Assembly: GCA_009694295.1 (NCBI GenBank)
Contig: SHVJ01000011.1
Coordinates: forward strand, 1-35,796
Source: Acidimicrobiia bacterium
Lineage (GTDB): Bacteria; Actinomycetota; Acidimicrobiia; IMCC26256; PALSA-555
DNA length: 35,796 bases
Direction: 5' to 3'
Of the stretch, positions 1-35,796 are shown one piece after another. Positions within the stretch are counted from its first letter, which is position 1. The number at the start of each line of letters is the position of its first letter. The notes below the pieces were generated by a model. It was not told where the DNA came from and did not search any database. It saw only the letters and a list, made by a program, of their open reading frames with translations. The translations under genes were made by a program, and so were the position numbers.

Positions 1-21
1 CAGGTCCGGACTCAGGTCCGG
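1..21. repeat. Short direct and inverted repeat ahead of the IclR gene
   Basis: The nonamer CAGGTCCGG occurs twice with a 12-nt period (1-9 and 13-21). The same bases form a palindrome, CCGGAC-TCAG-GTCCGG (6-21). It ends 16 nt before the start codon of the IclR regulator, where a self-operator would be expected. IclR proteins usually bind short palindromes near their own promoters. The window edge cuts the context, so the assignment as an operator is an inference. Confidence 0.35.
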
Positions 22-37
22 GGGCCCGCTCGGCCCG

Positions 38-991
38 ATGATGGAGAGGACGACGGTGGCGCAAGGCTCGGCTCCCACGGCGCGTGTCGTACGCGTGCTC
101 GAGGCGCTGCGGCTCGCGCCGGATGGCGGGCTCCGCTACGCCGAGCTCGCCCAGACGGCCGACGTGAGTCAAGCCACCTGTCACGCCATCCTTGCCACGC
201 TCACCGACGCTGGGTACGTGGTGCGCGACCCGGCGTCGAAGGCGTACTCGCTTGGACCAGCGCTGCTCGGTCTCGGTGATGCCGCGGCGCGAGCGTTTCC
301 TGAAGTGCAACTGGCGCGCGTCGAGCTCGACGCGCTTGCGAGCGAAACCGGCCTTCGGTGTCACGCGGCCAAGGTCGTTGACGACGCGATCACGGTCGTT
401 GCGGTAGCCGGCGCAGCCGAGGTCGACGACCCGATTCGGCCCGGCACTCGAATCCCCTTCGCGCCTCCCTTTGGTGCAATTCATGTCGCGTGGTCCAGCC
501 CGCACATCATCGAGCAATGGATCCGCCGCGCGCCGAGCGCTTCCTTCACCGCGGCACGTCTGCACGACGTTGTGGAAGACCACCGTCGCACTCGGGTAGC
601 GGTCGCGCCGTACACGCCCGCCTCCGCGCGCCTTCGGGAGCTGCTCGGCGAGCTCGCGGCAGACGAAGTTCCTGACGACGTACGCGACCGCACGATCGAG
701 CTACTTGGCGCCATCGACCGGCTCGACTACACGAGTGACGACCTGACGGGAAGCGAGCCGCTCGCGGTCAACACGCTTACCGCGCCAGTCTTCGATCGTC
801 ATGGGAAGGTCGCGTTCGCGATCGGACTCCATGTCGCTGAACCTGAACTTCCCGCCGACCGGATCGAAGCGCTCGCGTCCGCACTCGTCAGCGCCGCTGA
901 TCGCATGACCGAATTGATCGGCGGTCGCGTACCGAGCAGTTCACGTCCGATCCAAGATTCCGAACATTCAAGGGAACCCGTAGGGGGTTGA
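38..991 (+). CDS. IclR-family transcriptional regulator
   Basis: 317 residues. An N-terminal winged helix-turn-helix (about residues 14-70, with a recognition-helix segment around VSQATCHAILATL) is followed by a GAF-like IclR effector domain to about residue 295. Length is slightly above the usual 250-280 because of a short hydrophilic tail. Start is ATG at 38, with a second ATG directly after. The next gene starts one base after its stop, so the regulator is co-transcribed with the CGSC thiol-protein operon. That suggests it senses a substrate of that pathway and controls its own operon. The effector cannot be read from the sequence. Confidence 0.88.
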   Translation: MMERTTVAQGSAPTARVVRVLEALRLAPDGGLRYAELAQTADVSQATCHAILATLTDAGYVVRDPASKAYSLGPALLGLGDAAARAFPEVQLARVELDALASETGLRCHAAKVVDDAITVVAVAGAAEVDDPIRPGTRIPFAPPFGAIHVAWSSPHIIEQWIRRAPSASFTAARLHDVVEDHRRTRVAVAPYTPASARLRELLGELAADEVPDDVRDRTIELLGAIDRLDYTSDDLTGSEPLAVNTLTAPVFDRHGKVAFAIGLHVAEPELPADRIEALASALVSAADRMTELIGGRVPSSSRPIQDSEHSREPVGG

Positions 992-992
992 G

Positions 993-1544
993 ATGACCAA
1001 CGCATCAACGATCGCGATCCGTCTGCCCACGACTCGCCCGCCCGAGACCGATGGCGCGCCCGCGTTCACGCTCGACGCGCCCGTCGCCGGAAAGGTGGTG
1101 GGACTGCGCACCGACCTCGCGTGGCGCTCCTGGAGGCTCATCGCGAGCAAGTGGGCCGAGAATCTCCACGTAGCAGGCGCGACGACGCTGGAGATCGAGA
1201 CGGGTGCCCAGGTCGGCAAGGAAGGTCACGACGACCGAGAGACTGTGAACGAGTGGTCGGAGAAGGTCGACTTCGGCATCGTCGGCCTGGGCACATGTGG
1301 ATCGTGCACGTCGTTCAGCGTGTACGACGCGGTGACACTGGAAGAGCACAAGAAGCCGTCGCTCGTCGTGGTGTGCTCCGAGTTCGAGACGCACGCCAGG
1401 AATATGGCGCGCTTCATCGGACACTCGAACCTGAAGGTGCTGGTGCTCCCGTATCCGCTCGAGGCGCGGCCCGAGGATGAGCTGTTGCAGATCGCTGAGG
1501 AGTACTACCCGCAGGCGCTGGAGCTCTTGGGGGTGCAGGCATGA
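993..1544 (+). CDS. UGSC-type thiol protein (Cys form, CGSC motif)
   Basis: 183 residues. The key motif is TCGSC, with CGSC at residues 102-105, after a hydrophobic strand (GIVGLG). It matches the UGSC-containing (seleno)protein family that I recall from marine metagenome surveys, where the first Cys position is selenocysteine; here it is an ordinary TGT codon. A CxxC-like pair after a beta strand implies thiol redox chemistry, but the reaction is not known to me. There is no signal peptide. It follows the IclR gene by one base and overlaps the next gene by ATGA, so it belongs to a four-gene transcript. The family call rests on this motif and overall feel, not a search. Confidence 0.7.
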   Translation: MTNASTIAIRLPTTRPPETDGAPAFTLDAPVAGKVVGLRTDLAWRSWRLIASKWAENLHVAGATTLEIETGAQVGKEGHDDRETVNEWSEKVDFGIVGLGTCGSCTSFSVYDAVTLEEHKKPSLVVVCSEFETHARNMARFIGHSNLKVLVLPYPLEARPEDELLQIAEEYYPQALELLGVQA

Positions 1545-2605
1545 CGCAGGTGCTGACGAGCGAGCAAGTGGAGGTCGCAGCCGATGGCGCGGCGCTCTAC
1601 GAGTTGTCGCTCGAGGGCCGGTGGGGCGACGGTGTGCCGATCCTCGCGGCAACCGACGAGCGCATCCTGGCCATGCTCGCAGCAACGCCGTACGCCGCCG
1701 ACCACGTGATCGGTGCACTCCCACCGCAGTACGGGGTGGCGACCGTCGAGCTCGCGGCGGTGAACGCGGTGATGGCGGGATGTGAGCCAGCCGCGTTCCC
1801 GTTCCTTCTGGCTGCGATCGAAGCGATCCTCACGCCCGAGTGGAACGCATTCGGCCTCACGACCACGACGTCCAGCGTGTTCCCGATGCTCATCGTGAAC
1901 GGGCCTTCGCGTGACGACCTCCAGATCGACTACCGCGCCGGTTGCATGGGTGGTGCCGGCGGCCGTGGTTCGATGACGATCGGACGGGCACTCGCGTTGT
2001 GCCTCCGCAACATTGGCGGTCAGCGTGCCGGCGAGACCTCTCGTTGTGTGTTCGGACAGCCCGCACGCCTGGGGATGTGCTTCGGCGAGTGGGAAGAGCG
2101 CTCGCCGTGGCCGTCGCTCGCGCGCCGTCGCGGCTTCCGCGCCGAGCAGGACGTCGTGACCGCTCACGGCGGCAAGGGCACGTTCCCGATGGCCGACATC
2201 AATAACGACGACCCTCGCGACCTGCTGCACCTGATCGCCAAGAGCCTCGCGTTCCCATTGAGCAACATGTTCCTGGGTGGCACCGGCGAGAACGGTGAGG
2301 TCGTGCTCGCCATCAACCCGATCTGGGCTGATCGTTTCGCGGCAGCGTTCCCGGCCGTCGAGTCGCTCCAGGAGTACCTCTGGGAGCACGCGTGGCAGCC
2401 GATCGATGTGTGGCCGGCCGGGAACCAGGAGATCCTGCGGTCGAAGTCGCGTGTCGACGATGACGGGCGAGTGTCGCTCGTGCGCCGTCCCGACCAGATC
2501 GTGCCGATCGTGTGCGGTGGACTCGGGAGCCTGCACGCGATCGCGTTGCCGAGCTTCGGCGAGAGCCAGATGCAGAGTGCCGCAGTGGATCGGGGCACGG
2601 GGTGA
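1541..2605 (+). CDS. Conserved Cys-containing partner of the CGSC protein, unknown function
   Basis: 354 residues, no signal peptide or membrane segment. I do not recognise the fold. It has six cysteines (81, 135, 154, 169, 180, 325) and a glycine-rich segment GCMGGAGGRGS near 134-144 that looks like a nucleotide- or cofactor-binding loop. A second pair, C169 and C180, lies just after it. The start overlaps the stop of the CGSC gene (ATGA), and its own stop overlaps the next start (GTGA), so the three proteins are probably made in fixed ratio and may form a complex. A role as the catalytic subunit that takes electrons or sulfur/selenium from the two small thiol proteins is an inference. Confidence 0.6.
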   Translation: MTQVLTSEQVEVAADGAALYELSLEGRWGDGVPILAATDERILAMLAATPYAADHVIGALPPQYGVATVELAAVNAVMAGCEPAAFPFLLAAIEAILTPEWNAFGLTTTTSSVFPMLIVNGPSRDDLQIDYRAGCMGGAGGRGSMTIGRALALCLRNIGGQRAGETSRCVFGQPARLGMCFGEWEERSPWPSLARRRGFRAEQDVVTAHGGKGTFPMADINNDDPRDLLHLIAKSLAFPLSNMFLGGTGENGEVVLAINPIWADRFAAAFPAVESLQEYLWEHAWQPIDVWPAGNQEILRSKSRVDDDGRVSLVRRPDQIVPIVCGGLGSLHAIALPSFGESQMQSAAVDRGTG

Positions 2606-2865
2606 ATGTCGATGACGTCGAGGCCGCGGTTGAGGAGATGGGCGCGTTGCTCAGGCTCGACGGCGCCGAACTCACGGTGCTTGAAGCCAACCCGAAGACC
2701 GCCCGTATCGAGGTGGCGCTCGACATGACCGGCGTCGAGTGCGAGGACTGCGTCATGCCGCCCGAGATGCTCGAGCAGATGATCAGCGATGCGGTGGCGC
2801 GGCGAGTGCGGGGGGAGTTCGAGTTGGTGCTGCGGGACCCGCGCCGCGGCGGTGTCCCGAGCTGA
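2602..2865 (+). CDS. Small NifU-like CxxC protein
   Basis: 87 residues from a GTG that overlaps the previous stop (GTGA). A longer reading to 2512 would run into the upstream gene and is not needed. The pattern, an acidic helix, two strands, then C47-E-D-C50-V-M-P and a C-terminal amphipathic helix, resembles the C-terminal NifU domain. In that family the CxxC pair carries or transfers an Fe-S cluster. The usual NifU motif has a Gly and a Cys-Pro after the pair, so this is a divergent member. Context makes it the third component of the CGSC operon, perhaps a cluster or sulfur donor. Confidence 0.6.
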   Translation: MNVDDVEAAVEEMGALLRLDGAELTVLEANPKTARIEVALDMTGVECEDCVMPPEMLEQMISDAVARRVRGEFELVLRDPRRGGVPS

Positions 2866-2940
2866 CGCGCGCCAGGCGACGGCGCGCCGCTGCGTTGCGG
2901 CCCGGCACCATATCCTGAGCGGTCAACGAAGGGGTGCTGT

Positions 2941-3351
2941 GTGATGGACACCGAGACCAGCCGGGCGGTCGTCGTCGACTACTTCCGAGCGATGCGATCG
3001 CATGACGCCGCCGAGCTCGCCCGGGTGCTTGCCGACGGCGTCGAGTGGGTGCCACCGAGTAGCGCACCGCTCGAGGGCCGGCCCTATGTCGGTCGCGACA
3101 CCGTCATTGCGGCCATGGACCGCGAGGGATCCCGATTCTTCAAGCTCGATACCGGTCGGGCGGAAGGCGCCAGGCTCGTCGCCGACGGCGACACCGTCGT
3201 CATGATCTACAACTTCTCGTGCACGACCCAGAGTGACCGCGAGTACTCGAACGACTACGTCTTCGTGTTCACGTGCGCGGATGGTCAGATCGTGCGCATC
3301 GATGAGCACAACGACACGATGCGGTTCCATCGCATCGTGATGGAGGCCTGA
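2941..3351 (+). CDS. SnoaL/NTF2-like protein
   Basis: 136 residues from GTG at 2941, with an ATG as the next codon that could equally start it. A purine-rich GAAGGGG lies about 6 bases upstream. The pattern is a long N-terminal helix (VVVDYFRAMRSHDAAELARVL), a WVPP strand, then the YVGRDTVIAAM helix and curved-sheet strands ending FTCADGQIVRIDEHNDT. This is the cone fold shared by ketosteroid isomerase, SnoaL and limonene epoxide hydrolase. No clear catalytic pair can be assigned. It is a single gene converging on the amidase, 10 bases apart. Substrate unknown. Confidence 0.75.
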   Translation: MMDTETSRAVVVDYFRAMRSHDAAELARVLADGVEWVPPSSAPLEGRPYVGRDTVIAAMDREGSRFFKLDTGRAEGARLVADGDTVVMIYNFSCTTQSDREYSNDYVFVFTCADGQIVRIDEHNDTMRFHRIVMEA

Positions 3352-3361
3352 GCCCCGAACG

Positions 3362-4894
3362 CTAGATGGGTGCGACGGTGTCGAGGGCAAGCAGATCCTC
3401 GAGCACCGCGATGGCCTGGAGCACCGCGACATCCGCGTGCTGCGGGCCCACCACCTGCATGCCGATCGGGAGGCCGCTCGTCGTGAAGCCAGCACACACT
3501 GTGCCCGCAGGGGAGCGGGTCATGTTGAACGGCTGCGTGAGCCGACTCCAGTCGAGAACGTGCTCGCCATCGATGGTCCCCAGCGGCACGTCGAGCGACC
3601 CCAGTCCCTCGAGCCATCCGGTCAAGCGCTCGAGGTCGAGGCCGCTGGTGAGCTTCTCGATGTCGACGTCGCCCTCAGTAAGGAAGCGGGCCATGAGGTC
3701 GCCGACGGTCGTGGGCATCGAAGCGAGTGGGATCACGCCACACGTCGTCGGGCACAACAGCAGGTCGACCTGCTCGAAGACGTCGACCAGCTGCCCATTC
3801 AAGCGATGGCACGCGTCCTCGGCGTCGACGAAATCGACCGCCGACACCGTGGCCGCGGACATCTCTGCCGCGATCACGACGAGCGGATCGAGCTGCGACC
3901 AGAACGGCGTGTCGCGGAACGGCTCGATCGTGCGTCGGGTATAGGTGGAGACGAGCGCGCCGATCGAAGGGCCAGGGTCCTCGTCGAACACCGTGGCCAG
4001 TTCGACCACTTCGGTGCCGGCGGAGGCCAACTTCTGCGCCGCGGCAACGCATGCAGCACGGACTTCCGAGTCGACGCGCGCGTAGCCGAGGTCGGGTGAC
4101 CACCCCACTCGTTTCGGTGGCGGGGGATCCGCCAGGGCCGCGAACCAGGATGTGGAGTCGCGCGGCAACGATCGGAGGTCGTGCTGATCAGGTCCGACCA
4201 CGACGTCGAGCGCGTACGCAACGTCGCGAATGCGGCGCGCCATCACGCCGCGCGTCGAGAGGTGACCCCACCCTCCCGGTCGTGGATCGCCCGTCGGCAC
4301 ACGCCCGAGCGACGGCTTCAACCCCGACATCGCAGTCGCCGACGACGGGATGCGGATCGAGCCTCCGCCGTCGGACCCGGTGGCCAGCGGCACCATGCCC
4401 GACGCCAGCGCAGCCGACGTGCCGCCCGACGAGCCGCCGGGCGTGCGCTCGAGGTCCCATGGATTGCGAGTGATGCCGAACGTGGGGTTGTCGGTCTGCG
4501 GTTTCAACCCGAACTCAGGAGTGTTCGTCTTGCCGACGATCACGGCGCCGGCGTCGCGCAGACGGGCAACCAGCACGGAGTCGCGTTCAGCAGGCTCGTC
4601 GTGTGCGTGCGTGACCGACCCAGAGGAAGTGACAAAGCCACGCGCGTCTTCGAGGTCCTTGACGCCGATCGGGATCCCGGCCAACGGACCGACGGTCTCG
4701 CCGCGGGCGACGCGTTGGTCGATGGCGTCGGCTTGGGCGAGAGCCGAATCGCCGTCCAGGGCGACGAAGGCGTTGACGCGAGGGTTGAGGTCGTCGATGC
4801 GCGCCAGCGCATGCTCCACAAGCTCGCGTGAAGACACGCGACGGCTCGTTACATCGGCGACCAGGTCAGGGAGGGAGGTTCGTCGGAAGTCCAC
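3362..4894 (-). CDS. Amidase (amidase-signature family)
   Basis: 510 residues. The Ser-cisSer-Lys triad is visible: K79 in GIPIGVKD, S155 in the GGSSGG segment and nucleophile S179 in GGGSIRIPSS, with the expected 24-residue spacing between the serines. These cytosolic enzymes hydrolyse carboxamides, and GatA is a relative. No gatB or gatC is adjacent and the C-terminal half lacks obvious GatA features, so a catabolic or detoxifying amidase is more likely. Start is GTG with TAGCCT 8 nt upstream and no Shine-Dalgarno, which suggests a leaderless message. It is divergent from the deazaflavin oxidoreductase gene. Confidence 0.9.
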   Translation of the reverse strand: MDFRRTSLPDLVADVTSRRVSSRELVEHALARIDDLNPRVNAFVALDGDSALAQADAIDQRVARGETVGPLAGIPIGVKDLEDARGFVTSSGSVTHAHDEPAERDSVLVARLRDAGAVIVGKTNTPEFGLKPQTDNPTFGITRNPWDLERTPGGSSGGTSAALASGMVPLATGSDGGGSIRIPSSATAMSGLKPSLGRVPTGDPRPGGWGHLSTRGVMARRIRDVAYALDVVVGPDQHDLRSLPRDSTSWFAALADPPPPKRVGWSPDLGYARVDSEVRAACVAAAQKLASAGTEVVELATVFDEDPGPSIGALVSTYTRRTIEPFRDTPFWSQLDPLVVIAAEMSAATVSAVDFVDAEDACHRLNGQLVDVFEQVDLLLCPTTCGVIPLASMPTTVGDLMARFLTEGDVDIEKLTSGLDLERLTGWLEGLGSLDVPLGTIDGEHVLDWSRLTQPFNMTRSPAGTVCAGFTTSGLPIGMQVVGPQHADVAVLQAIAVLEDLLALDTVAPI

Positions 4895-4902
4895 GGCCGG
4901 GC

Positions 4903-4908
4903 AGGCTA
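4903..4908 (-). promoter_or_regulatory. -10 box TAGCCT for a leaderless amidase transcript
   Basis: TAGCCT on the minus strand ends 8 nt before the GTG start. It fits the TANNNT-start spacing that recurs across the window. No Shine-Dalgarno is seen in between. Confidence 0.55.
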
Positions 4909-4954
4909 GATCGGTCTGGAATACTTCGCGGTCCCCCTACCGTCTTGAGGTCAC

Positions 4955-5368
4955 ATGCCCGACATCAACGATTTCAACCAGAAGATCATCGACGAATTCC
5001 GCGCCAATGAGGGCAAGGTGGGAGGTCCCTTCGAGGGGTCGCAGCTCTTGCTGTTGCACACCACTGGCGCCAAGAGCGGCCAAGAGCGCATCGCCCCGTT
5101 GGCCTACCGGATCGACGGCGACCACTTCGCCATCTTCGCGAGCAAGGCCGGCGCGCCGACGAACCCCGATTGGTTCCACAACCTCGTGGCGAACCTCGAC
5201 GTGACGGTCGAGGTCGGGACCGAGGAGTTCGCGGCACGGGCCCGGGTGGCTGAAGGCGAGGAGCACGACCGCATCTGGGAAGCCCAGAAGCGCGATGTTC
5301 ACCACTTCGTGGAGTACGAGAAGAAGACCGACCGCAAGATCCCGGTGGTGGTGCTCGAACGCATCTGA
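4955..5368 (+). CDS. Deazaflavin (F420)-dependent nitroreductase-family protein
   Basis: 137 residues, the usual size of the Ddn/Rv3547 split-barrel family (DUF385). The family hallmark, LLLLHTTGAKSGQERIAPLAY, lies at about 31-51 and is followed by the NPDWFHNL helix and a strand pair. Relatives use reduced coenzyme F420 to reduce quinones and nitroaromatics, and F420 use is typical of actinomycetes. It is monocistronic, with TACCGT at 4938 and a short GAGG before the ATG. It converges on the DUF983 gene 7 nt away. The physiological substrate cannot be inferred. Confidence 0.85.
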   Translation: MPDINDFNQKIIDEFRANEGKVGGPFEGSQLLLLHTTGAKSGQERIAPLAYRIDGDHFAIFASKAGAPTNPDWFHNLVANLDVTVEVGTEEFAARARVAEGEEHDRIWEAQKRDVHHFVEYEKKTDRKIPVVVLERI

Positions 5369-5375
5369 TCCAGAC

Positions 5376-5786
5376 TCAGATGTGATGGACCTGTTCGTCG
5401 GCGGGTTCATTACGGTCGAGTCGCTGCATCACGCCGCGATCGATCGCGAGCCAGAGGGTCTTCGAATGCGGGTACAGCGCGATCGGTAGGAGAAGAGCGA
5501 GCGGCACGAAGATCGCCAGGAGCGGAACTACCGGCACGTCGGGGATCGTCAGTGCGAGCGCGGTGGCGAAGCCAAAAGCCAAGATCCCGGTAGTGACAGC
5601 GATGTTCACCGCCATCGCGCCGATCCAGTAGCCCGCTTCACGTTCGAAGTGCAGACTGCAGCAGGGGCAGTCAGGAACGATCTCGAACCAGCGCCGAAAC
5701 AGGTGTCCTGCGCCACATCGTGGGCATCGCCGGGTGCACCCTCGCCAGAGCATGCGGACACGAGTCGCAGGCTCGGCCGACTTCAA
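5376..5786 (-). CDS. DUF983 membrane protein
   Basis: 136 residues. The N-terminal zinc-ribbon-like part has two cysteine clusters (CTRRCPRCG at about 17-25 and CPCC at about 40-43). It is followed by an aromatic FEREAGYWIGAM segment and two hydrophobic spans (about 54-78 and 84-106). This is the DUF983 arrangement, a family of small inner-membrane proteins of unknown function that is often near cytochrome oxidase genes. Start is a TTG with TACCGT 8 nt upstream and no ribosome site, so the TTG is supported mainly by the leaderless pattern. An internal ATG would lose the start of the ribbon region. Confidence 0.8.
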   Translation of the reverse strand: MKSAEPATRVRMLWRGCTRRCPRCGAGHLFRRWFEIVPDCPCCSLHFEREAGYWIGAMAVNIAVTTGILAFGFATALALTIPDVPVVPLLAIFVPLALLLPIALYPHSKTLWLAIDRGVMQRLDRNEPADEQVHHI

Positions 5787-5794
5787 GAGTCTTC

Positions 5795-5800
5795 ACGGTA
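5795..5800 (-). promoter_or_regulatory. -10 box TACCGT for the DUF983 gene
   Basis: TACCGT on the minus strand ends 8 nt before the TTG start, in line with other leaderless-type starts here. Confidence 0.5.
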
Positions 5801-5872
5801 CGCGATGATGCCGTGTGTTCAGACTCGGAGCAGGCGAGCGGTAGGTGCCGGACTGGGCTCAGAGAACCCGGT

Positions 5873-5897
5873 CGACCAGAGAGCGCGACCAGAGAGC
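5873..5897 (+). repeat. Tandem 12-mer directly before the aldo/keto reductase
   Basis: CGACCAGAGAGC occurs twice (5873-5884 and 5886-5897, period 13 nt). The second copy ends next to the AGGAGG ribosome site of the aldo/keto reductase. It could be an operator or a 5'-leader element. It is otherwise unexplained. Confidence 0.5.
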
Positions 5898-5908
5898 AGG
5901 AGGGCGTT

Positions 5909-6895
5909 GTGGAGCTGCGTCAGCTCGGCGGTGCAGGAATCAGTGTCTCGGAGCTGTGTCTCGGAGCGATGACCTTCGGTCGGGAGGCCGATGAGGCGAC
6001 GAGTAAGGCGATGGTCGATCGCTTCCTCGATGCCGGCGGCAACTTCGTCGACACCGCGAACGTGTACTCCGACGGCCTTTCCGAAGAGGTCACGGGTCGA
6101 GCGCTCAAGGGGAAGCGGGACCAGGTAGTGCTCGCCACGAAGGTGCGTTTCCAATCGGGGCCGGGTCCGAACGACGTCGGTTTGTCGCGGCGTCACATCC
6201 GCCGCGCGGTCGAAGCCTCGCTGCGGCGGCTCGACACCGATTGGATCGATCTCTACCAGGTGCACTGCTGGGACAACCGGGCCTCGCTCGACGAGACGTT
6301 GTCGACACTCAACGACCTCGTCCACGAAGGGAAGGTCTGTTACCTCGGCGCGAGCAACTACACGGCGTGGCAGCTCGCCAAGTCGCTGGGCATCGCAGAG
6401 GGCAAGGGCTTGACGCCGTTTGCCACGCTGCAGCCCGAGTACTCGCTCATCACCCGCGACATCGAACGCGAGTTGCTTCCGTTGTGCCGATCGGAGAGCC
6501 TCGCGGTGTTGCCGTGGAGCCCGCTCTGTGGCGGGATTCTCAGCGGCAAGTACCGCAAGGAGGAAGATTTGCCGAAGGGAACGCGCGGTGGTGACGCCGA
6601 GGAGCCGATCACCTTCACCTACAAGCTCGACGATCGCGCGTGGAACATCGTGGAAGCTGTGCGCAAGGTCGCCGACGATCTCGGGAAATCCTCTGCGCAG
6701 GTAGCGATCAACTGGATCACGAACCGGCCGGGAGTCACATCACCGATCATCGGCGCGCGGAACCTCGAACAGCTCGACGACAACCTCGGTTCGGTCGGGT
6801 GGCAGCTCGACGAGGAGCACTGGAAAGCCCTCGCCTGGGCTTCGGCGTTCCCGCGCGGCTACCCGTACGACTTCATCGAGTACGCAGACCACTGA
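5909..6895 (+). CDS. Aldo/keto reductase
   Basis: 328 residues. The (beta/alpha)8 AKR fold carries the full catalytic tetrad D48, Y53, K78 and H119 (FVDTANVYSDG, LATKV, LYQVHCWD). The C-terminal NADPH-binding segment is present (GVTSPIIGARNLEQLDDNL). It most resembles the YajO/PhdG-type general AKRs that reduce aldehydes and ketones with NADPH. The start is the GTG at 5909 with AGGAGG 5 nt upstream. The open frame runs upstream to 5720, but that part is low-complexity and overlaps the DUF983 gene. The stop overlaps a possible start of the universal stress gene (ATGA at 6895), so the two are probably co-expressed in stress. Confidence 0.9.
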   Translation: MELRQLGGAGISVSELCLGAMTFGREADEATSKAMVDRFLDAGGNFVDTANVYSDGLSEEVTGRALKGKRDQVVLATKVRFQSGPGPNDVGLSRRHIRRAVEASLRRLDTDWIDLYQVHCWDNRASLDETLSTLNDLVHEGKVCYLGASNYTAWQLAKSLGIAEGKGLTPFATLQPEYSLITRDIERELLPLCRSESLAVLPWSPLCGGILSGKYRKEEDLPKGTRGGDAEEPITFTYKLDDRAWNIVEAVRKVADDLGKSSAQVAINWITNRPGVTSPIIGARNLEQLDDNLGSVGWQLDEEHWKALAWASAFPRGYPYDFIEYADH

Positions 6896-6906
6896 TGGAG
6901 GTGGCC

Positions 6907-7329
6907 ATGAAGGGACTCATCATCGTGGGTGTCGACGGCAGCGACACCGCAGAACGTGCCGCTCGTGAAGCCGTGGCGCTCGCCGTCGCCACCGACGCGA
7001 AGCTTCATTTCGTGACGGCGATGACGAAGTCCAAGGACCTCAACGTAGGTACAAGCGGGGAGGCCTGGCACATCTCATCGCACGACCAGGCCGAGCAGCT
7101 CCTGGACGACATCGCCCAACGGCTCTCACCTCCCGGTCTGGAGCGCTCGACCGCGGTGCTCGCCGGCAAGCCCGCCGAGGTGATCTGCGCGGAGGCCGGG
7201 CGGGTCCATGCAACAATGATCGTGGTCGGCAACGCTCGCATGCAGGGCGTGAAGCGAGTGCTCGGTGCCATCGCCTCCGACGTTGCGCACCGCGCACCGT
7301 GCAGCGTGTACATCGCAAAAACCACCTGA
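6907..7329 (+). CDS. Universal stress protein, UspA family
   Basis: 140 residues, single UspA domain. It starts with the GLIIVGVDGSDTAE strand-loop. The C-terminal VVGNARMQGVKRVLGAIASDV corresponds to the ATP-binding G-2x-G-9x-G(S/T) motif, but the second Gly is Arg and the final Ser/Thr is Ala, so ATP binding is uncertain. The ATG at 6907 has GGAGG 5 nt before it. An ATG at 6895 that overlaps the AKR stop would add only four residues. It forms a two-gene unit with the aldo/keto reductase. Role is inferred as survival under stress or growth arrest. Confidence 0.88.
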   Translation: MKGLIIVGVDGSDTAERAAREAVALAVATDAKLHFVTAMTKSKDLNVGTSGEAWHISSHDQAEQLLDDIAQRLSPPGLERSTAVLAGKPAEVICAEAGRVHATMIVVGNARMQGVKRVLGAIASDVAHRAPCSVYIAKTT

Positions 7330-7337
7330 TTCGCACG

Positions 7338-7343
7338 TAGCCT
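7338..7343 (+). promoter_or_regulatory. -10 box TAGCCT for the DinG-type helicase
   Basis: TAGCCT ends 6 nt before the GTG start, and there is no Shine-Dalgarno between. This suggests a leaderless transcript that starts at or near the GTG. Confidence 0.55.
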
Positions 7344-7349
7344 CCGGCC

Positions 7350-9290
7350 GTGGCGACGCAGGCTCTCGAGGTGCTCGACCGCGCGGTCGCTGCGTTGGGG
7401 GGCGATCACCGACCGGGGCAGCAGCAACTTGCCGCGGCAGTGTCCGACGCGATCACCGACGGGCATCACCTCGTTGCCGAGGCACCGACCGGCTCCGGAA
7501 AGAGCCTGGCGTACCTCGCGCCGGCAATTGCTGCTGGCCGTCGCACCGTGATCGCGACGGCGACGCTGGCCCTCCAAGATCAGCTCTGGCACAAGGACCT
7601 TCCGCACCTCGAAGAGCATGCCGGCGTGCCCTTCACCCGGGCTTTGCTCAAGGGGCGCAGCAACTATCTCTGCTTGGCGAAGCTCGCCGCCACGCGCGGA
7701 GACAACGCGTTGTTCGACGAACGCCCGTCGGAGCAGTTCCTCGGCGATCTGCCCGCGCTCGAGCGGTTTGCCTCCGACTCGCTCTCAGGAGCGGTCGACG
7801 ATCTGCCTGCCGGCATCGATCCCGCGTCGTGGCGGATGGTGACGTGCGCGGCGAACGAGTGTCCCGGCGCCACGAAATGTGAGCAAGGCGCCGAATGCTT
7901 CGCGGAGCTGGCGCGACTGCAAGCCGAGGACGTCGACGTCCTGGTGGTGAACCACGCCCTCTATTGCGCGCACCTTGCCGCGGACGGTCACCTGCTCCCG
8001 GAACACGATGTGGTGATCTTCGACGAGGCGCATGCGCTCGACCGCACGGCGACGGGAGCGCTCGGGTTTGATCTCTCGGCAGGAGGTCTGTATCAGCTCG
8101 CGGCGCGTCTGCGCCGGGTCGAGACGCCTGCGGTCACCGTGGACGCGATCAGTGCCTCGGCCGAGCGCGTGAGCGACGCGCTGGACGAGCTCGAGGGCCG
8201 CGTCGATCCCACGGAAGGTCGGATCTCCGAAGTGCTCGCGTCGCTCTCCGAGCAGCTCGGTACCGCGGTGCGCGAGGTCGATCGCGAGCGCGGGGGTGCC
8301 ATCGCAGCCCAAGCCGTGCGGCTCGCAAGCACACGGCTCGAAGCCGTCCGTCGGTTCCAAGCGCCCGGGGAGAGTGAAGTGGTGTGGGTTGAGGGGAACG
8401 AGCGGCGCGTGCTCCGCCTCGCACCCATCACGATCGGTCCTCGCCTTGCGCCGGTGCTCTTCTCGAAGGTTCCGACGGTGCTCGTCTCAGCCACACTCGG
8501 ACCGGGAACGCGGTTCGAGCCACTTGCGCGCGGTTTGGGGCTCGACCCGAGCGCGCCAGTCGGTGGCGAGCGCGCGGACGACGATGACACGGGTTTCGGG
8601 TCCGACGGTCCGGGTCTCGGCTACGAGGCGCTCCGGGTCGACTCTCCGTTCGATCATCGCAATCAGGCGATGCTCTACGTCCCGACGCATCTCCCCGATG
8701 TACGCAGCGCCGACTGGGCCGACGCCGCGGCAAAGGAGCTCTGCGAACTTGTGGCCGCCGCCGGAGGACGGGCGCTGGTGTTGTGCACGTCGTGGCGCGT
8801 GGTCCACGCGTTCAAAGAGGTGTTGCGCGAGGCGACATCGCACCTGGTGCTCGTGCAGGGCGACGAACCGGCGGCTCGCCTCATCCAGCAGTTCGCTGCC
8901 GACGAAACGTCGTGTCTGGTTGCCACGCGCGCGTTCTGGATGGGACTCGACATCCCTGGCCCCTCATGCGTGCTCGTCGTCATCGACCGGTTGCCCTTTG
9001 CGCGACCCGACGAGCCGCTGGAGCAGGCCCGCCGTGAGGTTGCGGAACGCGCCGGCGGGAACGGGTTTCGCGACGTCGACCTCCCCGCAGCTGCGCTGGT
9101 GCTCGCGCAGGGTGCGGGACGACTGGTGCGAACCCGCGACGACCGAGGGGTGGTGGCGGTGTTCGATCGCCGACTGGCTGCTTCGGGCTATCGCCAGGTC
9201 TTGCTCGATGCCCTCCCGCCGATGCGGCGAGTCGTCGACCGCGAGGTGGCACGCTCATTCCTCGGCGAGAGCGCTCGGCCGGTAGCCTGA
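7350..9290 (+). CDS. DinG/XPD-type ATP-dependent DNA helicase with Fe-S cluster
   Basis: 646 residues. Walker A is APTGSGKS (45-52) and the DEAH box is at 225-228. The four Fe-S cysteines C108, C166, C171 and C177 match the spacing of E. coli DinG (5 and 6 residues between the last three). C-terminal motifs V and VI are seen in LVATRAFWMGLDIPG and QGAGRLVRTRDDRG. Family members are superfamily 2 5'-3' helicases that unwind D-loops, R-loops and G-quadruplexes in repair. There is no N-terminal exonuclease domain as in Firmicutes DinG. Start is GTG after a TAGCCT box. Confidence 0.92.
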   Translation: MATQALEVLDRAVAALGGDHRPGQQQLAAAVSDAITDGHHLVAEAPTGSGKSLAYLAPAIAAGRRTVIATATLALQDQLWHKDLPHLEEHAGVPFTRALLKGRSNYLCLAKLAATRGDNALFDERPSEQFLGDLPALERFASDSLSGAVDDLPAGIDPASWRMVTCAANECPGATKCEQGAECFAELARLQAEDVDVLVVNHALYCAHLAADGHLLPEHDVVIFDEAHALDRTATGALGFDLSAGGLYQLAARLRRVETPAVTVDAISASAERVSDALDELEGRVDPTEGRISEVLASLSEQLGTAVREVDRERGGAIAAQAVRLASTRLEAVRRFQAPGESEVVWVEGNERRVLRLAPITIGPRLAPVLFSKVPTVLVSATLGPGTRFEPLARGLGLDPSAPVGGERADDDDTGFGSDGPGLGYEALRVDSPFDHRNQAMLYVPTHLPDVRSADWADAAAKELCELVAAAGGRALVLCTSWRVVHAFKEVLREATSHLVLVQGDEPAARLIQQFAADETSCLVATRAFWMGLDIPGPSCVLVVIDRLPFARPDEPLEQARREVAERAGGNGFRDVDLPAAALVLAQGAGRLVRTRDDRGVVAVFDRRLAASGYRQVLLDALPPMRRVVDREVARSFLGESARPVA

Positions 9291-9313
9291 GCGTCCGTCA
9301 GGAGGGGAAGTCG

Positions 9314-10078
9314 ATGCCCATCCAGGGTTTTCGCGCACGCGCTGTCGATGTGGCCAATCGCATCGGCGAGAAGCTCATCCGCCGCATCGACGGGTACTTC
9401 GGGCGCCGCTCCCTCGTGGGGGATCACACCTTCTTCGACCAATCCGATTTCCCGTGGATCGCGGAGATCGAGGCCGAAGTCTCGAACATCCGCAACGAGC
9501 TCGACGACGTCCTCCAGTACCACGACGACCTCCCCAACTTCCAGGACATCTCCACCGACCAGTACTCGATCACCGACGACGATCGATGGAAGACGTTCTG
9601 GTTCTTCGCCTACGGCTTCACGGTCGACACCAACCTCAAGCGCTGCCCGAAGACGGCGAGTGCGCTCGCGAAGATCCCGGACTGCACATCGGCGATGTTC
9701 TCGATCTTGTCGCCGGGCAAGCACATCCCGCCCCACGGTGGGCCGTACAAAGGTGTGCTGCGGTACCACCTCGGTCTCATCGTCCCAGGCGCGCCAGGCG
9801 GCTGCCGGATCCGTGTCGGCAACGACGTGCGGCCGTGGGCCGAGGGCAAGAGCTTGGTGTTCGACGACACGTTCGAACACGAAGCGTGGAACGACAGCGA
9901 CGGCACGCGAGTGGTGCTGTTCGTCGACTTCAAGCGTCCGCTCAAGGGCGTCGCCCGCGTGTTCAACAACGTGGTGTTGAAGCTGATCGGGTTCTCGCCG
10001 TTCATCCAGGACGCGAAGCTCCGTCATAACGCCTGGGAGAAGCGCTTCGAAACCGTCAGAAACCTAGCGCGACCTTAG
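9314..10078 (+). CDS. Aspartyl/asparaginyl beta-hydroxylase-family dioxygenase (LpxO/OlsC-like)
   Basis: 254 residues. Fe(II)/2-oxoglutarate dioxygenase signatures are H141 (KHIPPHGG), the RYHLGL segment with H152, H189 in FDDTFEHEAWN, and R199, which should bind 2-oxoglutarate. As in the family, iron is held by two His. The C-terminal half (VDFKRPLKG, then a hydrophobic VVLKLIGFSPF and a charged tail) resembles LpxO and OlsC, which 2-hydroxylate acyl chains of lipid A and ornithine lipid. A lipid substrate is therefore plausible, and stronger because an alpha-oxoamine synthase lies next door. TAGCCT (9283) and GGAGGGG (9301) precede the ATG. It converges on that synthase and overlaps it by 4 nt. 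Confidence 0.82.
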   Translation: MPIQGFRARAVDVANRIGEKLIRRIDGYFGRRSLVGDHTFFDQSDFPWIAEIEAEVSNIRNELDDVLQYHDDLPNFQDISTDQYSITDDDRWKTFWFFAYGFTVDTNLKRCPKTASALAKIPDCTSAMFSILSPGKHIPPHGGPYKGVLRYHLGLIVPGAPGGCRIRVGNDVRPWAEGKSLVFDDTFEHEAWNDSDGTRVVLFVDFKRPLKGVARVFNNVVLKLIGFSPFIQDAKLRHNAWEKRFETVRNLARP

Positions 10079-11277
10079 ATTTGGTCGTGGTCGGCCATGA
10101 CCTTTGAGAGAGTGTCGGCCGCTTCCCGGAGTATCGCGGTGTCGTGGTCGACCATGAGACTCAAGCGGATGAGTCCCATCTCCTTGGTGACCGCAGGTGG
10201 GATGACGGGGTTCACGAAGACGCTATGATCGAGGAGGTCGAGGGCAAGCAGCACAGTGTCGACCTCGTTGTCCTTGCGCAGCGGGATCGTGACGATCGCG
10301 CTCTCTGCCGGGTTGGTGGGAACACCACGCTCGTTGAGCATCCCGAGGAAGTCCGCCACCGCGGTACGCAGGCGTGCCGGGCGTTCGGGCTCCGCGCGAA
10401 GGATGCGCAGCGCAGCGAGTGCTGCGGCGACCGAACCCGGTGTGTTCGACGCCGTGAAGATGAGCATGTCCGACGTGAGCTGCATGAGTTCTACGGCAGC
10501 TTCCGAGCCGATGATCGCACCGCCGCACGATCCGAGCGTCTTCGAGAACGTGATCGTCACGAGGTCAACTTCGTTGACAACGCCATATTGCTCGGCAGCG
10601 CCACGCCCGAGCTCACCGAGCACGCCGAGACCGTGTGCTTCGTCGTCGAGGATGAACGTGTTCGGGAACTTTCGGCAAAGCTCCACCATCTCGGCGAGTG
10701 GTGCGGTGTCGCCACCCATTGAGTAGACGCCATCGACGATAAGTCCCTTCCCGGCTTCGGCGGGGAGCGACTGCAACACCTTCTCGAGATGCGCGAGGTC
10801 GTTGTGTCGGAAGCGCTTCATGCCGGCGCCGGCGAGCTTCACGCCGGTGAGCAAGGAATTGTGGATCTCCTTGTCGACGATGGCGAAGTCGCGGCGCGTC
10901 AGATAGCCAGCGATGGCGCTCATGTTGGCCACGTAGCCCGTGGCGAACACGAGCGCAGCCTCGCGCCCGTAGAAGTCGGCCAGTTCGCCCTCGAGTTCCT
11001 TGTGAAGCGTGAGCGTGCCATTCAAGAGTCGGCTGCCCGTCACGCCACTTCCGAAGTGGCGCGTGGCCTCGATCGTGGCTTCGATCACCTTCGGGTGATA
11101 CGAGAGGCTCAGATAGTTGTTCGAGCCGAAGTTGATTGCCTCGCGACCCTCGATGGTGATGCGTGGCGTGGAGGCCGACTCGACCGACTTGTAATACGGC
11201 CAGTACCCGGCAGCCTTGGCCATCCGGTATGGCTCGATACGCGGGAACGCGTCGAGACGGTCGGAGAAGTAACTCAA
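10075..11277 (-). CDS. Alpha-oxoamine synthase (serine palmitoyltransferase / KBL / AONS family)
   Basis: 400 residues, fold-type I PLP enzyme. K246 in TFSKTLGSCGG is the Schiff-base lysine. H139 (EIHNS) and D211-H215 (DDEAHGLG) are the other PLP contacts. The GSGVTGSRLLNGT segment and FRHND are typical of the family. The enzymes condense an amino acid with an acyl thioester and release CO2. Several segments look closer to bacterial serine palmitoyltransferase than to BioF, and no biotin genes are nearby. Start is TTG with TAGACT 7 nt upstream, so it may have its own promoter. The amino acid and acyl donor are not determined by the sequence. Confidence 0.85.
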   Translation of the reverse strand: MSYFSDRLDAFPRIEPYRMAKAAGYWPYYKSVESASTPRITIEGREAINFGSNNYLSLSYHPKVIEATIEATRHFGSGVTGSRLLNGTLTLHKELEGELADFYGREAALVFATGYVANMSAIAGYLTRRDFAIVDKEIHNSLLTGVKLAGAGMKRFRHNDLAHLEKVLQSLPAEAGKGLIVDGVYSMGGDTAPLAEMVELCRKFPNTFILDDEAHGLGVLGELGRGAAEQYGVVNEVDLVTITFSKTLGSCGGAIIGSEAAVELMQLTSDMLIFTASNTPGSVAAALAALRILRAEPERPARLRTAVADFLGMLNERGVPTNPAESAIVTIPLRKDNEVDTVLLALDLLDHSVFVNPVIPPAVTKEMGLIRLSLMVDHDTAILREAADTLSKVMADHDQI

Positions 11278-11284
11278 GACGGCA

Positions 11285-11290
11285 AGTCTA
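11285..11290 (-). promoter_or_regulatory. -10 box TAGACT for the alpha-oxoamine synthase
   Basis: TAGACT on the minus strand ends 7 nt before the TTG start. It lies in the 61-nt gap after the acyltransferase gene, so the synthase may be transcribed both alone and by read-through. Confidence 0.5.
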
Positions 11291-11338
11291 CGGTCGCGGC
11301 CGCTGCGGGGGCGGGTGGTGTAGTGCGGTCGACGGTGT

Positions 11339-12184
11339 CTACGGCCGGGGCTCGACCATCACGCCCGAACCTTCGGGATCCTCGAGGACCTGCCTGAGGC
11401 GGCGGATCGTGAACCAGGCGACGAGCCCATCTTCTGCGCGCTCGTCGAAGGTGAACTTGAGGTTCATCTTACGACGTCGATCTGGCCCGCTGCGGGGACT
11501 CCCCTCGACGATGGTGGGGCGGCCGACGGAGCAGAAGATGACCGCGGTGCCGTACTCGTAGAGGTGGTGGTACACCGCAGGCATGCCGAAGCTCGCCATG
11601 TTGGCGAAGAAGGCCGAGGTGTACATCGGGTCCTTCTCGATGTAGCCGCGCGGAAGCATCCCGCAGTTGTCGAGGCCGCGAACGCATGCCATCAAGAAGC
11701 GGCGGATGAACCCAGGGAAGATCATGAGCACGCCGATCTCGCGATCGATCGTCTTCATCTCGCCGGAGAGCACCTTGACCTGCTCGGCGTGCATGCCAGC
11801 GACCATGTCGCCGAAGGTGGTGTCGAGGTCGAACCGCCGTTTGATCACCACGAACGGCGCACCGGTCTCGAGCTTGGTCTTGACCACGTACGAGAACCAG
11901 ACGCCCTTGCGCTGGTAGAGCCGCCCGCCCTTGACGAACCGATCGACGGTGGGATTCCGCTGGAGCGCGTCGCTCAGTGCCCAAACGGCGAGGTGAAACA
12001 TGTCGACCTGTCGACTGGGGTTGGCTTCATTCCACGAGCGTATGAACGCATCGGACTTCTGAAGATCGCAGTCCGTTTCGAAGTACACCGCAGACTCATT
12101 TCGTCCACGCATGAGATACGGCATGACGCGTCGAGTCGCCGGCACGTCGCGTACGAGCACGCCGTCTGAGCGCCGCCACCACAT
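11339..12184 (-). CDS. Stand-alone E2/CAT-like acyltransferase, catalytic His replaced
   Basis: 281 residues from the ATG at 12184. The open frame continues upstream, but that part is arginine-rich and runs into the protease gene. The C-terminal part matches the 2-oxoacid dehydrogenase E2 / chloramphenicol acetyltransferase fold: LKFTFDERAEDG (242-253) aligns with the usual FDHRxxDG, followed by the RLRQVLEDP helix. Lipoyl and E3-binding domains are absent. The HxxxDG His is Glu (E248), while D252 and G253 remain, so acyl transfer may be altered or lost. The gene lies 31 nt after the protease and 61 nt before the alpha-oxoamine synthase. A role in acylating its product is an inference. Confidence 0.7.
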   Translation of the reverse strand: MWWRRSDGVLVRDVPATRRVMPYLMRGRNESAVYFETDCDLQKSDAFIRSWNEANPSRQVDMFHLAVWALSDALQRNPTVDRFVKGGRLYQRKGVWFSYVVKTKLETGAPFVVIKRRFDLDTTFGDMVAGMHAEQVKVLSGEMKTIDREIGVLMIFPGFIRRFLMACVRGLDNCGMLPRGYIEKDPMYTSAFFANMASFGMPAVYHHLYEYGTAVIFCSVGRPTIVEGSPRSGPDRRRKMNLKFTFDERAEDGLVAWFTIRRLRQVLEDPEGSGVMVEPRP

Positions 12185-12215
12185 GGCGAGCCAGGTTACT
12201 TGTCGCCTGCCGGAG

Positions 12216-13025
12216 TCACCTAGACACCGTCGACGCGATCCAGTGCGATGCAGTCGCAACGCGGGTGTACACGCCGGGGCTGTGGGGTAACCCGCAGCCA
12301 TCGCCCCAAGCGACGACGCCGACCTCTACCCACCCGAACCGGGTCCCGACGAGCAACGGGCCACCGCTGTCGCCGGTGCACGCGTCGGCACCGCCGCTGC
12401 GGATGTTCCCGGCACACAGCTCGGTCGCGACCCCGAACGCGTTGTGGTCGATGGCCATGACCCGCTCGCATCGAGTCTGGGGCACGAAGGGCACCGTGGC
12501 GACAAGCAGATCGTCGGCGGGCAGCCCGTCGGCATCGGGATCCTCTTCGTCGACGTTCACGGTGTCGCCCCACCCGATCACAGTCGCCGTGGTGCCTGCG
12601 ACGGTGAACGCGCTGTCGTCCCGACCAGGCAACAGCGCCGGTACAACGGCCGAAGGCCCCGCCAGCCGCAGCAGCGCGAGGTCGAGCTTGCCGGGCGCGA
12701 CGACCACGTCGCGTACCGCGATTCGTTCACCACCTCGTCGTGAGAGGCGGGTCCGTCCGATGAGCGTGTCGATGCGGTCGGCGCGCATCGGTCGGCCACC
12801 CTTTCGGGTGACGCAATGCGCGGCCGTGAGCACCCATTCCGAGCTGATGAGCGAGCCGCCACAGAACTGGCTGTCGATGGCCGCGTAGCCCGGCTCGACG
12901 AGCGCGACGACAAACGGGTATTTGCCGGGTTCGGCGGGGGTTCCATTGGTGATGCCGACTGCGGGCGTGCTGGACATCCCGAGCACGACCGCGCACACGA
13001 GTGCGATACGCATGAGGCGCATCAT
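12216..13025 (-). CDS. Secreted trypsin-like serine protease (S1 family)
   Basis: 269 residues from an ATG that overlaps the upstream lipoprotein stop (ATGA). A start at 13040 would add five residues. Signal peptide about 1-23 (hydrophobic ALVCAVVLGM, then AVG). The mature chain begins near ITNGT, equivalent to IVGG. The triad is H70 (TAAHC), D115 (LDLALL) and S220 (TGDSGGP). D214, six residues before S220, is the trypsin specificity Asp, so cleavage after Arg/Lys is expected. Disulfides are likely (C55/C71, C186/C204 region). Coupling to a lytic transglycosylase suggests joint work at the cell wall. Confidence 0.88.
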   Translation of the reverse strand: MMRLMRIALVCAVVLGMSSTPAVGITNGTPAEPGKYPFVVALVEPGYAAIDSQFCGGSLISSEWVLTAAHCVTRKGGRPMRADRIDTLIGRTRLSRRGGERIAVRDVVVAPGKLDLALLRLAGPSAVVPALLPGRDDSAFTVAGTTATVIGWGDTVNVDEEDPDADGLPADDLLVATVPFVPQTRCERVMAIDHNAFGVATELCAGNIRSGGADACTGDSGGPLLVGTRFGWVEVGVVAWGDGCGLPHSPGVYTRVATASHWIASTVSR

Positions 13026-13990
13026 CAGGAGGAGGTCCAACCCTCGGGCAAGAGGAACGTACCGTCGGCGCTCGCGTAGAACACCTGCCAGTGGTAGTAG
13101 CCGTCGTACGCGCCGGGGTCGGCCGCCATCACGCTGGCGTACGCCTTGATTGCCGCGACGTAGCGTTCGTCGTTGTTGTACCGGAACAACGCGTTGTCGA
13201 TGTCGGTGGCCGCGTCATTCGACTGGAGGTAGTGGGCTGCCGCGATGATCGCGTCGTGGTTGCTGTTGATGTCGCCCTGGCCGAAGGCATCCCACGTGCT
13301 CTGGATGAACTGCATCGGCCCCTGCGCGCCGGCGGTGCTGTTGCCGTGGATGCGTCCCATCCGAGTCTCGGAGAGATGGATCGCGGCGAGGTACTGCCAC
13401 GGGACCCCGTAGGTCTGCTCGCCCTCTGCGTAGTACGCCCGGAGCATCTCGGGCGGCTCGGGAGTGAGGATCTGCCAGTCAGGGAAGCCCACCGGCGCCG
13501 ACACGCTGCCGGTCAATCCGTTGAGGGCGGCCCCCGCGTCAATGGTCGCCTGCACCGCGACGGCGAGATCACCAGGGACCGCTTCGAGCACGGTTGGCAC
13601 CCAGTTCGGGTGCGAGGCGAGCGCGCGGTACGCGAGCTGCTGCTTGCGCCCGAGCTTCTCGAGGCGCGCGGCATCGCGGTTCGATCCACGCAGCCCGCGC
13701 TCGACGCGGACGATCGTCTTCGCGGTTGCCTCGGCGGTCTTGGGCCCAGCCACCTCTTCGATCGGGATCGGTTCAGTGGATGCCGCTGGGGTCGCGGTTG
13801 CGGACGGTGTCGTTGTCGAGAGCGAGTCGACCGTTGGCGGTGTTGTGGTCGTGCTCGCAGTGCTCGGGATGGTGGTGGTCGTCGAGTCGGTCTCGGTGTT
13901 GATACCGGCGAGCTGCCCGCCACCGCCGCTGCAGGCGGTGATCGCGAGAGTCGTGGCGGCGACCAGTCCAAGAAGCCCGCCACGCCGCAC
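13025..13990 (-). CDS. Lytic transglycosylase-like lipoprotein
   Basis: 321 residues. Lipobox AITAC puts the lipidated Cys at 20, after a hydrophobic stretch. A Thr/Pro/Ser-rich linker (about 35-75) spans the wall. The C-terminal domain has the SLT-type hallmark: E208 in LSETRMG, then the GAQGPMQFIQSTW segment and a helix pair with HYLQSND. This enzyme class cleaves the glycan between MurNAc and GlcNAc. GTG start, with a weak CATCCT 6 nt upstream. It is the first gene of a minus-strand run of four, coupled by ATGA to the protease. Confidence 0.85.
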   Translation of the reverse strand: MRRGGLLGLVAATTLAITACSGGGGQLAGINTETDSTTTTIPSTASTTTTPPTVDSLSTTTPSATATPAASTEPIPIEEVAGPKTAEATAKTIVRVERGLRGSNRDAARLEKLGRKQQLAYRALASHPNWVPTVLEAVPGDLAVAVQATIDAGAALNGLTGSVSAPVGFPDWQILTPEPPEMLRAYYAEGEQTYGVPWQYLAAIHLSETRMGRIHGNSTAGAQGPMQFIQSTWDAFGQGDINSNHDAIIAAAHYLQSNDAATDIDNALFRYNNDERYVAAIKAYASVMAADPGAYDGYYHWQVFYASADGTFLLPEGWTSS

Positions 13991-14059
13991 CCGGAGAGGA
14001 TGCCAGGCGCCAGCGGGCGCTGTCCTACTCAGGTCACAAGACGGGTGGACTCGGACTTA

Positions 14060-14065
14060 TAGGGT
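14060..14065 (+). promoter_or_regulatory. -10 box TAGGGT for the poly-gamma-glutamate hydrolase-like gene
   Basis: TAGGGT (within TTATAGGGT) ends 8 nt before the GTG start. No ribosome site is seen. Confidence 0.5.
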
Positions 14066-14073
14066 GCCAGCGC

Positions 14074-14667
14074 GTGTTCGCGGAGCTGCTTTCGTCGCCT
14101 GGGGTCGAAGAGCACGTCGCGTTGCGCTCGCGCGTCGGGTTCCTCGCGTTGCACGGCGGGCTCGAGGAAGCGACAGCCGAGATCGCGGAGGCAGCCGCAT
14201 CACGGGCAGAAGCGTCGTGGTACGCCGTTGTGCAGCCCATCGATGGGGCATGGCACCTACCGTCGCATCGGTTCGATCCCGATGCTTCACCTCGGCTCCA
14301 ACGCGTGGTCGAGCATTGCGACATCGTCATCTCGTTGCACGGCTTCGGTCGGGCCGGATTGTGGACGTCGGTGCTGGTCGGTGGTGAGGCGCGCGCCCTG
14401 GCTGACCAGCTGTCGATCGCGCTGCGCCAGGGCCTCCCCGAGTACGAGATCATCGACGACCTAGAGGCGATCCCGGCTGATCTCCGCGGTCTTGACGCGC
14501 GCAATCCCGTAAATCGCACGCGTGGTGGGGGTGTGCAACTCGAGTTGCCACCGCGGGTCCGGGGGATGGGGCCACATTGGCGCGACTTCGACGGCCCGGG
14601 CTTCACAGCAGATACCGCGGCGCTCGTAGATGCGCTCGTATCGTTCGCGGTCGCGTGTGCAACCTAG
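14074..14667 (+). CDS. Poly-gamma-glutamate hydrolase-like protein
   Basis: 197 residues. ALHGG with a following E31 (LHGGLEE, H27) and VISLHG (H89) match the zinc-binding motifs of the phage-type PghP / DUF867 family. Those enzymes cleave the gamma-glutamyl bond in capsular poly-gamma-glutamate with a carboxypeptidase-like zinc site. No signal peptide is visible, so it may act in the cytosol or reach the surface by lysis. GTG start, monocistronic, converging on the PIG-L gene 11 nt away. A CapA-like gene lies 8 kb away in the same window. The substrate may differ from poly-gamma-glutamate. Confidence 0.75.
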   Translation: MFAELLSSPGVEEHVALRSRVGFLALHGGLEEATAEIAEAAASRAEASWYAVVQPIDGAWHLPSHRFDPDASPRLQRVVEHCDIVISLHGFGRAGLWTSVLVGGEARALADQLSIALRQGLPEYEIIDDLEAIPADLRGLDARNPVNRTRGGGVQLELPPRVRGMGPHWRDFDGPGFTADTAALVDALVSFAVACAT

Positions 14668-14678
14668 TGGTGGCCCGA

Positions 14679-15353
14679 CTAGATCGGTAACACCTCGAAC
14701 TCGACTGCGTGGTCCACGCCGAAGCGTGCGCCCGCGACTTCGGCCGCACCGCGCAGGATCTGGTCGGGGTCGCTCGTACCGTCGCCGAGGCCGTCCAAGT
14801 AGACGCGGTGCTCTGCGAGCGACGCGATGCCGCGGTCGAGGTATCCCGTCACATCGACCGCGTGCGTTGCGTTCGGCGATGCATTGAACGCCACGTGGTG
14901 GATGCCAGACCACGGCTCAAGCCCGGCATCGAGCAGCTCGGTGAAGACCCAGCGATTGGCCGCGTCGCGTGCGGCGTCGAGGATTGCGAGGCCGACGTGG
15001 CGATGGTCGGCCATGTTCAGCCAACCGCCGGGCCAGGTGTCGCGATAGTTCGCAGTCAGGATGATGTCGGGTCGGTGACGGCGGAAGGCCGCTGCGAGGT
15101 CGCGCCGCAAGGGGATGCCGTACTCGATCACTCCGTCGCGATGACCGTCGAGGAACTCGACGACCTCGACACCCACGACCGCGGCGCTGCGCCGCTCTTC
15201 TTCTGCTCTGACCGCACCGGTCGCTTCGGGCGCCATGGTGTCGATGCCAGCCTCGCCGCGGGTGACGAGCAGGTACGACACGACCTTTCCTTCGGACGTC
15301 CACCGCGCGATCGCACTGGCGGCGCCGTACTCGAGGTCGTCAGGGTGCGCCAC
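14679..15353 (-). CDS. PIG-L family deacetylase (N-terminus cut off by in-frame TAG)
   Basis: The first usable start gives 224 residues beginning V-A-HPDD. The zinc motif AHPDD is at residues 2-6, with a later zinc His in NMADHRHVG. Actinobacterial relatives include MshB and Mca, which deacetylate GlcN-type sugars and mycothiol conjugates. The first beta strand, normally RALAVVAHPDD, is encoded but comes after a TAG at 15372-15374. Before that TAG, 12 sense codons run back to a GTG at 15410, which overlaps the stop of the HD gene (GTGA). The intact gene would be 14679-15410, and TAG sits where Trp is expected. Either the protein starts short, or the gene is broken. Confidence 0.8.
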   Translation of the reverse strand: MAHPDDLEYGAASAIARWTSEGKVVSYLLVTRGEAGIDTMAPEATGAVRAEEERRSAAVVGVEVVEFLDGHRDGVIEYGIPLRRDLAAAFRRHRPDIILTANYRDTWPGGWLNMADHRHVGLAILDAARDAANRWVFTELLDAGLEPWSGIHHVAFNASPNATHAVDVTGYLDRGIASLAEHRVYLDGLGDGTSDPDQILRGAAEVAGARFGVDHAVEFEVLPI

Positions 15354-15410
15354 GACGGCGAGGGCGCGGGTCTAGTCCTCGGGAAACGGCGCGAGGCGCG
15401 CCGGCGTCAC
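15354..15410 (-). other. 5' remnant of the PIG-L gene with an in-frame TAG at codon 13
   Basis: From GTG 15410 the frame reads V-T-P-A-R-L-A-P-F-P-E-D-stop-T-R-A-L-A-V-V-A-H-P-D-D. The GTGA overlap with the HD-domain gene is a normal translational-coupling start. The PEDW-RALAVVAHPDD pattern, as I recall, is usual in actinobacterial relatives. A single G-to-A change (TGG to TAG) would explain the break. Confidence 0.6.
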
Positions 15411-15961
15411 AGCGACTTGGGGTTTCCGAAGATCTCGCGAACGCGCGGCTCGAAGTGCTCGAGCGGCAACGTGTCATAGGTGGGATCAAACGCGATCTGA
15501 TCCCACTCGTCGGCGAATTGGGCCGCGAGGTCGAACCAGGGCTCCCCGCGGTACTGCTCACGCGCGTTCGGGTCGCCGCCGAAGTGGTGGTAGTAGTGCC
15601 GGCCCTGAAAGTCCTGGTGGGCGCGAATCACCTGGTACAAGTCGTCGCTCACGTAGGACTTGAGGATCTCGGCGGCGATCTTCGGGTGGTTCGGCACGCT
15701 GACGGCCTTGCCGATGTCGTGGCAGAGCGAGGCGACGACCATCTCGTCGTTGGCGCCCGCGCGCTCGGCCAGCATCGCTGTCTGGAGGCAGTGCGTGAGC
15801 TGATCGACCGCGAACCCGTCGGTGATGTCGGCAAGGGAGCGCAACAAGGCCAGGACACCGTCGGCCACCCGGCCCTGGTTGTCCATTGTCTCCTTGCCGA
15901 TGGCTGCCCACTGCTCAGCCGTCGACTCGTCCATCCGCGTGAGTTTGGTGGTGGTCGTCAT
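15407..15961 (-). CDS. HD-domain protein (phosphohydrolase or di-iron oxygenase type)
   Basis: 184 residues from ATG at 15961. The metal motif is H57, then H81-D82 (SLCHDIGK), H92 and H115 (IRAHQDF), with D151 later. The C-terminal LPLEHFEPRVREIF is typical of a COG4341-like group. HD proteins of this kind are either phosphohydrolases or, as in PhnZ and myo-inositol oxygenase, mixed-valent di-iron oxygenases. The H-to-HD spacing of 24 residues equals that of PhnZ, but the rest does not align cleanly. Upstream ORF extension to 16306 is spurious and overlaps the divergent PLDc_N gene. Coupled to the PIG-L gene by GTGA. Confidence 0.78.
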   Translation of the reverse strand: MTTTTKLTRMDESTAEQWAAIGKETMDNQGRVADGVLALLRSLADITDGFAVDQLTHCLQTAMLAERAGANDEMVVASLCHDIGKAVSVPNHPKIAAEILKSYVSDDLYQVIRAHQDFQGRHYYHHFGGDPNAREQYRGEPWFDLAAQFADEWDQIAFDPTYDTLPLEHFEPRVREIFGNPKSL

Positions 15962-16057
15962 GGCGTCATTGTTCCACGGATCGACTGATCGGCCCACGAC
16001 ATCTGGGCTCCTCGTGCGTACACTTCCGCCACCGTCGGACGGGGGAAGGGGCTGCGA

Positions 16058-16414
16058 ATGCTGGCCGCAGAAGGACTCGTCGGCCTCGTCCTGTTCCTGT
16101 TCTGGGTGTGGGCGATCTTCGACTGCATCTCGACTGATGCCGCGTCGTGCCGCAATCTCCCGAAGGGCATGTGGCTGATCCTCGTCCTCATCCTTCCCGA
16201 CATCGGCGCGTTGGCGTGGCTGATCATCGGTCGGCCGGAGCGGGCCGGATGGCGACCAGGTTCCACCGACTACTCGCGACCAGGCCCCCTCGGCTTGGAG
16301 GACCATCCGCGCTCTGGCGCGTCGCTCGAGATCACCGATCGCCAGTCGGCCGAGCTCGACCGCAAGCTCCAGGATTGGGAGCGCGAGCAGGCGGAAAAGT
16401 CATCCGAAGGGTAG
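16058..16414 (+). CDS. PLDc_N-domain small membrane protein
   Basis: 118 residues. Two transmembrane helices (about 3-22 and 37-58) with the FDCI and LPKGMW...LPDIGALAWLIIGRP signature of the PLDc_N domain, found at the N-terminus of cardiolipin synthases and in stand-alone actinobacterial proteins. The rest is hydrophilic and charged. TACACT at 16019 and a GGAAGGGG ribosome site precede the ATG. Its TAG stop is followed in the same frame by a 37-residue coiled coil that ends at the next gene, so the natural protein may be longer. Function unknown. Confidence 0.78.
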   Translation: MLAAEGLVGLVLFLFWVWAIFDCISTDAASCRNLPKGMWLILVLILPDIGALAWLIIGRPERAGWRPGSTDYSRPGPLGLEDHPRSGASLEITDRQSAELDRKLQDWEREQAEKSSEG

Positions 16415-16438
16415 GCCGCGACTCCTGATCACCTGGAT

Positions 16439-16552
16439 GTGTGGGAGACCGAGCTGAACCGCCGAGAAGAAGAGCTTCGTCGTCGAGAGCTCGAGCTGCG
16501 TGAACGCGAGTTGCGGGCGCGCGAAGATGACATCGACGAAGGTGGTCGATGA
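16439..16552 (+). CDS. Coiled-coil tail segment, in frame with the PLDc_N protein
   Basis: 37 residues if read from GTG 16439. It is almost entirely Glu/Arg/Leu in a heptad-like pattern (WETELNRREEELRRRELEL). Its frame is that of the PLDc_N gene, separated from it only by TAG at 16412 and eight codons. Its TGA overlaps the start of the peroxiredoxin-like gene (ATGA). I think this is the C-terminal tail of the PLDc_N protein rather than an independent gene, because PLDc_N proteins in related bacteria often end in such charged helices. No good ribosome site lies before the GTG. Confidence 0.45.
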   Translation: MWETELNRREEELRRRELELRERELRAREDDIDEGGR

Positions 16553-17082
16553 TGGATGTGCAAGCGCTCGGCGAAGTCGAGCTTGAGGACGCGAACGGCG
16601 ACGTGCGCCGTATGGGCGACCTCTGGGCCGACAAGCCGGTTGTGCTGGTGTTCCTTCGCCACTTCGGCTGTCTGCTCTGCCGTGAGCACGCCACCGACCT
16701 TCGGGAGCGCTACGCCGACATCACGGCGCAGCACGGCGAGGTTGTTGCCGTGGGCACAGGGAACCGCCGGTATGCGGCGGCTTTTGTCGAAGAGGAGAAG
16801 GTGCCGTTCCCGGTGCTCGTCGATGACGACGGGCGCGCAGCGCACGCCGCAAGTGTGCAGAAGGTCAACTTCTTCAAGCTCGTCCTGAACCCGCGGAGCT
16901 GGGCTGGTACCCGACGCGCCCATCGGGCCGGACACCGAGTGCATCGAGCCGGTCGACGGGTCACGCAGCTCGGCGCGACGTTCGTGGTCGGGCCCGGCAA
17001 TCAGGTGCGGTATGAGCACCTCGATGCGCACTCAGCCGATCACGCGCCGCTCGATGTGGTCATCGGCGCGCTTCACGCCTGA
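16549..17082 (+). CDS. Peroxiredoxin-like (AhpC/TSA, PRXL2 type) protein
   Basis: 177 residues, starting at an ATG inside the overlap with the coiled-coil frame. The thioredoxin-fold strand VVLVFLRHFGCLLCREH carries C41-L-L-C44, in place of the PxxxTxxC of true peroxiredoxins, and matches the PRXL2/AhpC-TSA-like group. These proteins are thought to be thiol reductases or peroxidases. The middle RAHRAGHRVHRAGRR stretch is unusually basic. It follows the PLDc_N gene in one unit and converges on the M48-like gene 9 nt away. Substrate unknown. Confidence 0.78.
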   Translation: MMDVQALGEVELEDANGDVRRMGDLWADKPVVLVFLRHFGCLLCREHATDLRERYADITAQHGEVVAVGTGNRRYAAAFVEEEKVPFPVLVDDDGRAAHAASVQKVNFFKLVLNPRSWAGTRRAHRAGHRVHRAGRRVTQLGATFVVGPGNQVRYEHLDAHSADHAPLDVVIGALHA

Positions 17083-17091
17083 CGGTCGGCG

Positions 17092-18048
17092 TTACCGAAG
17101 GCCAGCGCCTCGCTCGAGCCGCTTGACGCGACGCGGCAGGATCCGATGCGTGCGGAGGAAGAGCTTCGACGCCCGGGTGTGTGGGTACTCGAGCCACAGA
17201 TGGGCGTTGGCTGGATCGCCGCGCCGGACGTCGCGTGGATCCTCGAGGATGCGCCGAAGCGCTTGAGCAAGCGCGACCGGGTTGCGGCAATAGCGGATCG
17301 CCAGACCGTCGGCCAGGCGCGCCCGGCTCCGCAAGACTCCGGCACGGAGCACTGCGCACACGGCGACGAACGGCAAGGAGACGAGTCCGAGCGGCGCGAG
17401 CAGCAGTGACACGTGATCAAGGTCGGCGAAGGCGGCGGCCCAAAGCTCGAACGTTCGCGACGTGAGCGCGTAGACGACCGTGTCGAGCGAGACTTCGAGC
17501 TCGACGACGCGGCCGATCTCGTACGCGAGCACCGCTTCGAGCTCGCGCTTGGGGAGCACATCGAGCAACCCGGTGGTGACGACGATCCACGCGGTCTCGG
17601 GTCGCCGCCCGACCGTCAGGCAGTTCGGAGCGTCGTCGATGACTACCGCCACTCGGGGAGCGTGCACGCCCGACGCGAGCCCGAGACCAAGAAGCAGCTT
17701 CTCGGCGCGTTCCACCGCGTCCTCCGGCATGCGTGGCGGGGGTTTGGGTGCGGCGCGCGGGCCTGGCCAGGCGCGCACGAAGTCGAGGACACGCGCTTCG
17801 GCGTGGAACAAGGAATACGCGAAGGTGCCGCCGGCGACGACCACGCCGAACGCCAAGCTGATCCAGCCTGCCCATTCCGCGAGGCCCCAGCCGTAGCCGA
17901 GCCCGGTGTCGAGCGGGTTGGAGACCGCACCAAGGATCCAGGCAACCGGGAACACGATCGCGCTCATGGTGAGGACCAGCACGAGCAGTCCACCCGCGGT
18001 GACGAGACGGATGCGTCGTCGTGCGGAGCGGATCAGATCCTCGTGCAC
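17092..18048 (-). CDS. Degenerate M48-like membrane protein, zinc motif lost
   Basis: 318 residues from GTG 18048. The frame stays open upstream to 18753, but that part is a shadow of the penicillin-acylase gene. Two N-terminal transmembrane helices (about 15-40 and 59-81) precede a domain with the order of HtpX/M48 peptidases: a RVAVVIDDAPNCLTVGRRP strand pair, an IVVTTGLLD strand, then LEAVLAYEIGR. There the HEXXH motif reads Y176-E-I-G-R180, so both zinc His are gone. A further membrane span lies at about 207-232. It is therefore probably a pseudo-protease or scaffold. Divergent from the penicillin-acylase gene. Confidence 0.72.
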   Translation of the reverse strand: MHEDLIRSARRRIRLVTAGGLLVLVLTMSAIVFPVAWILGAVSNPLDTGLGYGWGLAEWAGWISLAFGVVVAGGTFAYSLFHAEARVLDFVRAWPGPRAAPKPPPRMPEDAVERAEKLLLGLGLASGVHAPRVAVVIDDAPNCLTVGRRPETAWIVVTTGLLDVLPKRELEAVLAYEIGRVVELEVSLDTVVYALTSRTFELWAAAFADLDHVSLLLAPLGLVSLPFVAVCAVLRAGVLRSRARLADGLAIRYCRNPVALAQALRRILEDPRDVRRGDPANAHLWLEYPHTRASKLFLRTHRILPRRVKRLERGAGLR

Positions 18049-18102
18049 CCCGCGATGGTCGCACGCCGGGTGAATGTCGCTGAGCGCGCGGCGTTCGCGG
18101 CG

Positions 18103-18108
18103 TAGCGT
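18103..18108 (+). promoter_or_regulatory. -10 box TAGCGT for the penicillin-acylase-family gene
   Basis: TAGCGT ends 6 nt before GTG 18115 and is not followed by a ribosome site. The leaderless pattern favours the first of two consecutive GTG codons. Confidence 0.55.
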
Positions 18109-18114
18109 GCGCAC

Positions 18115-20388
18115 GTGGTGGAGGTTGAGGTCGCCGGTCTCGATGGCGAGGTCGTCATCCACCGGGACGTGTGGGGTATCCCGCATGTCCGGGCCACGAC
18201 CGGCCGCGACGCCTTTGTGGGCCAAGGTTTCGTGCAAGCCGAGGACCGCCTGGGCCAGCTCGAGTACGACCGCCGCCGGGCATACGGACGCTGGGCCGAG
18301 GTTGCCGGGCGTGGTGCGCTCGGGTTCGACGTGTTCGCGCGCCGCTGCGGACTCGGTGCGGCGGCTCACCGCGAGTTCGATGCGTTGACCCCGGAGGCAC
18401 AGGAGCCGTTGATCGCATTTGCTGCTGGCGTCAACGCATTCCTCGGTACTGGCGCGCCACTTGCGCCGGATGTGCGCGTCGCGGAAATCGTGCCGGAGCC
18501 GTGGTCGCCATGGGACTGCTGCGCGGTCTTCCTCGTTCGGCATGTCGCTTTCGCCAACTGGCAACGCAAGCTCTGGCGAGGCCGGCTCGCAGTAGTGCTC
18601 GGCGGCGAGGCCGCGGCCCGTCTCGAAGGCAACGACGCCAGCGACGTGCCGTTGATCGTGCCGCCCGGCTCGTGGTGGCGGGCAGCGCCGCGCGATCCGA
18701 ACGGACTCGACCCGGTCACGTCGGCGACGGCTGCGCTCGTGGAGACCGCGCACGGAAGCAACGCCTGGGTCGTCTCCGGTTCACGCACCGATTCCGGGCT
18801 CCCGTTGCTCGCGGGCGATCCACATCGGTTGGTGGAGGCACCTGGCGTCTATTACCAGTGCCGGCTCGCGTGCCCCGAGTTCGACGCGTTCGGTCTCGCG
18901 TTCGTGGGCGTACCGGGCTTGCCGCACTTCGGGCAGACCGAGCACGTCGCCTGGGGTGTCACCAACGCGAACGGCGACTACCAGGATCTCTACGTCGAGC
19001 GCTTCCGCGGCGACGACTCACTCGAGTACGAAACACCTGGAGGTTGGCTTGCTCCGGCGCATCACACCGAGACGATTGTCGTTCGCGGTGACGACGAGGT
19101 GGTGATCGACTGCTTCGAGACCCGACACGGTCCGGTCGTGTTCGGCGATCCGGCGCAGGGCCATGCCGTCGCGTTACGTTCGACCGCGTTGGTCGAGCCG
19201 AGTCCAGGGCTCTCAGTGCTCGCGCCGATGTTGCGCGCTACCGACGTCGACGGGCTCGATGTGATCATGCGCGCGTGGGTTGACCCTGCGAACAATCTCG
19301 TGAGTGCGGACACCGCCGGCAACATCGCGTACCGCACGATCGGCCGCATCCCGGTGCGTGCTCGGGCGAACGCGTGGGGTCCGGTCCCCGGTTGGACCGA
19401 CGATCACGAGTGGCGCGACGTCGTGCCGTATGACTCGCTTCCGCGAGCGAAGAACCCCGACGATGGCCTCATCGTGACCGCCAACCAGCGGATCGTGGGC
19501 GATGACTATCCGCACTATCTCGGGTTGGACTACGCGCGGCCGGATCGCGCGATCCGTCTGCACAAGCGGCTCGACACCATCTCCGGCGCTGATGCGGCTG
19601 CGATGGCCGACGTGCATCGCGACCGTCGCTCCCTGCCCGCGGACGTGTGGGTCGATCGCTTGAGCCACCTCGAAGGGGCTGACGAATGGGAGCTCCTCGC
19701 CCTCGAAGCGCTCCGGGCATGGGACCGGGTGATGAGCGTCGACTCGGTCGCGGCCGCTGTCTACATGGTCGTGCGTGATGCGGTCGGGCGCGTCATCGCT
19801 CACGATCCCCGTCTCGCCACACTGCGGGCACCGATCACCGGTGAGCCGACCGCCACATTCGCGCCACTCGAGATGCGACTGTGGCCGCTACTCACGCCGT
19901 TGTTGGCCCGCGACGACCGCCTCCTGTTGCGCGCCGACCAGACCTGGGACGACGTGTTGGCGATGGCGCTCAGCGACGGTGTGGGTGTGCTGCGCACCGT
20001 GTTCGGTGACGAACCTGCGGCCTGGAGATGGGGAGCGCTCCATGTGTGCTCGCCCCGCCATCCGCTCTCGGCGGTGCATCCCGAGACCGATGGTGCACTC
20101 GATCCGCCTGGTGTCGAGATGGGTGGGGAGTGGGACACCGTGTTCAGCGCGGCGCACCCAGCCGGGACGGGATTCGGTGTGACGACCGCGTCGGTCGCGC
20201 GCTACGTGTTCGACCTGGATGGTCGACGGTCGAGCTCCTGGGTCGTGCCGCTTGGAGCTTCAGGTACCGCTGGTGATCCGCATTTCGCCGATCAGCAGCG
20301 CGCGTGGGCCGACGGTGTGGTGGTACCGATCGATCTCGATGTGTCGGAGAGGTCCGAACCGGTGACCCGGCTCAGGCCGGAGCGCTGA
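18115..20388 (+). CDS. Penicillin acylase-family N-terminal-nucleophile hydrolase
   Basis: 757 residues. The fold begins with IHRDVWGIPHV and QGFVQAEDRL, as usual. The autocatalytic Ser is S215 in HGSNAWVVSG, preceded by a spacer, so the precursor would split into an alpha chain of about 200 residues and a beta chain of about 540. GDPHR and the LPHFGQTEHVAWGVTNANGD block follow. Relatives hydrolyse penicillins, acyl-homoserine lactones or other N-acyl compounds. Most have a signal peptide, and none is seen here, so it may stay in the cytosol. Ends overlap the following minus-strand gene by 17 nt. Confidence 0.9.
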   Translation: MVEVEVAGLDGEVVIHRDVWGIPHVRATTGRDAFVGQGFVQAEDRLGQLEYDRRRAYGRWAEVAGRGALGFDVFARRCGLGAAAHREFDALTPEAQEPLIAFAAGVNAFLGTGAPLAPDVRVAEIVPEPWSPWDCCAVFLVRHVAFANWQRKLWRGRLAVVLGGEAAARLEGNDASDVPLIVPPGSWWRAAPRDPNGLDPVTSATAALVETAHGSNAWVVSGSRTDSGLPLLAGDPHRLVEAPGVYYQCRLACPEFDAFGLAFVGVPGLPHFGQTEHVAWGVTNANGDYQDLYVERFRGDDSLEYETPGGWLAPAHHTETIVVRGDDEVVIDCFETRHGPVVFGDPAQGHAVALRSTALVEPSPGLSVLAPMLRATDVDGLDVIMRAWVDPANNLVSADTAGNIAYRTIGRIPVRARANAWGPVPGWTDDHEWRDVVPYDSLPRAKNPDDGLIVTANQRIVGDDYPHYLGLDYARPDRAIRLHKRLDTISGADAAAMADVHRDRRSLPADVWVDRLSHLEGADEWELLALEALRAWDRVMSVDSVAAAVYMVVRDAVGRVIAHDPRLATLRAPITGEPTATFAPLEMRLWPLLTPLLARDDRLLLRADQTWDDVLAMALSDGVGVLRTVFGDEPAAWRWGALHVCSPRHPLSAVHPETDGALDPPGVEMGGEWDTVFSAAHPAGTGFGVTTASVARYVFDLDGRRSSSWVVPLGASGTAGDPHFADQQRAWADGVVVPIDLDVSERSEPVTRLRPER

Positions 20389-20863
20389 GGAGCGCCAAGC
20401 CGGAGCGGAAGAACTCCAGCATGGTCCCGTGCGCGCTCGTGGCTGTGGCCACGGCCGCGTAGGGCAGACTCGCGCCGGCGAAAACGGTGTCGTTCCAGTA
20501 GTCGGCTTCGGGTACGTCCGCCCAATGCGTCACGTACAAGTACGGCTCCGGGTGCTGCTCATCGCCAGGTGACACCCCGAACGTGCCGCGTGTGCCGAGC
20601 TCCTCGCTCCCGAGCTCGATCGCCGCGTCGAAGTGCTCCGGCCACAGCGTCAATGTCGACGGGGCCGCCCCTTCGCCTGCGTGCTGTTGAAGGTCGCCGA
20701 GCACCGACCAGCCGATCTCGAACCAGTTCGCCAGGACGTCCGCCGCGTTCGCATCCACCTTCAGTGGCGCTTCCGGTTCCAGGCGTGTCACCGGCGCGAA
20801 CACGTTCGCCGGTGCACCGGGCTCGATTCCCGCTGCTGCGGCTGCATCGCCAACCGTCGTCAA
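20372..20863 (-). CDS. C-terminal part of an unknown conserved protein, split by TAA
   Basis: 163 residues if started at TTG 20863, directly after the TAA of the preceding frame. It is acidic, with DANAADVLANWFEIGW, LTLWPEHFDAAIEL and a PYLYVTHWADVPEADYWN segment. Both halves look like parts of one actinobacterial family of about 240 residues that I recall only as hypothetical; no function is known to me. Without the TAA, the gene would be 20372-21106. The segment has no start signal of its own. Overlaps the convergent acylase gene by 17 nt. Confidence 0.55.
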   Translation of the reverse strand: MTTVGDAAAAAGIEPGAPANVFAPVTRLEPEAPLKVDANAADVLANWFEIGWSVLGDLQQHAGEGAAPSTLTLWPEHFDAAIELGSEELGTRGTFGVSPGDEQHPEPYLYVTHWADVPEADYWNDTVFAGASLPYAAVATATSAHGTMLEFFRSGLALLSAPA

Positions 20864-21106
20864 TTAATGCGTTTCCGTCACATCGCCCCGAACGATCCGC
20901 AGGTCAGTTCCGACAACGTGCAACGTTTCGTTCACGCCGTCACGATCGAACGGAGGTGTTCCGAAGCCGCCGGGAGTCACTTGGAGGCCGATGCGACCGG
21001 TGGCGTCGTACCGAGCTCGCGCCAGGACGTGCTCCGCGAGGCAGTGCCAAGACTCTCGAGTCCGAACGAAGGCGTCGGGATCGCCGATGGAGGGAAGGCT
21101 GGTCAT
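20864..21106 (-). CDS. N-terminal part of the same split unknown protein
   Basis: 80 residues from ATG 21106, ending at TAA 20864-20866. It contains ESWHCLAEHVLARARY and TGRIGLQVTPGGFGTPPF. The frame continues without a break after the TAA. It lies 9 nt after the alpha/beta hydrolase gene on the same strand, so the two were probably one transcript. Read as one, the pair gives 243 sense codons with a single nonsense codon. Confidence 0.55.
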   Translation of the reverse strand: MTSLPSIGDPDAFVRTRESWHCLAEHVLARARYDATGRIGLQVTPGGFGTPPFDRDGVNETLHVVGTDLRIVRGDVTETH

Positions 21107-21115
21107 TCAGATCAG

Positions 21116-22018
21116 TCAGCTGGTGAGGAAGTCGTCGAGCAGGTGCGCGAGTTCGATCGGTCGATCGCCTTGGATGCTGTGCCCCGCGCCATCAACGAGT
21201 TCGACCCGCGCGTTCGGTTGGCGGCGGCGAAGCTCGGCCTCGTCATCGTCGTCGACGACCGTGCCTTGGGCCGCGCCGCGCACGAGCACGATCGGCACCT
21301 CGATCTGACCGACGTCGTCCCACAGCATCGCGAAGTCGGCCGGGATCTCCATCTCGGTCTCCTCGAGGATGCGAGGCCGCTGGTAGCGCCAGACCCAGCG
21401 CCCGTCGTCGCGCTCGATCGCGTTGTGGAGCACGCCGCGACGTAGTGATGAAACGCTCCGCGTCGGGTTGAACTCGATCGTGCGCGCCAGGATCTCGTCG
21501 AGGCTCTCGAACGAGTCGGGACCGGCGATGAACTGAGCGATGGGCGCGGCCTTGTCGCGATCCACTCCGGGGGTCACGTCGATGAGCGCGAGCTTGCGCA
21601 CGAGCTCGGGTGCGTGCGTGGCCAGGGCGATCGAGGTGAGGCCCCCAAGGCTCATGCCCACGACCATTCCGGCGTCGGGCGCAAGTGTGCGCAGCGCGAC
21701 CGCAACATCGGCCGCGTTCTGGCGCGGACCGAAGGGCCCGTCGTCACGGTGGTCGGAGTGACCGTGCCCGGGGAGATCGACCGCAACCAGCGGACGCCCC
21801 ATCGCCATCGCAACCGTGTCCCACGTGTGCGCGTTCTGCGCGCCCCCGTGGAGCAACACGATCTCGGGCGGCGCCGAGCCCCACACCAGCGCGCTCACAT
21901 TGCGGTCGTCGGCCACGGGCACTTCGACACGTCGGACGTCGGGTGGGCCGTCGAAGGGCAGCCCGAACTCCTGCGCGTTCTCGTGGAACAACCCGAACTC
22001 GTCGTAATGAAGGGTCAC
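21116..22018 (-). CDS. Alpha/beta hydrolase
   Basis: 300 residues. LLHGGAQNAHTWD is the oxyanion-hole region. The nucleophile elbow is GMSLGG, the late His is in GAGHSIQGD, and the acid is probably the Asp in the DDDDEAE region or just before it. It resembles epoxide hydrolase/haloperoxidase or lactonase types, and the substrate cannot be named. Start is GTG with TAGCGT 7 nt upstream, so a leaderless message is likely. The split unknown gene follows by 9 nt. Confidence 0.85.
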   Translation of the reverse strand: MTLHYDEFGLFHENAQEFGLPFDGPPDVRRVEVPVADDRNVSALVWGSAPPEIVLLHGGAQNAHTWDTVAMAMGRPLVAVDLPGHGHSDHRDDGPFGPRQNAADVAVALRTLAPDAGMVVGMSLGGLTSIALATHAPELVRKLALIDVTPGVDRDKAAPIAQFIAGPDSFESLDEILARTIEFNPTRSVSSLRRGVLHNAIERDDGRWVWRYQRPRILEETEMEIPADFAMLWDDVGQIEVPIVLVRGAAQGTVVDDDDEAELRRRQPNARVELVDGAGHSIQGDRPIELAHLLDDFLTS

Positions 22019-22025
22019 GGTCGAG

Positions 22026-22031
22026 ACGCTA
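22026..22031 (-). promoter_or_regulatory. -10 box TAGCGT for the alpha/beta hydrolase
   Basis: TAGCGT on the minus strand ends 7 nt before the GTG start. Confidence 0.5.
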
Positions 22032-22063
22032 TCCCGATGTCGAAACTGGCGGCATCGAAGCGA

Positions 22064-23236
22064 CTAGGGGAGTAGATCGGTACAGGCGCGGAGTTCGTTC
22101 CAGTGGGCGACTTCGGCGTCGTATTCGGCGCCTGGTGCATACGGGGTGGGGATGCCGCCGCGGATGCGGGCGGGGACCCATTCGTACGAGTCGGTGTCGC
22201 GGCCGGTGATCGTGACCTTGAGCACGCCGGTGCGTCCGTACTCGCCCGACTCGTTGTAGAAGGCGAAGTTGCCGAGCCCGTAGCCGACGAACGCGGTGCC
22301 GAGACGTCCACCGCCTTCGAGGATGTGCGCGTGCGATCCCACCACGATGTCGGCGCCAGCCGCGACGAGCGACGCGGCGAGCGCCTTCTGCCGATCGGTG
22401 GCGCAGCCGATCCGCTCGACGCCCCAATGGAGGAACACCACGATGGTGTCGACCTCGGGCCGCACCGCTTGGATGCCGGCGACCATGCGCGCCTCCGACT
22501 CGTACTTCGTAGACGCCACGCCAGGTTGCGCGTCGGTCGCGGTCCAAGCGGTGACGTATTCCTCACCCATCACGTCGGTTGCGCCGAAGATGGCGATCCG
22601 CTGGCCGCGCACCTCCGTGCGGTACGGGGCGAAGGCGTCGGCGGCATTGGCGCCGACCCCGATGACGGGCACGGTGCTCGCAGCACGCGCCGCGAGTGTG
22701 TCGGCGAGCCCCTCGGGTCCGAAGTCGATGCTGTGGTTGTTCGCCTCGTTGATCACATCGACGCCGGCAGCTTGTAGCGCCACGAGCGCTGTGGCTGGAG
22801 CTCGGAAGTTGAATTCCTTCGGGATGATCGTGTTCTGCTCGGTGATCGCCGACTCCAGGTTCACGACGGCGATATCGACACTGGACAGCACGGGCGCGAT
22901 CGGGGCGAACATCCCGCCGGGGTCGCTCGCAAGCTTCGTGCGCAGCACGCCCTCGAAGTGCATGTCGCCGGCAAACGCGAACGTGACCGCAGTGCCGTTC
23001 CCGCGTCGAGGATCGCGGGTCGTTGTCGTCGTCGGCGGCAGCGTGGTCGTCGTGGCCTTTGGCGTTCGTGGCGTCGCGCTCACGTCTGAACCGTCTGACC
23101 CGGAGAGCGCGAGTGCAGCCACCGCGGCGACCACGACCACGGCAAGGACGGAGCCGCTGATCACGGTACGACGCCGAGCCCGGCGGCGTTGCTCTGTGCG
23201 GCGTGTCGATCGCGGAGAGGGCGTTGGGATGCTCAT
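22064..23236 (-). CDS. CapA-like membrane-anchored metallophosphoesterase
   Basis: 390 residues. A basic N-terminus and one transmembrane helix (about 25-45) are followed by a Thr-rich linker and the CapA/PgsA phosphoesterase domain: FAGDMHFEG, VVNLESAIT, EANNHSID, FLHWGVE and VGSHAHI provide the metal ligands. CapA proteins take part in poly-gamma-glutamate capsule synthesis in bacilli. In actinobacteria many exist without capB or capC, as here, so that role is not assured. ATG start with TACGCT 9 nt upstream. Divergent from ctaA. Confidence 0.85.
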   Translation of the reverse strand: MSIPTPSPRSTRRTEQRRRARRRTVISGSVLAVVVVAAVAALALSGSDGSDVSATPRTPKATTTTLPPTTTTTRDPRRGNGTAVTFAFAGDMHFEGVLRTKLASDPGGMFAPIAPVLSSVDIAVVNLESAITEQNTIIPKEFNFRAPATALVALQAAGVDVINEANNHSIDFGPEGLADTLAARAASTVPVIGVGANAADAFAPYRTEVRGQRIAIFGATDVMGEEYVTAWTATDAQPGVASTKYESEARMVAGIQAVRPEVDTIVVFLHWGVERIGCATDRQKALAASLVAAGADIVVGSHAHILEGGGRLGTAFVGYGLGNFAFYNESGEYGRTGVLKVTITGRDTDSYEWVPARIRGGIPTPYAPGAEYDAEVAHWNELRACTDLLP

Positions 23237-23245
23237 GGCGCTCTG

Positions 23246-23251
23246 AGCGTA
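23246..23251 (-). promoter_or_regulatory. -10 box TACGCT for the CapA-like gene
   Basis: TACGCT on the minus strand ends 9 nt before the ATG start. Confidence 0.45.
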
Positions 23252-23311
23252 CCGATGCCCAGATCGTTCGCCTGATCAGTGCCCGGATCGGGAGGTCCCT
23301 CTCACAGGGCG

Positions 23312-23317
23312 TACGAT
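23312..23317 (+). promoter_or_regulatory. -10 box TACGAT for ctaA
   Basis: TACGAT ends 9 nt before the ATG at 23327. It supports that start over an upstream in-frame ATG at 23279. Confidence 0.5.
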
Positions 23318-23326
23318 CGCCCGCCG

Positions 23327-24262
23327 ATGCTGCTCCGAACCCCCACGCTCAGTCCGCGCTCGTATCAGCGCATCACCCTGATCGCGACGTTCTTGTTGGC
23401 GATCATCATCGTGACGGGAGGAGCCGTTCGGCTCAGTGGTTCGGGGCTCGGGTGCCCCGATTGGCCGACGTGCAGCACCTTGAAGGAACACGGTGCCTAC
23501 AACGGACACGCCGTCATCGAATTCGTCAACCGGTTGTTTACGGGGTTGGTGTCCCTCGCAGTGATCGTGTGCGTCCTCGGCTCGTTGCGAAGGGAGCCGA
23601 AGCGTCGCGACCTCACGCGACTCTCGCTGGGACTGGTGGCCGGAGTCTTCGGGCAGGCGCTGCTCGGCGGCCTTGTGGTGATCTTCGAGCTCCAGCCGCC
23701 GCTCGTCATGGCCCACTTCCTCCTCTCGCTGGCGCTGCTCACGAACGCCATCGTGTTGCATCGCCGAGCCGCGCAACCCGAAGGGCCGGCTCACTTGGTG
23801 GTCGAGTCGCAGGTGCGCTCAGCAGGACGGGTCCTGCTGGCCGCCGCGGCGGGTGTCGTCGTCGCGGGAACCGTCGTCACGGCCACGGGTCCGCATGGTG
23901 GCGACGAAGAGGCGAAGCGATTCACCTTCGATCTCCCAGAGGTTGCCCGCCTCCATGGCGCGTTCGTGATCGCGTTGATCTTCGTGACGCTCCTCACCTT
24001 CGTCTTGCTCCGTCGAACGCAGGCACCAGTCGGCGTGCAGCAACGGCTCGGCGTGCTGTTCGGTGTGATCCTGGTGCAAGGCGCGATCGGGTACATTCAG
24101 TACTTCAACGACATCCCTGCGGTGCTCGTGGGTTTCCACATCGCCGGTGCCACGGCGATGTGGTCCGCGGCGATCTGGTACTACCTGGGCCTGTCCACGC
24201 GTGAACAGCCGACGGTGCCTTCGTCGGATGGTCCGCGTGAGCCCGCCCTGGCAGGGAGATAG
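23327..24262 (+). CDS. ctaA: Heme A synthase (COX15/CtaA)
   Basis: 311 residues, polytopic with about eight transmembrane helices. The GSGLGCPDWPTC loop carries the cysteine pair of bacterial CtaA. Heme-ligand candidates are the His in MAHFLLS, RLHGAFV and GFHIAGA. At the first His site (E-x-x-H in B. subtilis) the sequence is EFVN, so that His is Asn. The enzyme oxidises the C8 methyl of heme O to make heme A for aa3-type oxidase. ABC exporter genes follow 4 nt later, an order I recall from the mycobacterial Rv1456c-Rv1458c locus. Confidence 0.9.
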   Translation: MLLRTPTLSPRSYQRITLIATFLLAIIIVTGGAVRLSGSGLGCPDWPTCSTLKEHGAYNGHAVIEFVNRLFTGLVSLAVIVCVLGSLRREPKRRDLTRLSLGLVAGVFGQALLGGLVVIFELQPPLVMAHFLLSLALLTNAIVLHRRAAQPEGPAHLVVESQVRSAGRVLLAAAAGVVVAGTVVTATGPHGGDEEAKRFTFDLPEVARLHGAFVIALIFVTLLTFVLLRRTQAPVGVQQRLGVLFGVILVQGAIGYIQYFNDIPAVLVGFHIAGATAMWSAAIWYYLGLSTREQPTVPSSDGPREPALAGR

Positions 24263-24266
24263 CAGC

Positions 24267-25232
24267 GTGACCGACGCGATCGTCGTGGAAGGACTCGAGC
24301 GAACGTTCGGGAACACGCGCGCCGTCGACGGCGTGAACCTCAACGTGCCGCCCGGCGAGATCTACGGGTTCCTAGGTCCGAACGGCGCCGGGAAGTCCAC
24401 GATGTTGAAGGTGCTGTGCACGCTCATCACGCCGACCGGTGGAACTGCGCGCGTGGCGGGCTACGACGTGGTCCGCGAGCCCAAGGAGGTACGGCTGCGG
24501 ATCGGTGCCGCGCTGCAAGAGGCGTCGCTCGATCCGAACCAGACCGGCACCGAGCTGCTCGTGCTCCAGGGTCGGCTGTACGGACTCTCGAACGCGGAGA
24601 TCGACGAGCGGGTCAAAGCGGTGTCAGCGATGATCGACATCGGGGACGCGCTCGACCATCGCATCAAGACCTATTCCGGAGGCATGCGCCGTCGGCTCGA
24701 CCTCGGCGCGGCACTCGTACACCGCCCCATGATCCTGTTTCTCGACGAGCCCACCACCGGTCTCGACCCGGCCAGTCGGGCGCGCGTGTGGGAGGAGGTG
24801 CGTCGACTTCACGAGGATGGGATGACCATCTTCCTCACGACGCAGTACCTCGAAGAAGCTGATTCGCTCGCGGACCGTGTCGGCATCATCGACCACGGCA
24901 AGATCATCGCTGAGGGCAAGCCGTCGGACCTCAAGCAAGCACTCGGGTCCGATGTGATCGTGGCGGTGGTGAGTCCCGGCACCGGCGAGCAGGCCAGCGC
25001 CGAGCTAGAGCGCATTGCCGGTGTCGAGCGCGTCGAGCGTCACGGCGACGAGCTCACGATCGTCACCCCCAACGCCTCGACGATGCTCAGCGCGGTTGCA
25101 GTGGCCCTGGAAGGGTGTGGCGTGGTCGTGCAGAACCTCACGATGCGCACACCGACGCTCGATGACGTGTTCCTCGAGCTCACCGGTGCTCACATCGGGC
25201 GCGACGAAGCTGACGAGGAGACCACCGAATGA
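24267..25232 (+). CDS. ABC transporter ATP-binding protein (DrrA type)
   Basis: 321 residues from GTG 24267. Walker A GPNGAGKS (37-44), signature YSGGM (136-140) and Walker B ILFLDE (156-161), followed by a DrrA-type C-terminal domain. The frame is open further upstream inside ctaA, but the GTG 4 nt after the ctaA stop, with AGGGAGA before it, is the natural start. Overlaps the permease by ATGA. Family members export lipids or drugs. Next to ctaA the cargo may be linked to respiration or heme, which is an inference from gene order. Confidence 0.92.
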   Translation: MTDAIVVEGLERTFGNTRAVDGVNLNVPPGEIYGFLGPNGAGKSTMLKVLCTLITPTGGTARVAGYDVVREPKEVRLRIGAALQEASLDPNQTGTELLVLQGRLYGLSNAEIDERVKAVSAMIDIGDALDHRIKTYSGGMRRRLDLGAALVHRPMILFLDEPTTGLDPASRARVWEEVRRLHEDGMTIFLTTQYLEEADSLADRVGIIDHGKIIAEGKPSDLKQALGSDVIVAVVSPGTGEQASAELERIAGVERVERHGDELTIVTPNASTMLSAVAVALEGCGVVVQNLTMRTPTLDDVFLELTGAHIGRDEADEETTE

Positions 25233-26065
25233 GCGCGCCCACGGTCACCGGCTCCACGATGCCCGGCCGCACGCAGACCGCGCCGACGTCGGCGAAGCCT
25301 GCGGGCTTCTGGCGCGACTGTGGCGCGATCGCCGGGCGTGCCTTGCGTGCTGTGCCGCGGGAGCCGGAGTTCATGATCCCGGCGCTCGCGATTCCCGTCT
25401 TCTTCTACTTCGTGAACATCGGAGCGCTGGAGAAGACGGCAGAAGCCACCGGAAGAGTGTCCGACTTCCGTGCGTTCCAGCTGCCCGTCGCCATCATCTT
25501 CGCGGTCACCGGGATCTCGCGTGCGTCGGCGCTGGTCCTGGATATCCGGGATGGGTACTTCGACCGACTGCTCATGACGCCGATCCGCCGCCTCGCCCTG
25601 CTGCTCGGTCTGATGGTCGCCGACTTCGTGACCGTCGTCCTGCTGGCGATCCCCGTACTCGGGCTCGGCCTCGCGTTGGGCGTGAGCTTCGAGACCGGAT
25701 TCCTCGGGATGGTGGTGTTCGTCCTGATGGGCGCAGCATGGGGTCTTGCGTTCACGGGGTTCCCGTACGCGATCGCGCTCAAGACCGGCAACCCGGCGGC
25801 CGTGAACATGAGCTTCATCCTCTTCTTCCCGTTCGCGATGCTCACGACCGCGTTCCTGCCGCAAGAGGCTCTGACGGGTTGGCTTTCGACGATTGCCGAC
25901 TACAACCCGGTCACCTACCTCCTCAACGGCATGCGAGCTCTCGTGCTCCAAGGCTGGGAGACGAAACCAATTCTTCAAGCGCTCGCGGCCATCGTCGGCA
26001 TCGCGATCGTGAGCATGACGCTCGCACTCCTCGCATTGCGAGGACGGTTGCGCCAGGGCGCGTGA
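25229..26065 (+). CDS. ABC-2 type transporter permease (DrrB type)
   Basis: 278 residues, start overlapping the ATPase stop (ATGA). After a 45-residue cytosolic N-terminus come about six hydrophobic helices. The ABC-2 motif GYFDRLLMTPIRR (about 108-120) and ADYNPVTYLLNGMRAL near the end are typical. It should form the membrane half of a homodimeric exporter with the preceding ATPase. The substrate is not evident. Confidence 0.9.
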   Translation: MSAPTVTGSTMPGRTQTAPTSAKPAGFWRDCGAIAGRALRAVPREPEFMIPALAIPVFFYFVNIGALEKTAEATGRVSDFRAFQLPVAIIFAVTGISRASALVLDIRDGYFDRLLMTPIRRLALLLGLMVADFVTVVLLAIPVLGLGLALGVSFETGFLGMVVFVLMGAAWGLAFTGFPYAIALKTGNPAAVNMSFILFFPFAMLTTAFLPQEALTGWLSTIADYNPVTYLLNGMRALVLQGWETKPILQALAAIVGIAIVSMTLALLALRGRLRQGA

Positions 26066-26096
26066 ACACTCGCCCGGCGCGTGCGAGGCTGGCCCG

Positions 26097-26558
26097 ATGC
26101 CGGCGCCGTTCACCTTCGACCGTCGGTTCGGCCTGGCGGCCACGCCCGAGCAGCTCTGGGCCGTGCTCCAGCAGACCGAGCAATACCCGGTGTGGTGGTC
26201 GTGGCTCCGTGAGCTTGAAGGAGGCGAGCTGCGCGAAGGCGCCGTCGCGCGCGTCCTTGTGCAAGCCCCGTTGCCGTACAAGCTCAGGATGGATATCACC
26301 GTCGAGCACGTCGTTCCACAGCGCTCTGTCGATACGCACGTGCGGGGTGATCTCCAGGGTCCGGCTCGCCTCGAGGTCGACGCGACGCCCGGTGGCTGCA
26401 CTGCTCGCCTCATCTGGTCGCTCAAGCTCCGCGATTCCGTGCTGAGACCACTGTCGTTCATCGCTCGACCCGCGATGGTCTGGGCCCACGATCGAGTGAT
26501 CGAGATCGGCTTACGGGAGTTCGAGCGGCGTGCGCTCGGCGGCGCGGGAGGCGCATGA
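26097..26558 (+). CDS. SRPBCC / polyketide cyclase-like protein
   Basis: 153 residues. The pattern FRRFGLAATPEQLWAVLQ with the aromatic YPVWWSWL loop, beta strands and a long C-terminal helix (MVWAHDRVIEIGLREFERR) fits the START/SRPBCC hydrophobic-pocket fold. No catalytic residues can be assigned and the ligand is unknown. GAGGCT, a poor TANNNT, lies 6 nt upstream. The stop overlaps the start of the exonuclease gene (ATGA), so the two are translated together. Confidence 0.78.
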   Translation: MPAPFTFDRRFGLAATPEQLWAVLQQTEQYPVWWSWLRELEGGELREGAVARVLVQAPLPYKLRMDITVEHVVPQRSVDTHVRGDLQGPARLEVDATPGGCTARLIWSLKLRDSVLRPLSFIARPAMVWAHDRVIEIGLREFERRALGGAGGA

Positions 26559-27436
26559 AGATGCACGTGCATCTCATCGACGGCACGTACGAGTTGTTCC
26601 GCTTCTATTACGCGGTGCCCGAACACTTCGATCCCGACGGCGTCGACGTTGGCGCCGTTCGCGGTGTCGTGCACTCAGTGCTCAAGCTGCTTGAAGGGGG
26701 AGCGACGCACGTCGGCGTGGCCACCGACCACGTTGTCGAGTCGTTCCGCAACGACCTCTACGACGGGTACAAGACTGGCGCTGATATCGACCCGGTGCTG
26801 TTTGCACAGTTTCCGCTCCTCGAAGAGGCACTGGAAGCGTTTGGCGTCGCAGTCTGGGCCGAGGTCGAGCTCGAAGCCGACGACGGGCTCGCGTCGGGCG
26901 CGGTAGTCGCGGCATCGGACAAGCGCGTGGAGCGCGTGTTCATCTGCACCCCCGACAAAGACATGGCCCAATGCGTCATAGACCCTGTGATCGCCGTGCT
27001 CGACCGGCGGAAAGGTCAGCTGCTCGACGAAGCCGGGGTGCGCGAGAAGTACGGCGTTGCTCCTGCTTCGATCCCGGATTGGCTCGCGCTCATGGGCGAC
27101 AGTGCGGACTGTTTCCCCGGACTCCCTGGCTGGGGCGCGAAGTCGGCGGCAACCGTGCTCTCACGCTACGAGCACATAGCGAACATCCCCGATAACGCGC
27201 GGGACTGGGACATCGAGGTGCGCGGCGCCGCTCGTCTGGCAGCCACGCTGGCCGAGAAGCGCCTCGACGCTGAGCTCTTCCTCACGTTGGCCACATTGCG
27301 CACCGATGGCGATGTGGGAACTGTCGACGACTGGCGCTGGACCGGCCCGAAGCACGAGTTCGCGGCGTGGGCCGAGCGGCTCGGGCGTCCGGCCCTCGCC
27401 GAGCGGGCCCAGAAGCTCGCAGCACAACGCAAGTAG
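26555..27436 (+). CDS. Stand-alone 5'-3' exonuclease (PolA N-domain/FEN-like)
   Basis: 293 residues. Acidic metal sites are visible: D9 in LIDGTYELF, the ELEADDGLA and CTPDKDMAQ blocks, and GDSADCFPGLPGWGAKSA, the helix-3-turn-helix where GDxSDNIPGVxGIG is usual (N is Cys here). This matches the 5'-nuclease domain of DNA polymerase I without the polymerase part. It would remove RNA primers or flaps. Its partner gene, an SRPBCC protein, gives no repair clue. Confidence 0.87.
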   Translation: MKMHVHLIDGTYELFRFYYAVPEHFDPDGVDVGAVRGVVHSVLKLLEGGATHVGVATDHVVESFRNDLYDGYKTGADIDPVLFAQFPLLEEALEAFGVAVWAEVELEADDGLASGAVVAASDKRVERVFICTPDKDMAQCVIDPVIAVLDRRKGQLLDEAGVREKYGVAPASIPDWLALMGDSADCFPGLPGWGAKSAATVLSRYEHIANIPDNARDWDIEVRGAARLAATLAEKRLDAELFLTLATLRTDGDVGTVDDWRWTGPKHEFAAWAERLGRPALAERAQKLAAQRK

Positions 27437-27459
27437 TCGAAAGTCGAGAAGGGAACACG

Positions 27460-28218
27460 ATGAGACTCGAAGGACGGGTGGCGCTGATCTCTGGCGGCAA
27501 CCGAGGCATCGGCTCGGCGATCGCGGTTGCGCTGGCGGGCGATGGTGCCGACGTGGCCATCACGTACCGACGCGACGAGGAGAGCGCGATCGCCACCGTG
27601 GATGCGGGCCGTGCCACCGGGCGAAGGGTCGAGCGGTACCAGGCGTCGGTTGACGACTGGGACGAGAGCGAACGACTCGTCAGCAGCGTGCTCGAAGACT
27701 TCGGGCACATCGACATCCTCGTGCACAGCGCCGGCATCGCAAGCCGAGGGTTGACGGTGGCCGACACCGATCCGGCGGAGATCGAGAAGCTCTGGCGGGT
27801 GCACGCGTTTGCCGCGTTCGCGCTCAGCAAGCTGGTGTTGCCGAGCATGCGCACGCAGCCGCGCGGCGACATCGTCATGATCTCGAGCGCAGCCACCTTG
27901 TTATGGGCTGGGAACTCTGCGCCGTACAACATGGGGAAGGCCGCGCTGGAGGCGCTCGCGCACACCTTGGCGAAAGAGGAACGCAAGCACGGGATCCACG
28001 TGAACATCGTGGCGCCAGGCCTTACCGACACGGAGATGGGGCGTCGTCTCGCGAAGGCGACATCCGGCGCCCAGGACATCCACGATCTCGACGAGCGCTC
28101 GCCGTTCGGTCACGTGTGCAGCCCCGAAGAGGTCGCCGATGTCGTGCGGTTCGTCGTGTCGGATGCGGCCGGCTACGTGACCGACCAGCGCATCGGTGTC
28201 GAGGGCGGGGCTTTCTAA
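27460..28218 (+). CDS. Short-chain dehydrogenase/reductase
   Basis: 252 residues. NAD(P) motif SGGNRGIGSA (11-20), HSAG in place of NNAG (89-92), and catalytic S143, Y156 and K160 with the usual spacing. The R37-R38 after the second strand favours NADPH. It resembles FabG-type oxidoreductases but has no FabG neighbours. Start is ATG 27460 with an AGAAGGG ribosome site. The open frame extends upstream through a shadow of the exonuclease gene. The C-terminal GGAF is normal. Confidence 0.9.
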   Translation: MRLEGRVALISGGNRGIGSAIAVALAGDGADVAITYRRDEESAIATVDAGRATGRRVERYQASVDDWDESERLVSSVLEDFGHIDILVHSAGIASRGLTVADTDPAEIEKLWRVHAFAAFALSKLVLPSMRTQPRGDIVMISSAATLLWAGNSAPYNMGKAALEALAHTLAKEERKHGIHVNIVAPGLTDTEMGRRLAKATSGAQDIHDLDERSPFGHVCSPEEVADVVRFVVSDAAGYVTDQRIGVEGGAF

Positions 28219-28253
28219 CCACCTCGCGAGGCTGACGGCTCAAGGTCGGGCAG

Positions 28254-28259
28254 TACGCT
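28254..28259 (+). promoter_or_regulatory. -10 box TACGCT for the beta-propeller protein
   Basis: TACGCT ends 6 nt before the GTG start, with no ribosome site between. Confidence 0.55.
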
Positions 28260-28265
28260 CGCTCG

Positions 28266-29855
28266 GTGGCGAGGCGGGGTCAGAACGACAACGGGTACGA
28301 CACCGGGCACGGTGATACCGGTCGGTCCGGTCGTCGCGAGGAACGTCACCGGAAGCGACGTCGAACCTTGGCGCTCGCTGCAACAAGCCTGCTCGTCGTC
28401 GTCGGACTTGGCGTCGGGGCGATGGCAGTCACCGGTGGTGGCGATGCCGACAAGGTGGCGTCGACTGCGACCACCACGTCGACCATCCCACCGACCACCA
28501 CCACGACGAAGCCGCCGTACATCGGCTGGGTCGATCCGGCATCCGCGTTCCAGCCGTTCTACAAGGCCACCGTCCAGGGGCTTCTCACCTTCCGGGGCAG
28601 CCCCACTCGCAACTACTACGGGCAGGGTCCGGTGCCGACCGCACCGAAGGTCGTGTGGCAGTACCCGGGTGCCGCGATGTGCAGCCTGTCCGAGGATCGG
28701 GGCGAGACCACCCAGTGGTGTGGCAACGGGTGGACAGGGCAGCCGGCCGTCTTCGAGAAGGACGGTCGCACGTGGGTCGTGTTTGGTGCGTACGACCGCG
28801 CCGTGCACTTCGTTGACGGCAACACCGGTCAAGACATCCTGCCGCCGTTCCCCACCGGAGACATCATCAAGGGCTCGGTGTCGATCGACCCCGATGGCTT
28901 CCCGCTCGTGTATATCGGCTCGCGCGACGCGTACTTCCGCGTGCTTGCGATCGACCGCCCGCAGGCGACCGAACTGTGGAAGCTGCACGCCAAGGATGTC
29001 TCGCCGACGATGTGGAACGACGACTGGGACGGCAGCGGTCTCGTGCTCAACGACTACCTCTTCGAAGGCGGAGAGAACAGCCAGATCCACATCGTGAAGC
29101 TCAATCGCGCGAAGGGTGCCGACGGTCTCGTGACCGTCGCTCCAGAGCTCGTGTTCCACGCGCCGGGTTGGGACGACGAGCTCATCGCCAACGCGGGGAG
29201 CGAGGTGTCGATCGAGAACTCCGTCGCGATCTCCGGGAACACGCTGTACTTCGCGAACTCCGGTGGCCTCGTGCAGGGCTGGGACATCAGTGGGTTGACC
29301 AGCGGCATCATGCCAACGCGATCGTTCCGCTTCTGGACGGGCGACGACACCGACGCCTCCATCGTCATCGATGAGCAGGGGATGCTCTACGGCGGGTCCG
29401 AGTGGGAGCGGCACAATGCGCAGGGCAAAGCCGTCGGTCAGATGTGGAAGCTCAACCCCGCCGTGCCCGAAGCGCCCGTTGTGTGGTCGCAGCACGACGA
29501 GATCGGGAGCAAGTCCGGTGTGTTCGGCACGCCGGGCATCTTCAACGACCTTGTCGTGTACACCACGTACTCCGGGCGAGTCGTTGGGGTCGACCGCGCA
29601 ACCGGCGCGATTCGGTGGGAGAAGAAGATGGCGGCACCCGTCATGGGCTCGCCGGTGTTCGTCGACAACCGACTCATCATTGGCGACTGCGCCGGCAACC
29701 TCCACGCGTTCGATGTGACGAACACGCTCATCGATCCACCCGAGGTGTGGAGCGTGCCCCTCGGCTCGTGCATCGAGGCGACGCCCGCCGTATGGAAGGG
29801 ACGCATCTACGTCGGGACCCGCGGCGGGCTCGAGTACGCGCTCGCGGACGCTTGA
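28266..29855 (+). CDS. Membrane-anchored PQQ-type beta-propeller protein
   Basis: 529 residues. A basic cytosolic segment is followed by one transmembrane helix (about 35-54), a Thr/Pro linker (about 66-84) and a large extracellular domain with repeated W-docking blades (for example VVGVDRATGAIRWEKK and NLHAFDV). Cysteines at about 138, 151 and later (GDCAGN, GSCIEA) may form disulfides. Cofactor residues for a PQQ dehydrogenase are not obvious, so a BamB-like scaffold or sensor role is as likely as an enzyme. Monocistronic with a leaderless start. Confidence 0.8.
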   Translation: MARRGQNDNGYDTGHGDTGRSGRREERHRKRRRTLALAATSLLVVVGLGVGAMAVTGGGDADKVASTATTTSTIPPTTTTTKPPYIGWVDPASAFQPFYKATVQGLLTFRGSPTRNYYGQGPVPTAPKVVWQYPGAAMCSLSEDRGETTQWCGNGWTGQPAVFEKDGRTWVVFGAYDRAVHFVDGNTGQDILPPFPTGDIIKGSVSIDPDGFPLVYIGSRDAYFRVLAIDRPQATELWKLHAKDVSPTMWNDDWDGSGLVLNDYLFEGGENSQIHIVKLNRAKGADGLVTVAPELVFHAPGWDDELIANAGSEVSIENSVAISGNTLYFANSGGLVQGWDISGLTSGIMPTRSFRFWTGDDTDASIVIDEQGMLYGGSEWERHNAQGKAVGQMWKLNPAVPEAPVVWSQHDEIGSKSGVFGTPGIFNDLVVYTTYSGRVVGVDRATGAIRWEKKMAAPVMGSPVFVDNRLIIGDCAGNLHAFDVTNTLIDPPEVWSVPLGSCIEATPAVWKGRIYVGTRGGLEYALADA

Positions 29856-29922
29856 TCGCCAGACGCTGAGCCCCGCGGGGACGGATCCGCCCGCCTCATG
29901 CGAGAAGGGCAAAAGGGCAGGT

Positions 29923-29956
29923 CAGAGGGGGTCCCGGGGAGTGTCACACCCCTCTG
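29923..29956. repeat. Inverted repeat in the rmuC upstream region
   Basis: CAGAGGGG (29923-29930) and CCCCTCTG (29949-29956) form perfect 8-bp arms with an 18-nt loop. It overlaps the possible damage-inducible promoter and may be an operator or fold in a longer transcript. Confidence 0.45.
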
Positions 29957-29963
29957 CGACTCT
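29941..29963 (+). promoter_or_regulatory. Possible RecA-NDp/PafBC-like promoter of rmuC
   Basis: GTGTCACAC-N8-GACTCT (29941-29949 and 29958-29963) has the spacing of the mycobacterial DNA-damage promoter TTGTCRGTG-N8-TANNNT. The GTC and A match, the GTG end does not (CAC), and the -10 starts with G. The -10 ends 6 nt before the rmuC ATG, as in the leaderless genes here. RmuC is a recombination protein, so damage control is reasonable. Confidence 0.4.
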
Positions 29964-29969
29964 TGGGGC

Positions 29970-31127
29970 ATGGAGATTTTGGTGGGAATCATCGTTGGGG
30001 CGGTCGTTGCGGGTGTGGCGGCTGTGGTCGTGGTGCGGTCGCGGCGGACGGCGTCTACGACCGTGACCGAGACCGTGAGCGTCGAGATGCGGCGGGCCAT
30101 GGAGGAGCTGTTGGCCCAGAACGAGTCTCGGCTGGCGTCGGAGCGGTTGCTGACGGGCGAGGTGCTCGACGGGAAGAAGGCCCTCATCGACCAGCAACTC
30201 GACGAGATGAACTCGAAGCTCGAAGGCGTCGACTCGTTGATGCGCACGCTCGAGTCCGACCGGGAGCGCAAGTTCGGGGAGCTCTCGGAGCAGCTCTCGT
30301 TGCAGCGCGAGGGTGTGTCGTCGCTGTTGCAGACCACGCAGAGCTTGCGCGAGGCGCTGTCGAGCACGAAGGCGCGTGGGCAGTGGGGCGAGCGGATGGC
30401 CGAAGACGTGCTCCAGCTCGCGGGGTTCGTGGAGAACGTGAACTACCGCAAGCAGCGGGCGCTCGAAGGCGCGCGGGGGATCCCCGACTACACGTTCATG
30501 TTGCCCAACGACCTGTTGCTGTACATGGACGTCAAGTTCCCGTTCGACAACTACCTGCGGTTCTGTGAGTCGGAGTCCGACCTCGACCGCAAGCGCCACC
30601 GCGACGCGTTCATTCGCGACGTGCGGGCTCGGGTCAAGGAGCTGAGTAGCCGCGACTACGCCGACTCCGCGGGTGGCACCGTCGACTTCGTGCTGTTGTT
30701 CGTGCCGAATGAGCAGCTCTATGCCTTCATCCACGAGCAGGACGACACGATCCTCGACGACGCCGTGCGTCAGCGCGTGGTGTTCTGCTCACCACTCACG
30801 CTGTTCGTCGTGCTCGCGCTGATCCGCCAGATGGTGGAGAACTTCAAGCTGGCCCGTACGTCCGACGAGATCCTGTCGTTGCTCGGTCAGTTCAGCGACC
30901 AGTGGTCGAAGTTCAAGCTCCAGATGACCAAGGTCGGTCAGCGCATCGATGCAGCGGGCAAGGAGTACGAAGCGCTCGTCGGTACCCGCAAGCGCGCGCT
31001 GGAGCGCCCGTTGCTGAAGATCGACGACCTGCGCGGGCGTCAGCTCGAGCTGATCGACGACGAGGACGACGAGGACGACGAGGACGACGAGGACGACGAG
31101 CATCCACCGTTGGCGCTCGAGGCTTAG
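29970..31127 (+). CDS. rmuC: DNA recombination protein RmuC
   Basis: 385 residues from ATG 29970. An in-frame start at 29898 would add a low-complexity stretch across the promoter region. An N-terminal hydrophobic helix (about 2-22) is followed by a coiled coil (about 40-115) and the conserved RmuC domain (KARGQWGERMAEDVLQLAG, PDYTFMLPN, MDVKFPFDNYLRF and FVPNEQLYAFIHEQD). The protein ends in an acidic DDE repeat tail. RmuC limits inversions at short repeats and is predicted to have a nuclease-like core anchored at the membrane. Confidence 0.92.
   Translation: MEILVGIIVGAVVAGVAAVVVVRSRRTASTTVTETVSVEMRRAMEELLAQNESRLASERLLTGEVLDGKKALIDQQLDEMNSKLEGVDSLMRTLESDRERKFGELSEQLSLQREGVSSLLQTTQSLREALSSTKARGQWGERMAEDVLQLAGFVENVNYRKQRALEGARGIPDYTFMLPNDLLLYMDVKFPFDNYLRFCESESDLDRKRHRDAFIRDVRARVKELSSRDYADSAGGTVDFVLLFVPNEQLYAFIHEQDDTILDDAVRQRVVFCSPLTLFVVLALIRQMVENFKLARTSDEILSLLGQFSDQWSKFKLQMTKVGQRIDAAGKEYEALVGTRKRALERPLLKIDDLRGRQLELIDDEDDEDDEDDEDDEHPPLALEA
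31056..31100 (+). repeat. Five tandem copies of a 9-bp codon repeat in rmuC
   Basis: GACGACGAG is repeated five times, encoding five Asp-Asp-Glu units near the end of RmuC. In-frame tandem units like this are prone to slippage, so length may vary between strains. Confidence 0.9.
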
Positions 31128-31139
31128 GTCACCCGTCGG

Positions 31140-31283
31140 TCAGTAGGGGCCGTCGCAGCAGGAGTCGCGCCAGCCGCAGGCGGGGCAGCGGTAGTGCGCG
31201 TGCTCTTCGCGCATCTGGGCTCCGCAGGCGAGGCAGACCGTCGACAGATCGGTGGCGTCGGCCGGCGGTAGGGCGTCGCTCAT
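31140..31283 (-). CDS. Small zinc-ribbon protein (47 residues)
   Basis: The frame from ATG 31283 reads a short acidic N-terminus, then CLACG (about 17-21) and CPACGWRDSCCDGPY at the end. Four Cys in two CxxC pairs form a rubredoxin-like zinc ribbon, and a CC pair follows. I recall similar very small actinobacterial proteins ending in RDSCCDGPY. Function unknown, possibly metal or nucleic-acid binding. TACCGT lies 8 nt before the ATG, and the gene converges on rmuC 12 nt away. Confidence 0.78.
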   Translation of the reverse strand: MSDALPPADATDLSTVCLACGAQMREEHAHYRCPACGWRDSCCDGPY

Positions 31284-31291
31284 CGCCGGTG

Positions 31292-31297
31292 ACGGTA
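31292..31297 (-). promoter_or_regulatory. -10 box TACCGT for the zinc-ribbon gene
   Basis: TACCGT on the minus strand ends 8 nt before the ATG start. Confidence 0.5.
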
Positions 31298-31315
31298 CCG
31301 GTGGACGGTCCACGC

Positions 31316-31350
31316 ATCGCGGATTGTGGCTGTGGCTTGTGGATCGCGGA
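31316..31350 (+). repeat. Short direct repeat between the zinc-ribbon and unknown genes
   Basis: ATCGCGGA occurs at 31316-31323 and 31343-31350, separated by a GTGG-rich stretch (TTGTGGCTGTGGCTTGTGG). It lies in the gap before the stop of the following minus-strand gene. No function is evident. Confidence 0.4.
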
Positions 31351-31353
31351 CTG

Positions 31354-32127
31354 CTAGAGGCGCAGCAGCTCGGGCGCGGCGGGGCAGTCGACGCGGTGCT
31401 TCAGGCGGTCGGGGGCTTCGAGGCCTGAAGGGCCGGCCACCTCGACGACCTTGGTCACGTCGAGCTCCTCGAGGTCGATCTCTTGGCGCTGCACCTCGGC
31501 GTGGAGCACATCGAAGAGGCGCGGGGGAAGCAGACGTCCGGTTGCGACCACGAGCCAGAGCGGCGTGCTGCCGAGCCCCCAGAGCAGGTCGGCCGTGGCC
31601 TCGGGGACGAGTGCTGTCGTGGGGCTGGCGGCCGAGGTCTCGACGATGAGATGGGTCGGACCGAGCGCGGCGACCTGGGCTTCGTCGACCACACGGATCG
31701 GCTGTTCGACGCGGCGCAGGCGCGCCGTCATGCCTCGATCGCCGTTCCGCGGGCGGATCGCAACGACGTCGAGGTCGGGGCGTTCCGCAAGCGCCCGTCC
31801 GGCGATCTCGGGCCATCCGAGAACCGCGATCGGCTCGTCGTGCGGGAAAGGCAGGAGCGAAGCGAGGCGTGTCGCCGTGCGGTCGGCCTGGAGACGGCGC
31901 ATCGCGTCACGCGCGCCATCGGCTGGATTCGCCGCCGCGACTACATGCGCGCACAGCCACCAGAGCGGTCCGCAGTCCACGTGATGGGCGAGAAGACGAC
32001 GGCAGACCGTGACCAGTTGGGTGGTGTCTTCGCCGAACTCACTGAGACAGTCGGCGGTCTCGGCGACGAGCACCGAGTCGTCGGCGCCTGAACGGGCGAG
32101 TGATCGCAGACGCTCGAACGGCAGCAC
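31354..32127 (-). CDS. Unknown actinobacterial protein, possibly eIF2B/MtnA-like
   Basis: 257 residues from GTG 32127, 20 nt after the acyl-CoA dehydrogenase stop. A longer reading to 32286 overlaps that gene. An N-terminal helical part (LARSGADDSVLVAETADCL, HVDCGPLWWLC) is followed by an alpha/beta part with PIAVLGWPEIAGRAL, THLIVETSAASPTTALVPEAT and LWLVVATGRLLPPRLF. The order loosely recalls the Rossmann-like domain of eIF2B and methylthioribose-1-phosphate isomerase. That resemblance is weak and no active site is visible. Probably co-transcribed with the dehydrogenase. Confidence 0.6.
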   Translation of the reverse strand: MLPFERLRSLARSGADDSVLVAETADCLSEFGEDTTQLVTVCRRLLAHHVDCGPLWWLCAHVVAAANPADGARDAMRRLQADRTATRLASLLPFPHDEPIAVLGWPEIAGRALAERPDLDVVAIRPRNGDRGMTARLRRVEQPIRVVDEAQVAALGPTHLIVETSAASPTTALVPEATADLLWGLGSTPLWLVVATGRLLPPRLFDVLHAEVQRQEIDLEELDVTKVVEVAGPSGLEAPDRLKHRVDCPAAPELLRL

Positions 32128-32147
32128 GGTGAACGATCGTCCTCGGC

Positions 32148-33365
32148 TCAGCGCGACGCGGGTGGCTCCTTGGGCAACCCCAACACCCGCTCCCCGATGA
32201 TGTTTCGCATGATCTCGTCGGTCCCGCCGGCAACGCGTCCGCCGGGGACGCCGAGGACCATCTCGGCCCACGCGTACGTTCCCCACTCGCCGGTGTCGGC
32301 GACCAGGCGCGGTCCGAGGATCTCGCCGACGGTCTGAGCCTGGAGCTGCATGTTCTTCGTGAGCGACAGCTTGCCGATCGACATCTCCGGCCCGGGCAGG
32401 CCGCCGGCCTTGATCTTTGCCATCGACCGCATGGAAGTGGCGCGCGAGACGTACCCATTGATGTAGATCTGCGCGAGGCGTTGGCGGATCACGGGGTCAT
32501 CCGCCACGCCGAAGTGGCGAGCCATCTCCGTGAAGCGCGCGATGCTGAAGTCGCTCATGCCGCCGCTGCCACCACCGATCGCGGCGCGCTCGTTCATGAG
32601 CGTGGTGAGAGCGACGCCCCAGCCTTCATCGACATCGCCAAGACGATGCGAGTCGGGAATGCGCACCTCTTCGAAGAACACTTCGTTGAACGACGCGCCA
32701 CCGGTCATCTGGCGGAGCGGGCGTACCTCGACTCCGGAGGCATGCATGTCGACCACGAACATCGTGAGGCCCTTGTGCTTGGGCTTGTCGGGTGACGTAC
32801 GCGTGATGATCTCGCCGATGTCGCTGTGCTGCGCACCCGACGTCCACACCTTCTGACCGGTGACGATCCACTCCTCGCCGTCGCGCACCGCGCGGGTCTG
32901 GATGCCGGCGAGATCCGAACCGGCAACCGGTTCGGAGAAGAGCTGACACGCAACAAGATCGCCGCGGTACAGCGACCGGAGGTAGCGCTCCTTTACCTCA
33001 GGGATGGCATGCGCCAGGATCGTGGGCGCGACCATGCCGAGCCCGATCACGAACACGCTCTGGTTGGGGAGCGCGTAGTCGGTGGTGACAGAGCGGTACG
33101 CGCGCTCGTACGCGGTGGGCAGCGCCCGTCCCCCGTACTCCTCGGGACCGCTGATCCATCCGAATCCGGCGTCGAACTCGGCGGCCTTGAATTGCTTGGC
33201 CGCGACGACTTCGGCGGCCTCTTCCTCGGGCGTCTTCTCTTCGAGCAGGCCGACGTTGTCGGACCCCTCGCCCCACGAGAACTTCTCTTCGACGCGACGC
33301 TCCGCGTGCTCGTCGAGAAAGGCTCGCGCCTCAGTACGGAAGTCGTCCTCAGTGATGATGCTCAC
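32148..33365 (-). CDS. Acyl-CoA dehydrogenase
   Basis: 405 residues. The FAD and acyl-CoA segments CQLFSEPVAGSDLAG, WIVTGQKVWTSGAQ and GGTDEIMRNIIGERVLGLP are typical of the family. The sequence has the long, charged N-terminal helical region of actinobacterial dehydrogenases that act on steroid or branched acyl-CoAs. It oxidises acyl-CoA to 2-enoyl-CoA and passes electrons to ETF. TAGCAT at 33396-33401 and a GAGGGG ribosome site precede the ATG on the minus strand. Confidence 0.92.
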   Translation of the reverse strand: MSIITEDDFRTEARAFLDEHAERRVEEKFSWGEGSDNVGLLEEKTPEEEAAEVVAAKQFKAAEFDAGFGWISGPEEYGGRALPTAYERAYRSVTTDYALPNQSVFVIGLGMVAPTILAHAIPEVKERYLRSLYRGDLVACQLFSEPVAGSDLAGIQTRAVRDGEEWIVTGQKVWTSGAQHSDIGEIITRTSPDKPKHKGLTMFVVDMHASGVEVRPLRQMTGGASFNEVFFEEVRIPDSHRLGDVDEGWGVALTTLMNERAAIGGGSGGMSDFSIARFTEMARHFGVADDPVIRQRLAQIYINGYVSRATSMRSMAKIKAGGLPGPEMSIGKLSLTKNMQLQAQTVGEILGPRLVADTGEWGTYAWAEMVLGVPGGRVAGGTDEIMRNIIGERVLGLPKEPPASR

Positions 33366-33419
33366 CCGAACCCCTCGCTCGCCGATGGTGGGTCGATGCT
33401 AGTTGCGGCCGTCACCTGG

Positions 33420-33815
33420 TCAGCCGGTCCCGGTGGTGGTCGCCCGGACGGTCGCGAACACGTCGGTGAGCGCCCCGAGGGTGTCGCCTCGACCGATGAG
33501 CGCCGCCGCCGCACCGCTGATCTTCAGCATCCCGGCGTTGAGGGCTCGCTGCGCGTTGATGTCGCCGCGATGCATCGCGGATGCCGTGACGAAATCAGTT
33601 TCCAGGGCGATCTGGGGCGCGGGTGCACGCCCAGCAACCACGCGAGCGCCCTCCTGGTCGATGATGACGTGGTAGGTGACCTCGCCGTACGGCGTTCCGG
33701 TGACGCGCTGTTCGATCACGAGCGGCGCCGAACGGCCGAGTTCGGCGAGCACCGGCGACTCGCGGGCGGCGGTGTCGAGCTCGTCGAGCCATGCCTCGGA
33801 CAGGAACTCGGCCAC
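33420..33815 (-). CDS. SCP2 sterol-transfer-like protein
   Basis: 131 residues from GTG 33815. The longer frame to 33875 lacks a start signal. FLSEAWLDELD begins a helix, then strands (LVIEQRVTGTPYGEVTYHVII, ARVVAGRAPAPQIALETDFVTASAM) and the C-terminal INAQRALNAGMLKISGAAAALI helix match the SCP2 fold. These proteins bind lipids or acyl-CoA, which suits the acyl-CoA dehydrogenase just downstream. TACTCT lies 6 nt before the start. Confidence 0.75.
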   Translation of the reverse strand: MAEFLSEAWLDELDTAARESPVLAELGRSAPLVIEQRVTGTPYGEVTYHVIIDQEGARVVAGRAPAPQIALETDFVTASAMHRGDINAQRALNAGMLKISGAAAALIGRGDTLGALTDVFATVRATTTGTG

Positions 33816-33821
33816 CGGCGG

Positions 33822-33827
33822 AGAGTA
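33822..33827 (-). promoter_or_regulatory. -10 box TACTCT for the SCP2-like gene
   Basis: TACTCT on the minus strand ends 6 nt before the GTG start. Confidence 0.5.
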
Positions 33828-33857
33828 CCGGCTGCTTCGATTCGGGTGACCCGGGCC

Positions 33858-33863
33858 TACGAT
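33858..33863 (+). promoter_or_regulatory. -10 box TACGAT for the polyprenyl synthase
   Basis: TACGAT ends 6 nt before GTG 33870. It lies in the 54-nt gap shared with the divergent SCP2-like gene. Confidence 0.55.
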
Positions 33864-33869
33864 CGAACG

Positions 33870-34943
33870 GTGCAAACACCGACTCGACGCTCGGCCGGCG
33901 TCCCTTCGAGTTTGGCCGAAGTCGGCGTGCGGGCAGTCTCCCGAGTGATCGAGCTGCTCGACCGCGAAGTCGAACGATGGCGCACGGTCGATCCCGACCT
34001 CGTCGAGCCGCTCACCTCGCTGCGGGAGCTAGTCGTTGCCGGCGGCAAGCGGCTCCGACCCGCGTTCTGCCATTGGGCCTATGTAGGTGCAGGAGGATCG
34101 CCGGACGACTCGTTGGTGGCCGACGCGGGCGCGGCCCTCGAGCTGCTCCATACCTTCGCGCTCGTTCACGACGACGTGATGGACGGTTCGCAGTTTCGCC
34201 GGGGCGTTCCCGCGATCCATGAGCAATTCATCGCTCGTCACGATCGCAGTGCATGGCGTGGGGAGAGTCGTCGCTTCGGCGAAGGGGCCGCGATCCTGGT
34301 GGGCGACTTCGCCTTGGTCTACGCGGACCAGCTCTTTCGCGGGGCGCCACCTGTGGCACGCGAGGTGTTCGACGAGCTGCGGGTGGAGCTCTGCATCGGG
34401 CAATACCTGGATCTCGTGGGGACTGCGAGCGCGAGCATCGACGCTGCGCAGGCGTCGCGCATCGCTCGGTACAAGTCTGGGAAGTACACCGTGGAACGAC
34501 CGCTGCATCTCGGCGCGGCGCTTGCGGGTCGGCTCGACGAGCTCGGAGCACCCTTGAGCGCCGTCGGGTTGCCGCTGGGGGAGGCGTTCCAGCTGCGTGA
34601 CGACATCCTCGGGGTCTTCGGTGATGCATCGGTGACCGGAAAGCCTGTTGGTGACGACCTTCGCGAGGGCAAGCTCACACCCCTTGTCGCGTTCGCCGCT
34701 CGACGCGGCGGCGACGTGGGCTCGCAGCTGCTCTCCATGCTCGGCCGTCCGGACCTCGACGACGACATGGTCGCGTCCATGCAGGCGTTCCTGATCGAGT
34801 GCGGCGCCCGCGACGAGGTCGAGCGCGAGATCGAACGACTGGTCGATCAGTCGTTCACCGCGTTGAGCACCACCGCGATCACACCAGTTGCGCGGGCGGC
34901 GCTCGAAGAGCTCGGCATGTACGTCGCTTGGCGCGATCGCTGA
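33870..34943 (+). CDS. Polyprenyl diphosphate synthase (GGPP-type)
   Basis: 357 residues. GGKRLRP (58-64), the first aspartate motif DDVMD (101-105) with H100, and the second motif QLRDDILGVFGD (241-252) followed by GDDLREGK. These define trans-isoprenyl diphosphate synthases that add C5 units to an allylic primer. F97, four residues before the first Asp motif, hints at a short (C15-C20) product, as in the GGPP synthases for carotenoids, archaeal-type lipids or quinone chains. The frame stays open upstream to 32826, but that part shadows the dehydrogenase and SCP2-like genes. Confidence 0.9.
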   Translation: MQTPTRRSAGVPSSLAEVGVRAVSRVIELLDREVERWRTVDPDLVEPLTSLRELVVAGGKRLRPAFCHWAYVGAGGSPDDSLVADAGAALELLHTFALVHDDVMDGSQFRRGVPAIHEQFIARHDRSAWRGESRRFGEGAAILVGDFALVYADQLFRGAPPVAREVFDELRVELCIGQYLDLVGTASASIDAAQASRIARYKSGKYTVERPLHLGAALAGRLDELGAPLSAVGLPLGEAFQLRDDILGVFGDASVTGKPVGDDLREGKLTPLVAFAARRGGDVGSQLLSMLGRPDLDDDMVASMQAFLIECGARDEVEREIERLVDQSFTALSTTAITPVARAALEELGMYVAWRDR

Positions 34944-34998
34944 ACCGGTCGAGAAGGTCGTCCGGCGTCGACGCTCGGGCGGAACCGACGTGCTCCGA

Positions 34999-35004
34999 TA
35001 GTGT
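34999..35004 (+). promoter_or_regulatory. -10 box TAGTGT for the second ABC ATPase
   Basis: TAGTGT ends 9 nt before the ATG at 35014, with no Shine-Dalgarno between. Confidence 0.5.
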
Positions 35005-35013
35005 CGCCCGCCG

Positions 35014-35796
35014 ATGACGACGGCGCCGGCAATCGAGGTTGCCGGGCTCGAGAAGTTCTACGGATCCACCCGCGCCGTCGATGGGATCTCGCTCGTCGTC
35101 ACGGCTGGAGAGGTGTTCGGGCTCCTGGGACCCAATGGCGCGGGCAAGACCACGACCGTGGAGATCCTCGAGGGCTATCGCCGCGCCGATGGTGGGACCG
35201 TGCGTGTGCTCGGCCTCGACCCGATCGATGAAGGAGCGCGTCTGCGCCCGCAGATCGGCGTCATGCTCCAAGAGGGCGGGCTCTACCCGGGCCTGCGTCC
35301 GCTGGAGCTGCTGCGTTCCTTCGCTGCGTTCTACGACGATCCGCAGGATCCGGTTGCGCTTTTGGAGCTCGTCGGCCTGACCGACGTTCGCGCCACGGTC
35401 GTGCGCCGGCTCTCGGGTGGCCAGCAGCAACGACTTGCCCTCGCTCTCGCGCTCATCGGCCGTCCCTCGTTGGTGTTCCTCGATGAACCGACGGCCGGGA
35501 TGGACCCCCACGCACGCGCGACCACCTGGCAGATGGTGCGCGACCTACGCGATGCGGGCACCACGGTGATGCTCACGACCCACGCCATGGACGAAGCGGA
35601 GCAGCTGTGCGATCACGTGGCGATCGTGGACCACGGGCGGATCGTTGCGTCGGGAACGCCGGCCGAGCTCACGAGCAAGGCCGGTGTCGACGAGCTGCTG
35701 TTCTCGGCGACTCCTGGGCTCGCGTGCACCGAGCTAGCGACCGCGCTTGGTGTGAATCCCGCTGTCGTCTCAGAGCCGCGACCAGGCGAGTACCGC
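35014..35796 (+). CDS. ABC transporter ATP-binding protein, truncated by window end
   Basis: The frame is open from ATG 35014 to the last base (261 codons) and lacks a stop. Walker A GPNGAGKT (39-46), signature LSGGQQQR (133-140) and Walker B LVFLDE (153-158) are all present, followed by the D-loop AGMDP and the switch His in LTTHAMDEAEQL. It resembles the ATPase of ABC-2 exporters. A permease gene probably follows beyond the window. It is distinct from the DrrA-type ATPase beside ctaA. Confidence 0.88.
   Translation, partial: MTTAPAIEVAGLEKFYGSTRAVDGISLVVTAGEVFGLLGPNGAGKTTTVEILEGYRRADGGTVRVLGLDPIDEGARLRPQIGVMLQEGGLYPGLRPLELLRSFAAFYDDPQDPVALLELVGLTDVRATVVRRLSGGQQQRLALALALIGRPSLVFLDEPTAGMDPHARATTWQMVRDLRDAGTTVMLTTHAMDEAEQLCDHVAIVDHGRIVASGTPAELTSKAGVDELLFSATPGLACTELATALGVNPAVVSEPRPGEYR

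Follow-up and report, generated by a model that had tools for sequence, protein, structure and literature searches.

Two known systems of bacterial sphingolipid synthesis come closest to the locus described here. The set of Caulobacter and E. coli BL21 consists of spt, acpR, aasR, cerR (epi) and bcerS (aca, CC_1154/yghO), and its yghO/CC_1154 member is the N-acyltransferase gene assigned to dihydroceramide synthesis (PMC9386255; PMC11324152); we refer to N-acyltransferases of this type, which are GNAT proteins, as bCerS. In Bacteroidota, serine palmitoyltransferase (SPT) is known together with an SDR-type 3-ketosphinganine reductase (BT_0972). In a survey of Black Sea genomes, SPT-like genes turned up in 38 phyla, in many cases with no bCerS or CerR linked to them, and it was suggested that proteins not homologous to these two may take their place (PMC11334938).

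The locus described here resembles the Caulobacter and E. coli BL21 set in its SPT-like synthase, which belongs to the same clade, and in that its class relatives carry CerR-like, YghO-like, ACP and acyl-AMP ligase genes beside SPT. It differs in that its family has no YghO-type GNAT, and in place of CerR, ACP and ligase the cluster contains a hydroxylase and an E2-fold protein. It is similar to the Bacteroidota system in that the top solved-structure and curated matches of the synthase are Sphingobacterium/CFB SPTs, and SDRs are found beside SPT in family f30 and in Myxococcota relatives; however, the cluster itself has no SDR, and the candidate SDR is located on another contig. The hydroxylase shares the PF05118 domain and the His/His/Arg set with the OlsC ornithine-lipid and LpxO lipid A hydroxylases, but it is set apart by sub-cut-off scores and by genetic linkage to SPT. 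The third protein has the predicted fold and the C-terminal FDxRxxDG frame of the E2 catalytic domain and chloramphenicol acetyltransferase; unlike these, it is a stand-alone protein without a lipoyl domain, with an invariant Glu for His and an extra invariant HH motif.

The window, i.e. the whole stretch of DNA that was analyzed, has 35,796 nucleotides and comes from a metagenome-assembled genome (G000, 64% complete), the relatives of which are Acidimicrobiia/Actinomycetota MAGs. Three intact genes are located within 3 kb: the hydroxylase gene (9314-10078, forward strand), the synthase gene (10075-11277, reverse strand) and the gene for the E2-like protein (11339-12184, reverse strand). The first two converge with a 4-base overlap at their 3' ends, and the third, on the strand of the synthase gene, precedes that gene by about 60 bases. 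The trio is kept throughout the actinobacterial family (12 genomes from five genera) in an unchanged arrangement, with the E2-like and synthase genes on one strand and the hydroxylase gene converging, while distant neighbors vary. Identity to the window proteins within the family is 65-97% for the synthase, 52-85% for the E2-like protein and 61-92% for the hydroxylase; in one genome (G004) the E2-like gene is split by a contig break. Because the trio recurs in the family in identical arrangement, a chance open reading frame structure is ruled out, and the observation of a three-gene cluster is confirmed. Pfam and NCBIfam matches and family conservation agree with the original prediction of an alpha-oxoamine synthase, an E2/CAT-like acyltransferase and an LpxO/OlsC-like hydroxylase at this position, and the window genes that were scanned include no biotin gene, in line with the original remark that none is near.

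Other genes lie beside the cluster. A trypsin-like protease gene (12216-13040) adjoins a lytic transglycosylase-like gene (13025-13990, reverse strand) and a gene of the poly-gamma-glutamate hydrolase family (PF05908; 14074-14667, forward strand). One database record (L021, CAMDCC010000045.1) has the family cluster at 85-97% identity; it is titled Bifidobacterium breve, evidently in error, and represents a MAG from this actinobacterial genus.

The cluster is best interpreted as serving the synthesis of a hydroxylated sphingolipid. With modest confidence, we consider it probable that the trio encodes part of such a pathway, in which SPT condensation, E2-fold N-acylation and OlsC-like hydroxylation would be carried out by the three products and reduction by an enzyme encoded elsewhere. 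The PLP synthase would join an amino acid, probably L-serine, to a fatty-acyl thioester, yielding a 3-keto long-chain base, as its position in the tree and its intact catalytic residues suggest. The E2-fold protein would then acylate the amine of this base with a second chain, taken from an acyl thioester, as bCerS does, with Glu248 acting as the base instead of the E2/CAT histidine; adjacency to SPT and complementary occurrence point to this step, which is the least certain one. The OlsC-like Fe(II)/2-oxoglutarate enzyme would hydroxylate an acyl chain of this product, with C2 as the probable position, which would fit both OlsC/LpxO chemistry and the linkage to SPT. The 3-keto group would be reduced by an enzyme encoded outside the cluster, perhaps by an SDR like the one at G000:C67:7110-7913. 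The hydroxylated ceramide-like lipid of the original prediction is favored by the SPT-type synthase, by the linkage of the hydroxylase to SPT and by a relative with a full set of genes; its proposal that the E2-like protein N-acylates the base stands less firmly, given the missing E2 His and the many SPT-less hosts of this family.

A more specific and more tentative proposal is that bacteria have a second ceramide synthase, not homologous to the first, in the E2-fold DERxxDG protein with Glu for His, which may replace the YghO/CC_1154-type bCerS in actinobacterial and myxococcal producers, together with the OlsC-like protein as a dedicated sphingolipid acyl hydroxylase. The cluster would be a variant of bacterial sphingolipid synthesis, and its E2-like enzyme would be new in kind if this role is proved. 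Our search of the open-licence literature found no description of a PF05118 protein acting as a sphingolipid hydroxylase, of sphingolipids in Acidimicrobiia, of the hydroxylase-SPT pairing or of an E2-like acyltransferase of this type; the original prediction had likewise called the gene combination one not known as described. With this cluster, a specific protein can be put forward for the missing acyltransferase and another as a candidate hydroxylase, both tied to SPT in several lineages. If the proposal is true, the recognition of sphingolipid producers in genomes would change, and sphingolipid synthesis would extend to uncultured actinobacteria of lakes and soils. The E2 fold would then be used for lipid N-acylation, providing bacteria with a second way to ceramide-type lipids through an acyltransferase unrelated to the known ceramide synthase.

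The E2-like protein (281 aa), the candidate ceramide synthase, bears weak similarity to PF00198 (25.6 bits vs a cut-off of 23). A Foldseek search with its AlphaFold2 model (pLDDT 73.8) returned 123 matches at E<=0.001, nearly all of the top 50 being E2 proteins; the match to the E2 catalytic domain has an E value of about 1e-12, and the protein is accordingly predicted to have the E2 acyltransferase fold. The catalytic FDHRVIDG of E. coli AceF aligns with FDERAEDG of the E2-like protein, where Glu248 within the DERAEDG motif (11426-11446, reverse strand) takes the place of the E2 catalytic His. Glu is found at this position in 82 of the 82 E2-like members compared, and the His206-His207 pair (YHHLYEYG; 11564-11569, reverse strand) is invariant in the same 82/82; Arg249, Asp252, Gly253 and Ser198 are also invariant in the family. 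A plain E2 component of a dehydrogenase complex is ruled out by the absence of both the lipoyl domain and the catalytic His. Loss of this His does not imply inactivity, since a Glu replacing the catalytic His of chloramphenicol acetyltransferase has been reported as a general base (Lewendon 1994, cited in PMC5986005).

In order to compare the E2-like protein (CAT) with bCerS, we called presence and absence by E-value thresholds in genomes that are often incomplete. No YghO/CC_1154-type GNAT was found in the 12 family genomes, some of which are 100, 99, 98 and 96% complete, and the bCerS-type GNAT was found in none of the 14 Acidimicrobiia-class genomes with both SPT and CAT. The strong GNAT matches in the class come from G087, G105, G195 and G202; these four are the genomes that have an SPT-like gene but no E2-like protein. 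The Myxococcota sample comprised 237 genomes of one phylum, 48 of them SPT-positive and 189 SPT-negative. Among the SPT-positive genomes, CAT alone is present in 24, bCerS alone in 14, both in seven and neither in three (Fisher p 1.5e-4), and a GNAT gene is beside or near SPT in 11. CAT is enriched with SPT in this phylum (odds ratio 3.3, p 5e-4; 8.1 for strong CAT matches). A phylogeny-corrected test of CAT and GNAT on the SPT tree had about three informative pairs, all opposite and 0 same (p 0.25); the complementarity of CAT and bCerS is thus only directional, and it loses significance when phylogeny is taken into account in this underpowered test.

The E2-like family is large and mostly myxococcal, and most of its Myxococcota members are encoded away from SPT. 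Because it is present in 67/189 SPT-negative Myxococcota, the family is not sphingolipid-specific; the GNAT family is present in 75 of the same 189 genomes. Clustering of neighbors around 80 E2-like loci revealed no shared partner gene beyond TetR-like genes at 13 of the loci. No strict linkage of all three genes was found across bacteria, the E2-like family being far wider than the trio. The original prediction asked whether the three families travel together: the E2-like gene adjoins an SPT-like gene throughout the actinobacterial family and in one myxococcal genome, where it forms a CAT-SPT-SDR tandem (G290, L176).

These observations bear on a competing explanation, in which the cluster does make an amino lipid resembling a sphingolipid, but its amine is acylated by another enzyme; the E2-like protein would then act as a partner, as a regulatory pseudo-enzyme or in a different acyl transfer (e.g. 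O-acylation). Replacement of the catalytic His in every member, the many SPT-less genomes that carry the E2-like gene and the lack of an SPT neighbor for most Myxococcota members are all consistent with this explanation. We nevertheless regard it as somewhat unlikely: adjacency to SPT is strict in the family and extends to G290, the 14 class genomes with SPT and CAT offer no bCerS-type GNAT, Asp252, Gly253, Ser198 and the Glu are all invariant, and Glu as a general base has the reported chloramphenicol acetyltransferase precedent.

In the preferred reading of N-acylation by the E2-fold protein, the long-chain base would be supplied by the synthase (400 aa, with a TTG start in the open reading frame list), which carries the PF00155 domain. 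Its top curated model is the NCBIfam SPT model, with 369.8 bits vs 317 for bioF, although the scores are under all three curated NCBIfam SPT cut-offs (369.8/640, 335.7/500 and 285.5/670 bits) as well as the bioF cut-off (317/426 bits). A PDB profile search scored SPT at 341 bits, KBL at 223, BioF at 216 and cysteate C-fatty acyltransferase at 192.7. In a maximum-likelihood tree of 51 synthases, the protein is placed in a clade with 99/99 support that contains all bacterial SPTs of solved structure (3a2b, 2x8u, 2w8t; Sphingomonas, Sphingobacterium) and also takes in the synthases of SPT-CerR-bCerS clusters. E. coli BioF, E. coli KBL and the class-level BioF/KBL-like enzymes fall outside this clade; the tree therefore rules out the BioF/KBL identity that the original prediction had weighed against SPT. 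The family sits on a long branch whose exact position within the SPT clade is unsettled, and a single origin of the hydroxylase-linked synthases is neither supported nor rejected (AU p 0.31). Lys246 (TFSKTLGS; codon at 10540-10542, reverse strand), H139, D212, H215 and R371 are invariant in two alignments (A2, A5). We take Lys246 to be the PLP lysine and the others to be the stacking His, the Asp/His and the carboxylate-binding Arg. Placement and residues together argue that the synthase is of the SPT type with its active site intact. As a separate observation, alpha-oxoamine synthase domains occur in open frames of about 2300 residues in the myxococcal genomes G223, G225, G208, G224, G213 and others, which probably encode multidomain enzymes.

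Amino acid specificity is not readable from the sequence here, and the family forms a long separate branch inside the SPT clade. Both facts leave room for a synthase that uses alanine, glycine or cysteate and leads to a 1-deoxysphingolipid, a sulfonolipid-like capnine derivative or another alpha-oxoamine lipid, rather than to a serine-based ceramide. We judge this unlikely, the structure of cysteate C-fatty acyltransferase being a far weaker match than SPT in the profile search above.

For the serine-based sphingolipid that we favor, the hydroxylase is the proposed acyl hydroxylase, and its assignment is based on PF05118 (E 6.7e-53) and on SPT-adjacent homologs. It is nearer OlsC (277 bits) than LpxO (120 bits) in the NCBIfam models, and under both equivalog cut-offs (277/450 and 120/500 bits). 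The His/His/Arg set is conserved in its alignment (A3), with invariant His141 (PPHGGPYKG; codon at 9734-9736, forward strand) and His189 (FDDTFEHEAWN; codon at 9878-9880, forward strand) presumably serving as the two Fe ligands, as in the AspH/LpxO family. A close homolog is present in 14 of 198 class genomes, all 14 of which also carry an SPT-like synthase, and the two genes are neighbors in every class locus examined. Three arrangements occur in the class. The hydroxylase gene converges on the synthase gene in the window's family (f1); in f12 (L110/L111) it converges on a series of SPT, ACP and acyl-AMP ligase genes, an order that resembles spt-acpR-aasR; and in G202 (L115) the full set is found, with hydroxylase, SPT, a CerR-like epimerase (the candidate reductase) and an opposing bCerS-type GNAT that is 33% identical to YghO (E 2e-65).

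Outside the class, an SPT-hydroxylase tandem is encoded in the myxococcal genome G235 (L199), which also has CAT. On a plasmid of Pseudomonas sp. JS425, a hydroxylase 53% identical to that of the window shares a region with FAAL (acyl-AMP ligase), CerR, ACP and SPT, and on a P. veronii plasmid a 38% identical one is found in a region with yghO and SPT. The co-occurrence considered in the original prediction thus extends, for the hydroxylase and SPT, from adjacency in Acidimicrobiia and Myxococcota to a shared plasmid region in Pseudomonas, and the linkage recurs in three phyla with differing gene orders. The hydroxylase family as a whole is not SPT-specific, because homologs in Pseudoroseomonas, Phyllobacterium and Novosphingobium stand away from any SPT, and a clade of SPT-linked hydroxylases was not resolved. 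That the trio are chance neighbors, with an OlsC for ornithine lipid and a BioF/KBL-type synthase but no unitary lipid pathway, agrees with OlsC as the top curated model and with the homologs away from SPT, one of them after an NRPS gene, but is very improbable in view of the fully supported position of the synthase outside BioF/KBL and the linkage in three phyla with varied gene orders.

Several plasmid loci deserve mention in their own right. In the JS425 plasmid (pPNP1, L230; about 13784-15831) the yghO/bCerS-type gene is broken by an IS5-family transposase, and the annotation shows uninterrupted genes for the acyl-AMP ligase, the CerR-like protein, ACP, SPT and the hydroxylase. Plasmid 1 of Rubrobacter radiotolerans (L165, 3866-7233) carries a complete SPT-GNAT-epimerase set on an actinobacterial replicon, annotated as generic or hypothetical. 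A Mycobacterium riyadhense plasmid (L233, 8004-8708) encodes an OlsC-like hydroxylase 42% identical to that of the window; its gene immediately follows a very long NRPS gene for amino-acid adenylation, which suggests that the OlsC-like family may also serve peptide products.

In the sphingolipid pathway proposed above, the reductase would be encoded apart from the trio, beside which no reductase gene is found. The SDR encoded within the window (27367-28218) was rejected as the 3-keto reductase, being FabG-like and unlike the SPT-linked SDRs. Most family genomes encode another SDR that resembles the SPT-adjacent SDRs of f30 and Myxococcota (about 110-200 bits vs 40-80 for the FabG-like protein), and the source genome has this candidate on a different contig (the C67 gene given above). 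A similar KDSR-like SDR is also present in an SPT-less genome.

Finally, the window contains a gene of the penicillin-amidase family (18115-20388, forward strand; PF01804, E 1e-174), which several genomes of the family keep at a distance of about 3-8 kb from their trio; in relatives it is located at 3828-6158 (L117), 15294-17597 (L126) and 4386-6701 (L026). Penicillin-amidase-type enzymes cleave N-acyl amides, and a link to the lipid of the cluster is therefore conceivable.
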